A model generated the notes under the pieces. The model had not been told where the DNA came from. It did no database searches and saw only the letters and a list, made by a program, of their open reading frames with translations. From Anadara kagoshimensis (taxonomy: Eukaryota; Mollusca; Bivalvia; Arcoida; Arcidae): a stretch of DNA of 64,000 nucleotides. A program made the position numbers and the translations under genes. Within the stretch, counting starts at the first letter, position 1; each line of letters opens with the position of its first letter. The DNA lies in the NCBI GenBank assembly GCA_021292105.1, contig CM037861.1, forward strand, positions 72,839,252-72,903,251, given 5' to 3'. Below, piece after piece: positions 1 to 64,000 of the stretch.

Positions 1-1640
1 TCGTGCCACACCTGCCATGACACAGGGCAATGTGCAGGGAGAGTTCTTTCTCATGTCACACCTGCCATGACACAGGGCAATGTACAGGGAGAGTTCTTTC
101 TCGTGTCGCACCTGCCATGACACAGGGCAATGTGCAGGGAGAGTTCTTTCTCGTGTCACACCTGCCATGACACAGGGCAATGTGCAGGGAGAGTTCTTTC
201 TCGTGTCACACCTGCCATGACACAGGGCAATGTACAGGGAGAGTTCTTTCTTGTGCCACACCTGCCATGACACAGGGCAATGTACAGGATGAGTTCTTTC
301 TTGTGCCACACCTGCCATGACATGGGGCAATGTACAGGGAGAGTTCTTTCTCGTGCCACACCTGCCATGACACAGGGCAATGTGCAGGGAGTGTTCTTTC
401 TCGTGCCACACCTGCCATGACACAGGGCAATGTGCAGAGAGAGTTCTTTCTCGTGCCACACCTGCCATGACACAGGGCAATATGCAGGGAGAGTTCTTTC
501 TCGTGCCACACCTGCCATGACATGGGGCAATGTACAGGGAGAGTTCTTTCTCGTGTCACACCTGCCATGACACAGGGCAATGTGCAGGGAGAGTTCTTTC
601 TCGTGCCACACCTGCCATGACACAGGGCAATGTGCAGGGAGAGTTCTTTCTTATGCCACACCTGCCATGACACAGGGCAATGTGCAGGGAAAGTTCTTTC
701 TCGTGCCACACCTGCCATGACACAGGGCAATGTGCAGGGAGAGTTCTTTCTCGTGCCACACCTGCCATGACGTGGGGCAATGTGCAGGGAGAGTTCTTTC
801 TCGTGCCACACCTGCCATGACACAGGGCAATGTGCAGGGAGAGTTATTTCTCTTGTCACACCTGCCATGACACAGGACATTGTGCAGGGAGAGTTCTTTC
901 TCGTGCCACTCCTGCCATAACACGGGGCATTGGTTTATAATGCAGGGAGAGTTCTTTCTTGTGTCACACTTGCCATGACACGGGGCATTGTGCAGGGAGA
1001 GTTCTTTCTCATGTCACACCTGCCATGACACAGGGCAATGTGCAGGGAGAGTTCTTTCTCGTCACACCTGCCATGACACAGGGCAATGTGCAGGGAGAGT
1101 TCTTTCTTGTGTCACACCTGCCATGACACAGGGCAATGTGCAGGGAGAGTTCTTTCTTATGCCACACCTGCCATGACACAGGGCAATGTGCAGGGAGAGT
1201 TCTTTCTCGTGCCACACCTGCCATGACACGGGGCAATGTGCAGGGAGAGTTCTTTCTTGTGTCACACCTGTCATGACACAGGGCAATGTGCAGGGAGAGT
1301 TCTTTCTCATGCCACACCTGCCATGACACAGGGCAATGTGCAGGGAGAGTTCTTTCTCATGTCACACGTGCCATGACACGGGCAATGTGCAGGGAGAGTT
1401 CTTTCTTGTGCCACACCTGCCATGACACGGGGCAAAATGCAGGGAGAGTTTTTTCTCGTGTCACACCTGCCATGACACAGGGCAATGTGCAGGGAGAGTT
1501 CTTTCTCGTGTCACACCTGCCATGACACGGGGCAATGTGCAGGGAGAGTTCTTTCTCGTGTCACACCTGCCATGACACGGGGCAATGTGCAGGGAGAGTT
1601 CTTTCTCATGCCACACCTGCTATTACACAGGACATTGGTT
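1..1640. repeat. 50-bp tandem array derived from a SINE core
   Basis: About 32 head-to-tail units of 50 bp; unit core CCTGCCATGACACAGGGCAA plus GTGCAGGGAGAGTTCTTTCT. The right end runs directly into SINE sequence at about 1620-1812, and the unit aligns with the central part of the intact SINE at about 62066-62112 (shared GTTCTTT, CGTGCCA and TGACACGGG). A unit at 926-942 still carries the SINE segment GGCATTGGTTTATAA. It lies in an intron upstream of the first exon seen; reading frames on both strands are repeat shadows. Confidence 0.92.
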
Positions 1641-1812
1641 TATAAGGTCACTTCCTAAGAACCCTGTGACTTTTATTTCTAAATGCTGAGTGCTTGATGA
1701 AAGAATAGTCACTACCTATTTTCACATGTTGGTCAGCCCTGGCTGGGGTTCAAACCCATGACATCCCACATATGGATAGAACACTTTACCAATTGTGCTA
1801 GTGTGGTGATCT
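1608..1812 (-). mobile_element. tRNA-headed SINE, partial (source of the 50-bp array)
   Basis: Read on the minus strand, it starts with a tRNA-like head: A box TAGCACAATTGG at 1789-1800 and B box GGGTTTGAACCCC near 1745-1757. The body that follows matches the SINE at 61925-62285 (shared AGTGACTATTCTTTC..AAGCACTC and AAAGTCA..GTTCTT). The part that would follow has been replaced by the tandem array at 1-1640. Confidence 0.8.
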
Positions 1813-2040
1813 AAACATGGAAAGAATAGAGATATAGATATTGAAGAGGTATAACAGGTCATCTTCTGTAGGCAATAAAAGTTTGACCACATTTGTGATA
1901 CACCATTTAAATATCTGTGTGAGAAGTTAAATACAATCAAATATCTGTGTAAAGTTGAACCACAATTATGATACATAATATAACTATCATTAAGAGATTA
2001 AAGTAAGGAAAAATAATCATAATTTTGTTTCTTGTTTTAG
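1813..2040. other. Intron sequence before exon 1 of the window
   Basis: AT-rich single-copy sequence with a short repeated motif (AAATATCTGTGTRARAAGTT twice, near 1908-1960). It ends in the T-rich tract and acceptor at 2031-2040. Nothing else recognised. Confidence 0.6.
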
Positions 2041-2166
2041 GATGGGTTAGGATTGGTCAGTAAAAGAAAAGCAGATTTAGTGTTAACTGTGTTAGATATA
2101 CAAGACACAGCACCATCCTTCTTTAATCTACCATATAGTGAAAATATGAAGGAAAATGCCTCTGTA
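2041..2166 (+). CDS. Cadherin exon 1 of window (EC linker and start of next EC)
   Basis: Preceded by a CTTGTTTTAG acceptor; 126 nt, phase 0 at both ends. It ends one EC (ADLVLTVLDIQDTAP, a degenerate calcium linker) and starts the next (PYSENMKENASV, with E of the XEX motif). The donor is GTA|GTAAGT at 2167. The last 36 nt of the exon plus the donor form the first unit of the giant array that fills the following intron. Upstream exons lie outside the window. Confidence 0.85.
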
Positions 2167-5100
2167 GTAAGTCATATATACCATATAGTGAAAATATGAA
2201 GGAAAACACCTCTGTCGTAAGTCATATATATCATATAGTGAACATATGAAGGAAAACACCTCTGTCGTAAGTCATATATATACCATACAGTGAACATATG
2301 AAGGAAAACACCTCTGTAGTAAGTCATATATACCATATAGTGAACATATGAAGGAAAACACCTCTGTAATAAGTCATATATACCATATAGTGAAAATATG
2401 AAGGAAAACCCCTCTGTAGTAAGTCATATATACCATATAGTGAACATATGAAGGAAAACACCTCTGTAGTAAGTCATATATATACCATATAGTGAAAATA
2501 TGAAGGAAAATACCTCTGTAGTAAGTCATATATACCATATAGTGAACATATGAAGGAAAACACCTCTGTAGTAAGTCATATATATCATTTAGTGAAAATA
2601 TGAAGAAAAACACCTCTGTAGTAAGTCATATATATCATTTAGTGAAGATATGAAGAAAAACACCTCTGTAGTAAGTCATATATACCATATAGTGAAAATA
2701 TGAAGGAAAACATCTCTGTAGTAAGTCATATACACCATATAGTGAAAATATGAAGGAAAATGTCTCTGTAGTAAGTCATATATACCATATAGTGAAAATA
2801 TGAAGGAAAACCCCTCTGTAGTAAGTCATATATACCATATAGTGAACATATGAAGGAAAACACCTCTGTAGTAAGTCGTATACACCATATAGTGAAAATA
2901 TGAAGGAAAACACCTCTGTAGTAAGTCATATATACCATATAGTGAACATATGAAGGAAAACATCTCTGTAGTAAGTCATATATACCATATAGTGAAAATA
3001 TGAAGGAAACCCCCTCTGTAGTAAGTCATATATACCATATAGTGAAAATATGAAGGAAAACACCTCTGTAGTAAGTCATATATATACCATATAGTGAACA
3101 TATGAAGGAAAACATCTCTGTAGTAAGTCATATATACCATATAGTGAAAATATGAAGGAAAACACCTCTGTAATAAGTCATATATACCATATAGTGAAAA
3201 TATGAAGGAAAACATCTCTGTAGTAAGTCATATATACCATATAGTGAAAATATGAAGGAAAATGCCACTGTAGTAAGTCATATATACCATATAGTGAAAA
3301 TGTGAAAGAAAACACTTCTGTAGTAAGTCATATATACCATATAGTGAACATATGAAGGAAAACACCTCTGTAGTAAGTCATATATACCATATAGTGAAAA
3401 TATGAAGGAAAACACCTCTGTAGTAAGTCATATATATACCATATAGTGAAAATATGAAGGAAAACACCTGTAGTAAGTCATATATACCATATAGTGAAAA
3501 TATGAAGGAAAACACCTCTGTAGTAAGTCATATATACCATATAGTGAAAATATGAAGGAAAACATCTCTGTAGTAAGTCATATATACCATATAGTGAAAA
3601 TATCAAGGAAAACACTTCTGTAGTAAGTCATATATACCATATTGTGAAAATATGAAGGAAAACACCTCTGTAGTAAGTCATATATACCATATAGTGAACA
3701 TATGAAGGAAAACACCTCTGTAGTAAGTCATATATACCATATAGTGAAAATATGAAGGAAAACACCTCTGTAGTAAGTCATATATACTATACAGTGAACA
3801 TATGAAGGAAAACACCTCTGTAGTAAGTCATATATATACTATATAGTGAAAATATGAAGGAAAACACCTCTGTAGTAAGTCATATATACCATATAGTGAA
3901 ATATGAAGGAAAACCACTGTAGTAAGTCATATATACCATATAGTGAAAATGTGAAGAAAACACTCTGTAGTAAGTCATATATACCATATAGTGAATATGA
4001 AGAAAACTTCTGTAGTAAGTCATATATACCATATAGTGAAAATATGAAGGAAACACCTCTGTAGTAAGTCATATATACCATATAGTGAAAATATGAAGAA
4101 AAACCTCTGTAGTAAGTCATATATACCATATAGTGAAAATATGAAGAAAATGCCACTGTAGTAAGTCATATATACCATATAGTGAAAATATGAAGGAAAA
4201 TGCCACTGTAGTAAGTCATATATACCATATAGTGAAAATATGAAGGAAAACATTCTGTAGTAAGTCATATATACCATATAGAAATATGAAGGAAAACACT
4301 CTGTAGTAAGTCATATATACCATATAGTGAAAATATGAAGGAAAACACTCTGTAGTAAGTCATATATACCATATAGTGAAAATATGAAGGAAAATCACTG
4401 TAGTAAGTCATATATACCATATAGTGAAATATGAAGGAAAACATCTGTAGTAAGTCATATATACCATATAGTGAACATATGAAGGAAAACACTTCTGTAG
4501 TAAGTCATATATACCATATAGTGAAAATATGAAGGAAAACACTTCTGTAGTAAGTCATATATATACCATATAGTGAAAATATGAAGGAAAACACTCTGTA
4601 GTAAGTCATATATACCATATAGTGAAAATATGAAGGAAAACACCTCTGTAGTAAGTCATATATACCATATAGTGAAAATATGAAGGAAAACACCTCTGTA
4701 GTAAGTCATATATACCATATAGTGAAAATATGAAGGAAAACACTCTGTAGTAAGTCATATATACCATATAGTGAAAATATGAAGGAAAACACCTCTGTAG
4801 TAAGTCATATATACCATATAGTGAAAATATGAAGGAAAACACCTCTGTAGTAAGTCATATATACCATATAGTGAAAATATGAAGGAAAACACCTCTGTAG
4901 TAAGTCATATATACCATATAGTGAAAATATGAAGGAAAACACCTCTGTAATAAGTCATATATACCATATAGTGAAAATATGAAGGAAAACATCTCTGTAG
5001 TAAGTATATATACCATATAGTGAAAATATGAAGGAAAACACCTCTGTAGTAAGTCATATATACATATAGTGAACATATGAAGGAAAAACCTCTGTAGTAA

Positions 5101-8100
5101 GTCATATATACCATATAGTGAAAATATGAAGGAAAACACCTCTGTAGTAAGTCATATATACCATATAGTGAAAATATGAAGGAAAACACCTCTGTAGTAA
5201 GTCATATATACCATATAGTGAAAATATGAAGGAAAACACCTCTGTAGTAAGTCATATATACCATATAGTGAAAATATGAAGGAAAAACCTCTGTAGTAAG
5301 TCATATATACATATAGTGAAACATATGAAGGAAAACACCTCTGTAGTAAGTCATATATACCATATAGTGAAAATATGAAGGAAAACACCTCTGTAGTAAG
5401 TCATATATACCATAGTGAAAATATGAAGGAAAACATCTCTGTAGTAAGTCATATATACCATATAGTGAAAATATGAAGGAAAAACTTCTGTAGTAAGTCA
5501 TATATACCATATAGTGAAATATGAAGGAAAACACCTCTGTAGTAAGTCATATATACCATATAGTGAAAATATGAAGGAAAACACCTCTGTAGTAAGTCAT
5601 ATATATACCATATAGTGAAAATATGAAGGAAACACCTCTGTAGTAAGTCATATATATACCATATAGTGAAAATATGAAGGAAAACACTCTGTAGTAAGTC
5701 ATATATACCATATAGTGAAAATATGAAGGAAAACATCTCTGTAGTAAGTCATATATACCATATAGTGAAAATATGAAGGAAAAACCTCTGTAGTAAGTCA
5801 TATATACCATATAGTGAAAATATGAAGGAAAACACCTCTGTAGTAAGTCATATATACCATATAGTGAAAATATGAAGGAAAACACCTCTGTAGTAAGTCA
5901 TATATACCATATAGTGAAATATGAAGGAAAACACCTCTGTAGTAAGTCATATATACCATATAGTGAAAATATGAAGGAAAACCTCTGTAGTAAGTCATAT
6001 ATACCATATAGTGAAATATGAAGGAAAATGCCTCTGTAGTAAGTCATATATACCATATAGTGAAACATATGAAGGAAAACACCTCTGTAGTAAGTCATAT
6101 ATACCATATAGTGAAAATATGAAGGAAAACACTCTGTAGTAAGTCATATATACCATATAGTGAAAATATGAAGGAAAACACCTCTGTAGTAAGTCATATA
6201 TACCATATAGTGAAAATATGAAGGAAAACACCTCTGTAGTAAGTCATATATACCATATAGTGAAAATATGAAGGAAAACACTCTGTAGTAAGTCATATAT
6301 ACCATATAGTGAAAATATGAAGGAAAACACCTCTGTAGTAAGTCATATATACCATATAGTGAAAATATGAAGGAAAACACCTCTGTAGTAAGTCATATAT
6401 ACCATATAGTGAAAATATGAAGGAAAACACCTCTGTAATAAGTCATATATACCATATAGTGAAAATATGAAGGAAAACATCTCTGTAGTAAGTCATATAT
6501 ACCATATAGTGAAAATATGAAGGAAAACACCTCTGTAGTAAGTCATATATACCATATAGTGAAAATATGAAGGAAAACACTCTGTAGTAAGTCATATATA
6601 CCATATAGTGAAAATATGAAGGAAAACACCTCTGTAGTAAGTCATATATACCATATAGTGAAAATATGAAGGAAAACATCTCTGTAGTAAGTCATATATA
6701 TACATATAGTGAAAATATGAAGGAAAACACCTCTGTAGTAAGTCATATATACCATATAGTGAAAATATGAAGGAAAACACCTGTAGTAAGTCATATATAC
6801 CATATAGTGAAAATATGAAGGAAAACACCTCTGTAGTAAGTCATATATACCATATAGTGAAAATATGAAGGAAAACACTCTGTAGTAAGTCATATATACC
6901 ATATAGTGAACATATGAAGGAAAACACCTCTGTAGTAAGTCATATATACCATATAGTGAAATATGAAGGAAAACACCTCTGTAGTAAGTCATATATACAT
7001 ATAGTGAAAATATGAAGGAAAACACCTCTGTAGTAAGTCATATATACCATATAGTGAATATGAAGGAAAACACCTCTGTAGTAAGTCATATATACCATAT
7101 AGTGAAAATATGAAGGAAAACACTCTGTAGTAAGTCATATATACCATATAGTGAAAATATGAAGGAAAACACCTCTGTAGTAAGTCATATATACCATATA
7201 GTGAAAATATGAAGGAAAAACACTCTGTAGTAAGTCATATATACCATATAGTGAAAATATGAAGGAAAACCTCTGTAGTAAGTCATATATACCATATAGT
7301 GAAAATATGAAGGAAACACCTCTGTAGTAAGTCATATATACCATATAGTGAACATATGAAGGAAAACACCTCTGTAGTAAGTCATATATACCATATAGTG
7401 AAATATGAAGGAAAACACTCTGTAGTAAGTCATATATACCATATAGTGAAATATGAAGGAAAACACTCTGTAGTAAGTCATATATCCATATAGTGAAAAT
7501 ATGAAGGAAAATGCCTCTGTAGTAAGTCATATATACCATATAGTGAACATATGAAGGAAAACACCTCTGTAGTAAGTCATATATACCATATAGTGAAAAT
7601 ATGAAGGAAAAATCTCTGTAGTAAGTCTATATATATACTATATAGTGAAAATATGAAGGAAAAACACCTCTGTAGTAAGTATATATACCATATAGTGAAA
7701 ATATGAAGGAAAAACCTCTGTAGTAAGTCATATATACCATATAGTGAAATATGAAGGAAAACACTCTGTAGTAAGTCATATATACCATATAGTGAACATA
7801 TGAAGGAAAACACCTCTGTAGTAAGTCATATATACCATATAGTGAAAATATGAAGGAAAACACCTCTGTAGTAAGTCATATATACCATATAGTGAAAATA
7901 TGAAGGAAAAATGCCTCTGTAGTAAGTCATATATACCATATAGTGAAAATATGAAGGAAAATGCCTCTGTAGTAAGTCATATATACCATATAGTGAAAAT
8001 ATGAAGGAAAATGCCTCTGTAGTAAGTCATATATACCATATAGTGAAAATATGAAGGAAAATGCCTCTGTAGTAAGTCATATATACCATATAGTGAAAAT

Positions 8101-10511
8101 ATGAAGGAAAATGCCTCTGTAGTAATCATATATACCATATAGTGAACATATGAAGGAAAACACCTCGTAGTAAGTGATATATACCATATAGTGAAAATAT
8201 GAAGGAAAATGCCTCTGTAGTAAGTCATATATACCATATAGTGAAAATATGAAGGAAAACACCTCTGTAGTAAGTCATATATACCATATAGTGAAAATAT
8301 GAAGGAAAATGCCTCTGTAGTAAGTCATATATACCTATAGTGAACATATGAAGGAAAACACTTCTGTAGTAAGTCATATATACCATATAGTGAAAATATG
8401 AAGGAAAACACCTCTGTAGTAAGTCATATATACCATATAGTGAAATATGAAGGAAAATGCCACTGTAGTAAGTCATATATACCATATAGTGAAAATGTGA
8501 AGGAAACACTTCTGTAGTAAGTCATATATACCATATAGTGAAATATGAAGGAAAATGCACTGTAGTAAGTCATATATACCATATAGTGAAAATATGAAGG
8601 AAAATGCCACTGTAGTAAGTCATATATACCATATAGTGAAAATGTGAAGGAAAATGCCACTGTAGTAAGTCATATATACCATATAGTGAAAATGTGAAGG
8701 AAACACTTCTGTAGTAAGTCATATATACCATATAGTGAAAATGTGAAGGAAAATGCCACTGTAGTAAGTCATATATACCATATAGTGAAAATGTGAAGGA
8801 AAACACTTCTGTAGTAAGTCATATATACCATATAGAGAACATATGAAGGAAAACACTTCTGTAGTAAGTCATATACCATATAGTGAAAATATGAAGGAAA
8901 ACATCTCTGTAGTAAGTCATATATAGCATATAGTGAAAATATGAAGGAAAATGCCACTGTAGTAAGTCATATATACCATATAGTGAAAATATGAAGGAAA
9001 ACACCTCTGTAGTAAGTCATATATACCATATAGTGAAAATATGAAGGAAAATGCCTCTGTAGTAAGTCATATATACCATATAGTGAAAATATGAAGAACC
9101 AGAGGCTCAGTGTGGCTGAGCCTGTCGTCACCTGACTAAATGCTTTTTAAAGCAAATTTCCATATATACTTTTCCAATAGGGTCCAATGTGAAACAACGT
9201 TCTCTGCTGGCAGCCATGTTTTATGGCAGATCAGAAAATCTTGGCAATCTATGTAAAGGACCTTCTATACATCATTCCTGTAAAGTTTGGTTGAATTTGC
9301 TTCAGTCATTTCCGAGGACATAGTCAAAAACGCGTTTTTCCCATAGGTCCAATGTTTAACTATCTTTTGCGCTGGCAGCCATGTTTTTTGGCGGATCAGA
9401 AAAATTTTGGCAATCTTAGTAAATGACCTTACATACATTATTCCTGTAAAGTTTGGTTCAATTTGCTTCACTAGCTTCAGAGGAGATAGCATATATATGC
9501 TTTTCCCATAGGGTCCAATGTTAATCTATCTTCTGTGCTGGCGGCCATGTTTTATGGCGGATCAGAAACATTTTGGCAATATATGTAAAGGACCTTCTAT
9601 ACATCATTTTTGGTAAGTTTGGTTAAATTCGCTTCAGTCATTTCTAAGGAGATAGCCAAAAATTCGTTTTTCCCATAGGGTCCAATGTTTAAACTATCTT
9701 CCGTGCTGGCGGCCATGTTTTAGGCGGATCAGAAAAATTTTGGCAATCTTTGTGAAGGACCTCAATAAATCATTCCTCTAAAGTTTGGTTAAGTTTGCTC
9801 AGTAGTTTCAGAGGAGATAGCCAAAATGTGTTTTCCCATAGGGTCCAATGTTAAACTATGTTCCCGCTGGCAGCCATGTTTTAGGCGGATCAGAAAAATT
9901 TCGGCAATCTTTGCAAAAGACCTTCCATACATCATTCCTGTAAAGTTTAATTGAATTCGCTTCAGTCGTTTCAGAGGAGATAGCCAAAAGTGCGTTTTCC
10001 CATAGGCCCAATGTTAAACTTTGTTTGGCCTGGCGGCCATTTTTTTTGGCGGATCAGAAAAATTTGGGCAATCTTAGTAAATGACCTTACATACATTATT
10101 CCTGTAAAGTTGGTTTAAATTGGCTCAGCGGTTTCAAAGAAGATAGCAAATATATGCTTTTCCCATAGGGTCCAATGTTAAACTATCTTCTGCGCTGACG
10201 GCCATGTTTTTTCGATGGATCAGAAAAATTTTGGCAATCTAAGTAAAGGACCTTCCTTACACTATTCCTGTAAAGTTTGGTTAAATTGCTTCAGTCATTT
10301 CTGAGGAAATAGTCAAAAATGCATTTTTCCATAGGGTCCAATGTTAAACTATCTTCTGCGCTGGCAGACATGTTTTTGGCGGATCAAAAAAATTTCGGCA
10401 ATCTAAGTAAAGGACCTTCCATACATCATTCCTGTAAAGTTTGGTTAAAATTGGTTCAGGGTGTTTCAGAGGAGATAGCCAAAATGCGAAATGTTTACAG
10501 ACGGACGGACT

Positions 10512-10542
<31 letters not shown>

Positions 10543-13500
10543 GGACGAGGACGCCGAGTGATGGCAAAAGCTCACATGGCCTTTAGGCCAGTGAGCTAAA
10601 AAACACCTCTGTAGTAAGTCATATATATACCATATAGTGAAAATATGAAGGAAAACACCTCTGTAGTAAGTCATATATATACCATATAGTGAAAATATGA
10701 AGGAAAACACCTCTGTAGTAAGTCATATATACCATATAGTGAACATATGAAGGAAAGCATCTCTGTAGTAAGTCATATATACCATATAGTGAAAATATGA
10801 AGGAAAACACCTCTGTAGTAAGTCATATACCATATAGTGAAAATATGAAGGAAAACACCTCTGTAGTAAGTCATATATACCATATAGTGAACATATGAAG
10901 GAAAACACCTCTGTAGTAAGTCATATATACCATATAGTGAAAATATGAAGGAAAATGCCTCTGTAGTAAGTCATATATACCATATAGTGAACATATGAAG
11001 GAAAACACTTCTGTAGTAAGTCATATATACCATATAGTGAAAATATGAAGGAAAATGCCACTGTAGTAAGTCATATATACCATATAGTGAAAATATGAAG
11101 GAAAATGCCACTGTAGTAAGTCATATATACCATATAGTGAAAATGTGAAGGAAAACACTTCTGTAGTAAGTCATATATACCATATAGTGAACATATGAAA
11201 GAAAACACTTCTATAGTAAGTCATATTACCATATAGTGAACATATGAAGGAAAAACACCTCTGTAGTAAGTCATATATATACCATATAGTGAAAATATGA
11301 AGGAAATGCCACTGTAGTAAGTCATATATACCATATAGTGAAAATATGAAGGAAAATGCCACTGTAGTAAGTCATATATACCAATAGTGAAAATATGAAG
11401 GAAAATGCCACTGTAGTAAGTCATATACCATATAGTGAAAATGTGAAGGAAAACACTTCTGTAGTAAGTCATATATACCATATAGTGAACATATGAAGGA
11501 AACACTTCTGTAGTAAGTCATATATACCATATAGTGAAAATATGAAGGAAAACACCTCTGTAGTAAGTCATATATATACCATATAGTGAAAATATGAAGG
11601 AAAACACCTCTGTAGTAAGTCATATATACCATATAGTGAAATATGAAGGAAAATGCCACTGTAGTAAGTCATATATACCATATAGTGAAAATGTGAAGGA
11701 AAACACTTCTGTAGTAAGTCATATATACCATATAGTGAACATATAAAGAAAGACTTCTGTAGTAAGTCATATATACCATTTAGTGAAAATATGAAGCAAA
11801 ACATCTCTGTAGTAAGTCATATATACCATATAGTGAAAATATGAAGGAAAATGCCACTGTAGTAAGTCATATATACCATATAGTGAAAATATGAAGGAAA
11901 ATGCCACTGTAGTAAGTCATATATACCATATAGTGAAAATGTGAAGGAAAATGCCACTGTAGTAAGTCATATATACCATATAGTGAAAATGTGAAGGAAA
12001 ACACTTCTGTAGTAAGTCATATATACCATATAGAGAACATATGAAGGAAAACACTTCTGTAGTAAGTCATATATACCATATAGTGAAAATATGAAGGAAA
12101 ACATCTCTGTAGTAAGTCATATATAGCATATAGTGAAAATATGAAGGAAAATGCCACTGTAGTAAGTCATATATACCATATAGTGAAAATATGAAGGAAA
12201 ACACCTCTGTAGTAAGTCATATATACCATATAGTGAAAATATGAAGGAAAATGCCTCTGTAGTAAGTCATATATACCATATAGTGAAAATATGAAGAACC
12301 AGAGGCTCAGTGTGGCTGAGCCTGTATCGCTCACCTGACTAAAATGCTTTTAAAGCAAATTTCTATATATACTTTTCCAATAGGGTCCAATGTGAAACAA
12401 CGTTCTCTGCTGGCAGCCATGTTTTATGGCAGATCAGAAAATCTTGGCAATCTATGTAAAGGACCTTCTATACATCATTCCTGTAAAGTTTGATTGAATT
12501 TGCTTCAGTCATTTCCGAGGACATAGTCAAAAACGCGTTTTTCCCATAGGGTCCAATGTTTAACTATCTTTTGCGCTGGCAGCCATGTTTTTTGGCGGAT
12601 CAGAAAAATTTTGGCAATCTTAGTAAATGACCTTACATACATTATTCCTGTAAAGTTTGGTTCAATTTGCTTCACTAGCTTCAGAGGAGATAGCATATAT
12701 ATGCTTTTCCCATAGGGTCCAATGTTAATCTATCTTCTGTGCTGGCGGCCAGTTTTATGGCGGATCAGAAACATTTGGCAATATATGTAAAGGACCTTCT
12801 ATACATCATTTTGGTAAGTTTGGTTAAATTCGCTTCAGTCATTTCTAAGGAGATAGCCAAAAATTCGTTTTTCCCATAGGGTCCAATGTTAAACTATCTT
12901 CCGTGCTGGCGGCCATGTTTTTAGGCGGATCAGAAAAATTTTGGCAATCTTTGTGAAGGACCAATAAATCATTCCTCTAAAGTTTGGTAAGTTTGCTTCA
13001 GTAGTTTCAGAGGAGATAGCCAAAATTGTTTTCCCATAGGGTCCAATGTTAAACTATGTCCCGCTGGCAGCATGTTTTTAGGCGGATCAGAAAAATTTCG
13101 GCAATCTTTGCAAAAGACCTTCCATACATCATTCCTGTAAAGTTTAATTGAATTCGCTTCAGTCGTTTCAGAGGAGATAGCCAAAATGTGCGTTTTCCCA
13201 TAGGGCCCAATGTTAAACTTGTTTGGCCCTGGCGGCCATTTTTTTTGGCGGATCGAAAAAATTTGGGCAATCTTAGTAAATGACCTACATACATTATTCC
13301 TGTAAAGTTTGGTTTAAATTGGCTCAGCGGTTTCAAAGAAGATAGCAAATATATGCTTTTCCCATAGGGTCCAATGTTAAACTATCTTCTGCGCTGACGG
13401 CCATGTTTTTCGATGGATCAGAAAAATTTTGGCAATCTAAGTAAAGGACCTTCCTTACACTATTCCTGTAAAGTTTGGTTAAATTTGCTTCAGTCATTTC

Positions 13501-13711
13501 TGAGGAAATAGTCAAAAATGCATTTTTCCCATAGGGTCCAATGTTAAACTATCTTCTGCGCTGGCAGACATGTTTTTTGGCGGATCAAAAAAATTTCGGC
13601 AATCTAAGTAAAGGACGTTCCATACATCATTCCTGTAAAGTTTGGTTAAAATTGGTTCAGGGGTTTCAGAGGAGATAGCCAAAATGCGAAATGTTTACAG
13701 ACGGACGGACT

Positions 13712-13742
<31 letters not shown>

Positions 13743-16700
13743 GGACGACGGACGCCGAGTGATGGCAAAAGCTCACATGGCCTTTAGGCCAGGTGAGCTA
13801 AAAACACCTCTGTAGTAAGTCATATATATATACCATATAGTGAAAATATGAAGGAAAACACCTCTGTAGTAAGTCATATATACCATATAGTGAAAATATG
13901 AAGGAAAACACCTCTGTAGTAAGTCATATATACCATATAGTGAAAATATGAAGGAAAACCCTCTGTAGTAAGTCATATATACCATATAGTGAACATATGA
14001 AGGAAAACACCTCTGTAGTAAGTCATATATACCATATAGTGAAAATATGAAGGAAAATGCCTCTGTAGTAAGTCATATATACCATATAGTGAAATATGAA
14101 GGAAAACACTTCTGTAGTAAGTCATATATACCATATAGTGAAAATATGAAGGAAAAATGCCATGTAGTAAGTCATATATACCATATAGTGAAAATATGAA
14201 GGAAAACCACTGTAGTAATCAATATACCATATAGTGAAATGTGAAGGAAAAACATTCTGTAGTAAGTCATATATACCATATAGTGAAACATATGAAAGAA
14301 AACCACCTCTGTAGTAAGTCATATATACCATATAGTGAACATATGAAGGAAAACACCTCTGTAGTAAGTCATATATACCATATAGTGAAATATGAAGGAA
14401 AATGCCACTGTAGTAAGTCATATATACCATATAGTGAAAAATATGAAGGAAAATGCCACTGTAGTAAGTCATATATACCATATAGTGAAAATATGAAGGA
14501 AAAATGCCACTGTAGTAAGTCATATATACCATATAGTGAAAATATGAAGGAAAACACTTCTGTAGTAAGTCATATTACCATATAGTGAAAATATGAAGGA
14601 AAACACTTCTGTAGTAAGTCATATATACCATATAGTGAAATATAGAAGGAAAACACTCTGTAGTAAGTCATATATACCATATAGTGAAAATATGAAGGAA
14701 AACACCTCTGTAGTAAGTCATATATACCTATAGTGAAAATATATAAGGAAAAAAACTCTGTAGTAAGTCATATATACCATATAGTGAAAATATGAAGAAG
14801 AAACATCTGTAGTAAGTCATATATATACTATATAGTGAAAATATGAAGGAAAACACCTCTGTAGTAAGTCATATATACCATATAGTGAAAATATGAAGGA
14901 AATGCCACTCTGTAGTAAGTCATATATACCATAGTAAACATATGAAGGAAAACACTCTGTAGTAAGTCATATATACCATATAGTGAAAATATGAAGGAAA
15001 AACCTCTGTAGTAAGTCATATATATACCATAGTGAACATATGAAGGAAAACATCTCTGTAGTAAGTCATATATACCATATAGTGAAAATTGAAGGAAAAC
15101 ACTTCTGTAGTAAGTCATATATACCATAATAGTGAACATATGAAGGAAAACACCTCTGTAGTAAGTCATATATACCATATAGTGAAAATATGAAGGAAAA
15201 CACCTCTGTAGTAAGTCATATATATACCATATAGTGAACATATGAAGGAAAACACCTCTGTAGTAAGTCATATAACCATATAGTGAAAATATGAAGGAAA
15301 ACACCTCTGTAGTAAGTCATATATACCATATAGTGAACATATGAAGAAAAAAACCTCTGTAGTAAGTAATATATACCATAAGTGAAAATATGAAGGAAAA
15401 CACTCTGTAGTAAGTCATATATACCATATAGTGAAAATAAGAAGGAAAACCTCTGTAGTAAGTCATATATACCATATAGTGAAAATATGAAGGAAAACAA
15501 CTCTGTAGTAAGTCATATATACCATATAGTGAAAATATGAAGGAAAACACTCTGTAGTAAGTCATATATTATACATATAGTGAAAATATAAAGGAAAACA
15601 ACTCTATAGTAAGTCATATATACCATATAGTGAAAATATGAAGGAAAACACTCTGTAGTAAGTCATATATATACTATAGTGAAAATATGAAGGAAAACAC
15701 TCTGTAGTAAGTCATATATACCATATAGTGAAAATATGAAGGAAAACCTCTGTAGTAAGTCATATATACCATAGTAAACATATGAAGGAAAACACCTCTG
15801 TAGTAAGTCATATATACCATATAGTGAAAATATGAAGGAAATACCTCTGTAGTAAGTCATATATACCATAGTGAACATATGAAGGAAAACATCTCTGTAG
15901 TAAGTCATATATACCATATAGTGAAAATATGAAGGAAAACACTTCTGTAGTAAGTCATATATACCATATAGTGAACAATGAAGGAAAACACCTCTGTAGT
16001 AAGTCATATATACCATATAGTGAAAATATGAAGGAAAACACCTCGTAGTAAGTCATATATACCATATAGTGAACATATGAAGGAAAACACCTCTGTAGTA
16101 AGTCATATATACCATATAGTGAAAATATAAAGGAAAACACCTCTGTAGTAAGTCATATATACCATATAGTGAACATATGAAGGAAACACCTCTGTAGTAA
16201 GTCATATATACCAAAGTGAAAATATGAAGGAAAACACCTCTGTAGTAAGTCATATATACCATATAGTGAAAATAAGAAGGAAAACCCTCTGTAGTAAGTC
16301 ATATATACCATATAGTGAAAATATGAAGGAAAACACCTCTGTAGTAAGTCTATATACCATAGAGTGAAAATATGAAGGAAAACACCTCTGTAGAAGTCAT
16401 ATATATACCATATAGTGAAAATATGAAGGAAAACACCTCTGTAGTAAGTCATATATACCAATAGTGAAAATATGAGGAAAAACACCTTTGTATAAAGTCA
16501 TATATACCATATGAACATATGAAGGAAAACCTCTGTAGTAAGTCATATATACCATATAGTGAACTATAGAAAAAAACACCTCTGTAGTAGTCATATATAC
16601 CATATAGTGAAAATATGAAGGAAAATGCCTCTGTAGTAAGTCATATATACATATAGTGAAAATATGAAGAAAACACCTCTGTAGTAAGTCATATATATAC

Positions 16701-19700
16701 ATATAGTGAAAATATGAAGGAAAACACCTCTAGTAAGTAATATATATACCATATAGTGAAAATATGAAGGAAAACACTCTGTAGTAAGTCATATATACCA
16801 TATAGTGAAAATATGAAGGAAAACACCTCTGTAGTAAGTCATATATACCATATAGGGAAAATATGAAGGAAAACACCTCTGTAGTAAGTCATATATACCA
16901 TATAGTGAAATATGAAGGAAAACACCTCTGTAGTAAGTCATATATACCATATAGTGAAAATATGAAGGAAAACACCTCTGTAGTAAGTCATATATACCAT
17001 ATAGTGAAATATGAAGGAAAACCTCTGTAGTAAGTCATATATACCATATAGTGAAAATAGAAGGAAAACACCTCTGTAGTAAGTCATATATACCATATAG
17101 TGGAAATATGAAGGAAAAGGCCACTGTAGTAAGTCATATATACCATATAGTGAAAATGTGAGGAAAACACTTCTGTAGTAAGTCATATATACCATATAGT
17201 GAACATATAAAGAAAGACTTTGTAGTAAGTCATATATACCATTTAGTGAAAATATGAAGGAAAACACCTCTGTAGTAAGTCATATATACCATATAGTGAA
17301 AATATGAAGCAAAACATCTCTGTAGTAAGTCATATATACCATATAGTGAAAATATGAAGAAAATGCCACTGTAGTAAGTCATATATACCATATAGTGAAA
17401 ATATGAAGGAAAATGCCACTGTAGTAAGTCATATATACCATATAGTGAAACTGTGAAGGAAAACACTTCTGTAGTAAGTCATATATACCATATAGTGAAC
17501 ATATGAAGGAAAACACTTCTGTAGTAAGTCATATATACCATATAGTGAACATATGAAGTTAAACACCTCTGTAGTAAGTCATATATATACCATATAGTGA
17601 AAATATGAAGGAAAATGCCACTGTAGTAAGTCATATATACCATATAGTGAAAATATGAAGGAAAATGCCACTGTAGTAAGTCATATATACCATATAGTGA
17701 AAATATGAAGGAAAATGCTACTGTAGTAAGTCATATATACCATATAGTGAAAATGTGAAGGAAAACACTTCTGTAGTAAGTCATATATACCATATAGTGA
17801 ACATATGAAGGAAAACACTTCTGTAGTAAGTCATATATACCATATAGTGAAAATATGAAGGAAAACACCTCTGTAGTAAGTCATATATATACCATATAGT
17901 GAAAATATGAAGGAAAACACCTCTGTAGTAAGTCATATATACCATATAGTGAAAATATGAAGGAAAACACTCTGTAGTAAGTCATATATACTATATAGTG
18001 AAAATATGAAGGAAAACACCTCTGTAGTAAGTCATATATACCATATAGTGAAAATATGAAGGAAAATGCCCTGTAGTAAGTCATATATACCATAGTGAAC
18101 ATATGAAGGAAAACACCTCTGTAGTAAGTCATATATACCATATATGAAATATGAAGGAAAACACCTCTGTAGTAAGTCATATATATACCATAGTGAACAT
18201 ATGAAGGAAAACATCTCTGTAGTAAGTCATATATACCATATAGTGAAAATGAAGGAAAACACTTCTGTAGTAAGTCATATATACCATATAGTGAAAATAT
18301 GAAGGAAAACACCTGTAGTAAGTCATATATACCATATAGTGAAAATATGAAGGAAAACATCTCTGTAGTAAGTCATATATACTATATAGTGAAAATATGA
18401 AGGAAAACCTCTGTAGTAAGTCATATATACCATATAGTGAAAATATGAAGGAAAATGCCACTGTAGTAAGTCATATATACCATAGTGAACATATGAAGGA
18501 AAACACCTCTGTAGTAAGTCATATATACCATATAGTGAAATATGAAGGAAAACACCTCTGTAGTAAGTCATATATACCATAGTGAACATATGAAGGAAAA
18601 CATCTCTGTAGTAAGTCATATATACCATATAGTGAAAATGTGAAGGAAAACACTTCTGTAGTAAGTCATATATACCATATAGTGAATATGAAGGAAACAC
18701 TTCTGTAGTAAGTCATATATATACTATATAGTGAACATATGAAGGAAACACCTCTGTAGTAAGTCATATACCATATAGTGAACATATGAAGGAAAACACC
18801 TCTGTAGTAAGTCATATATACCATATAGTGGAAATATGAAGGAAAACCCCTCTGTAGTAAGTCATATATACCATATAGTGAAAATATGAAGGAAAACCCC
18901 TCTGTAGTAAGTCATATATACCATATAGTGAAAATAAGAAGGAAAACCCCTCTGTAGTAAGTCATATATACCATATAGTGAAAATATGAGGGAAAAACCT
19001 CTGTAGTAAGTCATATATACCATATAGAGAAAATATGAAGGAAAACACCTCTGTAGTAAGTCATATATACCATATAGTGAAAATATGAAGGAAAACACCT
19101 CTGTAGTAAGTCATATATACCATATAGTGAAAATATGAAGGAAAACACCTCTGTATAAAGTCATATATACCATAGTGAACATATGAAGGAAAACACCTCT
19201 GTAGTAAGTCATATATACCATATAGTGAACATATGAAGGAAAACACCTCTGTAGTAAGTCATATATACCATATAGTGAACATATGAAGGAAAACACCTCT
19301 GTAGGAAGTCATATATACCACATAGTGAAAATATGAAGGAAAATGCCTCTGTAGTAAGTCATATATACCATATAGTGAAAATATGAAGGAAAATGCCTCT
19401 GTAGTAAGTCATATATATCATTTAGTGAAAATATGAAGGAAAACACCTCTGTAGTAAGTCATATATACCATATAGTGAAAATGTGAAGGAAAACACTTCT
19501 GTAGTAAGTCATATATACCATATAGTGAAAATGTGAAGGAAAACACTTCTGTAGTAAGTCATATATACCATATAGTGAACATATGAAGGAAAACACTTCT
19601 GTAGTAAGTCATATATACCATATAGTGAAAATATGAAGGAAAACACCTCTGTAGTAAGTCATATATACCATATAGTGAAAATATGAAGGAAAACACCTCT

Positions 19701-22700
19701 GTAGTAAGTCATATATACCATATAGTGAAAATATGAAGGAAAACACCTCTGTAGTAAGTCATATATACCATATAGTGGAAATATGAAGGAAAATGCCACT
19801 GTAGTAAGTCATATATACCATATAGTGAAAATGTGAAGGAAAACACTTCTGTAGTAAGTCATATATACCATATAGTGAACATATAAAGAAAGACTTCTGT
19901 AGTAAGTCATATATACCATTTAGTGAAAATATGAAGGAAAACACCTCTGTAGTAAGTCATATATACCATATAGTGAAAATATGAAGCAAAACACTCTGTA
20001 GTAAGTCATATATACCATATAGTGAAAATATGAAGGAAAACACTGTAGTAAGTCATATATACCATATAGTGAAATATGAAGGAAAAGCCACTGTAGTAAG
20101 TCATATATACCATATAGTGAAAATGTGAAGGAAAACACTTCTGTAGTAAGTCATATATACCATATAGTGAACATATGAAGGAAAACACTTCTGTAGTAAG
20201 TCATATATACCATATAGTGAACATATGAAGGAAAACACCTCTGTAGTAAGTATATATACCATATAGTGAAAATATGAAGGAAAACACCTCTGTAGTAAGT
20301 CATATATACCATATAGTGAAAATATGAAGGAAAACAACTCTGTAGTAAGTCATATATACCATATAGTGAAAATATGAAGGAAAACATCTCTGTAGTAAGT
20401 CATATATACTATATAGTGAAAATATGAAGGAAACACCTCTGTAGTAAGTCATATATACCATATAGTGAAAATATGAAGGAAAATGCCACTGTAGTAAGTC
20501 ATATATACCATAGTGAACATATGAAGGAAAACACCTCTGTAGTAAGTCATATATACCATAATGAAAATATGAAGGAAAACACCTCTGTAGTAAGTCATAT
20601 ATATACCATAGTGAAACATATGAAGGAAAACATCTCTGTAGTAAGTCATATATACCATATAGTGAAATGTGAAGGAAAACACTTCTGTAGTAAGTCATAT
20701 AACCATATAGTGAACATATGAAGGAAAACACCTCTGTAGTAAGTCATATATACCATATAGTGAAAATATGAAGGAAAACATCTCTGTAGTAAGTCATATA
20801 TATACTATATAGTGAAAATATGAAGGAAAACACCTCTGTAGTAAGTCATATATACCATATAGTGAAATATGAAGGAAAATGCCACTGTAGTAAGTCATAT
20901 ATACCATAGTGAACATATGAAGGAAAACACCTCTGTAGTAAGTCATATATACCATATAGTGAAAATATGAAGGAAAACACCTCTGTAGTAAGTCATATAT
21001 ATACCATAGTGAACATATGAAGGAAAACATCTCTGTAGTAAGTCATATATACCATATAGTGAAAATGTGAAGGAAAACACTTCTGTAGTAAGTCATATAT
21101 ACCATATAGTGAACATATGAAGGAAAACACTCTGTAGTAAGTCATATATATACCATAGTGAACATATGAAGGAAAACACCTCTGTAGTAAGTCATAATAC
21201 CATATAGTGAACATATGAAGGAAAACACCTCTGTAGTAAGTCATATATACCATATAGTGGAAATATGAAGGAAAACCCTCTGTAGTAAGTCATATATACC
21301 ATATAGTGAAATATGAAGGAAAACCTCTGTAGTAAGTCATATATACCATATAGTGAAAATAAGAAGGAAAACCCTCTGTAGTAAGTCATATATACCATAT
21401 AGTGAAAAATGAGGGAAAACACCTCTGTAGTAAGTCATATATACCATATAGAGAAATATGAAGGAAAACACCTCTGTAGTAAGTCATATATATACCATAT
21501 AGTGAAAATATGAAGGAAACACCTCTGTAGTAAGTCATATATACCATATAGTGAAAATATGAAGGAAAACACCTCTGTATAAAGTCATATATACCATAGT
21601 GAACATATGAAGGAAAACACCTCTGTAGTAAGTCATATTATACCATATAGTGAACATATGAAGGAAAACACCTCTGTAGTAAGTCATATATACCATATAG
21701 TGAACATATGAAGGAAAACACCTCTGTAGGAAGTCATATATACACATAGTGAAATATGAAGGAAAAATGCCTCTGTAGTAAGTCATATATACCATATAGT
21801 GAAAATATGAAGGAAAATGCCTCTGTAGTAAGTCATATATATCATTTAGTGAAATATGAAGGAAAAACCTCTGTAGTAAGTCATATATATCATATAGTGA
21901 ACATATGAAGGAAAACACCTCTGTAGTAAGTCATCATATATACTATATAGTGAACATATGAAGGAAAACACCTCTGTAGTAAGTCATATATATACTATAT
22001 AGTGAAAATATGAAGGAAAACACCTCTGTAGTAAGTCATATATATCATATAGTGAAACATATGAAGGAAAACACCTCTGTAGTAAGTCATATATATACTA
22101 TATAGTGAACATATGAAGGAAAACACCTCTGTAGTAAGTCATATATACCATATAGTGAACATATAAAGGAAAACACCTCTGTAGTAAGTCATATATATAC
22201 ATATAGTGAAAATATGAAGGAAAACATCTCTGTAGTAAGTCATATATACCATATAGTGAAAATATGAAGGAAAATGCCACTGTAGTAAGTCATATATCCA
22301 TATAGTGAAAATGTGAAGGAAAACACCTCTGTAGTAAGTCATATATACCATATAGTGAAAATATGAAGGAAAACACCTCTGTATAAGTCATATATACCAT
22401 ATAGTGAACATATAAAGGAAAACACCTCTGTAGTAAGTCATATATATCATATAGTGAACATATGAAGGAAAACCATATTTTGATGGAAACTTTTTAATTA
22501 CATGTAAATTTTTTTTTTTTGATTTTTAGGGGTTTTCAGTAATACAAGTATCAGCATTAGATGGAGATAGAGGTGTTCCAAACAGCTTAGAGTATAGTTT
22601 TATAAGAGGTATTTAAAGATTATTTTGTTACAATTCAAAAACTTGTGTGGCAGGAGACAAGTTTGATGAAACTGCTGTAAAATTATCCTAAAATTGTATC

Positions 22701-25700
22701 ACTTACTGTATAATTGTTTGTATTTACAGGGTTTTTGTCTGTATCATAGATAGGACTTCTACTGATTAAAATACAAGGGTGACTTTCATTTAACTACTTA
22801 TATAGACTTCAATCATTTTTAAATTGGAACTGGCCTCATAACTTCATTAAATGTTCATTCTTGTACCTTGCATGTACAAACATTCAGATATATATAAACT
22901 GCCAGTGTAACTACCCCAAGCTGACCTTGATGGTTGACAATATTATGTAGTGGTCATTACATAACTATTCTAATGGAAGTTCTGAGAAAAAATTATTGCA
23001 TCAGAATGAAGACAATAGTAGAGGTATTTGTTTGTCAGAAACTGATGGCTGAAGTGTAAAACTTTGTCCCCACAGATTTAAACAACTACATGTCTTATCA
23101 ATTCATTCAGTGTAATAAGGAACACAAATTAACAATTATTTTTGTAACATTCAGATGAGTTTGAGATTGTGTTCACTTCTCTTGAGAATGAAATATTTAG
23201 TAAGGTATAAACTATTGAGGACTGAGATGTTATGTAACTTTATATTTTACACAATTACTTATCCCTGATTATTTGTGTAATATATATAACCATTCATTTC
23301 TCTGTTACTGTAGGCGACTATCAGAATTTTGAACTTAACAAAACAACTGGCTGGATCACAATTAAGCATGCTCTTGACAGAGATGAGGAGAAGTCCGTAA
23401 AAGAGGTGGAGTTTACGCCATGCATGTTCAGGTGAGTAAAACATCATATCTTCCATATCTGCTCATGTAAGATAGGGATCTCACATGACCTTTAGTGACA
23501 TCACAATCAAAAGACAATAACATGACATCATCATATGAGGAACCTGACGTCATCTTGTAGGAAAATGACATCTAATTCTTTAAAATTTAGAAATTTTGAG
23601 TGTGTCTCAAATGTTAAATATTGCATTTTTGAATGAATGACGTAGTTTTGTAGTTATACATTTAGTATATGTCACCAAGCTAAATTTGTTGACATTGATT
23701 TAATTTAATTTTATTTATTTTTTCTAACTTGAAGATTGAACTCTTTTGAAATAATTTTATTTCTCTATGGTAGGTAGGTGGATTCTGGTTTATCCAAAAC
23801 CACACCTATCACAATCCTGTACCTAATGGTCTAATATCTATGTATATTCTCTATATATCTCAATTTTTACATATCCCTATATATAAGTAAACATTAATTG
23901 ACATCAGATTATCTTAATTACTTAGTGACCGTTATGGTCATGGCACAGAAATTCACCTGTCACAGCCACTAGTCTTGTAATGAGATTATCCAACTGAGAA
24001 TTATTGATTAAACTACAGGTAAAATTAAGTTAATTGAATTAATAAATGTCATAAGATAAGTATCTATAATTAAAATCCAAATGAAATAAGAATGTAATGT
24101 CAATAATTTTCCAGTGAATGAAATATTTAAACAAAATTCTTTAAAATATTAAAATTAATGTCCAAAATATATGAAAAATAAATAAATTAAATTAAATCAA
24201 TGTCAACAAATTTAGCTTGGTGACATAAACCAAAATCTGGTACAATCTTTCCAATGGCCATATTTATTTTAAAGTAGAATGTCGAATTACAAAGTTAGAT
24301 TTTACAAACATGGCGTTAATGTCTATGATAATCATACTTGATGCTATATTGGCACTAAAATGGAAGAAAAATAATCCATTATGAGTGTATCCATGTAGGA
24401 AAGGGACATCTCACCCTTGGGTTGAACATTTCTGGTCAGAGACTCGGAAAGTCTCATTTCTGACTGAAATGTTCAACCCCTAGGCAGAGATGTCTCTATC
24501 CTACATGGATACTCATAATGGATTCTTATAATCTGGTGGGTGAGTAAACTAATGCTTGGATTAATAAATTGATGATATAATTTGTAAATAGATTTATGGC
24601 ATATTAATTCGTTGAATTTATTTTCCAGTATATATGTGTGTTACCATGTTCTGTACAAACTGTATATATGTTTTAGTTAAGTATAACTTAAGTCAGTGAA
24701 TCTTGATATATCATAACATACTAGTATTTGAAACCAAATGATAATTAAATTTATAACTTGTCTTTTAAAGGCATCAGAAATCGTGAAACCAGGACAGTAT
24801 AATGTTGGGAATACCTCTGCTTCTACACTTGTCACAATCACAGTGACGGACATCAATGACAATGCACCGAGATTTCAGAAAAGTTTATATAATGCAACTA
24901 TATTTGAGAACATGCAGAGAGGTGTACCAATAACTTTTACTGGTTCTACACTAAGTCTTATGTCAGTCAGTGACATCGATCAAGTAAGTAATCAACGGAA
25001 TTGTTATAACCCCACAAACAAAGTCTGTTTGTATATCCATCTGCTTGTCTGTATGTCCATCTGTCTATTTGTCGGTTTCTGTCTGCCTGTATGTCTGTCT
25101 GTCTGTTTATACATCTGTCTGTCTATCTGCCTGTATGTCCATCTGTATGTCTGTCTGTTTATCCATCTGTATCTCTGTCGGTGTACTGGTTCTATGCTAA
25201 GTCTTATGTCAATCAGTGACATCGATCAAGTGAGAAATCAACTGGATTGTTATAACCCCTCCAAACAAAGTCTGTCTCTGTATGTCCATTTGTCTGTCTG
25301 TTTGTTCTACACTAAGTCTAATGTCTTTGTGTGACATCGATCAAGTGTGAAATCAACTGGATTGTTATAACCGCTCCAAACAAAGTCTGTCTCTGTATGT
25401 CCATTTGTCTGTCTGTTTGTTCTACACTAAGTCTAATGTCTTTGTGTGACATCGATCAAGTGTGAAATCAACTGGATTGTTATAACCGCTCCAAACAAAG
25501 TCTGTCTCTGTATGTCCATTTGTCTGTCTGTTTGTTCTATACTAAGTCTAATGTCTTTGTGTGACATTGATCAAGTGAGTAATCAACTAGATTGTTATAA
25601 CCGCTCCAAACAAAGTCTGTCTCTGTATGTCCATTGTCTGTCTGTTTGTTCTACACTAAGTCTAATGTCTTTGTGTGACATCGATCAAGTGTGAAATCAA

Positions 25701-28700
25701 CTGGATTGTTATAACCCCTCCAAACAAAGTCTGTCTCTGTATGTCCATTTGTCTGTCTGTTTGTTCTACACTAAGTCTAATGTCTTTGTGTGACATCGAT
25801 CAAGTGAGAAATCAACTGGATTGTTATAACCGCTCCAAACAAAGTCTGTCTGTGTATGTCCATTTGTCTGTCTGTTTGTTCTACACTAAGTCTAATGTCT
25901 TTGTGTGACATCGATAAAGTGTGAAATCAACTGGATTGTTATAACCGCTCCAAACAAAGTCTGTCTGTGTATGTCCATTTGTCTGTCTGTTTGTTCTACA
26001 CTAAGTCTAATGTCTTTGTGTGACATCGATCAAGTGTGAAATCAACTGGATTGTTATAACCCCTCAAAACAAAGTCTGTCTCTGTATGTCCATTTGTCTG
26101 TCTGTTTGTTCTACACTAAGTCTAATGTCTTTGTGTGACATCATCAAGTGTGAAATCAACTGGATTGTTATAACCTCCAAACAAAGTCTGTCTCTGTATG
26201 TCCATTTGTCTGTCTGTTTGTTCGACACTAAGTCTAATGTCTTTGTGTGACATCGATCAAGTGTGAAATCAACTGGATTGTTATAACCGCTCCAAACAAA
26301 GTCTGTCTCTGTATGTCCATTTGTCTGTCTGTTTGTTCTACACTAAGTCTAATGTCTTTGTGTGACATCGATCAAGTGTGAAATCAACTGGATTGTTATA
26401 CCCTCCAAACAAAGTCTGTCTCTGTATGTCCATTTGTCTGTCTGTTTGTTCTACACTAAGTCTAATGTCTTTGTGTGACATCGATCAAGTGTGAAATCAA
26501 CTGGATTGTTATAACCGCTCCAAACAAAGTCTGTCTCTGTATGTCCATTTGTCTGTCTGTTTGTTCTACACTAAGTCTAATGTCTTTGTGTGACATCGAT
26601 CAAGTGTGAAATCAACTGGATTGTTATAACCGCTCCAAACAAAGTCTGTCTCTGTATGTCCATTTGTCTGTCTGTTTGTTCTACACTAAGTCTAATGTCT
26701 TTGTGTGACATCGATCAAGTGTGAAATCAACTGGATTGTTATAACCGCTCCAAACAAAGTCTGTCTCTGTATGTCCATTTGTCTGTCTGTTTGTTCTACA
26801 CTAAGTCTAATGCTTTGTGTGACATCGATCAAGTGTGAAATCAACTGGATTGTTATAACCGCTCCAAACAAAGTCTGTCTCTGTATGTCCATTTGTCTGT
26901 CTGTTTGTTCTACACTAAGTCTAATGTCTTTGTGTGACATCGATCAAGTGTGAAATCAACTGGATTGTTATAACCCCTCCAAACAAAGTCTGTCTCTGTA
27001 TGTCCATTTGTCTGTCTGTTTGTTCTACACTAAGTCTAATGTCTTTGTGTGACATCGATCAAGTGTGAAATCAACTGGATTGTTATAACCCTCCAAACAA
27101 AGTCTGTCTCTGTATGTCCATTTGTCTGTCTGTTTGTTCTACACTAAGTCTAATGTCTTTGTTGACATCGATCAAGTGTGAAATCAACTGGATTGTTATA
27201 ACCGCTCCAAACAAAGTCTGTCTCTGTATGTCCATTTGTCTGTCTGTTTGTTCTACACTAAGTCTAATGTCTTTGTGTGACATCGATCAAGTGTGAAATC
27301 AACTGGATTGTTATAACCGCTCCAAACAAAGTCTGTCTCTGTATGTCCATTTGTCTGTCTGTTTGTTCTACACTAAGTCTAATGTCTTTGTGTGACATCG
27401 ATCAAGTGTGAAATCAACTGGATTGTTATAACCGCTCCAAACAAAGTCTGTCTCTGTATGTCCATTTGTCTGTCTGTTTGTTCTACACTAAGTCTAATGT
27501 CTTTGTGTGACATCGATCAAGTGTGAAATCAACTGGATTGTTATAACCGCTCCAAACAAAGTCTGTCTCTGTATGTCCATTTGTCTGTCTGTTTGTTCTA
27601 CACTAAGTCTAATGTCTTTGTGTGACATCGATCAAGTGTGAAATCAACTGGATTGTTATAACCGCTCCAAACAAAGTCTGTCTCTGTATGTCCATTTGTC
27701 TGTCTGTTTGTTCTACACTAAGTCTAATGTCTTTGTGTGACATCGATCAAGTGTGAAATCAACTCATTGTTATAACCGCTCCAAACAAAGTCTGTCTCTG
27801 TATGTCCATTTGTCTGTCTGTTTGTTCTACACTAAGTCTAATGTCTTTGTGTGACATCGATCAAGTGTGAAATCAACTCAATTGTTATAACCGCTCCAAA
27901 CAAAGTCTGTCTCTGTATGTCCATTTGTCTGTCTGTTTGTTCTACACTAAGTCTAATGTCTTTGTGTGACATCGATCAAGTGTGAAATCAACTCAATTGT
28001 TATAACCGCTCCAAACAAAGTCTGTCTCTGTATGTCCATTTGTCTGTCTGTTTGTTCTACACTAAGTCTAATGTCTTTGTGACATCGATCAAGTGAAATC
28101 AACTGGATTGTTATAACCGCTCCAAACAAAGTCTGTCTCTGTATGTCCATTTGTCTGTCTGTTTGTTCTACACTAAGTCTAATGTCTTTGTGTGACATCG
28201 ATCAAGTGTGAAATCAACTGGATTGTTATAACCTCCAAACAAAGTCTGTCTCTGTATGTCCATTTGTCTGTCTGTTTGTTCTACACTAAGTCTAATGTCT
28301 TTGTGTGACATCGATCAAGTAGAAATCAACTGGATTGTTATAACCCTCCAAACAAAGTCTGTCTCTGTATGTCCATTTGTCTGTCTGTTTGTTCTACACT
28401 AAGTCTAATGTCTTTGTGTGACATCGATCAAGTAACTAATCTAAACTTTTAGTGTGATCCATCTTCTTTGTAATGTTTCTGGTCGAGTGTTTTGTATTGC
28501 ATAATATTGACATCTGATGTCATTAAGACAGAGCTACTTCCTTACACTGATATACAGAAGTCACAGTAATATTGGTAAGCACAGTTCATTATGATGTCAT
28601 CACAAGGTGATATCAGTAAATTCTTAGAGTATCATGACTCAGTATTCTTATTGGTGTTAATCAATTAAATTTTTCAATGATCAGTTAAACTACTTGCAAA

Positions 28701-31700
28701 TCAGAGTTTACATCATGTAAACTTAATGGTACCTTATTCACATTGAGATTGTCATATGTAAATAGAATTATTTTCATTAGCCTTGCATATCTCCTATTTC
28801 TTACAGTTTGTGAACAATGGCATACTTAGGACTATAAATGACAAACTATTGCATCAATCACTATGTTTGAATATTAATATCGGCAATACACATTCTGCAA
28901 CAAAATGGCTGCCTCCATGTTCCCAGGTGGTTTATTTATTGGGGTAACAATTGCCTTTGTGTTTGATGGTCAAGTTGTCTTACAACTTCACAAAGTCTAT
29001 CAGAAGTTTTTGTGTATGTGGCAATTTTTCAAGGATCATTGAATATGCCTTTGTGTCCTTCCAGTGGATATGTACTGAATCAAAAATGATATTGGTGAAA
29101 TAATACACAACTAGATGACAAAGTATGCATATTACGTATTAAACATTCGTGTGACTACAGTTTCACTTCTTGCATGTTCAATTTCGTGGTCCAAACACTC
29201 GAAAATATAATCCTAGAATTGAGCACAAATTAACCCTCAAAAATGAATTCCAGAATATTATTTTTAATGAAAATATAACAATTGAACTGATATTGAAATG
29301 GCGTTCATAGTCAGTATGAATGCCAAACCTTTGCATGACAAACCAATCATAATGTGTAATATTGCGCATTATTCAGTTTATCATGCAAACTCTTTGGAAA
29401 GGTTTGGCATTCATATAAATAAATGCTAAAAAGAAATAATAGGAAAAAAAACAATTTACACACTTTTATTACAATTTTATGGAATGTAAATTTAATATAA
29501 AAAGTTTACTGACTAAAAAAAAAACCAATTTTACATACTTTTGAACAAAGTTTATGGGATATAAACATAAAAATTTTTGCATATTTGTTTTTTTTTTCCA
29601 ATATTTTTACTTGAAAGAAGCACTGATATTGGTTTTGTTAAAGAAAGTAAAAATTTTAACAAGTCAAATAATTATGTAATTTGTATATTTTTCTCTGTCT
29701 GTGTCAGGGTATTAACAGTCACTTTGGTGTGACTGTGGAGAAGGATGGACAGCCATACTATGATTTTTACACCATTACCTAATGAAGTATTTTCTGAATC
29801 TTCTGTCTCTATAAGAGTCAATAATTCACTTTTACTGGATTATGAAACTACAAAGTCCATTACATTTCAGGTAAGATTTAAATCTATTTCCAGCCTTAAT
29901 CTTAACTGTACTTCAAAATTTAATCTTTAATAATGATAATTTGAATTCTCCATATTAAACATTGAACACTTTTACAATGTGAATTCCCCATATCAAACAT
30001 TGAACACTTTTACAATATAAATTCTCCTAATCAAACATTGAACACTTCACAATGTGAATTCTCCTAATCAAACATTGAACACTTCACAATGTGAATTCTC
30101 CTTGTCAAACATTGAACACTTCACAATGTGAAATCTCAATATCAAACATTGAACACTTTACAATGTGAATTCTCCTTATCAACATTGAACACTTCTTAAT
30201 GTGAATTCTCCATATCAAACATTGAACACTTCACAATGTGAATTCTTCTAATCAAACATTGAACACTTCACAATGTGAATTCTCCTTGTCAAACATTGAA
30301 CACTTCACAATGTGAATTCTATATAGCAAACATTGAACACTTTACAATGTGAATCTCATATCAAACATTGAACACTTACAATATGAACTCTCCATCAAAC
30401 ATTGAACACTTCACAATGTGAATTCTCCTTATCAAACATTGAACACTTCACAATATGAACTCTTCTTATCAAACATTGAACACTGCACAATGTGAATTCT
30501 CCTTATCAAACATTAAACACTTCACAATGTGAATTCTCCTTTTCAAACATTGAACACTTCACAATATGAACTCTCCATATCAAACATTGAACACTTTTAC
30601 AATGGTAATTCTATATATCAAACATTGAACACTTTTTCAATGTGACTTTCTCTTATTAAACATTGAACACTTTTACAATGGGATTTTAGTCCATATCAAA
30701 CATTGAACACTTTACAATGTGAAATCTACACATCAAACATTGAACACTTTTACAATTTGAAGTCTTCATATCAAACATTGAACACTTTTACAATTTGAAG
30801 TCTCCATATCAAACATTGAACACTTTTACAATGTAAACATTGAACACTTTACAATGGGGATTTTAGTTCTGCAAATTTAAAACAGGTTTAGTAATAATTA
30901 TTGCTATTAGTTTAGCTGTTTAATAATTTATCAATTTTAATTTTTATAATGATAATTTTTAAGGTTGTAGCCAGGGAATTAGACACTGTAGAAAAAAGAT
31001 CAAGTTCAGCAACTGTTGTAGTGACAGTAGAAGATATGAATGATAATCCTCCAGTATTTACCAATACATCATATAGAACATCAATATCAGAACATTCTAC
31101 TATTGGTACCAGTGTTATCACACTAACTGTAAGTATCTGAACATTCTACTATTGGTACCAGTGTTATCACACTAACTGTAAGTATCTGAACATTCTACTA
31201 TTGGTACCAGTGTTATCACACTAACTGTAAGTATCTGAACATTCTACTATTGGTACCAGTGTTATCACACTAACTGTTGGTACCAGTGTTATCACACTAA
31301 CTGTAAGTATCAGAACATTCTACTATTGGTACCAGTGTTATCACACTAACTGTAAGTATCTGAACATTCTACTATTGGTACCAGTGTCATCACACTAACT
31401 CTAAGTATCTGAACATTCTACTATTGGTACCAGTGTTATCACACTAACTGTAAGTATCAGAACATTCTACTGTTGGTACCAGTGTCATCACACTAACTGT
31501 AAGTATCAGAACATTCTACTATTGGTACCAGTGTCATCACACTAACTGTAAGTATCAGAACATTCTACTATTGGTACCAGTGTTATCACACTAACAGTAA
31601 GTATCAGAACATTCTACTGTTGGTACCAGTGTTATCACACTAACTGTAAGTATCAGAACATTCTACTATTGGTACCAGTGTTATCACACTAACTGTAAGT

Positions 31701-34700
31701 ATCTGAACATTCTACTATTGGTACCAGTGTCATCACACTAACTGTAAGTATCAGAACATTCTACTATTGGTACCAGTGTTATCACACTAACTGTAAGTAT
31801 CAGAACATTCTACTGTTGGTACCAGTGTTATCACACTAACTGTAAGTATCAGAACATTCTACTATTGGTACCAGTGTCATCACACTAACTGTAAGTATCT
31901 GAACATTCTACTATTGGTACCAGTGTTATCACACTAACTGTAACTATCAGAACATTCTACTATTGGTACCAGTGTTATCACACTAACTGTAAGTATCAGA
32001 ACATTCTACTATTGGTACCAGTGTCATCACACTAACTGTAAGTATCAGAACATTCTACTGTTGGTACCAGTGTTATCACACTAACTGTAAGTATCAGAAC
32101 ATTCTACTATTGGTACCAGTGTTATCACACTAACTGTAAGTATCAGAACATTCTACTGTTGGTACCAGTGTTATCACACTAACTGTAAGTATCAGAACAT
32201 TCTACTATTGGTACCAGTGTTATCACACTAACTGTAAGTATCAGAACATTCTACTATGGTACCAGTGTTATCACACTAACTGTAAGTATCAGAACATTCT
32301 ACTATGGGTACCAGTGTTATCACACTAACTGTAAGTATCAGAACATTCTACTATTGGTACCAGTGTCATCACACTAACTGTAAGTATCTGAACATTCTAC
32401 TATTGGTACCAGTGTCATCACACTAACTGTAAGTATCAGAACATTCTACTATGGGTACCAGTGTTATCACACTAACTGTAAGTATCAGAACATTCTACTA
32501 TGGGTACCAGTGTCATCACACTAACTGTAAGTATCAGAACATTCTACTATTGGTACCAGTGTTATCACACTAACTGTAAGTATCTGAACATTCTACTATG
32601 GGTACCAGTGTTATCACACTAACTGTAAGTATCTGAACATTCTACTATTGGTACCAGTGTCATCACACTAACTGTAAGTATCAGAACATTCTACTATTGG
32701 TACCAGTGTTATCACACTAACTGTAAGTATCAGAACATTCTACTATTGGTACCAGTGTCATCACACTAACTGTAAGTATCAGAACATTCTACTGTTGGTA
32801 CCAGTGTTATCATACTTTGTACGATTTGTACAATGCATAAAGTGTCTAAAGGAATGCAAGAAGTCCCATGAGTGTACATGTTTTGTTTTGTATGTATCAG
32901 TTATAAACAATTTAAATTAATGGTACAAGAAAAAGAATTTGTCACCTGGTTGTGACCGAGATCAACCGGTATCAGTCACAAACAGGTGACAGATTCTGTT
33001 ATTCCCTATGTGAGATACGCGTATCTCACATGACCACATGACCTTTAGTGACATCACAATCAAAAGACAATTACATGATGTCATCATATGGAGAACATGA
33101 CATCATCTTGCAGGAAAATGACATCAAATTCTTCACAATTTAGAAATTTTGAGTGTGTTTCAAATGATTAATATTGGATTTTTTAATGAACCACTTTGGT
33201 ACTGGTAAGTGTTATTATACTTATTGTAAGTTATAAGGTCAATGTGCTGGCCATATGATAAATCTTCTATCATTTGTTGTGTGTCATGTGTAAATGTTTT
33301 TACAAAACAACTAAATTGTATTATATTTATTAACAACATTATCTAGCTCAAGGGTTTTTAGTTTTTTTACCTACCATCCTTATTCAGTGTCATTTTAGAT
33401 TTACACAAATGTTGGCTGTGGGACCAAAACTGGAATGTTTCCAAAATTAATTAAATTATCTACAAGTAACACTAGTAATTTTTTGTTTCCTTGACAGGCA
33501 GTGGATAAGGATTCCAATAGCTATGGGGAGGTCCATTACAATCTGACTGGGGGTGATGGAAGGTAAGTCCATTACAAGTAAAGGAAGAACAGACAGAAGT
33601 CTTCCTGAATGAAGCTCAGATATGAAGTCAGTTTGTTCATTATCAAACCAATTCTCTGAGATATTATATGTTTTTGTCATCAGTATTTCCATTACATTAT
33701 TATTATTTATTATAATTTCATATCTTTGAAGTTTGCATGATTTATTGTGTTCTATTCAATTTATTTCAATTCCAGTTTATGATGTTTTTTATCCTTAAAC
33801 ATAATATGTTAATATATTATATTAAATCTGTGTAAGCTATTTATTGAAGAGGCAGTTTTATAAAGTAATTTGTAATTATTGTATAATTCAATATAATTAT
33901 TTTAAAGATGTAAACTGAAAAATTTGAGTTTACCACAAAATATTGATAATTTTATTTACTCTATTTAGATTTGCTATAGATAACCGTACAGGAAAGGTAA
34001 CAGTATCTGGTATGTTAGATAGAGAGAAGAGAGACGAGTATTATCTGTCAGCAGAAGCCATTGATGGTGGTGGATTCAGAACAATTATAGAACTGAAAAT
34101 CTTCATAGATGATTACAATGACAATGCTCCTGTATTTAGGCGTGATGATTATTATGGTGTTGTCAGAGAAAACACGCAGTCATTCCTCCGTGGTCCATTA
34201 ATTGTGTCGGTATGTCATAGTTTATATTTTATACCTCAGAGAAAACATGCAGACATTCCTCTGTGGTCCATTAATCGTGTTTATATGTCATAGTTTATAT
34301 TTTATACCTCAGAGAAAACATACAGACATTCCTCTGTGGTCCATTAATTGTGTTGGTATGTCATAGTTTACATTTTATACCTCAGAGAAAACACGCAGAC
34401 ATTCCTCTGTGGTCCATTAATCGTGTTGGTATGTCAAAGTTTATATTTTATACCTCAGAGAAAACATACAGACATTCCTCTGTGGTCAATTAATCGTGTT
34501 GGTATGTCAAAGTTTATATTTTATACCTCAGAGAAAACATACAGACATTCCTCTGTGGTCCATTAATCGTGTTGGTATGTCATAGTTTATATTTTATACC
34601 TCAGAGAAAACATACAGACATTCCTCTGTGGTCCATTAATCGTGTTGGTATGTCAAAGTTTATATTTTGTTCCTCAGAGAAAACATACAGACATTCCTCT

Positions 34701-37700
34701 GTGGTCCATTAATTGTGTTGGTATGTCATAGTTTATATTTTATACCTCAGAGAAAACACGCAGACATTCCTCACTGGTCAATTAAATTGTGTTGGGATAC
34801 TGTTAATTAAATGCAAGATAATATAATTAAAGTTTGTTGTTTAGTAATTGCAAGGATCACTGATTTTTTGTTACCTTTGCTTCTCAAAATCTTTTACATG
34901 TCACAACTTTGTTAATCAAGTTTATAACTCACAGTGATGGTTTTGATGTGTTTTTCATCTGTATCCAATTTATTTGTTGAGGTTGTTGGTGTGTCATGTT
35001 TGGTCTGCATCTCTCATTTAAATCCCAAAGAACGTAATCCAGTTATTCTGGATTGCAAGACAATTTACTGATGATCAATGTAATGTAAATATTTGGTAAT
35101 CACAATATCTGTTGTCTGTCTGACTTGTAAATATTTGGTAATCACAATTTCTGTTGTCTGTCTGACTTGTAAATATTTGGTAATCACAATTTCTGTTGTC
35201 CATCTGACTTGTAAATATTTGGTAATCACAATTTCTGTTGTCCATCTGACTTGTAAATATTTGGTAATCACAATTTCTGTTGTCCATCTGACTTGTAAAT
35301 ATTTGGTAATCACAATTTCTGTTGTCCATCTGACTTGTAAATATTTGGTAATCACAATTTCTGTTGTCCATCTGACTTGTAAATATTTGGTAATCACAAT
35401 TTCTGTTGTCCATCTGACATACAGGTGAAATTAATACTATATATTTCTTTATATATTTAGGCTTTAGATGACGATCAAACTGGAACAAATAATAGTAAAG
35501 TCAACTATAGGATAGTAAATGTACCAACTGGATTGATGAATAACTTTACAATCAACACAACATCAGGGGAGATTACTCTTAAAGGTCCTATAGACTATGA
35601 AAAACTTGCCAAGAGTCTGAATGGAAAAATTATATTGCAGATTGAAGCTTATGACCTAGGAACACCAGAACTGAAATCACTGTCTAATGCCAATGTTACC
35701 ATTGAAGTTGAGGTAAAATAATCTATAAGCTCTCATTTAAATGATTTTTGTAAAATTGCAAATGGGGTAAAATGATTGTTTTAAAATTTGATTAAAAGAG
35801 AAAAAATAAAGGAGATTCAAAATACATATATTGAAAATAAAATGTTATCAGTTAGTCCATTCAATAACCTTATTCATATACTGGTAAATCATGCCACCCA
35901 GATAGAAAACCAATGTAATATCAAACCACTGTTTAGAGACAGCTCTAGTTTATATACTGGTAAATCATGCCACCCAGATAGAAAACCAATGTAATATCAA
36001 ACCACTGTTTAGAGACAGCTCTAGTTTATATACTGGTAAATCATGCTGCCCAGATAGAAAACCAATGTAATATCAAACCACTGTTTAGAGACAGCTCTAG
36101 TTTATATACTGGTAAATCATGCTGCCCAGATAGAAAACCAATGTAATATCAAACCACTGTTTAGAGACAGCTCTAGTTTATATACTGGTAAATCATGCTG
36201 CCCAGATAGAAAACCAATGTAATATCAGCCACTGTTTAGAGACAGCTCTAGTTTATATACTGGTAAATCATGCCACCCAGATAGAAAACCAATGTAATAT
36301 CAAACCACTGTTTAGAGACAGCTCTAGTTTATATACTGGTAAATCATGCCACCCAGATAGAAAACCAATGTAATATCAAACCACTGTTTAGAGACAGCTC
36401 TAGTTTATATACTGGTAAATCATGCTGCCCAGATAGAAAACCAATGTAATATCAAACCACTGTTTAGAGACAGCTCTAGTTTATATACGGGTAAATCATG
36501 CCACCCAGATAGAAAACCAATGTAATATCAAACCACTGTTTAGAGACAGCTCTAGTTTATATACTGGTAAATCATGCCACCCAGATAGAAAATCAATGTA
36601 ATATCAAACCACTGTTTAGAGACAGCTCTAGTTTATATACTGGTAAATCATGCCACCCAGATAGAAAACCAATGTAATATCAAACCACTGTTTAGAGACA
36701 GCTCTAGTTTATATACTGGTAAATCATGCTGCCCAGATAGAAAACCAATGTAATATCAAACCACTGTTTAGAGACAGCTCTAGTTTATATACTGGTAAAT
36801 CATGCCACCCAGATAGAAAACCAATGTAATATCAAACCACTGTTTAGAGACAGCTCTAGTTTATATACTGGTAAATCATGCCACCCAGATAGAAAACCAA
36901 TGTAATATCAAACCACTGTTTAGAGACAGCTCTAGTTTATATACTGGTAAATCATGCTGCCCAGATAGAAAACCAATGTAATATCAAACCACTGTTTAGA
37001 GACAGCTCTAGTTTATATACTGGTAAATCATGCCACCCAGATAGAAAACCAATGTAATATCAAACCACTGTTTAGAGACAGCTCTAGTTTATATACTGGT
37101 AAATCATGCCACCCAGATAGAAAACCAATGTAATATCAAACCACTGTTTAGAGACAGCTCTAGTTTATATACGGGTAAATCATGCCACCCAGATAGAAAA
37201 CCAATGTAATATCAAACCACTGTTTAGAGACAGCTCTAGTTTATATACTGGTAAATCATGCCACCCAGATAGAAAATCAATGTAATATCAAACCACTGTT
37301 TAGAGACAGCTCTAGTTTATATACTGGTAAATCATGCCACCCAGATAGAAAACCAATGTAATATCAAACCACTGTTTAGAGACAGCTCTAGTTTATATAC
37401 TGGTAAATCATGCCACCCAGATAGAAAACCAATGTAATATCAAACCACTGTTTAGAGACAGCTCTAGTTTATATACGGGTAAATCATGCCACCCAGATAG
37501 AAAACCAATGTAATATCAAACCACTGTTTAGAGACAGCTCTAGTTTATATACTGGTAAATCATGCCACCCAGATAGAAAATCAATGTAATATCAAACCAC
37601 TGTTTAGAGACAGCTCTAGTTTATATACTGGTAAATCATGCCACCCAGATAGAAAACCAATGTAATATCAAACCACTGTTTAGAGACAGCTCTAGTTTAT

Positions 37701-40700
37701 ATACTGGTAAATCATGCTGCCCAGATAGAAAACCAATGTAATATCAAACCACTGTTTAGAGACAGCTCTAGTTTATATACTGGTAAATCATGCCACCCAG
37801 ATAGAAAACCAATGTAATATCAAACCACTGTTTAGAGACAGCTCTAGTTTATATACTGGTAAATCATGCCACCCAGATAGAAAACCAATGTAATATCAAA
37901 CCACTGTTTAGAGACAGCTCTAGTTTATATACTGGTAAATCATGCTGCCCAGATAGAAAACCAATGTAATATCAAACCACTGTTTAGAGACAGCTCTAGT
38001 TTATATACTGGTAAATCATGCCACCCAGATAGAAAACCAATGTAATATCAAACCACTGTTTAGAGACAGTTCTAGTTTATATACTGGTAAATCATGCCAC
38101 CCAGATAGAAAACCAATGTAATATCAAACCACTGTTTAGAGACAGCTCTAGTTTATATACTGGTAAATCATGCTGCCCAGATAGAAAACCAATGTAATAT
38201 CAAACCACTGTTTAGAGACAGCTCTAGTTTATATACGGGTAAATCATGCCACCCAGATAGAAAACCAATGTAATATCAAACCACTGTTTAGAGACAGCTC
38301 TAGTTTATATACTGGTAAATCATGCCACCCAGATAGAAAACCAATGTAATATCAAACCACTGTTTAGAGACAGCTCTAGTTTATATACTGGTAAATCATG
38401 CCACCCAGATAGAAAACCAATGTAATATCAAACCACTGTTTAGAGACAGCTCTAGTTTATATACGGGTAAATCATGCCACCCAGATAAAAAACCAATGTA
38501 ATATCAAACCACTGTTTAGAGACAGCTCTAGTTTATATACTGGTAAATCATGCCACCCAGATAGAAAACCAATGTAATATCAAACCACTGTTTAGAGACA
38601 GCTCTAGTTTATATACTGGTAAATCATGCCACCCAGATAGAAAACCAATGTAATATCAGCCACTGTTTAGAGACAGCTCTAGTTTATATACTGGTAAATC
38701 ATGCCACCCAGATAGAAAACCAATGTAATATCAGCCACTGTTTAGAGACAGCTCTAGTTTATATACTGGTAAATCATGCCACCCAGATAGAAAATCAATG
38801 TAATATCAAACCACTGTTTAGAGACAGCTCTAGTTTATATACTGGTAAATCATGCCACCCAGATAGAAAACCAATGTAATATCAAACCACTGTTTAGAGA
38901 CAGCTCTAGTTTATATACTGGTAAATCATGCTGCCGAGATAGAAAACCAATGTAATATCAGCCACTGTTTAGAGACAGCTCTAGTTTATATACTGGTAAA
39001 TCATGCTGCCCAGATAGAAAACCAATGTAGTATCAAACCGCTATTTAGAGACAGCTCTAGTTTATATACTGGTAAATCATGCCACCCAGATAGAAAATCA
39101 ATGTAATATCAAACCACTGTTTAGAGACAGCTCTAGTTTATATACTGGTAAATCATGCTGCCCAGATAGAAAACCAATGTAATATCAAACCACTGTTTAG
39201 AGACAGCTCTAGTTTATATACTGGTTAATCATGCTGCCCAGATAGAAAACCAATGTAATATCAAACCACTGTTTAGAGACAGCTCTAGTTTATATACTGG
39301 TTAATCATGCTGCCCAGATAGAAAACCAATGTAATATCAAACCACTGTTTAGAGACAGCTCTAGTTTATATACTGGTTAATCATGCTGCCCAGATAGAAA
39401 ACCAATGTAATATCAAACCACTGTTTAGAGACAGCTCTAGTTTATATACTGGTAAATCATGCTGCCCAGATAGAAAACCAATGTAATATCAAACCACTGT
39501 TTAGAGACAGCTCTAGTTTATATACTGGTAAATCATGCTGCCGAGATAGAAAACCAATGTAATATCAGCCACTGTTTAGAGACAGCTCTAGTTTATATAC
39601 TGGTAAATCATGCCACCCAGATAGAAAATCAATGTAATATCAGCCACTGTTTAGAGACAGCTCTAGTTTATATACTGGTAAATCATGCTGCCCAGATAGA
39701 AAACCAATGTAATATCAAACCACTGTAACGTTTTCATAATGTGCCCAGAATATTAAACCACACTTGTTTTTATGATTCAGTACAAAAACATGAAAATTGT
39801 TTATTATTTTATATTTTAGGATGTAAACGATAACACTCCTAAATTTGACCAATTACACTACACAGCAGCCATCCTAGAAAATGCTACGGCGGGGATGTCT
39901 ATTATTAAGATTCATGCTATTGATCTTGATGGAACAGATCGTAACAATGAATTCTTATATCGTATAGACAGTGGTGCTCAGGATAAGTTTAGAATTAATT
40001 TTATGACTGGTGAAATATCAGTGGAAGTGGGCGCTTCATTAGACAGAGAAACAAAGAATCAGTACATTTTAAACATGTCTGCTACAGACAGAGGTACCAA
40101 ACAACTGGCAGGTCATTGTGTTGTAACTATTGACATTAATGATGTTAATGATGAAATGCCAGTATTTATACCTCAGTCTAAAATGGTATCTATAAATGAG
40201 AATTCAGCAGTCAATAACCAGGTGGCTATATATCCTGCTACAGATGTAGATCTTGATTCCAAACTCCATTATAGTATATATGGTCCTGTACAAGGGTTTG
40301 ATGAAAATGGAAAGCAAGTTGATGCCTCGGCTACAGGTCTTAATGTAAGCTATTATAATAGATGTATATATTTATATGGTAAATCAGTGTAAAGGCAATT
40401 AAGTATCAAAACAGAATTATATTTATTTTATTTTGTTATAAAACAGTACATTGTATATAAAAAAGCAGACGGCTTATTTTATTATTATTTTTAATTTTTG
40501 TGTGTGACATTGCTGAGGTTGACTATTGTAAAATTAGCTGCTAGATTTTAACTGTTTAGGCATGTAAGGTAAATTCTTTGTTATTAAAGTTTTTTACTTC
40601 TATTTCAGAATTATTTTGATATTCATGCTGACAATGCAACAATATATGTAAAATCAAAACTTGATAGAGAAAAAGTGGAAACTGTTGTCATGGTAATTTT

Positions 40701-43700
40701 AGCTACAGATTTAAATGCTTGGAAACCAACAATACAAACATCTACTGGTATGACTTTGTAGACTTATTTTAAATTTTAATGTCATTGTTTAAATGTTAAG
40801 TGACTATATATTGGCACCAGAGGAGGAGGGGTTACTACTTTTTAGCTCACCTGACCAAAGGTCATGTGAGCTTATGGTATGGTGCAGCGTGTGTATGTGC
40901 GTGCGTGTGTGCGTGTGTGCGTGCGTGCATGCGTGTGTGCGTGCGTGCGTCGTTAACACACATTTTCAACTTCTCCTCTGAAAGTACTTGCCAGATTTCA
41001 ACGAGACTTGGTCAGAAGCATGTCTGGGTCGGTGCAATTCAGATTTGTTCGTGGCGTTGCCATGGCTACCATAACTAGGTCAAGGTGACCTAGGGGTGCA
41101 AAAATCTTAAAAAATCTTCTTCTCCGAAAGTATTGATTGGAGAAAAAATCTGATGTGATTCTGGCTTTTCTAGGGTCTTAAGCCTATAGTTTGTTCATTT
41201 TGTGAAATTCGGACAAAAAATAGGTTACGCGTTTTTGCGTTTAATTTTAAAAAAAATCGTAAAATAGCTTCAAATTGTTATAACTTGACTAATTGACCAG
41301 ATAATGACATGGGGTTTTCAGTTTTGACATCTTCTTTTTAGTATCTTCAAAATGAGGTCAAGGTCAATTGTGAAGGTCGTGACCTAATTTTTGTACAGCG
41401 TGAACAAAGTGAACCTGTACTTTGTCATCGCTTTCTTCCAAGATATCGAGCTTCTTTGCTATGAAATTATAAGATATGAGTACACCTGGAAATAGTGCGC
41501 CTGATAAATGAGCGTGAAAGAAGTATATCTGTTTTATCGTGAGATATGTATTCTGAGACGGGTAATGCATTTTGTTACATATGCACATTTGGAATAAATT
41601 TTCGGAATACATTTCAGAATCTAGTAAATTATTGCGACGGGATGCATCTAATAATTTCTGCAATTTGGCGAACTGATCTCATGTTTACAATAAAAAGTAG
41701 TTCGAGAAGTTTGCGTCCTACGATGTAAAATCATAACTTTTTAAGAAATGAACAGCAACGGCAGGTTGTTTAATTAATTCTTCGTGAAATCTACGGAAAT
41801 TTAAATTTATTTTGAAGGTTATGATAACGTATTTTAATGTTGAGGCAATTGTGTCATATTTTAAAACTGTTTATCGATTAGATTTTACTTTCGTGAAAGG
41901 GAGATAATTCGTACAGTGTTGTATGCAAATTTTAAATACAGTCGTTTTACCCGTTCCGAACAGGGTTTAATTTTCATATAAGCGCTGCTGCAGACGTCAT
42001 CCACAAGCAGGGGAAATAAAACTTATGTGGTGTAATAATACAAATGTTTACTGATTCCAAAATATCGACACTTGTCCTCAAAAACACGTGGTAGTATGTT
42101 TTCTTGAAAAAAGCATTTCCGTGATCACGATTTGTTTACATCGTTAAACTAGGTCACCAACAATCTGTCGTACATTTAGGAAGCGGTTGAAGAAACAGCA
42201 AATTGAGAAAGTTATTTTGCGATTCCTTTAATTGAACGGGATTGAAATTTTAGATTATTCGGTAGTAAAAATTCGGAACTGGTAAAACAACTAAATGATC
42301 CAGTTATGCATACAACCGCTAGAATGTACCCCCTCATAGCGACGGTAGGATCTGCAAAACTCTACTTTCTCTATCCGAAATGACAAAACGATCGGGTACA
42401 ACTTTTTTAAATTTTAATTACCGATTGTCTTTTTCATATATTTATGAAATTAATTTTTTCTACCATTTAATTCAGCAATACATGGTTTGGTACATAAAAA
42501 TTTGTTTCTTTTTTCAAAAAAAAAACCCATCCGTCGGACTATATACATAGATCAACGACACCCCCCCCCCCACCCCCCCCCCCCCCCCCCCGAATTTTCG
42601 GTTATATTCTGTCTTGCCACAACACAATTTTCCCAACTACGCTGTACAGCAGCACGACAGTGCTATGTTTTATACTTCTGAATATAATTATTATCTCGAA
42701 AACTATAAACTTTTTGTATAGGCATTTATATTAGAATGTTGTAGCTATTGATACAACGATCATTTTGATGTATAGAAAAAGGTCATGGGTTCAAAGGTCA
42801 AGGTCACAGTTGCGAAACAATACCGAAATGGTTAATTATCTCGAAAACTATAAACTTTTTGTATAGGCATGTATATTGGAATGTTGTAGGTATTGATACA
42901 ACAATCATTTTGATGTATAGAAAAAGGTCATGGGTTCAAAGGTCAAGGTCACAGATGCGAGACAATACGGAAATGGTTAATTATCTCGAAAACTATAAAC
43001 TTTTTGTATAGGCATTTATATTAGAATGTTGTAGCTATTGATACAACGATCATTTTGATGTATAGAAAAAGGTCATGGGTTCAAAGGTCAAGGTCACAGT
43101 TGCGAAACAATACCGAAATGGTTAATTATCTCGAAAACTATAAACTTTTTGTATAGGCATGTATATTGGAATGTTGTAGGTATTGATACAACAATCATTT
43201 TGATGTATAGAAAAAGGTCATGGGTTCAAAGGTCAAGGTCACAGATGCGAGACAATACGGAAATGGTTAATTATCTCGAAAATTATAAACTTTTTGTATA
43301 GGCATGTATATTAGAATGTTGTAGCTATTGATACAATGGTCATTTTGATGTATAGAAAAAGGTCATGGGTTCAAAGGTCAAGGTCACAGATGTGAAACAA
43401 TACCGAAATGGTTAATTATCTTGAAAACTATAAACTTTTTGTATAGGCATGTATATTAGAATGTTGTAGCTATTGATACAACAATGATTTTGATGTATAG
43501 AAAAAGGTCATGGGTTCAAAGGTCAAGGTCACAGATGCGAAACAATACCGAAATGGTTAATTATCTTGAAAACTATAAACTTTTTGTATAAGCATGTATA
43601 TTAGAATGTTGTAGGTATTGATACAACAATCATTTCAATGTATAGAAAAAGGTCATGGGTTTAAAGGTCAAGGTCACAGATGCAAAACAATACTGAGATG

Positions 43701-46700
43701 GTTAATTATCTCGAAAACTATAAACGTTTTGTATAGGCATGTATATTAGAATGTTGTAGGTATTGATACAATGATCATTTTGATGTAAGAAAAAAGCCAT
43801 TGGGGTTTAGAATTTATGTTTTCTTTAAATCTATCAGCTAGTCATTAGTAATCAGGTGAGCGTATAAGGCCCATGGGCCTCTTGTTATAAAATATGTTCA
43901 CACCCATTTTCTTTAATATAATATATACTCACCCCAGGTCATTGTTGTCATTGTTTTGAGTTATGTTAAACATATCCACATATACCCTAGCTATGAAGAG
44001 AGGTATTATTGGTATTTTTGGATCAGCTGTTAGGTAAAAACTTAGATAAGTTTGGAGTATCAAAGGTCTACATAAAAAGAAAATGCTTGGATAATGATGA
44101 TTAAATCTTTTTATTTAAAGAGACAGTTTATCTAGGTATGAAGGTCACATTTCATGATATATTTACATAGATTACAATAAATAAATGAAGATACAAAATT
44201 CAAAAGTTTTAATTTTTGGAGTAGAGTCACAGATTTCTGTTACAATGGGCATTCTGTATTCCCTTGGTGTGCTAAGATATTAGTAACTTTTACCCAAAGT
44301 TCATTGTATGGAAGTTATTGAAGAAGCATTTTGTGTAGTATTTGGTCAAGTTAATATTTAATACCTCTTTGCAATTTTTGTTAAGGAATTTTAAAATATT
44401 ATCTGGGTGAAATCATTGTTTTACACGCAGTGTTTAACATATTTACATTTTATGTTTTATTCTAACCTGTTGTTAAGATGAAGGATCAAGGTTTGCATCT
44501 GTGATGGCGCGGCATCTTAGTTTCAGTATATTTTAGTTTAATTTCATTCGTAGTCAATTTTTCTGTTAACTTACATTTTATATCTTCATCTTGTAAAAAA
44601 TATTAGTTCTCGGTTTTCTCAGTTCAGTTTAGACAGGTTTTTATTTATTTGTGGTTCAGTTTAGACAGGTTTTTATTTATTTGTTGTTCAGTTTATTTGT
44701 CATTCAGTTAGACAGGTTTTTATTTATTTGTGTTTCAGATTTAGACAGGTTTTTATTTATTTGTGGTTCAGTTTAGACAGGTTTTTATTTATTTGTCGTT
44801 CAGTTTAGACAGGTTTTTATTTATTTGTCATTCAGTTTAGACAGGTTTTTATTTATTTGTCATTCAGTTTAGACAGGTTTTTATTTATTTGTCATTCAGT
44901 TTACAAGGTTTTTATTTATTTGTGGTTCAGTTTAGACAGGTTTTTATTTATTTGTCGTTCAGTTTAGACAGGTTTTTATTTATTTGTCATTCAGTTTAGA
45001 CAGGTTTTTATTTATTTGTCATTCAGTTTACAAGGTTTTTATTTATTTGTCATTCAGTTTAGACAGGTTTTTATTTATTTGTCGTTCAGTTTAGAAGGTT
45101 TTTATTTATCTGTGGTTCAGTTTAGACAGGTTTTTATTTATTTGTCGTTCAGTTTAGACAGGTTTTTATTTATTTGTCATTCAGTTTAGACAGGTTTTTA
45201 TTTATTTGTCATTCAGTTTACAGGTTTTTATTTATTTGTCGTTCAGTTTAGACAGGTTTTTATTTATTTGTCGTTCAGTTTAGACAGGTTTTTATTTATT
45301 TGTCATTCAGTTTAGACAGGTTTTTATTTATTTGTCGTTCAGTTTAGACAGGTTTTTATTTATTTGTCGTTCAGTTTAGACAGGTTTTTATTTATTTGTC
45401 ATTCAGTTTAGACAGGTTTTTATTTATTTGTCATTCAGTTTAGACAGGTTTTTATTTATTTGTGGTTCAGTTTAGACAGGTTTTTATTTATTTGTGGTTC
45501 AGATTAGACAGGTTTTTATTTATTTGTCATTCAGTTTAGAAGGTTTTTATTTATTTGTCGTTCAGTTTAGACAGGTTTTTATTTATTTGTGGTTCAGTTT
45601 AGACAGGTTTTTGGTTTTCTCAGTTCAGTTTAGACAGGTTTTTATTTATTTGTGGTTCAGATTAGACAGGTTTTTATTTATTTGTCATTCAGTTTAGACA
45701 GGTTTTTTATTTATTTGTCTTTCAATTTAGACAGTTTTTAGCTCACCTGAGCCAAAGGCTTAGATGAGCTATTGCTATCTATCACCGTCCATCGTGCGTC
45801 GTGTGTAAACTTTATATTTTAATCTTCTCCTCCAAAACTACTTGGCCAAATTTGATGAAACTTAGTGATTATCATGCCTGGGTAATAGCCTTTCAAAATT
45901 GTATTCGGGGTTTGGCCATGCCCGACAAGATGGCCGCCATAACTAAAAATAGCAAAAAGACAAAAAAATGTTCTTCTCTGAAACCAAAAGGTGCAGGCAA
46001 ATTTTGATTGGATATTTGGATTCAGCATACCTGTTTAGTTTAGACAGGTTTTTATTGATTTTAAATTATTTACAACTATTTCATTGTTTATATTGTTTTT
46101 TCTTGTTTTCAGCCACTCTTACAATAAATATACTAGACAGCAATGATAATCCACCAACATTCAGCCTAAATGTTTACAAAGTCAATGTATCTGAAGGAAG
46201 ATTTATAAATGATGTAATACTAACAGTCAGTGCTACAGACCCTGACAAAAACCAACAAGTCACCTACTATCTTGACACTGGTAGTAATGTACCATTTAAC
46301 TTTACAGATCAATTAAGTGGTAAGTTATTACAAAGATACTCTTGGCTGGATATTAGGACTGTTAGCATCTGTTTTATATATAATTCTGCTGTTTTAAATA
46401 ATTGCTATTCTCTGTTTATTTGTTATTAGATGACATGATCAAGATGATAGCATTATCAAACTATTGTCTAGTCCATTATAATTGAGAGATTTAATCGTGT
46501 GGTCATACTAAGTTTGAATTGAGAAAGATGGGAGTGACAATGTAACATCACTTATATCCCAAGTTTTGATGATAATAAATGAATGTTGTTAATCAGCATT
46601 ATTTGTGTTGTATTACAGGACAGTTAATGTTAAAACAGAAACTTGACCACGAACAGAACAAGATGATATCCTTCGCTGTCCTAGCTAGAGATAATGGTAA

Positions 46701-48310
46701 TCCTATACAGTCATCATCAGCTACTGTAGAAGTAACTGTTCTAGATGTGAATGATAACCAGCCAGTATTTAACACTTACAGTAAAATATACAACGTAGCT
46801 GAGAACGCTGTACAGGGAACATCTGTGGCAACCGTAGCAGCGACAGATGCTGATAGTGGAGACTTTGGTAGATTGTATTATACACTACAAGTTACAAATG
46901 ATGATGGATGTTTTATTATAAACAAATGGACAGTAAGTACTTATAGAAGTATGTGGAAGCTTAAAAAAATATCTTGGAATAGCATTTAACTTTTATTTAT
47001 CTTTCATTTAAAAAAATAGCTTTGTGTGTGTTGAAATTGCAAAAGAATTCAAAGAAATTTCATTTGGTATTTTTTGAGAATAATGCTTAAGTTACTGGAG
47101 TCCTGTTGTAAAGATAAACAACTACGGTAAACCGTCTGAATGACTGGAGATGAGTAGAGTAATGGTGGTGTACATACCCAATTAAGATTCTCTCACTTAT
47201 ATTGAGACATTCAGTTTTGGGATGGCAGAAGAAACTGGAGCACTTACTTTTGGTAACTTTTGTATGACTTCCATATGTTATGTAAGATGTGTGTCCAGAT
47301 AAAATTGTTGTATTTAGACAGATGGTTTATTCAGCTACAAATAATGCATTTCATTGATGGAATAAAGATGCTAATTTAAATGTTTATTTTAATCAGGGAG
47401 AAATAAAAGTGAACTGTACATTAGATTTTGAGACCAGGAAAAATTATATTGTGTATGTAATTGCTAAAGATAATGAAAATGATACAGAGAACCAGAGAAG
47501 TCAACAGACAGATGCTATAGAGATACAGATACTGGATATAAATGACAATAAACCAGTAATAACTAACATCCCTGCTACACCAGTTAAAGTACTGGAAAAT
47601 GCTCAGAATGGTACAGAGGTATTCCGTGTATCATCTAGTGATCCAGACAATGGTATAAATGGTACTGTAGAGTATTCTTTAACATCTAATACTAATACTA
47701 CAGGATGGTTCTTTATAAGAACAGTTCCTAATCCTAGTATAAATAAAAATGAAGGAGTTATAATGCTGAAGGAGAACTTATTGGGTCGTGTAGGTATTGT
47801 ATATATTACAGTACGAGCTACAGATAAAGGGACATCACCATTATCATCAGAAAAACAACTTTATTTTGAAGTAGAAGATGTAAACCTTCATCAGCCCCAG
47901 TTTGTTGTACCTAAAGGACCCAAAGCAACAATACAAATAGAAGAGGTATAGTTTATAGCTATTATTATGTATTATAGAAACTTTGTCAGATTTTATTTGG
48001 CTGGTTCCCTAAATTATAAGTGACACTCGATATTCAATCTCAAAGAATTTGCACAGCAATGGAAATTAAAGCACTAATTGAAAGCTATTTCTAGACAGTT
48101 CAATGATTGTATTTACATTTCACATTTTGAAAATCTTTAGGTTTTCGAAATCTGAAATTAATTTTAAACATTGTCGTGTATGACATGTATTCCAAATCAC
48201 CTTAACAGCCAATAAATGATGTCAAACATATATCAATAAGCAACAAATGAAAAATGCCACTTTAGCAATGGTAATTACATTTATACTCTTATCATTACAT
48301 ATACATTAGC

Positions 48311-48363
<53 letters not shown>

Positions 48364-51300
48364 CTTTATTTCTATGCACTATATTTACAGCAACAAAAGC
48401 CAGGATCTTTAGTTATTGATGTAAATGCCAGTGATGCAGATCATGGACAGAATGGTGAAGTACTGTATTATCTATACCCTGATAAAGATTACCAAAAGTT
48501 CAGAATGGACAATATAACTGGAGTTCTTACTAATGCTGTAGAACTTGACAGGGAAACACAGCCTAGCTATGAGGTAATATTTATATCTGTGTGTGTGTGT
48601 GTACAGAATTTAAATCTTTTGAGTGGAATTTAGTAAATGCTGTTTATTGACTTTAGGTAGGTCTAATTTACTTGATTTTGTACCAGATTTGAAAATGTTC
48701 TTTACAATTTTTGGTCAGTTCTGTCAAAAGACCAAATATTACATGGTGTGTTCTTGGGTGAAGCTAACTGATCTACATTGTGTTCTTGGGTTAAGCTAAC
48801 TAATGTACATTGTGTTCTTGGGTTAAGCTAACTATCTACATTGTGTTCTTGGGTTAAGCTAACTGATCTACATTGTGTACTTGAGTTAAGCTAACTGATC
48901 TACATTGTGTTCTTGGGTTAAGCTAACTGATCTACATTGTGTTCTTGAGTTAAGCTAACTGATCTACATTGTGTTCTTGAGTTAAGCTAACTGATCTACA
49001 TTGTGTTCTTGGATTAAGCTAACTGATCTACATTGTGTTCTTGGGTTAAGCTAACTGGTCTACATTGTGTTCTTGGGTTAAGCTAACTGATCTACATTGT
49101 GTTCTTGAGTTAAGCTAACTGATGTACATTGTGTTCTTGAGTTAAGCTAACTGATCTACATTGTGTTCTTGGGTTAAGCTAACTGATCTACATTGTGTTC
49201 TTGGGTTAAGCTAACTGATCTACATTGTGTTCTTGGGTTAAGCTAACTGATCTACATTGTGTTCTTGGGTTAAGCTAACTGATCTACATTGTGTTCTTGG
49301 GTTAAGCTAACTGATCTACATTGTGTTCTTGGGTTAAGCTAACTGATCTACATTGTGTACTTGAGTTAAGCTAACTGATCTACATTGTGTTCTTGGGTTA
49401 AGCTAACTGATCTACATTGTGTTCTTGGGTTAAGCTAACTGATCTACATTGTGGTCTTGGGTTAAGCTAACTGATCTACATTGTGTTCTTGGGTTAAGCT
49501 AACTGATCTACATTGTTTTCTTGAGTTAAGCTAACTGATGTACATTGTGTTCTTGAGTTAAGCTAACTAATCTACATTGTGTTCTTGGGTTAAGCTAACT
49601 GATCTACATTGTGTTCTTGGGTTAAGCTAACTGATCTACATTGTGTTCTTGGGTTAAGCTAACTGATCTACATTGTGGTCTTGGGTGAAGCTAACTGATC
49701 TACATTGTGTTCTTACATTATAGAGTACATCTCCTGATATAATAAGTACATGTAATCAATCAATCAGTGTAATATAAAATTAATATTGGAGTTAAAGTAA
49801 GATATAACTTATCTGAATATTCTGTTAACTTAATATACAAATATATATCATATATTGCTATCTGATTTACGGAGCACATGCAATCACAATGCCAACATAT
49901 AACAAGTAAATATAATACTAGTATTTCAGTTTTGTGTCTTTCTCTCTCTAGTGGTTCATGCTAATTTTAAGTTTTTTTGTAAAGCTGTACATTCTTTGAA
50001 ACTGGTTGGGGTTAAAACTCTTTTAATTAACTCTATTATAACTCTATTATATATAAACTAATATACAATTTTGGAATTGTTTAAAAACTATGGTTAGATA
50101 CTAATTTGATGATTTTAATTGTTTACAGCTGAAGATAATTGCCTATGATAAAGGACTACCAAATAGTTTAGAGAATTCTTTGACTTTGTTTATTAATCTA
50201 CTGGACATAGATGATCAAAAGCCGTCATTTAGTCGTGGAGTTCAGTATGAACCTTATAAGTTCTCTAAAGGTGTCAATGAGGAAACTTATAATGTGAGAG
50301 TTGGATCTGTTGATATTGCCACTGATCTTGATAGTGACAACAATAGTATTATTTGTTATTACTTAGTAGGTAAGTAACACATATGAGGTGAGATACGTCA
50401 TGAGACTTCATTGCTAGATAGATCCTCATAAAGAGATGTACATTGTACAAGCACCATAACTCTATAAGAGTTAGTGCCTTTTGTTACTTTTCATACTTAC
50501 ATTTTGTCCAGGGCATAACTAAAAAGAGGTATCAACATGAAAATTAATAAGTAGATAGAGCTCAGCGAAGGATAAGTGCAGTGCACATGAGCCATAACTC
50601 TATTTTGCAAAATTTATGAGTTATTGGTCTTTGGAAAATTTAATTTAAATAACCATATTTGAATTAGAAATAGCCCTTTTACAACTAGCCTGTATTTGGG
50701 AGCATCTATCAGTTCTACTGATTCTCTTGTATATTTCTATTAATGTTTAGTTTAAATCAGAAAATGGCAGGTTTTAGTAAATTAGCAATGCATACATTTT
50801 TGTAATCATTGTTAATATAAAACTTTGTAATTAATTTACTTTCTTTAAACTGTCATACAACAACACTAAGATAAAGTTATCACTGTAACTTGAAATGTTA
50901 CTTATCCCATAAATATACAGATTTATAGTACATCATAATACCTCTGACTGTACGTAACACTGATCTAATTCTCAGCTCTATTTACTAATACAGATTTATA
51001 GTACATCATAATACCTCTGACTGTATGTAACACTGATCTAATTCTCAGCTCCATTTACTAATACAGATTTATAGTACATCATAATACCTCTGACTGTACG
51101 TAACACTGATCTAATTCTCAGCTCTATTTACTAATACAGATTTATAGTACATCATAATACCTCTGACTGTACGTAACACTGATCTAATTCTCAGCTCTAT
51201 TTACTAATACAGATTTTAGTACATCATAATACCTCTGACTGTACGTAACACTGATCTAATTCTCAGCTCTATTTACTAATACAGATTTATAGTACATCAT

Positions 51301-54300
51301 AATACCTCTGACTGTACGTAACACTGATCTAATTCTCAGCTCTATTTACTAATACAGATTTATAGTACATCATAATATCTCTGACTGTACGTAACACTGA
51401 TCTAATTCTCAGCTCTATTTACTAATACAGATTTATAGTACATCATAATACCTCTGACTGTACATAACACTGATCTAATTCTCAGCTCTATTTACTAATA
51501 CAGATTTATAGTACATCATAATACCTCTGACTGTACGTAACACTGATCTAATTCTCAGCCCTATTTATTTATGTACTTGATAATTTTGTTTTGATGTATC
51601 TGACAGGAGGAGAAATGCAGGATCATTTTAGTCTAAACAGAAGTGGCGATCTTGTCTTAACATCACCAATAGATCGTGAAGGAAATAATCCACCCTTTAC
51701 AGAAATCAACTTTATAAATTTAGTTGTAAAGGCCACACCCTTCTGTTACCTAAAAGACACAATAACTGTTAATAAGAAGTATCTGTTTAATCCTGCACAA
51801 CGACCAGATGAGTATGATCGTACTGACACAACGTTACTATGGGTACAAGTTGATATAAAAGATATAAATGATCATCCACCTAAATTTAAACAGGACATTA
51901 TCAGCATTGGTTTAACCAGGAAAACACAGTTTGGAGAACTTATCTTAAATCTCAAGGTTAGTATACATATATTTTGTTAAATTTTTCATAAACAATATCC
52001 ACACTGTAGTGGTCACACTAATTCTACATTAACCATATCCAACCTGTAGTGGTCACACTAAATCTACATATACCATATCCACCCTGTAGTGGTCACACTA
52101 ATTCTACATTTACCATATCCAACCTGTAGTGGTCACACTAAATCTACATATACCATATCCACCCTGTAGTGGTCACACTAATTCTACATATACCATATCC
52201 ACCCTGTAGTGGTCACACTAAATCTACATATACCATATCCACCCTGTAGTGGTCACACTAATTCTACATATACCATACCCACCCTGTAGTGGTCACACTA
52301 AATCTACATATACCATATCCATCCTGTAGTGGTCACACTAATTCTACATTTACCATACCCACCCTGTAGTGGTCACACTAAATCTACATATACAATACCC
52401 ACCCTGTAGTGGTCACACTAAATCTACATATACCATATCCATCCTGTAGTGGTCACACTAATTCTACATTTACCATACCCACCCTGTAGTGGTCACACTA
52501 AATCTACATATACAATACCCACCCTGTAGTGGTCACACTAAATCTACATATACAATACCCACTCTGTAGTGGTCACACAAATTCTACATTTACAATACCC
52601 ACCCTGCAATGTCCATACAAATTCTGCATATTCTCCAGACACCATCTAAATTCATTAGTGGCCACCCAAGTTCTCAAAAAGTATATTATATATTCATATA
52701 TGAACATTTAAAAGTGTATTTGACAAATAATACTTGTCACACATATGTTTTTATGCCTAGGCTACCATTTAGAAATATCAAGTAACTCATATCTGTGCTT
52801 AGTTTGTTCATGTGATTTGTCTGTTTTTGTTTAAACTAAATACAACTGAATGCAAATTACTTGTAAGTAGGGATGATATGATATAAAAGTATAAGGATAT
52901 AGCTATCACTGGACACTTCTCCATGATAATTCATATTGATTTTTCAAATATCTATAAGTAACAAGAAAACCTAAAACTTTATCATACATAGGTAGCTCTC
53001 AAAGCAGGTCATTTCACTTTTAGTCACCCAGAGAAAGTGAAATTTATGGATTCAAAACAATGTAACTTTTTTATTTGTGCATCAGTTTTGATTTGGTTTT
53101 CTATGTTGTAACTTTTAAATGGTATTTAAAACAAAGACTGAAAACAATCATGACAGGTTCTGTTTAACAATGATATATATATATAGCTATCAATGTACAA
53201 TATTAACAACAATAGTAACTATATTATGGTAAACATTAAGAACCTTTATTGATCAGAAAATATCTATAATTTACATGTCTAATACAATCATTTATATTAT
53301 ATTTTGTTACAGAATGAAGTTATTGACCCAGATCTTGGAGATAACAAGATTCATACATTTGTTGGAAGTGACTGGATACAAATTTATCCAGAACAACTCA
53401 ATAAAACGATCAAGTCACTAGGACGGAAACCATTTATTTTATTTCCTAATGGAACTGTAAAGACCAATATATACTTCCAGTCAAATATGTTTGGATTTTT
53501 TAATTGGAGTATAAAAGCCATGGACAAGGATGGTCATTCTACAAGTGCTACTTTAAGGGTATAAATATAATCTTTTCTTAAATACTGATTAGAATTTATG
53601 ATATTATTTTCCCTTAAAATAACTTCGATGATGAAATTGACGATCTGGCAAATTCTTATGCAGTAATGAGCTATTCCTTATTCTGGATTGAACTAGGATC
53701 TAGGTAATGCAGGATGGATGGTTGTACATTTGGGTTAGCAGTGTTTTGTAGGATCTAGCTAATGCAGGATGGATGGTTGTACATTTGGGTTAGCAGTGTT
53801 TTGTAGGATCTAGCTAATGCAGGATGGTTGTACATTTGGGTTAGCAGTGTTTTGTAGGATCTAGCTAATGCAGGATGGATGGTTGTACATTTGGGTTAAC
53901 AGTGTTTTGTAGGATCTAGGTAATGCAGGATGGATGGTTATACATTTGGGTTAGCAGTGTTTTGTAGGATCTAGCTAATGCAGGATGGATGGTTGTACAT
54001 TTGAGTTAACAGTGTTTTGTAGGATCTAGCTAATGCAGGATGGATGGTTGTACATTTGGGTTAGCAGTGTTTTGTAGGATCTAGCTAATGCAGGATGGAT
54101 GGTTGTACATTTGGGTTAGCAGTGTTTTGTAGGATCTAGCTAATGCAGGATGGATGGTTGTACATTTGGGTTAGCAGTGTTTTGTAGGATCTAGCTAATG
54201 CAGGATGGATGGTTGTACATTTGGGTTAGCAGTGTTTTGTAGGATCTAGCTAATGCAGGATGGTTGTACATTTGAGTTAACAGTGTTTTGTAGGATCTAG

Positions 54301-57300
54301 GTAATGCAGGATGGATGGTTATACATTTGAGTTAACAGTGTTTTGTAGGATCTAGGTAATGCAGGATGGATGGTTATACATTTGAGTTAACAGTGTTTTG
54401 TAGGATCTAGGTAATGCAGGATGGATGGTTGTACATTTGGGTTAACAGTGTTTTGTAGGATCTAGCTAATGCAGGATGGATGGTTGTACATTTGGGTTAA
54501 CAGTGTTTTGTAGGATCTAGGTAATGCAGGATGGATGGTTGTACATTTGGGTTAGCAGTGTTTTGTAGGATCTAGCTAATGCAGGATGGATGGTTGTACA
54601 TTTGGGTTAGCAGTGTTTTGTAGGATCTAGCTAATGCAGGATGGATGGTTGTACATTTGGGTTAGCAGTGTTTTGTAGGATCTAGCTAATGCAGGATGGA
54701 TGGTTGTACATTTGGGTTAGCAGTGTTTTGTAGGATCTAGCTAATGCAGGATGGTTGTACATTTGGGTTAACAGTGTTTTGTAGGATCTAGCTAATGCAG
54801 GATGGTTGTACATTTGGGTTAGCAGTGTTTTGTAGGATCTAGCTAATGCAGGATGGTTGTACATTTGGGTTAGCAGTGTTTTGTAGGATCTAGCTAATGC
54901 AGGATGGTTGTACATTTGGGTTAGCAGTGTTTTGTAGGATCTAGCTAATGCAGGATGGATGATTGTACATTTGGGTTAGCAGTGTTTTGTAGGATCTAGC
55001 TAATGCAGGATGGATGGTTGTACATTTGGGTTAGCAGTGTTTTGTAGGATCTAGCTAATGCAGGATGGTTGTACATTTGGGTTAGCAGTGTTTTGTAGGA
55101 TCTAGCTAATGCAGGATGGTTGTACATTTGGGTTAGCAGTGTTTTGTAGGATCTAGCTAATGCAGGATGGTTGTACATTTGGGTTAGCAGTGTTTTGTAG
55201 GATCTAGCTAATGCAGGATGGATGGTTGTACATTTGGGTTAGCAGTGTTTTGTAGGATCTAGCTAATGCAGGATGGATGGTTGTACATTTGGGTTAGCAG
55301 TGTTTTGTAGGATCTAGCTAATGCAGGATGGTTGTACATTTGGGTTAGCAGTGTTTTGTAGGATCTAGCTAATGCAGGATGGATGGTTGTACATTTGGGT
55401 TAACAGTGTTTTGTAGGATCTAGCTAATGCAGGATGGTTGTACATTTGGGTTAGCAGTGTTTTGTAGGATCTAGCTAATGCAGGATGGATGGTTGTACAT
55501 TTGGGTTAGCAGTGTTTTGTAGGATCTAGCTAATGCAGGATGGTTGTACATTTGGGTTAGCAGTGTTTTGTAGGATCTAGCTAATGCAGGATGGATGGTT
55601 GTACATTTGGGTTAGCAGTGTTTTGTAGGATCTAGCTAATGCAGGATGGTTGTACATTTGGGTTAGCAGTGTTTTGTAGGATCTAGCTAATGCAGGATGG
55701 TTGTACATTTGGGTTAGCAGTGTTTTGCAGGATCTAGCTAATGCAGGATGGATGGTTGTACATTTGGGTTAGCAGTGTTTTGTAGGATCTAGCTAATGCA
55801 GGATGGATGGTTGTACATTTGGGTTAACAGTGTTTTGTAGGATCTAGCTAATGCAGGATGGTTGTACATTTGGGTTAGCAGTGTTTTGTAGGATCTAGCT
55901 AATGCAGGATGGTTGTACATTTGGGTTAGCAGTGTTTTGCAGGATCTAGCTAATGCAGGATGGATGGTTGTACATTTGGGTTAGCAGTGTTTTGTAGGAT
56001 CTAGCTAATGCAGGATGGATGGTTGTACATTTGGGTTAGCAGTGTTTTGTAGGATCTAGCTAATGCAGGATGGATGGTTGTACATTTGGGTTAGCAGTGT
56101 TTTGCATTACAATTTAATTTATCTTGTAAATTGCTTATAATTCAGTACATCCACATGGTCAATATTATGTAGTAAAATAATGTTATATGTAATTTACTTA
56201 CAGATATCATTGATAAATGATGATCAGAGGGTCAAGGTCATATTTAGGATGGTCCCAGAAGAAGTCAGGAATATTTCTTATGCATTTAGAAGGTAAATCA
56301 TTTATCATTTATCAACATCCAGATGGCTAGTCTGCTGATGGCGGGTCTGCTGATGGCTATTCTGCTGATGGTGGGTCTGCTGATGGTGGGTCTGCTGATG
56401 GTGGGTCTGCTGATGGCTAGACTGCCGATGGCAGGTCTGCCGATGTCTGGTCTGCCGATGGCGGGTCTGCTGATGGCAGGTTTGCTGATGGCTAGTCTGC
56501 TGATGGCAAGTCTGCTGATGACGGGTCTGCTGATGGCGGGTCTGCTGATGGTGGGTCTGTGAGGGGTATTAATCTCCTTTAGAGACAGCTCTAGTGATAT
56601 CAATTGTGTTACAGAATTTACAATACTTTTATGTTCTTTAATTTTTCTGTAACAACCCTTCTCTTATCTAGTGAATGATTTTAAATTTTGTAATTTTTTT
56701 TTTTTGAATATCAAGATATGGTTCCTTTATACTTAAAATTAAGTTGTTAACCATAAACTAAATATGGAATATATATTATATATATTAACTATAATATTTA
56801 CAGACAACTTGAAGATGTGACGGGCTTTAGGATAGTTGTTGATAAGATACAGACTCATGAAAATGAAGCAGGAAAACCTGATGTAACACAGTATGTATAC
56901 ATAGTCCCTATACTTCAGAAATTATTTTTATCCTTCAAATCATCATTAAGGTTTAAACAATGAAATGCAGATCTAGTTGCATATGAATTTGTTCATGGTA
57001 AAAACTCTCTGACCATCTTATCAGTGACCATAACAGTGCTAATATTACATGATATAGTCACTAACTATGACCAAGTCAACGCTACTTGAAACAACCCTAA
57101 CATGGGCCAAAGGTCAGGAAATAATAATCAATGATAGTCTCCACTAACTATGACCAAGTCAATGCTACTTGAAACAACCCTAACATGGGACAAGGGTCAG
57201 GAAATAATAATCAATGATAGTCTCCGCTAACTATGACCATGTCAATGCTACTTGAAACAACCCTAACATGGGCCAAGGGTCGGGAAATAATAATCAATGA

Positions 57301-60300
57301 TAGTCTCCGCTAACTATGACCAAGTCAATGCTACTTGAAACAACCCTAACATGGGCCAAGGGTCAGGAAATAATAATCAATGATAGTCTCCACTAACTAT
57401 GACCATGTCAATGCTACTTGAAACAGCCCTAACATGGGCCAAAGGTCAGAAAATAATAATCAATGATAGTTTCCACTAACTATGACCATGTCAACGCTAC
57501 TTGAAACAACCCTAACATGGGCCAAGGGTCAGAAAATAATAATCAATGATAGTTTCCACTAACTATGACCATGTCAATGCTACTTGAAACAACCCTAACA
57601 TGGGCCAAGGGTCAGGAAATAATAATCAATGATAGTCTCCACTAACTATGACCATGTCAATGCTACTTGAAACAGCCCTAACATGGGCCAAAGGTCAGAA
57701 AATAATAATCAATGATAGTTTCCACTAACTATGACCATGTCAACGCTACTTGAAACAACCCTAACATGGGCCAAGGGTCAGAAAATAATAATCAATGATA
57801 GTTTCCACTAACTATGACCATGTCAATGCTACTTGAAACAACCCTAACATGGACCAAGGGTCAGAAAATAATAATCAATGATAGTTTCCACTAACTATGA
57901 CCATGTCAATGCTACTTGAAACAACCCTAACATGGACCAAGGGTCAGAAAATAATAATCAATGATAGTCTCCACAAACTATGACCATGTCAACGCTACTT
58001 GAAACAACCCTAACATGGGCCATGGGTCAGAAAATAATAATCAATGATAGTCTTCATCTTGACCATGATCAAAATCCTATGAAAATTGTATAATAAAGTC
58101 ACCATCTTGAACCTGTCCAGTAGTCAGTGAACATAACTTGATTTAGTCACCATATAGAACATGTCCAGTAGTCAGAGAACATTACTTGATTAAGTCACTA
58201 TATAGAACATGTCCAGTAGTCAGTGAACATAACTTGATTAAGTCACCATATAGAACATGTCCAGTAGTCAGTGAACATTACTTGATTAAGTCACCATATA
58301 GAACATGTCCAGTAGTCAGTGAACATTACTTGATTTAGTCACCATATAGAACATGTCCAGTAGTCAGAGAACATTACTTGATTTAGTCACCATATAGAAC
58401 ATGTCCAGTAGTCAGAGAACATTACTTGATTTAGTCACCATATAGAACATGTCCAGTAGTCAGTGAACATTACTTGATTTAGTCACCATATAGAACATGT
58501 CCAGTAGTCAGTGAACATTACTTGATTTAGTCACCATATAGAACATGTCCAGTAGTCAGAGAACATTACTTGATTAAGTCACCATATAGAACATGTCCAG
58601 TAGTTAGATAACATTACTTGATTAAGTCACCATATAGAACATGTCCAGTAGTTAGATAACATTACTTGATTAAGTCACCATATAGAACATGTCCAGTAGT
58701 CAGTGAACATTACTTGATTAAGTCACCATATAGAACATGTCCAGTAGTCAGTGAACATAACTTGATTAAGTCACCATATAGAACATGTCCAGTAGTCAGT
58801 GAACATTACTTGATTAAGTCACCATATAGAACATGTCCAGTAATCAGTGAACATTACTTGATTAAGTCACCATATAGAACATGTCCAGTAGTCAGTGAAC
58901 ATAACTTGATTAAGTCACCATATAGAACATGTCCAGTAGTCAGTGAACATTACTTGATTAAATCACCATATAGAACATGTCCAGTAGTCAGTGAACATTA
59001 CTTGATTAAGTCACCATATAGAACATGTCCAGTAGTCAGTGAACATTACTTGATTAAGTCACCATATAGAACATGTCCAGTAGTCAGTGAACATTACTTG
59101 ATTAAATCACCATATAGAACATGTCCAGTAGTCAGTGAACATTACTTGATTAAATCACCATATAGAACATGTCCAGTAATCAGTGAACATTACTTGATTA
59201 AATCACATATAGAACATGTCCAGTAATCAGTGAACATTACTTGATTTAGTCACATATAGAACATGTCCAGTAGTCAGAGAACATTACTTGATTAAGTCAC
59301 ATATAGAACATGTCCAGTAGTCAGTGAACATTACTTGATTAAATCACCATATAGAACATGTCCAGTAATCAGTGAACATTACTTGATTAAATCACCATAT
59401 AGAACATGTCCAGTAGTCAGAGAACATTACTTGATTAAATCACCATATAGAACATGTCCAGTAGTCAGTGAACATTACTTGATTTAATCATCATATAGAA
59501 CATGTCCAGTAGTCAGTGAACATAACTTGATTAAGTCACCATATAGAACATGTCCAGTAGTCAGAGAACATTACTTGATTAAGTCACCTTATAGAACATG
59601 TCCAGTAGTCAGTGAACATTACTTGATTAAGTCACCATATAGAACATGTCCAGTAGTCAGTGAACATAACTTGATTAAGTCACCATATAGAACATGTCCA
59701 GTAATCAGTGAACATTACTTGATTAAGTCACCATATAGAACATGTCCAGTAGTCAGAGAACATTACTTGATTAAGTCACCTTATAGAACATGTCCAGTAG
59801 TCAGTGAACATTACTTGATTAAGTCACCATATAGAACATGTCCAGTAGTCAGTGAACATTACTTGATTTAGTCACCATATAGAACATGTCCAGTAGTCAG
59901 AGAACATTACTTGATTAAATCACCATATAGAACATGTCCAGTAGTCAGTGAACATAACTTGATTTAGTCACCATATAGAACATGTCCAGTAGTCAGTGAA
60001 CATTACTTGATTTAGTCACCATATAGAACATGTCCAGTAGTCAGTGAACATAACTTGATTAAATCATCATATAGAACATGTCCAGTAGTCAGTGAACATT
60101 ACTTGATTAAGTCACCATATAAAACATGTCCAGTAGTCAGTGAACATAACTTGATTTAGTCACCATATAGAACATGTCCAGTAGTCAGTGAACATTACTT
60201 GATTAAGTCACCATATAGAACATGTCCAGTAGTCAGTGAACATTACTTGATTAAGTCACCATATAGAACATGTCCAGTAATCAGTGAACATTACTTGATT

Positions 60301-61116
60301 AGTCACCATATAGAACATGTCCAGTAGTCAGTGAACATTACTTGATTAAGTCACATATAGAACATGTCCAGTAATCAGTGAACATTACTTGATTTAGTCA
60401 CCATATAGAACATGTCCAGTAGTCAGTGAACATTACTTGATTAGTCACCATATAGAACATGTCCAGTAGTCAGTGAACATACTTGATTAAATCACCATAT
60501 AGAACATGTCCAGTAGTCAGTGAACATTACTTGATTAGTCACCATATAAAACATGTCCAGTAGTCAGTGAACATACTTGATTTAGTCACCATATAGAACA
60601 TGTCCAGTAGTCAGTGAACATTACTTGATTAAGTCACCATATAGAACATGTCCAGTAGTCAGTGAACATAACTTGATTAAGTCACCATATAGAACATGTC
60701 CAGTAGTTAGATAACATTACTTGATTAAGTCACCATATAGAACATGTCCAGTAGTCAGTGAACATTACTTGATTTAGTCACCATATAGAACATGTCCAGT
60801 AGTCAGTGAACATTACTTGATTTAGTCACCATATAGAACATGTCCAGTAGTCAGTGAACATTACTTGATTTAGTCACCATATAGAACATGTCCAGTAGTT
60901 AGATAACATTACTTGATTAAGTCACCATATAGAACATGTCCAGTAATCAGTGAACATTACTTGATTAGTCACCATATAGAACATGTCCAGTAATCAGTGA
61001 ACATTACTTGATAAATTCGTTAGTAGTTGTTATTTTTTCTGTTTTAGAACAGACATGTTTATCCACGGAGAAGATAAAGCCACCAATCAAATTGTAGATG
61101 CTCAAGTTTTGTTAAG
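2041..61116 (+). CDS. Cadherin-23-like large cadherin gene, 21 exons, partial at both ends
   Basis: Twenty-one exons join to about 1,470 codons: a chain of about twelve cadherin EC repeats followed by a membrane-proximal, ferredoxin-like (MAD-type) domain. Seen directly: repeated linkers of DXNDNXP type (DINDNAP, DMNDNPP, DYNDNAP, DVNDNTP, DSNDNPP, DVNDNQP, DINDNKP, DINDHPP), LDRE/LDYE motifs, XEX and DXD motifs, and matched GT-AG borders with compatible phases. The last three exons carry DDQRVK, PEEVR, VTQTD and TNQIVD, which resemble the region just outside the membrane in vertebrate CDH23. Family knowledge: such proteins are single-pass cell-surface adhesion molecules whose EC chain is stiffened by calcium. 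No signal peptide, membrane segment or cytoplasmic tail is in the window, so start, full length and tail are unknown. A Dachsous- or Fat-type cadherin is the main alternative and is less likely because of the membrane-proximal signature. Two exons (23314-23431 and 29708-29870) are each one base out of frame. Confidence 0.88.
2131..9096 (+). repeat. Giant 50-bp array, block 1: exon end plus splice donor repeated
   Basis: About 139 units of CCATATAGTGAAAATATGAA, GGAAAACACCTCTGTA, GTAAGTCATATATA. The first unit straddles the exon 1/intron border, so each unit is the last 36 nt of the cadherin exon (YSENMKEN..SV) plus the first 14 nt of the intron, including GTAAGT. Common variants: GTGAACATATG for GTGAAAATATG; AATGCCTCT and AATGCCACT for AACACCTCT; AACACTTCT; ATATATATACC for ATATATACC. 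Units between about 3890 and 8600 show many 1-3 bp gaps, unlike those before 3800. Confidence 0.95.
9099..10598 (-). mobile_element. HINE (non-autonomous Helentron-like) element, copy A
   Basis: On the minus strand it starts TTTTAGCTCACTGGCC..., and ends with an inverted CAGGTGA, a stem-loop (arms 9104-9110 and 9116-9122, GGCTCAG/CTGAGCC, loop of 5) and CTCTGG followed by TT. This is the layout reported for Helentron-derived elements: subterminal inverted repeats, 3' stem-loop, TT target, internal tandem repeats. Inside are about eight degenerate units of about 165 bp (each with a GGTCCAATG motif and GGCGGATCAGAAAAATT) and a GACT microsatellite at 10507-10535. No protein-coding capacity is seen. 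It splits one array unit. Confidence 0.75.
10599..12296 (+). repeat. Giant 50-bp array, block 2
   Basis: About 34 units of the same exon-end/donor repeat between the two HINE copies. It resumes in mid-unit (ACACCTCTGTAGTAAGT) where HINE copy A broke it. It is rich in AATGCCACT and GTGAAAATGTG variants. The last six or so units before 12296 repeat the order of variants seen just before 9096, including the rare ATATAGCATATAG and TATAGAGAAC units. Confidence 0.93.
12299..13800 (-). mobile_element. HINE element, copy B (co-duplicated with flanking array)
   Basis: It is nearly identical to copy A and offset from it by exactly 3200 bp (GAAGAACCAGAGG at 9093 and 12293). The stem-loop is at 12304-12322, the inverted GCTCACCTGA is near its left end and AGGTGAGCTA at 13791-13800. 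It lies in the same position within the same array unit as copy A, so it arose by segmental tandem duplication, not a second insertion. Differences from copy A are mostly single-base gaps. Confidence 0.78.
13801..22473 (+). repeat. Giant 50-bp array, block 3
   Basis: About 174 units of the exon-end/donor repeat up to 57 nt before exon 2. Groups of variants recur in fixed order (higher-order repeats): a group with ACATATAAAGAAAGACT then ACCATTTAGTG near 17205-17260 and 19880-19925 (also near 11740-11790), and a group beginning CCATAGTGAACATATG near 15865, 18093, 18482, 20510 and 20907. Units between about 14100 and 17100 contain many small gaps. GTAAGT is kept in nearly every unit. Confidence 0.94.
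22530..22608 (+). CDS. Cadherin exon 2 of window
   Basis: 79 nt after a T-rich tract and TTTTTAG. It reads GFSVIQVSALDGDRGVPNS then LEYSFIRG, the B to C strand region of an EC repeat including a DXD-like calcium motif (DGD). It continues in phase 0 from the exon ending at 2166, so the roughly 20-kb repeat array between them is an intron. The donor is G|GTATTT, phase 1. Confidence 0.85.
22609..23313. other. Intron between exons 2 and 3
   Basis: AT-rich sequence of ordinary look. No tandem array, coding match or mobile element recognised. Confidence 0.6.
23314..23431 (+). CDS. Cadherin exon 3 of window, one base short
   Basis: Acceptor TACTGTAG, donor CAG|GTGAGT. It reads DYQNFELNKTTGWITIKHA then LDRDEEKSVKEVEF, a clear EC segment with the LDRD motif. 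The 118-nt length does not join the phase-0 start of the next exon; 119 nt is needed. In the other frame the end reads YAMHVQ, the expected G-strand pattern leading into ASEIVKPGQ, so the frame changes near the TTT at about 23413. A base lost from a T run is the simplest explanation. Whether this is a read error or a real mutation cannot be told from the sequence. Confidence 0.8.
23462..23650. repeat. Dispersed repeat, copy 1 (second copy at 33020-33200)
   Basis: Shares CATGACCTTTAGTGACATCA and AATCAAAAGACAATAACATG, then CATCATATG, AGGAAAATGACATC and TAGAAATTTTGAGTGTGT, with 33020-33200 in another intron of the same gene, same orientation. Both copies are preceded by an inverted GAGAT/ATCTC motif, degenerate here and perfect at 33008-33031. 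Class unknown. Confidence 0.75.
23670..24225. mobile_element. MITE with about 54-bp terminal inverted repeats and TA duplication
   Basis: The left end TGTCACCAAGCTAAATTTG, continuing TTGACATTGATTTAATTTAA, is matched inverted at the right end (24172-24225). TA flanks both ends (23668-23669 and 24226-24227), as for Tc1/mariner-type elements. The 556-bp interior has no coding frame. It lies wholly within the intron between exons 3 and 4. Confidence 0.75.
24373..24524. repeat. 152-bp foldback (long hairpin)
   Basis: AATCCATTATGAGT, ATCCATGTAGGA, GACATCTC and GGTTGAACATTTC on the left are repeated inverted on the right with few mismatches; the centre is near CGGAAAGTC at 24450. Arms are about 70 nt. 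Probably a foldback-type MITE; no clear target duplication. Confidence 0.75.
24771..24983 (+). CDS. Cadherin exon 4 of window
   Basis: 213 nt, phase 0 to 0, acceptor TTTTAAAG, donor CAA|GTAAGT. It reads ASEIVKPGQYNVGN, TLVTITVTDINDNAP (a full calcium linker), then the start of the next EC, RFQKSLYNATIFENMQ, ending SLMSVSDIDQ. The last 39 nt with the donor were copied into the 115-bp array that follows. Confidence 0.87.
24945..28438 (+). repeat. 115-bp array seeded by the end of exon 4 and its donor
   Basis: About 29 units. The first, partly coding, unit begins TTCTACACTAAGTCTTATGT and runs over the exon border GACATCGATCAA|GTAAGT. The unit at 25188-25245 is still close to the exon, then a homogenised form takes over (TCTAATGTCTTTGTGTGAC, ATCGATCAAGTGTGAAATC, CAAACAAAGTCTGTCTCTG). 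In most units the donor GTAAGT has become GTGTGA; intact-looking donors remain near 25571 (GTGAGT). A TGTC-rich stretch of about 130 bp lies between the first two units. Reading frames here are repeat shadows. Confidence 0.92.
28439..29707. other. Intron sequence before exon 5, with an 18-bp inverted repeat
   Basis: AT-rich intron. At 29315-29332 TATGAATGCCAAACCTTT is repeated exactly inverted at 29398-29415, bounding 101 bp; possibly a small MITE remnant. A-rich runs lie near 29440-29600. Nothing else recognised. Confidence 0.6.
29708..29870 (+). CDS. Cadherin exon 5 of window, one base long
   Basis: Acceptor TCTGTGTCAG, donor CAG|GTAAGA. Its first part reads GINSHFGVTVEKDGQPYYDF; its second part, in the next frame, reads TPLPNEVFSESSVSIRV then NNSLLLDYETTKSITFQ with an LDYE motif. 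The length is 163 nt where 162 would keep phase 0 on both sides. The switch falls at a five-T run at about 29762. As in exon 3, a homopolymer indel is the simplest explanation. Confidence 0.8.
29937..30868. repeat. 37-bp tandem array
   Basis: About 24 units of TCAAACATTGAACACTTCAC plus AATGTGAATTCTCCTTA, with moderate divergence and length changes (32-42 bp). It fills most of the intron between exons 5 and 6. No similarity to the neighbouring exon ends. Confidence 0.9.
30964..31128 (+). CDS. Cadherin exon 6 of window
   Basis: 165 nt, phase 0 to 0, donor ACT|GTAAGT. It reads VVARELDTVEKRSSSATVVV then TVEDMNDNPP (calcium linker) and begins the next EC with VFTNTSYRTSISEHS, ending IGTSVITLT. 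The final 39 nt plus the donor seed the 49-bp array that directly follows. Confidence 0.88.
31090..32815 (+). repeat. 49-bp array seeded by the end of exon 6 and its donor
   Basis: About 35 units of GAACATTCTACTATTGGTAC, CAGTGTTATCACACTAACT, GTAAGTATCT. The first 39 nt of each unit equal the exon end (EHSTIGTSVITLT) and the rest is the first 10 nt of the intron, with GTAAGT kept in nearly all units. Divergence is low. Common variants are TATCA for TATCT, CTGTTGG for CTATTGG, and GTCATC for GTTATC. A partial unit sits at 31278-31307. Confidence 0.95.
32820..33497. other. Intron with hairpin, 24-bp perfect palindrome and dispersed repeat copy 2
   Basis: An imperfect hairpin at 32934-32997 (AGAATTTGTCACCTGGTTGT against ACAAACAGGTGACAGATTCT) is centred on ACCGGT. 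It is followed by a perfect palindrome at 33008-33031 (half-site ATGTGAGATACG, centre CGCG). The dispersed repeat shared with 23462-23650 occupies about 33020-33200. The rest is ordinary AT-rich intron. Confidence 0.75.
33498..33562 (+). CDS. Cadherin exon 7 of window
   Basis: 65 nt between TTGACAG and AG|GTAAGT, phase 0 to 2. It reads AVDKDSNSYGEVHYNLTGG then DGR. AVDKDSN is a typical EC DXD calcium motif, and the segment completes the B strand begun in VITLT of exon 6. Confidence 0.85.
33563..33968. other. Intron between exons 7 and 8
   Basis: AT-rich; nothing recognised beyond the splice signals. Confidence 0.6.
33969..34209 (+). CDS. Cadherin exon 8 of window
   Basis: 241 nt, acceptor CTATTTAG, donor TCG|GTATGT, phase 2 to 0. 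It reads FAIDNRTGKVTVSGMLDREK, AEAIDGGGFRT, IDDYNDNAPVF (linker), then DDYYGVVRENTQSFLRGPL and IVS of the next EC. The last 45 nt and the donor recur as the 73-bp array just downstream. Confidence 0.88.
34165..34785 (+). repeat. 73-bp array seeded by the end of exon 8 and its donor
   Basis: About 8.4 units. The first is exon sequence from AGAGAAAACACGCAG to GTGTCG plus the donor GTATGT; each later unit repeats AGAGAAAACATACAGACATT, CCTCTGTGGTCCATTAATCG, GTTGGTATGTCATAGTTTAT and ATTTTATACCTC. The donor core GTATGT is kept in most units. Confidence 0.93.
34786..35084. other. Intron segment between two arrays
   Basis: About 300 bp of AT-rich sequence; nothing recognised. Confidence 0.55.
35085..35420. 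repeat. 42-bp tandem array
   Basis: Eight units of GTAAATATTTGGTAATCACA plus ATTTCTGTTGTCCATCTGAC TT, nearly identical. Because 42 is a multiple of three, several frames stay open on both strands; these are not genes. It ends 40 nt before the acceptor of exon 9. Confidence 0.93.
35461..35712 (+). CDS. Cadherin exon 9 of window
   Basis: 252 nt, phase 0 to 0, acceptor TATATTTAG, donor GAG|GTAAAA. It reads ALDDDQTGTNNSKVNYRIV, FTINTTSGEITLKGPIDYEK, IEAYDLGTPE and NVTIEVE. It carries the DXD motif, the LDYE-equivalent IDYE and the last strand of one EC. The linker DVNDNTP is in the next exon. Confidence 0.88.
35877..39726. repeat. 76-bp tandem array
   Basis: About 50 units: TATACTGGTAAATCATGCCA, CCCAGATAGAAAACCAATGT, AATATCAAACCACTGTTTAG and AGACAGCTCTAGTT. 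Two main forms alternate (GCCACCCAG and GCTGCCCAG). Rare marks (ACGGGTAAAT; AAATCAATG; ATCAGCCACTG with two bases lost) recur in fixed order, showing block duplications of several units. A 17-nt piece (TTTAGAGACAGCTCTAG) also occurs at 56578-56594. It fills the intron between exons 9 and 10. Confidence 0.95.
39820..40344 (+). CDS. Cadherin exon 10 of window (more than one full EC repeat)
   Basis: 525 nt, phase 0 to 0, acceptor ATATTTTAG, donor AAT|GTAAGC. It opens with the linker DVNDNTPKF, contains one complete EC (AILENATAG, IDLDGTDRNNEF, GEISVEVGASLDRET, ATDRGTKQ, linker DINDVNDEMP) and starts the next (VSINENSAVNNQ, ATDVDLDSKLHYS). Confidence 0.9.
40609..40747 (+). CDS. Cadherin exon 11 of window
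   Basis: 139 nt, acceptor TCTATTTCAG, donor G|GTATGA, phase 0 to 1. It reads NYFDIHADNATIYVKSK then LDREKVETVVMVILATD and LNAWKPTIQTST. LDRE and ATD are EC motifs; the tail joins TLTINILDSNDNPP in the next exon across a 5.4-kb intron. Confidence 0.87.
40840..43884 (+). mobile_element. HINE (Helentron-like) element of about 3 kb, plus strand
   Basis: It starts TTTTTAGCTCACCTGACC and ends with ATCAGGTGAGCG (inverted copy of the start, 43851-43862), a 12-bp palindrome stem GGCCCATGGGCC at 43868-43879, then CTCTTG and TT. This is the same plan as the copies at 9099 and 12299. Inside are a GTGC-rich microsatellite (40884-40951), typical motifs (GGTCAAGGTGACC, CCATGGCTACC), a long unique middle part (about 41400-42680) of different texture, a poly-C run at 42560-42592, and a 145-bp tandem block. 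No helicase or other coding frame is seen. Confidence 0.75.
42690..43795. repeat. 145-bp tandem repeats inside the 3-kb HINE
   Basis: About 7.5 units, each with TTAATTATCTCGAAAACTAT, AAACTTTTTGTATAGGCATG, GAATGTTGTAG, ATTGATACAAC and AAAAAGGTCATGGGTTCAAA. Two unit types alternate in the first four copies (TGCGAAACAATACCG and TGCGAGACAATACGG), implying a two-unit duplication. Internal tandem repeats are normal for this element type. Confidence 0.9.
43885..44621. other. Intron sequence between HINE and 32-bp array
   Basis: AT-rich intron; nothing recognised. Confidence 0.55.
44622..46060. repeat. 32-bp tandem array (interrupted by a HINE fragment)
   Basis: About 35 units of CATTCAGTTTAGACAGGTTT plus TTATTTATTTGT, with CATTCAG, CGTTCAG and GGTTCAG forms. 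The left-flank sequence GGTTTTCTCAGTTCAGTTTAG (44612-44632) reappears at 45613-45633, so the array was extended by duplicating its own left border. The last unit, at 46030-46060, lies beyond the HINE fragment, 52 nt before the acceptor of exon 12. Confidence 0.9.
45737..46030 (+). mobile_element. HINE 5' fragment
   Basis: It begins TTTTTAGCTCACCTGAGCC and carries the typical continuation (ATCACCGTCCATCGTGCGTC, TTCTCCTCCAAAACTACTTG, AAATTTGATGAAACTTAG, GATGGCCGCCATAACTA). It stops after about 290 bp with no 3' stem-loop. It sits inside the 32-bp array, so it inserted after the array formed. Open frames here are by chance. Confidence 0.72.
46113..46319 (+). CDS. Cadherin exon 12 of window
   Basis: 207 nt, acceptor TTGTTTTCAG, donor G|GTAAGT, phase 1 to 1. 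It reads TLTINILDSNDNPPTF (linker), VYKVNVSEGRFIND, ILTVSATDPDKNQQ and FNFTDQLSG. The EC calcium motifs XEX (VSEG) and DXD (DPDKN) are present. Confidence 0.88.
46320..46618. other. Intron between exons 12 and 13
   Basis: AT-rich; nothing recognised. Confidence 0.55.
46619..46932 (+). CDS. Cadherin exon 13 of window
   Basis: 314 nt, acceptor TATTACAG, donor ACA|GTAAGT, phase 1 to 0. It reads QLMLKQKLDHEQNKMISF, ARDNGNPIQSSS, linker VLDVNDNQPVF, then YNVAENAVQGTS, ATDADSGDFGRLYYT and CFIINKWT. Confidence 0.88.
46933..47396. other. Intron between exons 13 and 14
   Basis: AT-rich; nothing recognised. Confidence 0.55.
47397..47945 (+). CDS. Cadherin exon 14 of window (largest exon)
   Basis: 549 nt, acceptor TTTAATCAG, donor GAG|GTATAG, phase 0 to 0. 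It finishes one EC (GEIKVNCTLDFETRKNY, linker ILDINDNKP), spans a second EC (VKVLENAQNGTEVF, SSDPDNGINGTVEYS, RATDKGTSPLSS) and ends in a degenerate linker EDVNLHQPQF that has lost the DND core, so this junction probably binds less calcium. The donor is weak after position +4. Confidence 0.88.
47946..48390. other. Intron with CT microsatellite near the acceptor
   Basis: An uninterrupted CT run of about 23 units (48312-48358) lies 32 nt upstream of the exon 15 acceptor. On the transcript this is a long pyrimidine tract. The rest is ordinary intron. Confidence 0.85.
48391..48573 (+). CDS. Cadherin exon 15 of window
   Basis: 183 nt, acceptor ATATTTACAG, donor GAG|GTAATA, phase 0 to 0. It reads QQKPGSLVIDVNASDADHG, QNGEVLYYLYP, FRMDNITGVLTNAVELDRET. 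DADHGQNG is the DXD motif and LDRE is intact. A CT dinucleotide run lies about 30-80 nt before the acceptor. Confidence 0.88.
48750..49715. repeat. 32-bp tandem array
   Basis: About 30 units of GATCTACATTGTGTTCTTGG plus GTTAAGCTAACT, with few variants (GAGTTAAG for GGGTTAAG; ATGTACATT). Occupies much of the intron between exons 15 and 16. Not related to the exon ends. Confidence 0.94.
49716..50128. other. Intron segment before exon 16
   Basis: AT-rich; nothing recognised. Confidence 0.55.
50129..50369 (+). CDS. Cadherin exon 16 of window
   Basis: 241 nt, acceptor TTGTTTACAG, donor G|GTAAGT, phase 0 to 1. It reads LKIIAYDKGLPNSLENS, linker LLDIDDQKPSF (DIDDQ in place of DINDN), FSKGVNEETYNVRVG and ATDLDSDNNSIICYYLVG. 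Confidence 0.87.
50370..50916. other. Intron segment after exon 16
   Basis: AT-rich; nothing recognised. Confidence 0.55.
50917..51568. repeat. 73-bp tandem array
   Basis: Nine units of ACAGATTTATAGTACATCAT, AATACCTCTGACTGTACGTA, ACACTGATCTAATTCTCAGC and TCTATTTACTAAT, about 98% alike. It stops 38 nt before the acceptor of exon 17. Same period as the 34165 array, but unrelated sequence. Confidence 0.94.
51607..51956 (+). CDS. Cadherin exon 17 of window
   Basis: 350 nt, acceptor TCTGACAG, donor AAG|GTTAGT, phase 1 to 0. It reads GEMQDHFSLNRSGDLVLTSP, IDREGNNPPFTE, an unusually long loop around FCYLKDTITVNKKYLFNP and RPDEYDRTDTTLLWVQV, then linker DIKDINDHPPKF and GLTRKTQFGELILNLK. The long loop before the linker makes this EC longer than the usual 105-110 residues. 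Confidence 0.86.
51989..52620. repeat. 40-bp tandem array
   Basis: About 15 units of CCATATCCACCCTGTAGTGG plus TCACACTAATTCTACATATA. Forms with AATTCTACAT and AAATCTACAT often alternate, giving an 80-bp higher period. It fills the start of the intron after exon 17. Confidence 0.93.
52621..53312. other. Intron segment before exon 18
   Basis: AT-rich, with a short AT run near 53170. Nothing else recognised. Confidence 0.55.
53313..53558 (+). CDS. Cadherin exon 18 of window (last EC)
   Basis: 246 nt, acceptor TTGTTACAG, donor AGG|GTATAA, phase 0 to 0. It reads NEVIDPDLGDNKIHTFVGSD, FILFPNGTVKTNIYFQS, NWSIKAMDKDGHSTSATLR. DPDLGDN is the DXD equivalent; LDRE is not recognisable. It appears to be the last EC before the membrane-proximal domain. 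Confidence 0.83.
53690..56106. repeat. 55/51-bp tandem array
   Basis: About 45 units of TGTTTTGTAGGATCTAGCTA, ATGCAGGATGGATGGTTGTA and CATTTGGGTTAGCAG. Two unit lengths occur, with or without a doubled GGAT. Variants TTAACAG and CTAGGTAATG cluster in the left third. It fills the intron between exons 18 and 19. Confidence 0.94.
56204..56292 (+). CDS. Cadherin exon 19 of window (membrane-proximal domain)
   Basis: 89 nt, acceptor TACTTACAG, donor AG|GTAAAT, phase 0 to 2. It reads ISLINDDQRVKVIFRMVPEE then VRNISYAFR. The DDQRVK and PEEVR pattern matches my recollection of the domain next to the membrane in CDH23-type cadherins, which is the main reason for the family call. Confidence 0.82.
56321..56560. 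repeat. 15-bp tandem array
   Basis: Sixteen units of GATGGCGGGTCTGCT with third-position-like variation. Since 15 is a multiple of three, frames stay open on both strands; it lies in an intron just after exon 19 and is not coding. It is followed at 56578 by a 17-nt piece of the 76-bp array unit. Confidence 0.9.
56804..56890 (+). CDS. Cadherin exon 20 of window (membrane-proximal domain)
   Basis: 87 nt, acceptor ATATTTACAG, donor CA|GTATGT, phase 2 to 2. It reads RQLEDVTGFRIVVDKIQTHE then NEAGKPDVT. The helix followed by a V-V-D-K-I strand fits the ferredoxin-like fold of the domain. Confidence 0.82.
57058..58055. repeat. 83-bp tandem array
   Basis: About 12 units of CACTAACTATGACCATGTCA, ATGCTACTTGAAACAACCCT, AACATGGGCCAAGGGTCAGG and AAATAATAATCAATGATAG. 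Two- and three-unit blocks repeat with the same variants (ACAGCCCTAAC). Confidence 0.93.
58090..61012. repeat. 48-bp tandem array
   Basis: About 61 units of GATTAAGTCACCATATAGAA, CATGTCCAGTAGTCAGTGAA and CATTACTT. A period divisible by three leaves long open frames (for example 58666-59226 with a 16-residue repeat); these end wherever AAGTC becomes TAGTC and show no coding signs. Small gaps are commoner after 59190. The array ends 35 nt before the acceptor of exon 21. Confidence 0.94.
61048..61116 (+). CDS. Cadherin exon 21 of window (end of membrane-proximal domain)
   Basis: 69 nt, acceptor TCTGTTTTAG, donor AG|GTAAAA, phase 2 to 2. It reads QTDMFIHGEDKATNQIVDAQ then VLL. QTD...IH...TN.I.D corresponds to the last strands of the CDH23 membrane-proximal domain. 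The membrane segment should follow and was not found in the remaining 2.9 kb. Confidence 0.8.
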
Positions 61117-61854
61117 GTAAAAATTGTAATTATTATGACTGAAACATTTAGAAACCATTTCTAAGTTATTTGACAATATTGTGCTGTGTATTTGGACTGT
61201 TAAATTATCTTGTTTTTCATGTGTCTTTTTGTCAACAACATCAAGTAGCAACATTTTTATATTAAATAATCTCTCTAATTTATACTTAGCTGTTTAACTA
61301 CATTTAGTGGGTATTTTTTTAACATTATAATTATGATGCATTATAGTTTCAATCTATTGTGGGAGCACCCATTTTACTTTTTACTAGACATATTTCACTT
61401 TATAGAATATCAAGTATTCATCATAAAATATCTAGTATTCATCAAGCTATTTTAACATAAACAGGTGTTTATAATTATTTTCATATTTATTTATTTGATA
61501 ATGTTGAATGATTTGTTTTGTTTCAGTCAAAATCGGTGAATATTTCATAACGTATAATATATCAGGAGATATAATTTTTTTGTATTTTGTTAACAATATG
61601 AAATTTTATATATTATTTGTCAATTATTTTTTCAGTCAGCCTGCATGTTGAGACTTAATATGAAATAATAGTCCAAATATATCCTATGTTATTAGCTAGT
61701 TATTGTCATACTACATACAGTATATTATATATGATATTTACTGTAATGGTTAAACTTTATCTAATCAAATATATTATTGTTATTAGATGTTATAATACAT
61801 AAGTTTTAACATTTCTCTGTACACTAAGTAATCATGTTTCAGTTGATATTTTTC
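61117..61854. other. Intron or 3' sequence after exon 21
   Basis: Very AT-rich. Apart from the possible short exon at 61527 no coding sequence is recognised; in particular no membrane segment. Confidence 0.55.
61527..61539 (+). other. Possible short terminal exon or 9-nt microexon of the cadherin gene
   Basis: A good acceptor (TTGTTTTGTTTCAG) ends at 61526. In the phase left by the exon ending at 61116 it reads S-Q-N-R then TGA at 61537. Either this gives a short isoform without a membrane segment, or the CG|GTGAAT at 61535 acts as a donor for a 9-nt microexon. A chance match in a T-rich intron is equally possible. Confidence 0.25.
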
Positions 61855-63612
61855 TATACAGTTGTATTATCTCTATACAGTTGAGTTGTCACTGTACAGT
61901 TTGGTTGTCTCTGTATAAATGAGTTGTCACTGTACAGTTGAGTTGAGTTAGTAATGGTGTTTAACGTCCCAGTCAAGAATATTTCACTTATATCAAGACA
62001 TCGCCAGCTATAGGCGAAGGTGCAGAAATTTTGCCTGTGCGTTGCGCTGATGGCATTATACAGCAGGGTTCTTTAACGTGCCAAGCCCACCGTGACACGG
62101 GAACTCGTTTATTTTAAGTTCCCATCTGAAAGAACCATGACTTTCATTTCGTAATGCCGAGTGCTTGGCGAAAGAACAGTCACTACCCCTTTTTCAAGTC
62201 TTGGGTCACACCCGGCCAGGGATTGAACCCACAACCTCCCACATATAGAGCGAGTACTCTACCAACTGAGCTATCACAGTGGTAGTTGTCACTGTACAGT
62301 TTGGTTGTCTCTATACAGCTGAGTTGTCTCTGTACAGTTTAGTTGTCTCTGTACAGTTGTGTTGTCACTGTACAAATGAGTTGTCTCTGTACAGTTGAGT
62401 TGTCTCTGTACAAATGAGTTGTCTCTATTCAGATGAGTTGTCTCTGTACAAATGAGTTGTCTCTGTACAGTTGAGTTGTCTCTGTACAAATGAGTTGTCT
62501 CTATTCAGATGAGTTGTCTCTGTACAGTTTAGTTGTCACTGTACAGTTGAGTTGTCTCTGTACAAATGAGTTGTCTCTGTACAGTTGTGTTGTCTCTGTA
62601 CAAATGAGTTGTCTCTATTCAGATGAGTTGTCTCTGTACAAATGAGTTGTCTCCGTACAGTTGAGTTGTCTCTGTACAGTTGAGTTGTCTCTGTACAAAT
62701 GAGTTGTCTCCGTACAGTTGAGTTGTCTCCGTACAGTTGAGTTGTCTGTACAGTTGAGTTGTTTCTGTACAGTTGAGTTGTCTCTGTACAATTGATTATC
62801 TGTACAGTTGAGTTGTCTCTGTACAGTTGAGTTGTCTCTGTACAAATGAGTTGTCTCTGTACAGTGAGTTGTCTCTGTACAGTTGAGTTGTTCTGTACAG
62901 TTGAGTTGTCTCTGTACAGTGAGTTGTCTCTGTACAGTTGAGTTGTCTCTGTACAAATGAGTTGTCTCTATACAGTGAGTTGTCTCTGTACAGTGAGTTG
63001 TCTCCGTACAGTTGAGTTTCTCTGTACAGTAGTTGTCTCTGTATAGTTGAGTTATCTCTGTACAGTTGAGTTGTCTCTGTACAGTTGAGTTGTCTCTGTA
63101 CAGTTAAGTTGTCTCTGTACAGTTGAGATGTCTCTGTACAGTTGAGTTGTCTCTGTATAGTTGAGTTATCTCTGTACAGTTGAGTTGTCTCTGTACAGTT
63201 GAGTTGTCTCTGTACAGTTGAGTTGTCTCTGTACAGTTGAGTTGTCTCTGTATAAATGAGTTGCCTCTGTACAGTTGAGTTGTCGCTGTACATTTGTCAC
63301 TGTACAGTTGGGTTGTCACTGTATGGCTGAGTTGAGTTGTCTATGTACAGTTGAGTTGTCTCTGTACAGTTGAGTTGTCACTGTACAGTTGAGTTCTCAA
63401 TGTACAGTTGAGTTGTCACTGTACAGTTGAGTTCTCAATGTACAGTTGAGTTATCACTGTACAGTTCAGTTGTTAATGTATGGTTGAGTTGTCACTGTAC
63501 AGTTGAGTTCTCAATGCATGGTTGAGTTGTCGCTGTACAGTTGAGTTGTCACTGTATAGTTGAATTGTCAAGGTACAATTGAGTTGTCACTGTACAGTTG
63601 GGTTGTCTCCAT
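61855..63612. repeat. 19-bp tandem array (interrupted by a SINE)
   Basis: About 75 units of GTTGAGTTGTCTCTGTACA, with CACTGTACA and AAATGAG variants and many small gaps. Frames open on the minus strand are repeat shadows. The left part is split by the SINE at 61925-62285. Confidence 0.92.
61925..62285 (-). mobile_element. tRNA-headed SINE, near full length
   Basis: On the minus strand: A box TAGCTCAGTTGG (62262-62273) and B box GGGTTCAATCC (62220-62230) of a tRNA-like head, then a conserved body (CACTCGGCATTACGAAATGA, CCCGTGTCACGGTGGGCTTG, TTAAAGAACCCTGCTG) and a tail GACGTTAAACACCATTA. Length is about 360 bp. It is the better preserved relative of the SINE at 1608-1812. The head is a pol III promoter remnant, not a functional tRNA gene. 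Confidence 0.85.
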
Positions 63613-63639
63613 ATCTCTGGTAATGGTAGGAAGTTCCAC

Positions 63640-64000
63640 TTAGTGACATCAATGTATCAGATAATCCTAGGATACTCCACTGGATGATGCCAATGTATCA
63701 TGTGATGCTTTGAACCTCCACTTAATGACCTCAGTGTACAAGGTGATCCTAGGAACCCCCATTGAATGATCTCACTGTATCATGTGATGCTAGGAACACC
63801 CACTAAATGACCCAAATGCATCATGTATCATGTGATGCTAGGAATACCCGCTAAATGACCCCAATGTATTATATATCATGTGATGCTAGGAACCCCCACT
63901 AAAGATCCCAATGTATTATGTATCAGGTGATGCTAGAAACCCCCACTAAAGACCCCAATGTATCATGTATCAGGTGATGCTAGGAACCCCCATTAAATGA
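63640..64000. repeat. About 60-bp degenerate tandem repeat, running off the window
   Basis: Units with GTATCATGTGATGCTAGGAA, CCCCCACTAAATGACCCCAAT, diverged at the left and more regular at the right edge. Continues beyond the window. Confidence 0.8.

Follow-up and report, generated by a model that had tools for sequence, protein, structure and literature searches.

The window, that is, the whole stretch of 64,000 nucleotides of Anadara kagoshimensis DNA analysed here, holds what looks like a mollusc cadherin gene, of which 21 exons were modelled and in which four tandem arrays carry copies of an exon end together with its donor. The features to which the text refers are as follows:

2041–2166, forward strand: exon E1 (cadherin), the last ~38 nt of which are the exon part of the array-1 units
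2129–22473, forward strand: array 1, a 50-bp exon-end/donor unit, placed as one array by TRF
9097–10599, no strand assigned: island 1 in array 1, transposon-like, with eight 166-bp repeats and a GACT microsatellite
12297–13800, no strand assigned: island 2 in array 1, 97.6% identical to island 1
22474–22529, forward strand: the 56-bp non-array tail of intron 1, with a pyrimidine tract and the acceptor
22530–22608, forward strand: exon E2
24771–24983, forward strand: exon E4, the source of the exon end and donor in array 2
25189–28433, forward strand: array 2, a 115-bp unit with the E4 end and a decayed donor, mostly GTGTGA
30964–31128, forward strand: exon E6, the source of the exon end and donor in array 3
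31085–32816, forward strand: array 3, a 49-bp unit with the E6 end and donor (31 ACTGTAAGT)
33969–34209, forward strand: exon E8, the source of the exon end and donor in array 4
34163–34795, forward strand: array 4, a 73-bp unit with the E8 end and the donor GTATGT (7/9 units)

The first-pass annotation took E1 for a cadherin exon, and a Pfam Cadherin match does span the E1/E2 junction (E 1.4e-11). Matches to the same family span the E6/E7 (E 1.8e-17) and E8/E9 (E 2.1e-12) junctions, in line with use of the first donor, and no Pfam family was matched across E4/E5, where array 2 lies. E6–E13 matched CELSR1 best (8vy2_A, E 5e-106), with Cadherin-23 chains ranking lower; the best match of E18–E21 was Cadherin-23 (8tri_A, E 1.5e-17), and NCBIfam gave no family for these last exons. 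A Cadherin-23-like gene, with the cadherin repeats and membrane-adjacent region of CDH23, is a candidate identity.

The reading frame is broken in two exons (the E3/E4 border region and E5), and in the exon model the frame was reset by hand at E4, E5, and E6. Such breaks are what would be seen if this copy were a pseudogene or a damaged allele, in which the load on splicing would be irrelevant and arrays could grow freely. This is unlikely: the other modelled exons are open, all 21 have GT-AG borders (in exons picked by hand, with GT-AG as a selection rule), and the 1240-aa piece from E6 to E21 contains nine Cadherin stretches. By eye, moreover, both breaks resemble one-base homopolymer changes, a kind of place where assemblies are often wrong.

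E1 itself is 126 nt long, open, and preceded by a ...TTTTAG acceptor at 2040. Cyclic alignment divided array 1 into 354 pieces, of which 347 cover at least 40 of the 50 columns; the unit statistics omit the other seven. The consensus corresponds to the last 38 nt of E1 plus 12 intronic nt, save TG for CA, and the first unit is the exon end itself. GTAAGT is intact in 331/347 near-full units and GT is kept in 336/347. The first-pass annotation counted about 350 repeats of an exon end and donor and divided each into 36 + 14 nt; this is the present unit read in a different phase. A chance origin is excluded, since alignment to the E1 donor junction scores 127 for the unit and, against all junctions, at most 24 for 20 shuffled versions of it.

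Intron 1 measures 20,363 bp (2167–22529), in keeping with the ~20 kb first proposed. The accompanying view that nearly all of it is the unit has to be relaxed to ~85%, the remainder being the tail and the two islands (3,007 bp of non-unit DNA, ~1.5 kb each). The islands are enclosed by array 1, which does not derive from them, and the island ends look inverted by eye. Exact copies of the array-1 unit were sought in viral and prokaryote contig collections, which do not cover animals, and none was found there.

Past the first donor, the first in-frame stop is a TGA at 2197, the 11th codon, and any later donor brings it in, so that in array 1 only the first donor keeps the frame, as had been proposed. 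The unit donor scores 6.4 bits (2.8–11.6 for the 21 modelled donors). The best acceptor in the unit, scored for array 1 alone among the four arrays, reaches −3.8 bits and lies below all 21 modelled acceptors (1.4–16.5). With a donor present and a good acceptor absent, a unit cannot start an exon of its own. Two ideas were rejected on this score, namely that the units are micro-exons or recursive splice units, and that the intron was bred from a tandem array; against the latter there is also the location of the E2 acceptor, which lies outside array 1, 56 bp beyond its end. Another rejected candidate was an RNA structure hiding the inner donors: for 390 nt from the exon, z was 1.09, and 86 of 100 shuffles folded at least as well. 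No known structured RNA was matched in Rfam at the gathering score.

The other three donor-junction arrays are smaller and, like the two islands, had escaped the first-pass annotation. In array 2, GT is mostly kept, with TCAA/GTGTGA in 22 of 36 pieces (29 near-full), and an exon copy at 24943–25054 sits ~130 bp away from the main array. Its second-unit donor (25230) lies 246 nt on and precedes the first in-frame stop (25332), so a later donor there keeps the frame. In array 3, CTGTAAGTA occurs in 31 of 35 CACTAA-anchored sites. The donor of the second unit of array 4 is broken. Arrays 1, 3, and 4 start inside their exons.

To what extent do arrays in this gene favour donors? Array consensuses (20 in all) were compared with every junction, taken as 45 exonic plus 30 intronic nt; the comparison excluded the array of island 2 (a copy of that of island 1), any unit of less than 15 bp, and tandem rows under ~150 bp. 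Four of the 20 align to a donor junction with scores of 88–143, as against shuffled maxima of 22–28 (20 shuffles each); at acceptor junctions, none of the 20 beats its own shuffled maximum, and 16 carry no exon donor. Simulated random placement gave P 0.004–0.011 for the donor enrichment, 0.02–0.05 without the array originally noticed, and 0.04–0.11 when any junction counts (two of the calculations used 19 and 18 arrays, respectively, with the islands omitted). The enrichment at donors is therefore only suggestive. AG at −2,−1 is found in 0/4 array donors and in 11/17 others, a post hoc comparison (P 0.035).

These results can probably be explained by four tandem duplications of donor junctions that expanded without selection for their donors and are tolerated as passengers through first-donor use. 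On at least four occasions in this gene, a short tandem duplication would have taken in the last part of an exon together with the adjoining 5′ splice site; the repeats would then have been amplified, perhaps by unequal exchange or segmental duplication. All added units would lie downstream of the exon's own donor and so be spliced out as intron if the first donor is used, which we infer to be the case here. That choice would most plausibly rest on exon definition or on early commitment during transcription: the first donor would be made first and paired across the 126-nt E1 with the acceptor at 2040, and U1, tethered to RNA polymerase II, might hold on to it throughout synthesis of the intron. 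Concerted evolution would keep the array uniform, presumably as a neutral passenger rather than a selected device. Acceptor-spanning arrays may be absent because such duplications would be less harmless.

Several observations sit uneasily with this explanation. In array 1, 97 nt separate the last GTAAGT (22433) from the end of the acceptor. This distance suits intron definition, a mode of recognition that would select a wrong donor. More than one 5′ splice site may be attached, and splicing does not simply favour whichever site appears first (PMC8316553), a view that speaks against tolerance through the first donor. The islands contain acceptor-like sites of up to 9.5 bits, from which pseudo-exons are possible. 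At array 2, there are the missing Pfam match over E4/E5 and the frame-safe later donor. The unit distance in array 1 hardly depends on lag (2.12 at lag 1 and 2.72 at lag 300). Finally, neutrality alone does not explain the excess of donor arrays over random placement.

The pattern of variation bears on whether the donors are under selection. GTAAGT is 7th of 45 unit hexamers by freedom from substitutions; it is not specially conserved, and selection for donors in array 1 is not supported. Substitutions per column average 1.25 in the 12 intron-derived and 12.05 in the 38 exon-derived columns, a contrast not read as selection because a few polymorphic columns drive the latter mean. Changes in the GT bases of array 1 consist of a few variants, each seen in several units, and do not enter into this judgement. 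In an uncontrolled comparison, consecutive units matched others at lags of 49, 33, and 30, a pattern that fits segmental duplication.

Another possibility is that array 1 is a working device, kept because its hundreds of U1 sites retain U1, delay the polymerase, or guard the long intron against premature polyadenylation (telescripting). The 17,338 bp of array-1 units contain 335 GTAAGT and no AATAAA or ATTAAA, compared to ~1.0 and 1.4 per kb, respectively, in the other 19 introns. However, both counts follow from the repetition of a single 50-mer, donor-specific conservation is absent, array 2 is largely without GTAAGT, and most tested arrays of the gene have no exon donor at all. The device is thus rather improbable, and the earlier suggestion of a U1 sink or a brake on the polymerase found no positive support.

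Could the length of array 1 be mostly an artefact, in which a short real donor array was inflated by the assembly, with many erroneous small indels? Between the two islands there are just 5 substitutions but 31 gap events, of which homopolymers account for 23; homopolymer lengths depart at 72/672 places in array 1 compared to 5/416 in the other arrays; and the indel rate is lowest, at 0.41 per unit, in the 500 bp next to an edge or island (vs. 0.75–0.99 elsewhere). Yet that trend with distance is weak (circular-shift P 0.098), for which reason a polishing gradient was rejected as proof of assembly error; the units vary by substitutions along the entire array, unlike simple inflation, and the gene has three more clean arrays of like make. 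Copy number and small indels in array 1 may be partly assembly error, and an artefact accounting for most of the length is quite improbable.

The explanation by tolerated duplications invites a wider and more doubtful one, namely that satellites of donor junctions form a class that recurs in this lineage, arising or surviving in several genes and at 5′ rather than 3′ splice sites since the first donor wins. In a stricter form, which is proposed here, only donors without AG at −2,−1 could be amplified, because AG/GT units, being dual-specific, would be spliced to one another. If the class exists, its loci would be natural experiments separating exon definition and Pol II tethering from intron definition, and if the donor-not-acceptor pattern holds genome-wide, the polarity of splicing would shape where satellites can grow within genes. 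Array 1 already offers a natural test of 5′-splice-site choice, with ~330 equal donors in a 20-kb intron, the one needed far 5′ and the last one 97 nt from the acceptor: exon definition with early Pol II tethering predicts use of the first unit, and intron definition predicts use of the last.

The Drosophila genes kl-3 and kl-5 reportedly also have introns that are enlarged by tandem repeats and yet have to be spliced; these gigantic, satellite-containing introns are said to reach megabase size, and their satellites are not known to consist of exon/donor-junction copies. Zhuo et al. are said to have described, in 2007, introns derived from tandem arrays. In UBC and VCX3A, introns lie within tandem repeats, and their splice sites are dual-specific (PMC10809524). 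Both cases share with the present gene in-gene tandem repeats carrying splice signals, but there the repeat supplies donor and acceptor and the intron length is a multiple of the unit, whereas the array-1 unit is donor-only, with its acceptor outside the array. In structure, the islands, with their 166-bp repeats and GACT microsatellite, recall the bivalve Pearl/HINE elements, which have ~160-bp central repeats (up to six in Pearl), a 4-nt microsatellite, and subterminal inverted repeats (PMC7492417); each island has ~8 central repeats.

Among the literature matches listed, none concerned an exon-end/donor satellite in a mollusc. A donor-bearing array nevertheless has a precedent, contrary to the first impression of an unfamiliar class: the human ABCA7 intron-18 VNTR is an array that adjoins exon 18 and includes its donor, with 12 to ~427 units of a C-rich 25 bp starting with the donor GT, the largest allele among 452 typed people being 10,678 bp (PMC5954066). 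The longer the VNTR, the lower the expression and the more often the next exon is skipped (PMC5954066), which argues against harmlessness. Retention of one ABCA7 unit, through use of the second donor, breaks the frame (PMC5954066), and is a natural example of what inner donors would do as deliberate poison sites that lose some transcripts to nonsense-mediated decay; the stop at 2197 behind every later array-1 donor would serve this end. Such a role is scarcely credible here, given that the ABCA7 isoform makes up just ~2% of transcripts (PMC5954066), that the second donor of array 2 preserves the frame, and that the one in array 4 is broken. The same low share is a precedent in favour of first-donor use. 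The arrays in the cadherin gene resemble the VNTR in adjoining an exon, including its donor, and repeating that donor in their units; they differ in that the unit also holds the exon end, that array 1 has the donor GTAAGT and extends over 20 kb in the assembly, and that there are four arrays in one gene. A case known from a disease setting is thereby extended to an invertebrate gene with several such arrays.

The first-pass annotation had described an exon end and its splice donor amplified about 350 times, and cyclic alignment bears this out: the array that begins at the end of E1 (exon 2041-2166) comprises 354 pieces, of which 347 are near-full 50-bp units, with GTAAGT intact in 331 of these and GT kept in 336. 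Its first unit, which is the E1 end plus the intron start, differs from the consensus only by TG for CA. E1 is the source of the unit: the last part of this exon belongs to a cadherin domain, and a Pfam Cadherin match crosses E1/E2 (E 1.4e-11). The intron is, as claimed, about 20 kb long (20,363 bp), but it is not nearly all unit: 17.3 kb of units are accompanied by two non-unit islands, one measuring 1,503 bp and the other 1,504 bp, and by a tail of 56 bp. The original, unamplified intron may have been very small, since the donor start and the tail together make only about 70 bp. That the full frame requires the first donor also holds for E1, where an in-frame TGA at 2197 precedes every later array-1 donor.

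The comparison of 20 array consensuses with 21 donor and 21 acceptor junctions, with shuffled units as the control, revealed that four of the 20 align with a donor junction, in each case that of the exon immediately upstream:

2129-22473, + strand, array 1, a single array of a 50-bp unit: E1 donor junction, score 127
25189-28433, array 2: E4 donor junction, score 88
31085-32816, array 3: E6 donor junction, score 143
34163-34795, array 4: E8 donor junction, score 120

Shuffled versions of these four reached at most 22-28, and at the 21 acceptor junctions none of the 20 consensuses exceeded its own shuffled maximum. Array 2 has TCAA/GTGTGA (exon/donor) in 22 of its 36 pieces, 29 of them near-full; array 3 (38 pieces, 35 near-full) has 31 ACTGTAAGT; and in array 4 seven of the nine units carry GTATGT, the donor of unit 2 being broken. 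The reality of array 1 and its three relatives is not in doubt. Reading past the first donor meets a stop at codon 11 (E1), 4 (E6), 28 (E8), or 117 (E4). For E4, unlike the others, the first donor is not the sole workable one, because the second-unit donor at 25230, 246 nt downstream, comes ahead of the codon-117 stop; its use would, from the sequence, add 82 codons in frame. Within 24943-25230, a TGTC-rich stretch lies between the array-2 exon copy and the next unit.

The gene itself was modelled by hand as 21 exons on the + strand (2041-61116), all borders being GT-AG. Pfam cadherin domains occur in nine stretches of the 1240-aa piece from E6-E21 and also support the E6/E7 and E8/E9 junctions; across E4/E5, no Pfam family matched. 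Among solved structures, CELSR1 is the top match to E6-E13 (8vy2_A, E 5e-106), with cadherin-23 chains below it, and cadherin-23 is the top match to E18-E21 (8tri_A, E 1.5e-17); with reserve, these similarities suggest a cadherin-23-like gene. The frame is broken twice, in E3 (23314-23431) or at its end and within E5 (29708-29870), either by assembly error or by true damage. By eye, both breaks sit beside homopolymers.

Could the association with donors be fortuitous? The window holds 19 minisatellite arrays, making up about 45 kb of its 64 kb, with units that differ between introns. When these were collapsed to one unit each and scattered randomly over the collapsed sequence of 19.7 kb, the expectation was 0.68-0.95 donor arrays, against the four observed (P 0.004-0.011 for at least four, varying with the overlap required); for at least four arrays at any junction, P was 0.040-0.112. 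With array 1 removed, since it had drawn attention to the locus, at least three donor arrays among 18 gave P 0.023-0.054. The lack of acceptor arrays is unremarkable alone (P 0.37-0.49), and for all four junction arrays to lie at donors, P is 0.06 on the assumption that donors and acceptors are equal. Enrichment at donors, in this one gene, is thus suggestive. AG at -2,-1 occurs in none of the four array donors versus 11 of the 17 others (P 0.035, post hoc). The 50-bp array 5' of E1 (1-1631), which runs off the window edge, has a unit that matched none of the junctions tested.

With a matrix built from the 17 other donors, the array-1 unit donor scores 6.4 bits (modelled donors span 2.8-11.6), and the best acceptor in the unit scores -3.8 bits, under all 21 modelled acceptors. 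Being donor-only, the units are therefore unable to start exons or to splice among themselves; acceptor-like sites in the islands reach 9.5 bits. Exon definition involving the 2040 acceptor would favour the first donor, as would U1 tethered to Pol II, which, according to PMC8316553, keeps the upstream 5' splice site as the intron is made. Since the same text allows several 5' splice sites to be attached simultaneously, splicing being not simply first come, first served, this preference is one that we infer. Intron definition would instead favour the last unit, whose GTAAGT lies 97 nt before the acceptor end. At 2179-2380, a C directly 5' of GTAAGT is found in only two of the 347 units, the two following the true donor, and unit 5 has ATAAGT; such changes nearest the true donor possibly weakened close competitors or arose by chance.

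Comparisons of hexamers and columns gave no sign that array-1 donors function. GTAAGT ranks seventh of the 45 unit hexamers for freedom from substitutions, the six above it overlapping or following it, and the difference between intron-derived and exon-derived columns (1.25 vs 12.05 substitutions per column) is driven by a few polymorphic columns. A role in telescripting would fit the 335 GTAAGT and zero AATAAA/ATTAAA in the 17.3 kb of units (the other 19 introns have about 1.0 and 1.4 per kb, respectively), but both counts are also expected from one 50-mer repeated.

The islands (9097-10599 and 12297-13800) are near-identical and transposon-like, with starts 3.2 kb apart, inverted-looking ends, eight 166-bp repeats, and a GACT microsatellite run. 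Such an architecture, of repeats plus a microsatellite, is reported for bivalve Pearl/HINE elements (PMC7492417), which makes a bivalve source likely. Another transposon-like repeat carrier lies in intron 11 (~40844-43861); its ends, by eye, are AGCTCACCTG and CAGGTGAGC, and it contains a GTGC microsatellite and 7.6 copies of a 145-bp repeat. The island in array 1 was perhaps doubled together with a piece of the array. This doubling, and series of units that match one another at lags of 49, 33, and 30 units in an uncontrolled comparison, suggest growth by segmental duplication; mean unit distance, however, is nearly flat with lag, going from 2.12 (lag 1) to 2.72 (lag 300). Between the two islands there are five substitutions and 31 gap events, of which 23 fall in homopolymers. 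Unusual lengths occur in 72 of 672 places counted for four homopolymer sites in the array-1 unit, against 5 of 416 for 16 sites in other arrays, and array-1 indels are rarest near edges and islands (a weak trend, shift P 0.098). Many small array-1 indels, and perhaps the exact copy number, are taken as unreliable.

We consider it fairly likely that the arrays are tolerated passengers, enabled by the polarity of splice-site choice; our confidence is slightly tempered by the any-junction P, the E4/E5 junction that Pfam does not span, and the flat distance-by-lag. Introns that arise from tandem arrays, reportedly described by Zhuo et al. in 2007, need an acceptor in the repeat. Dual-specific repeat genes (UBC, VCX3A; PMC10809524) must likewise carry an acceptor in the repeat, whereas the array-1 unit has none that scores within the modelled range. 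The annotation knew of no class of satellite defined by a donor junction; such a case exists in the human ABCA7 intron-18 VNTR, for which PMC5954066 describes a 25-bp array adjoining exon 18 and including its donor, with 12 to ~427 units and a largest reported allele of 10,678 bp. Retention of one unit breaks the frame (~2%), and a longer VNTR gives more next-exon skipping and lower expression. By analogy, inner donors should be little used here, and the chief cost may come from skipping of the 79-nt E2, which would break the frame. The original observation is confirmed and widened, its interpretation being partly supported. Both systems have tandem arrays that adjoin an exon and include its donor, and what is new here relative to the ABCA7 VNTR is a unit containing exon sequence, a length beyond the largest reported ABCA7 allele, and four arrays in one gene.
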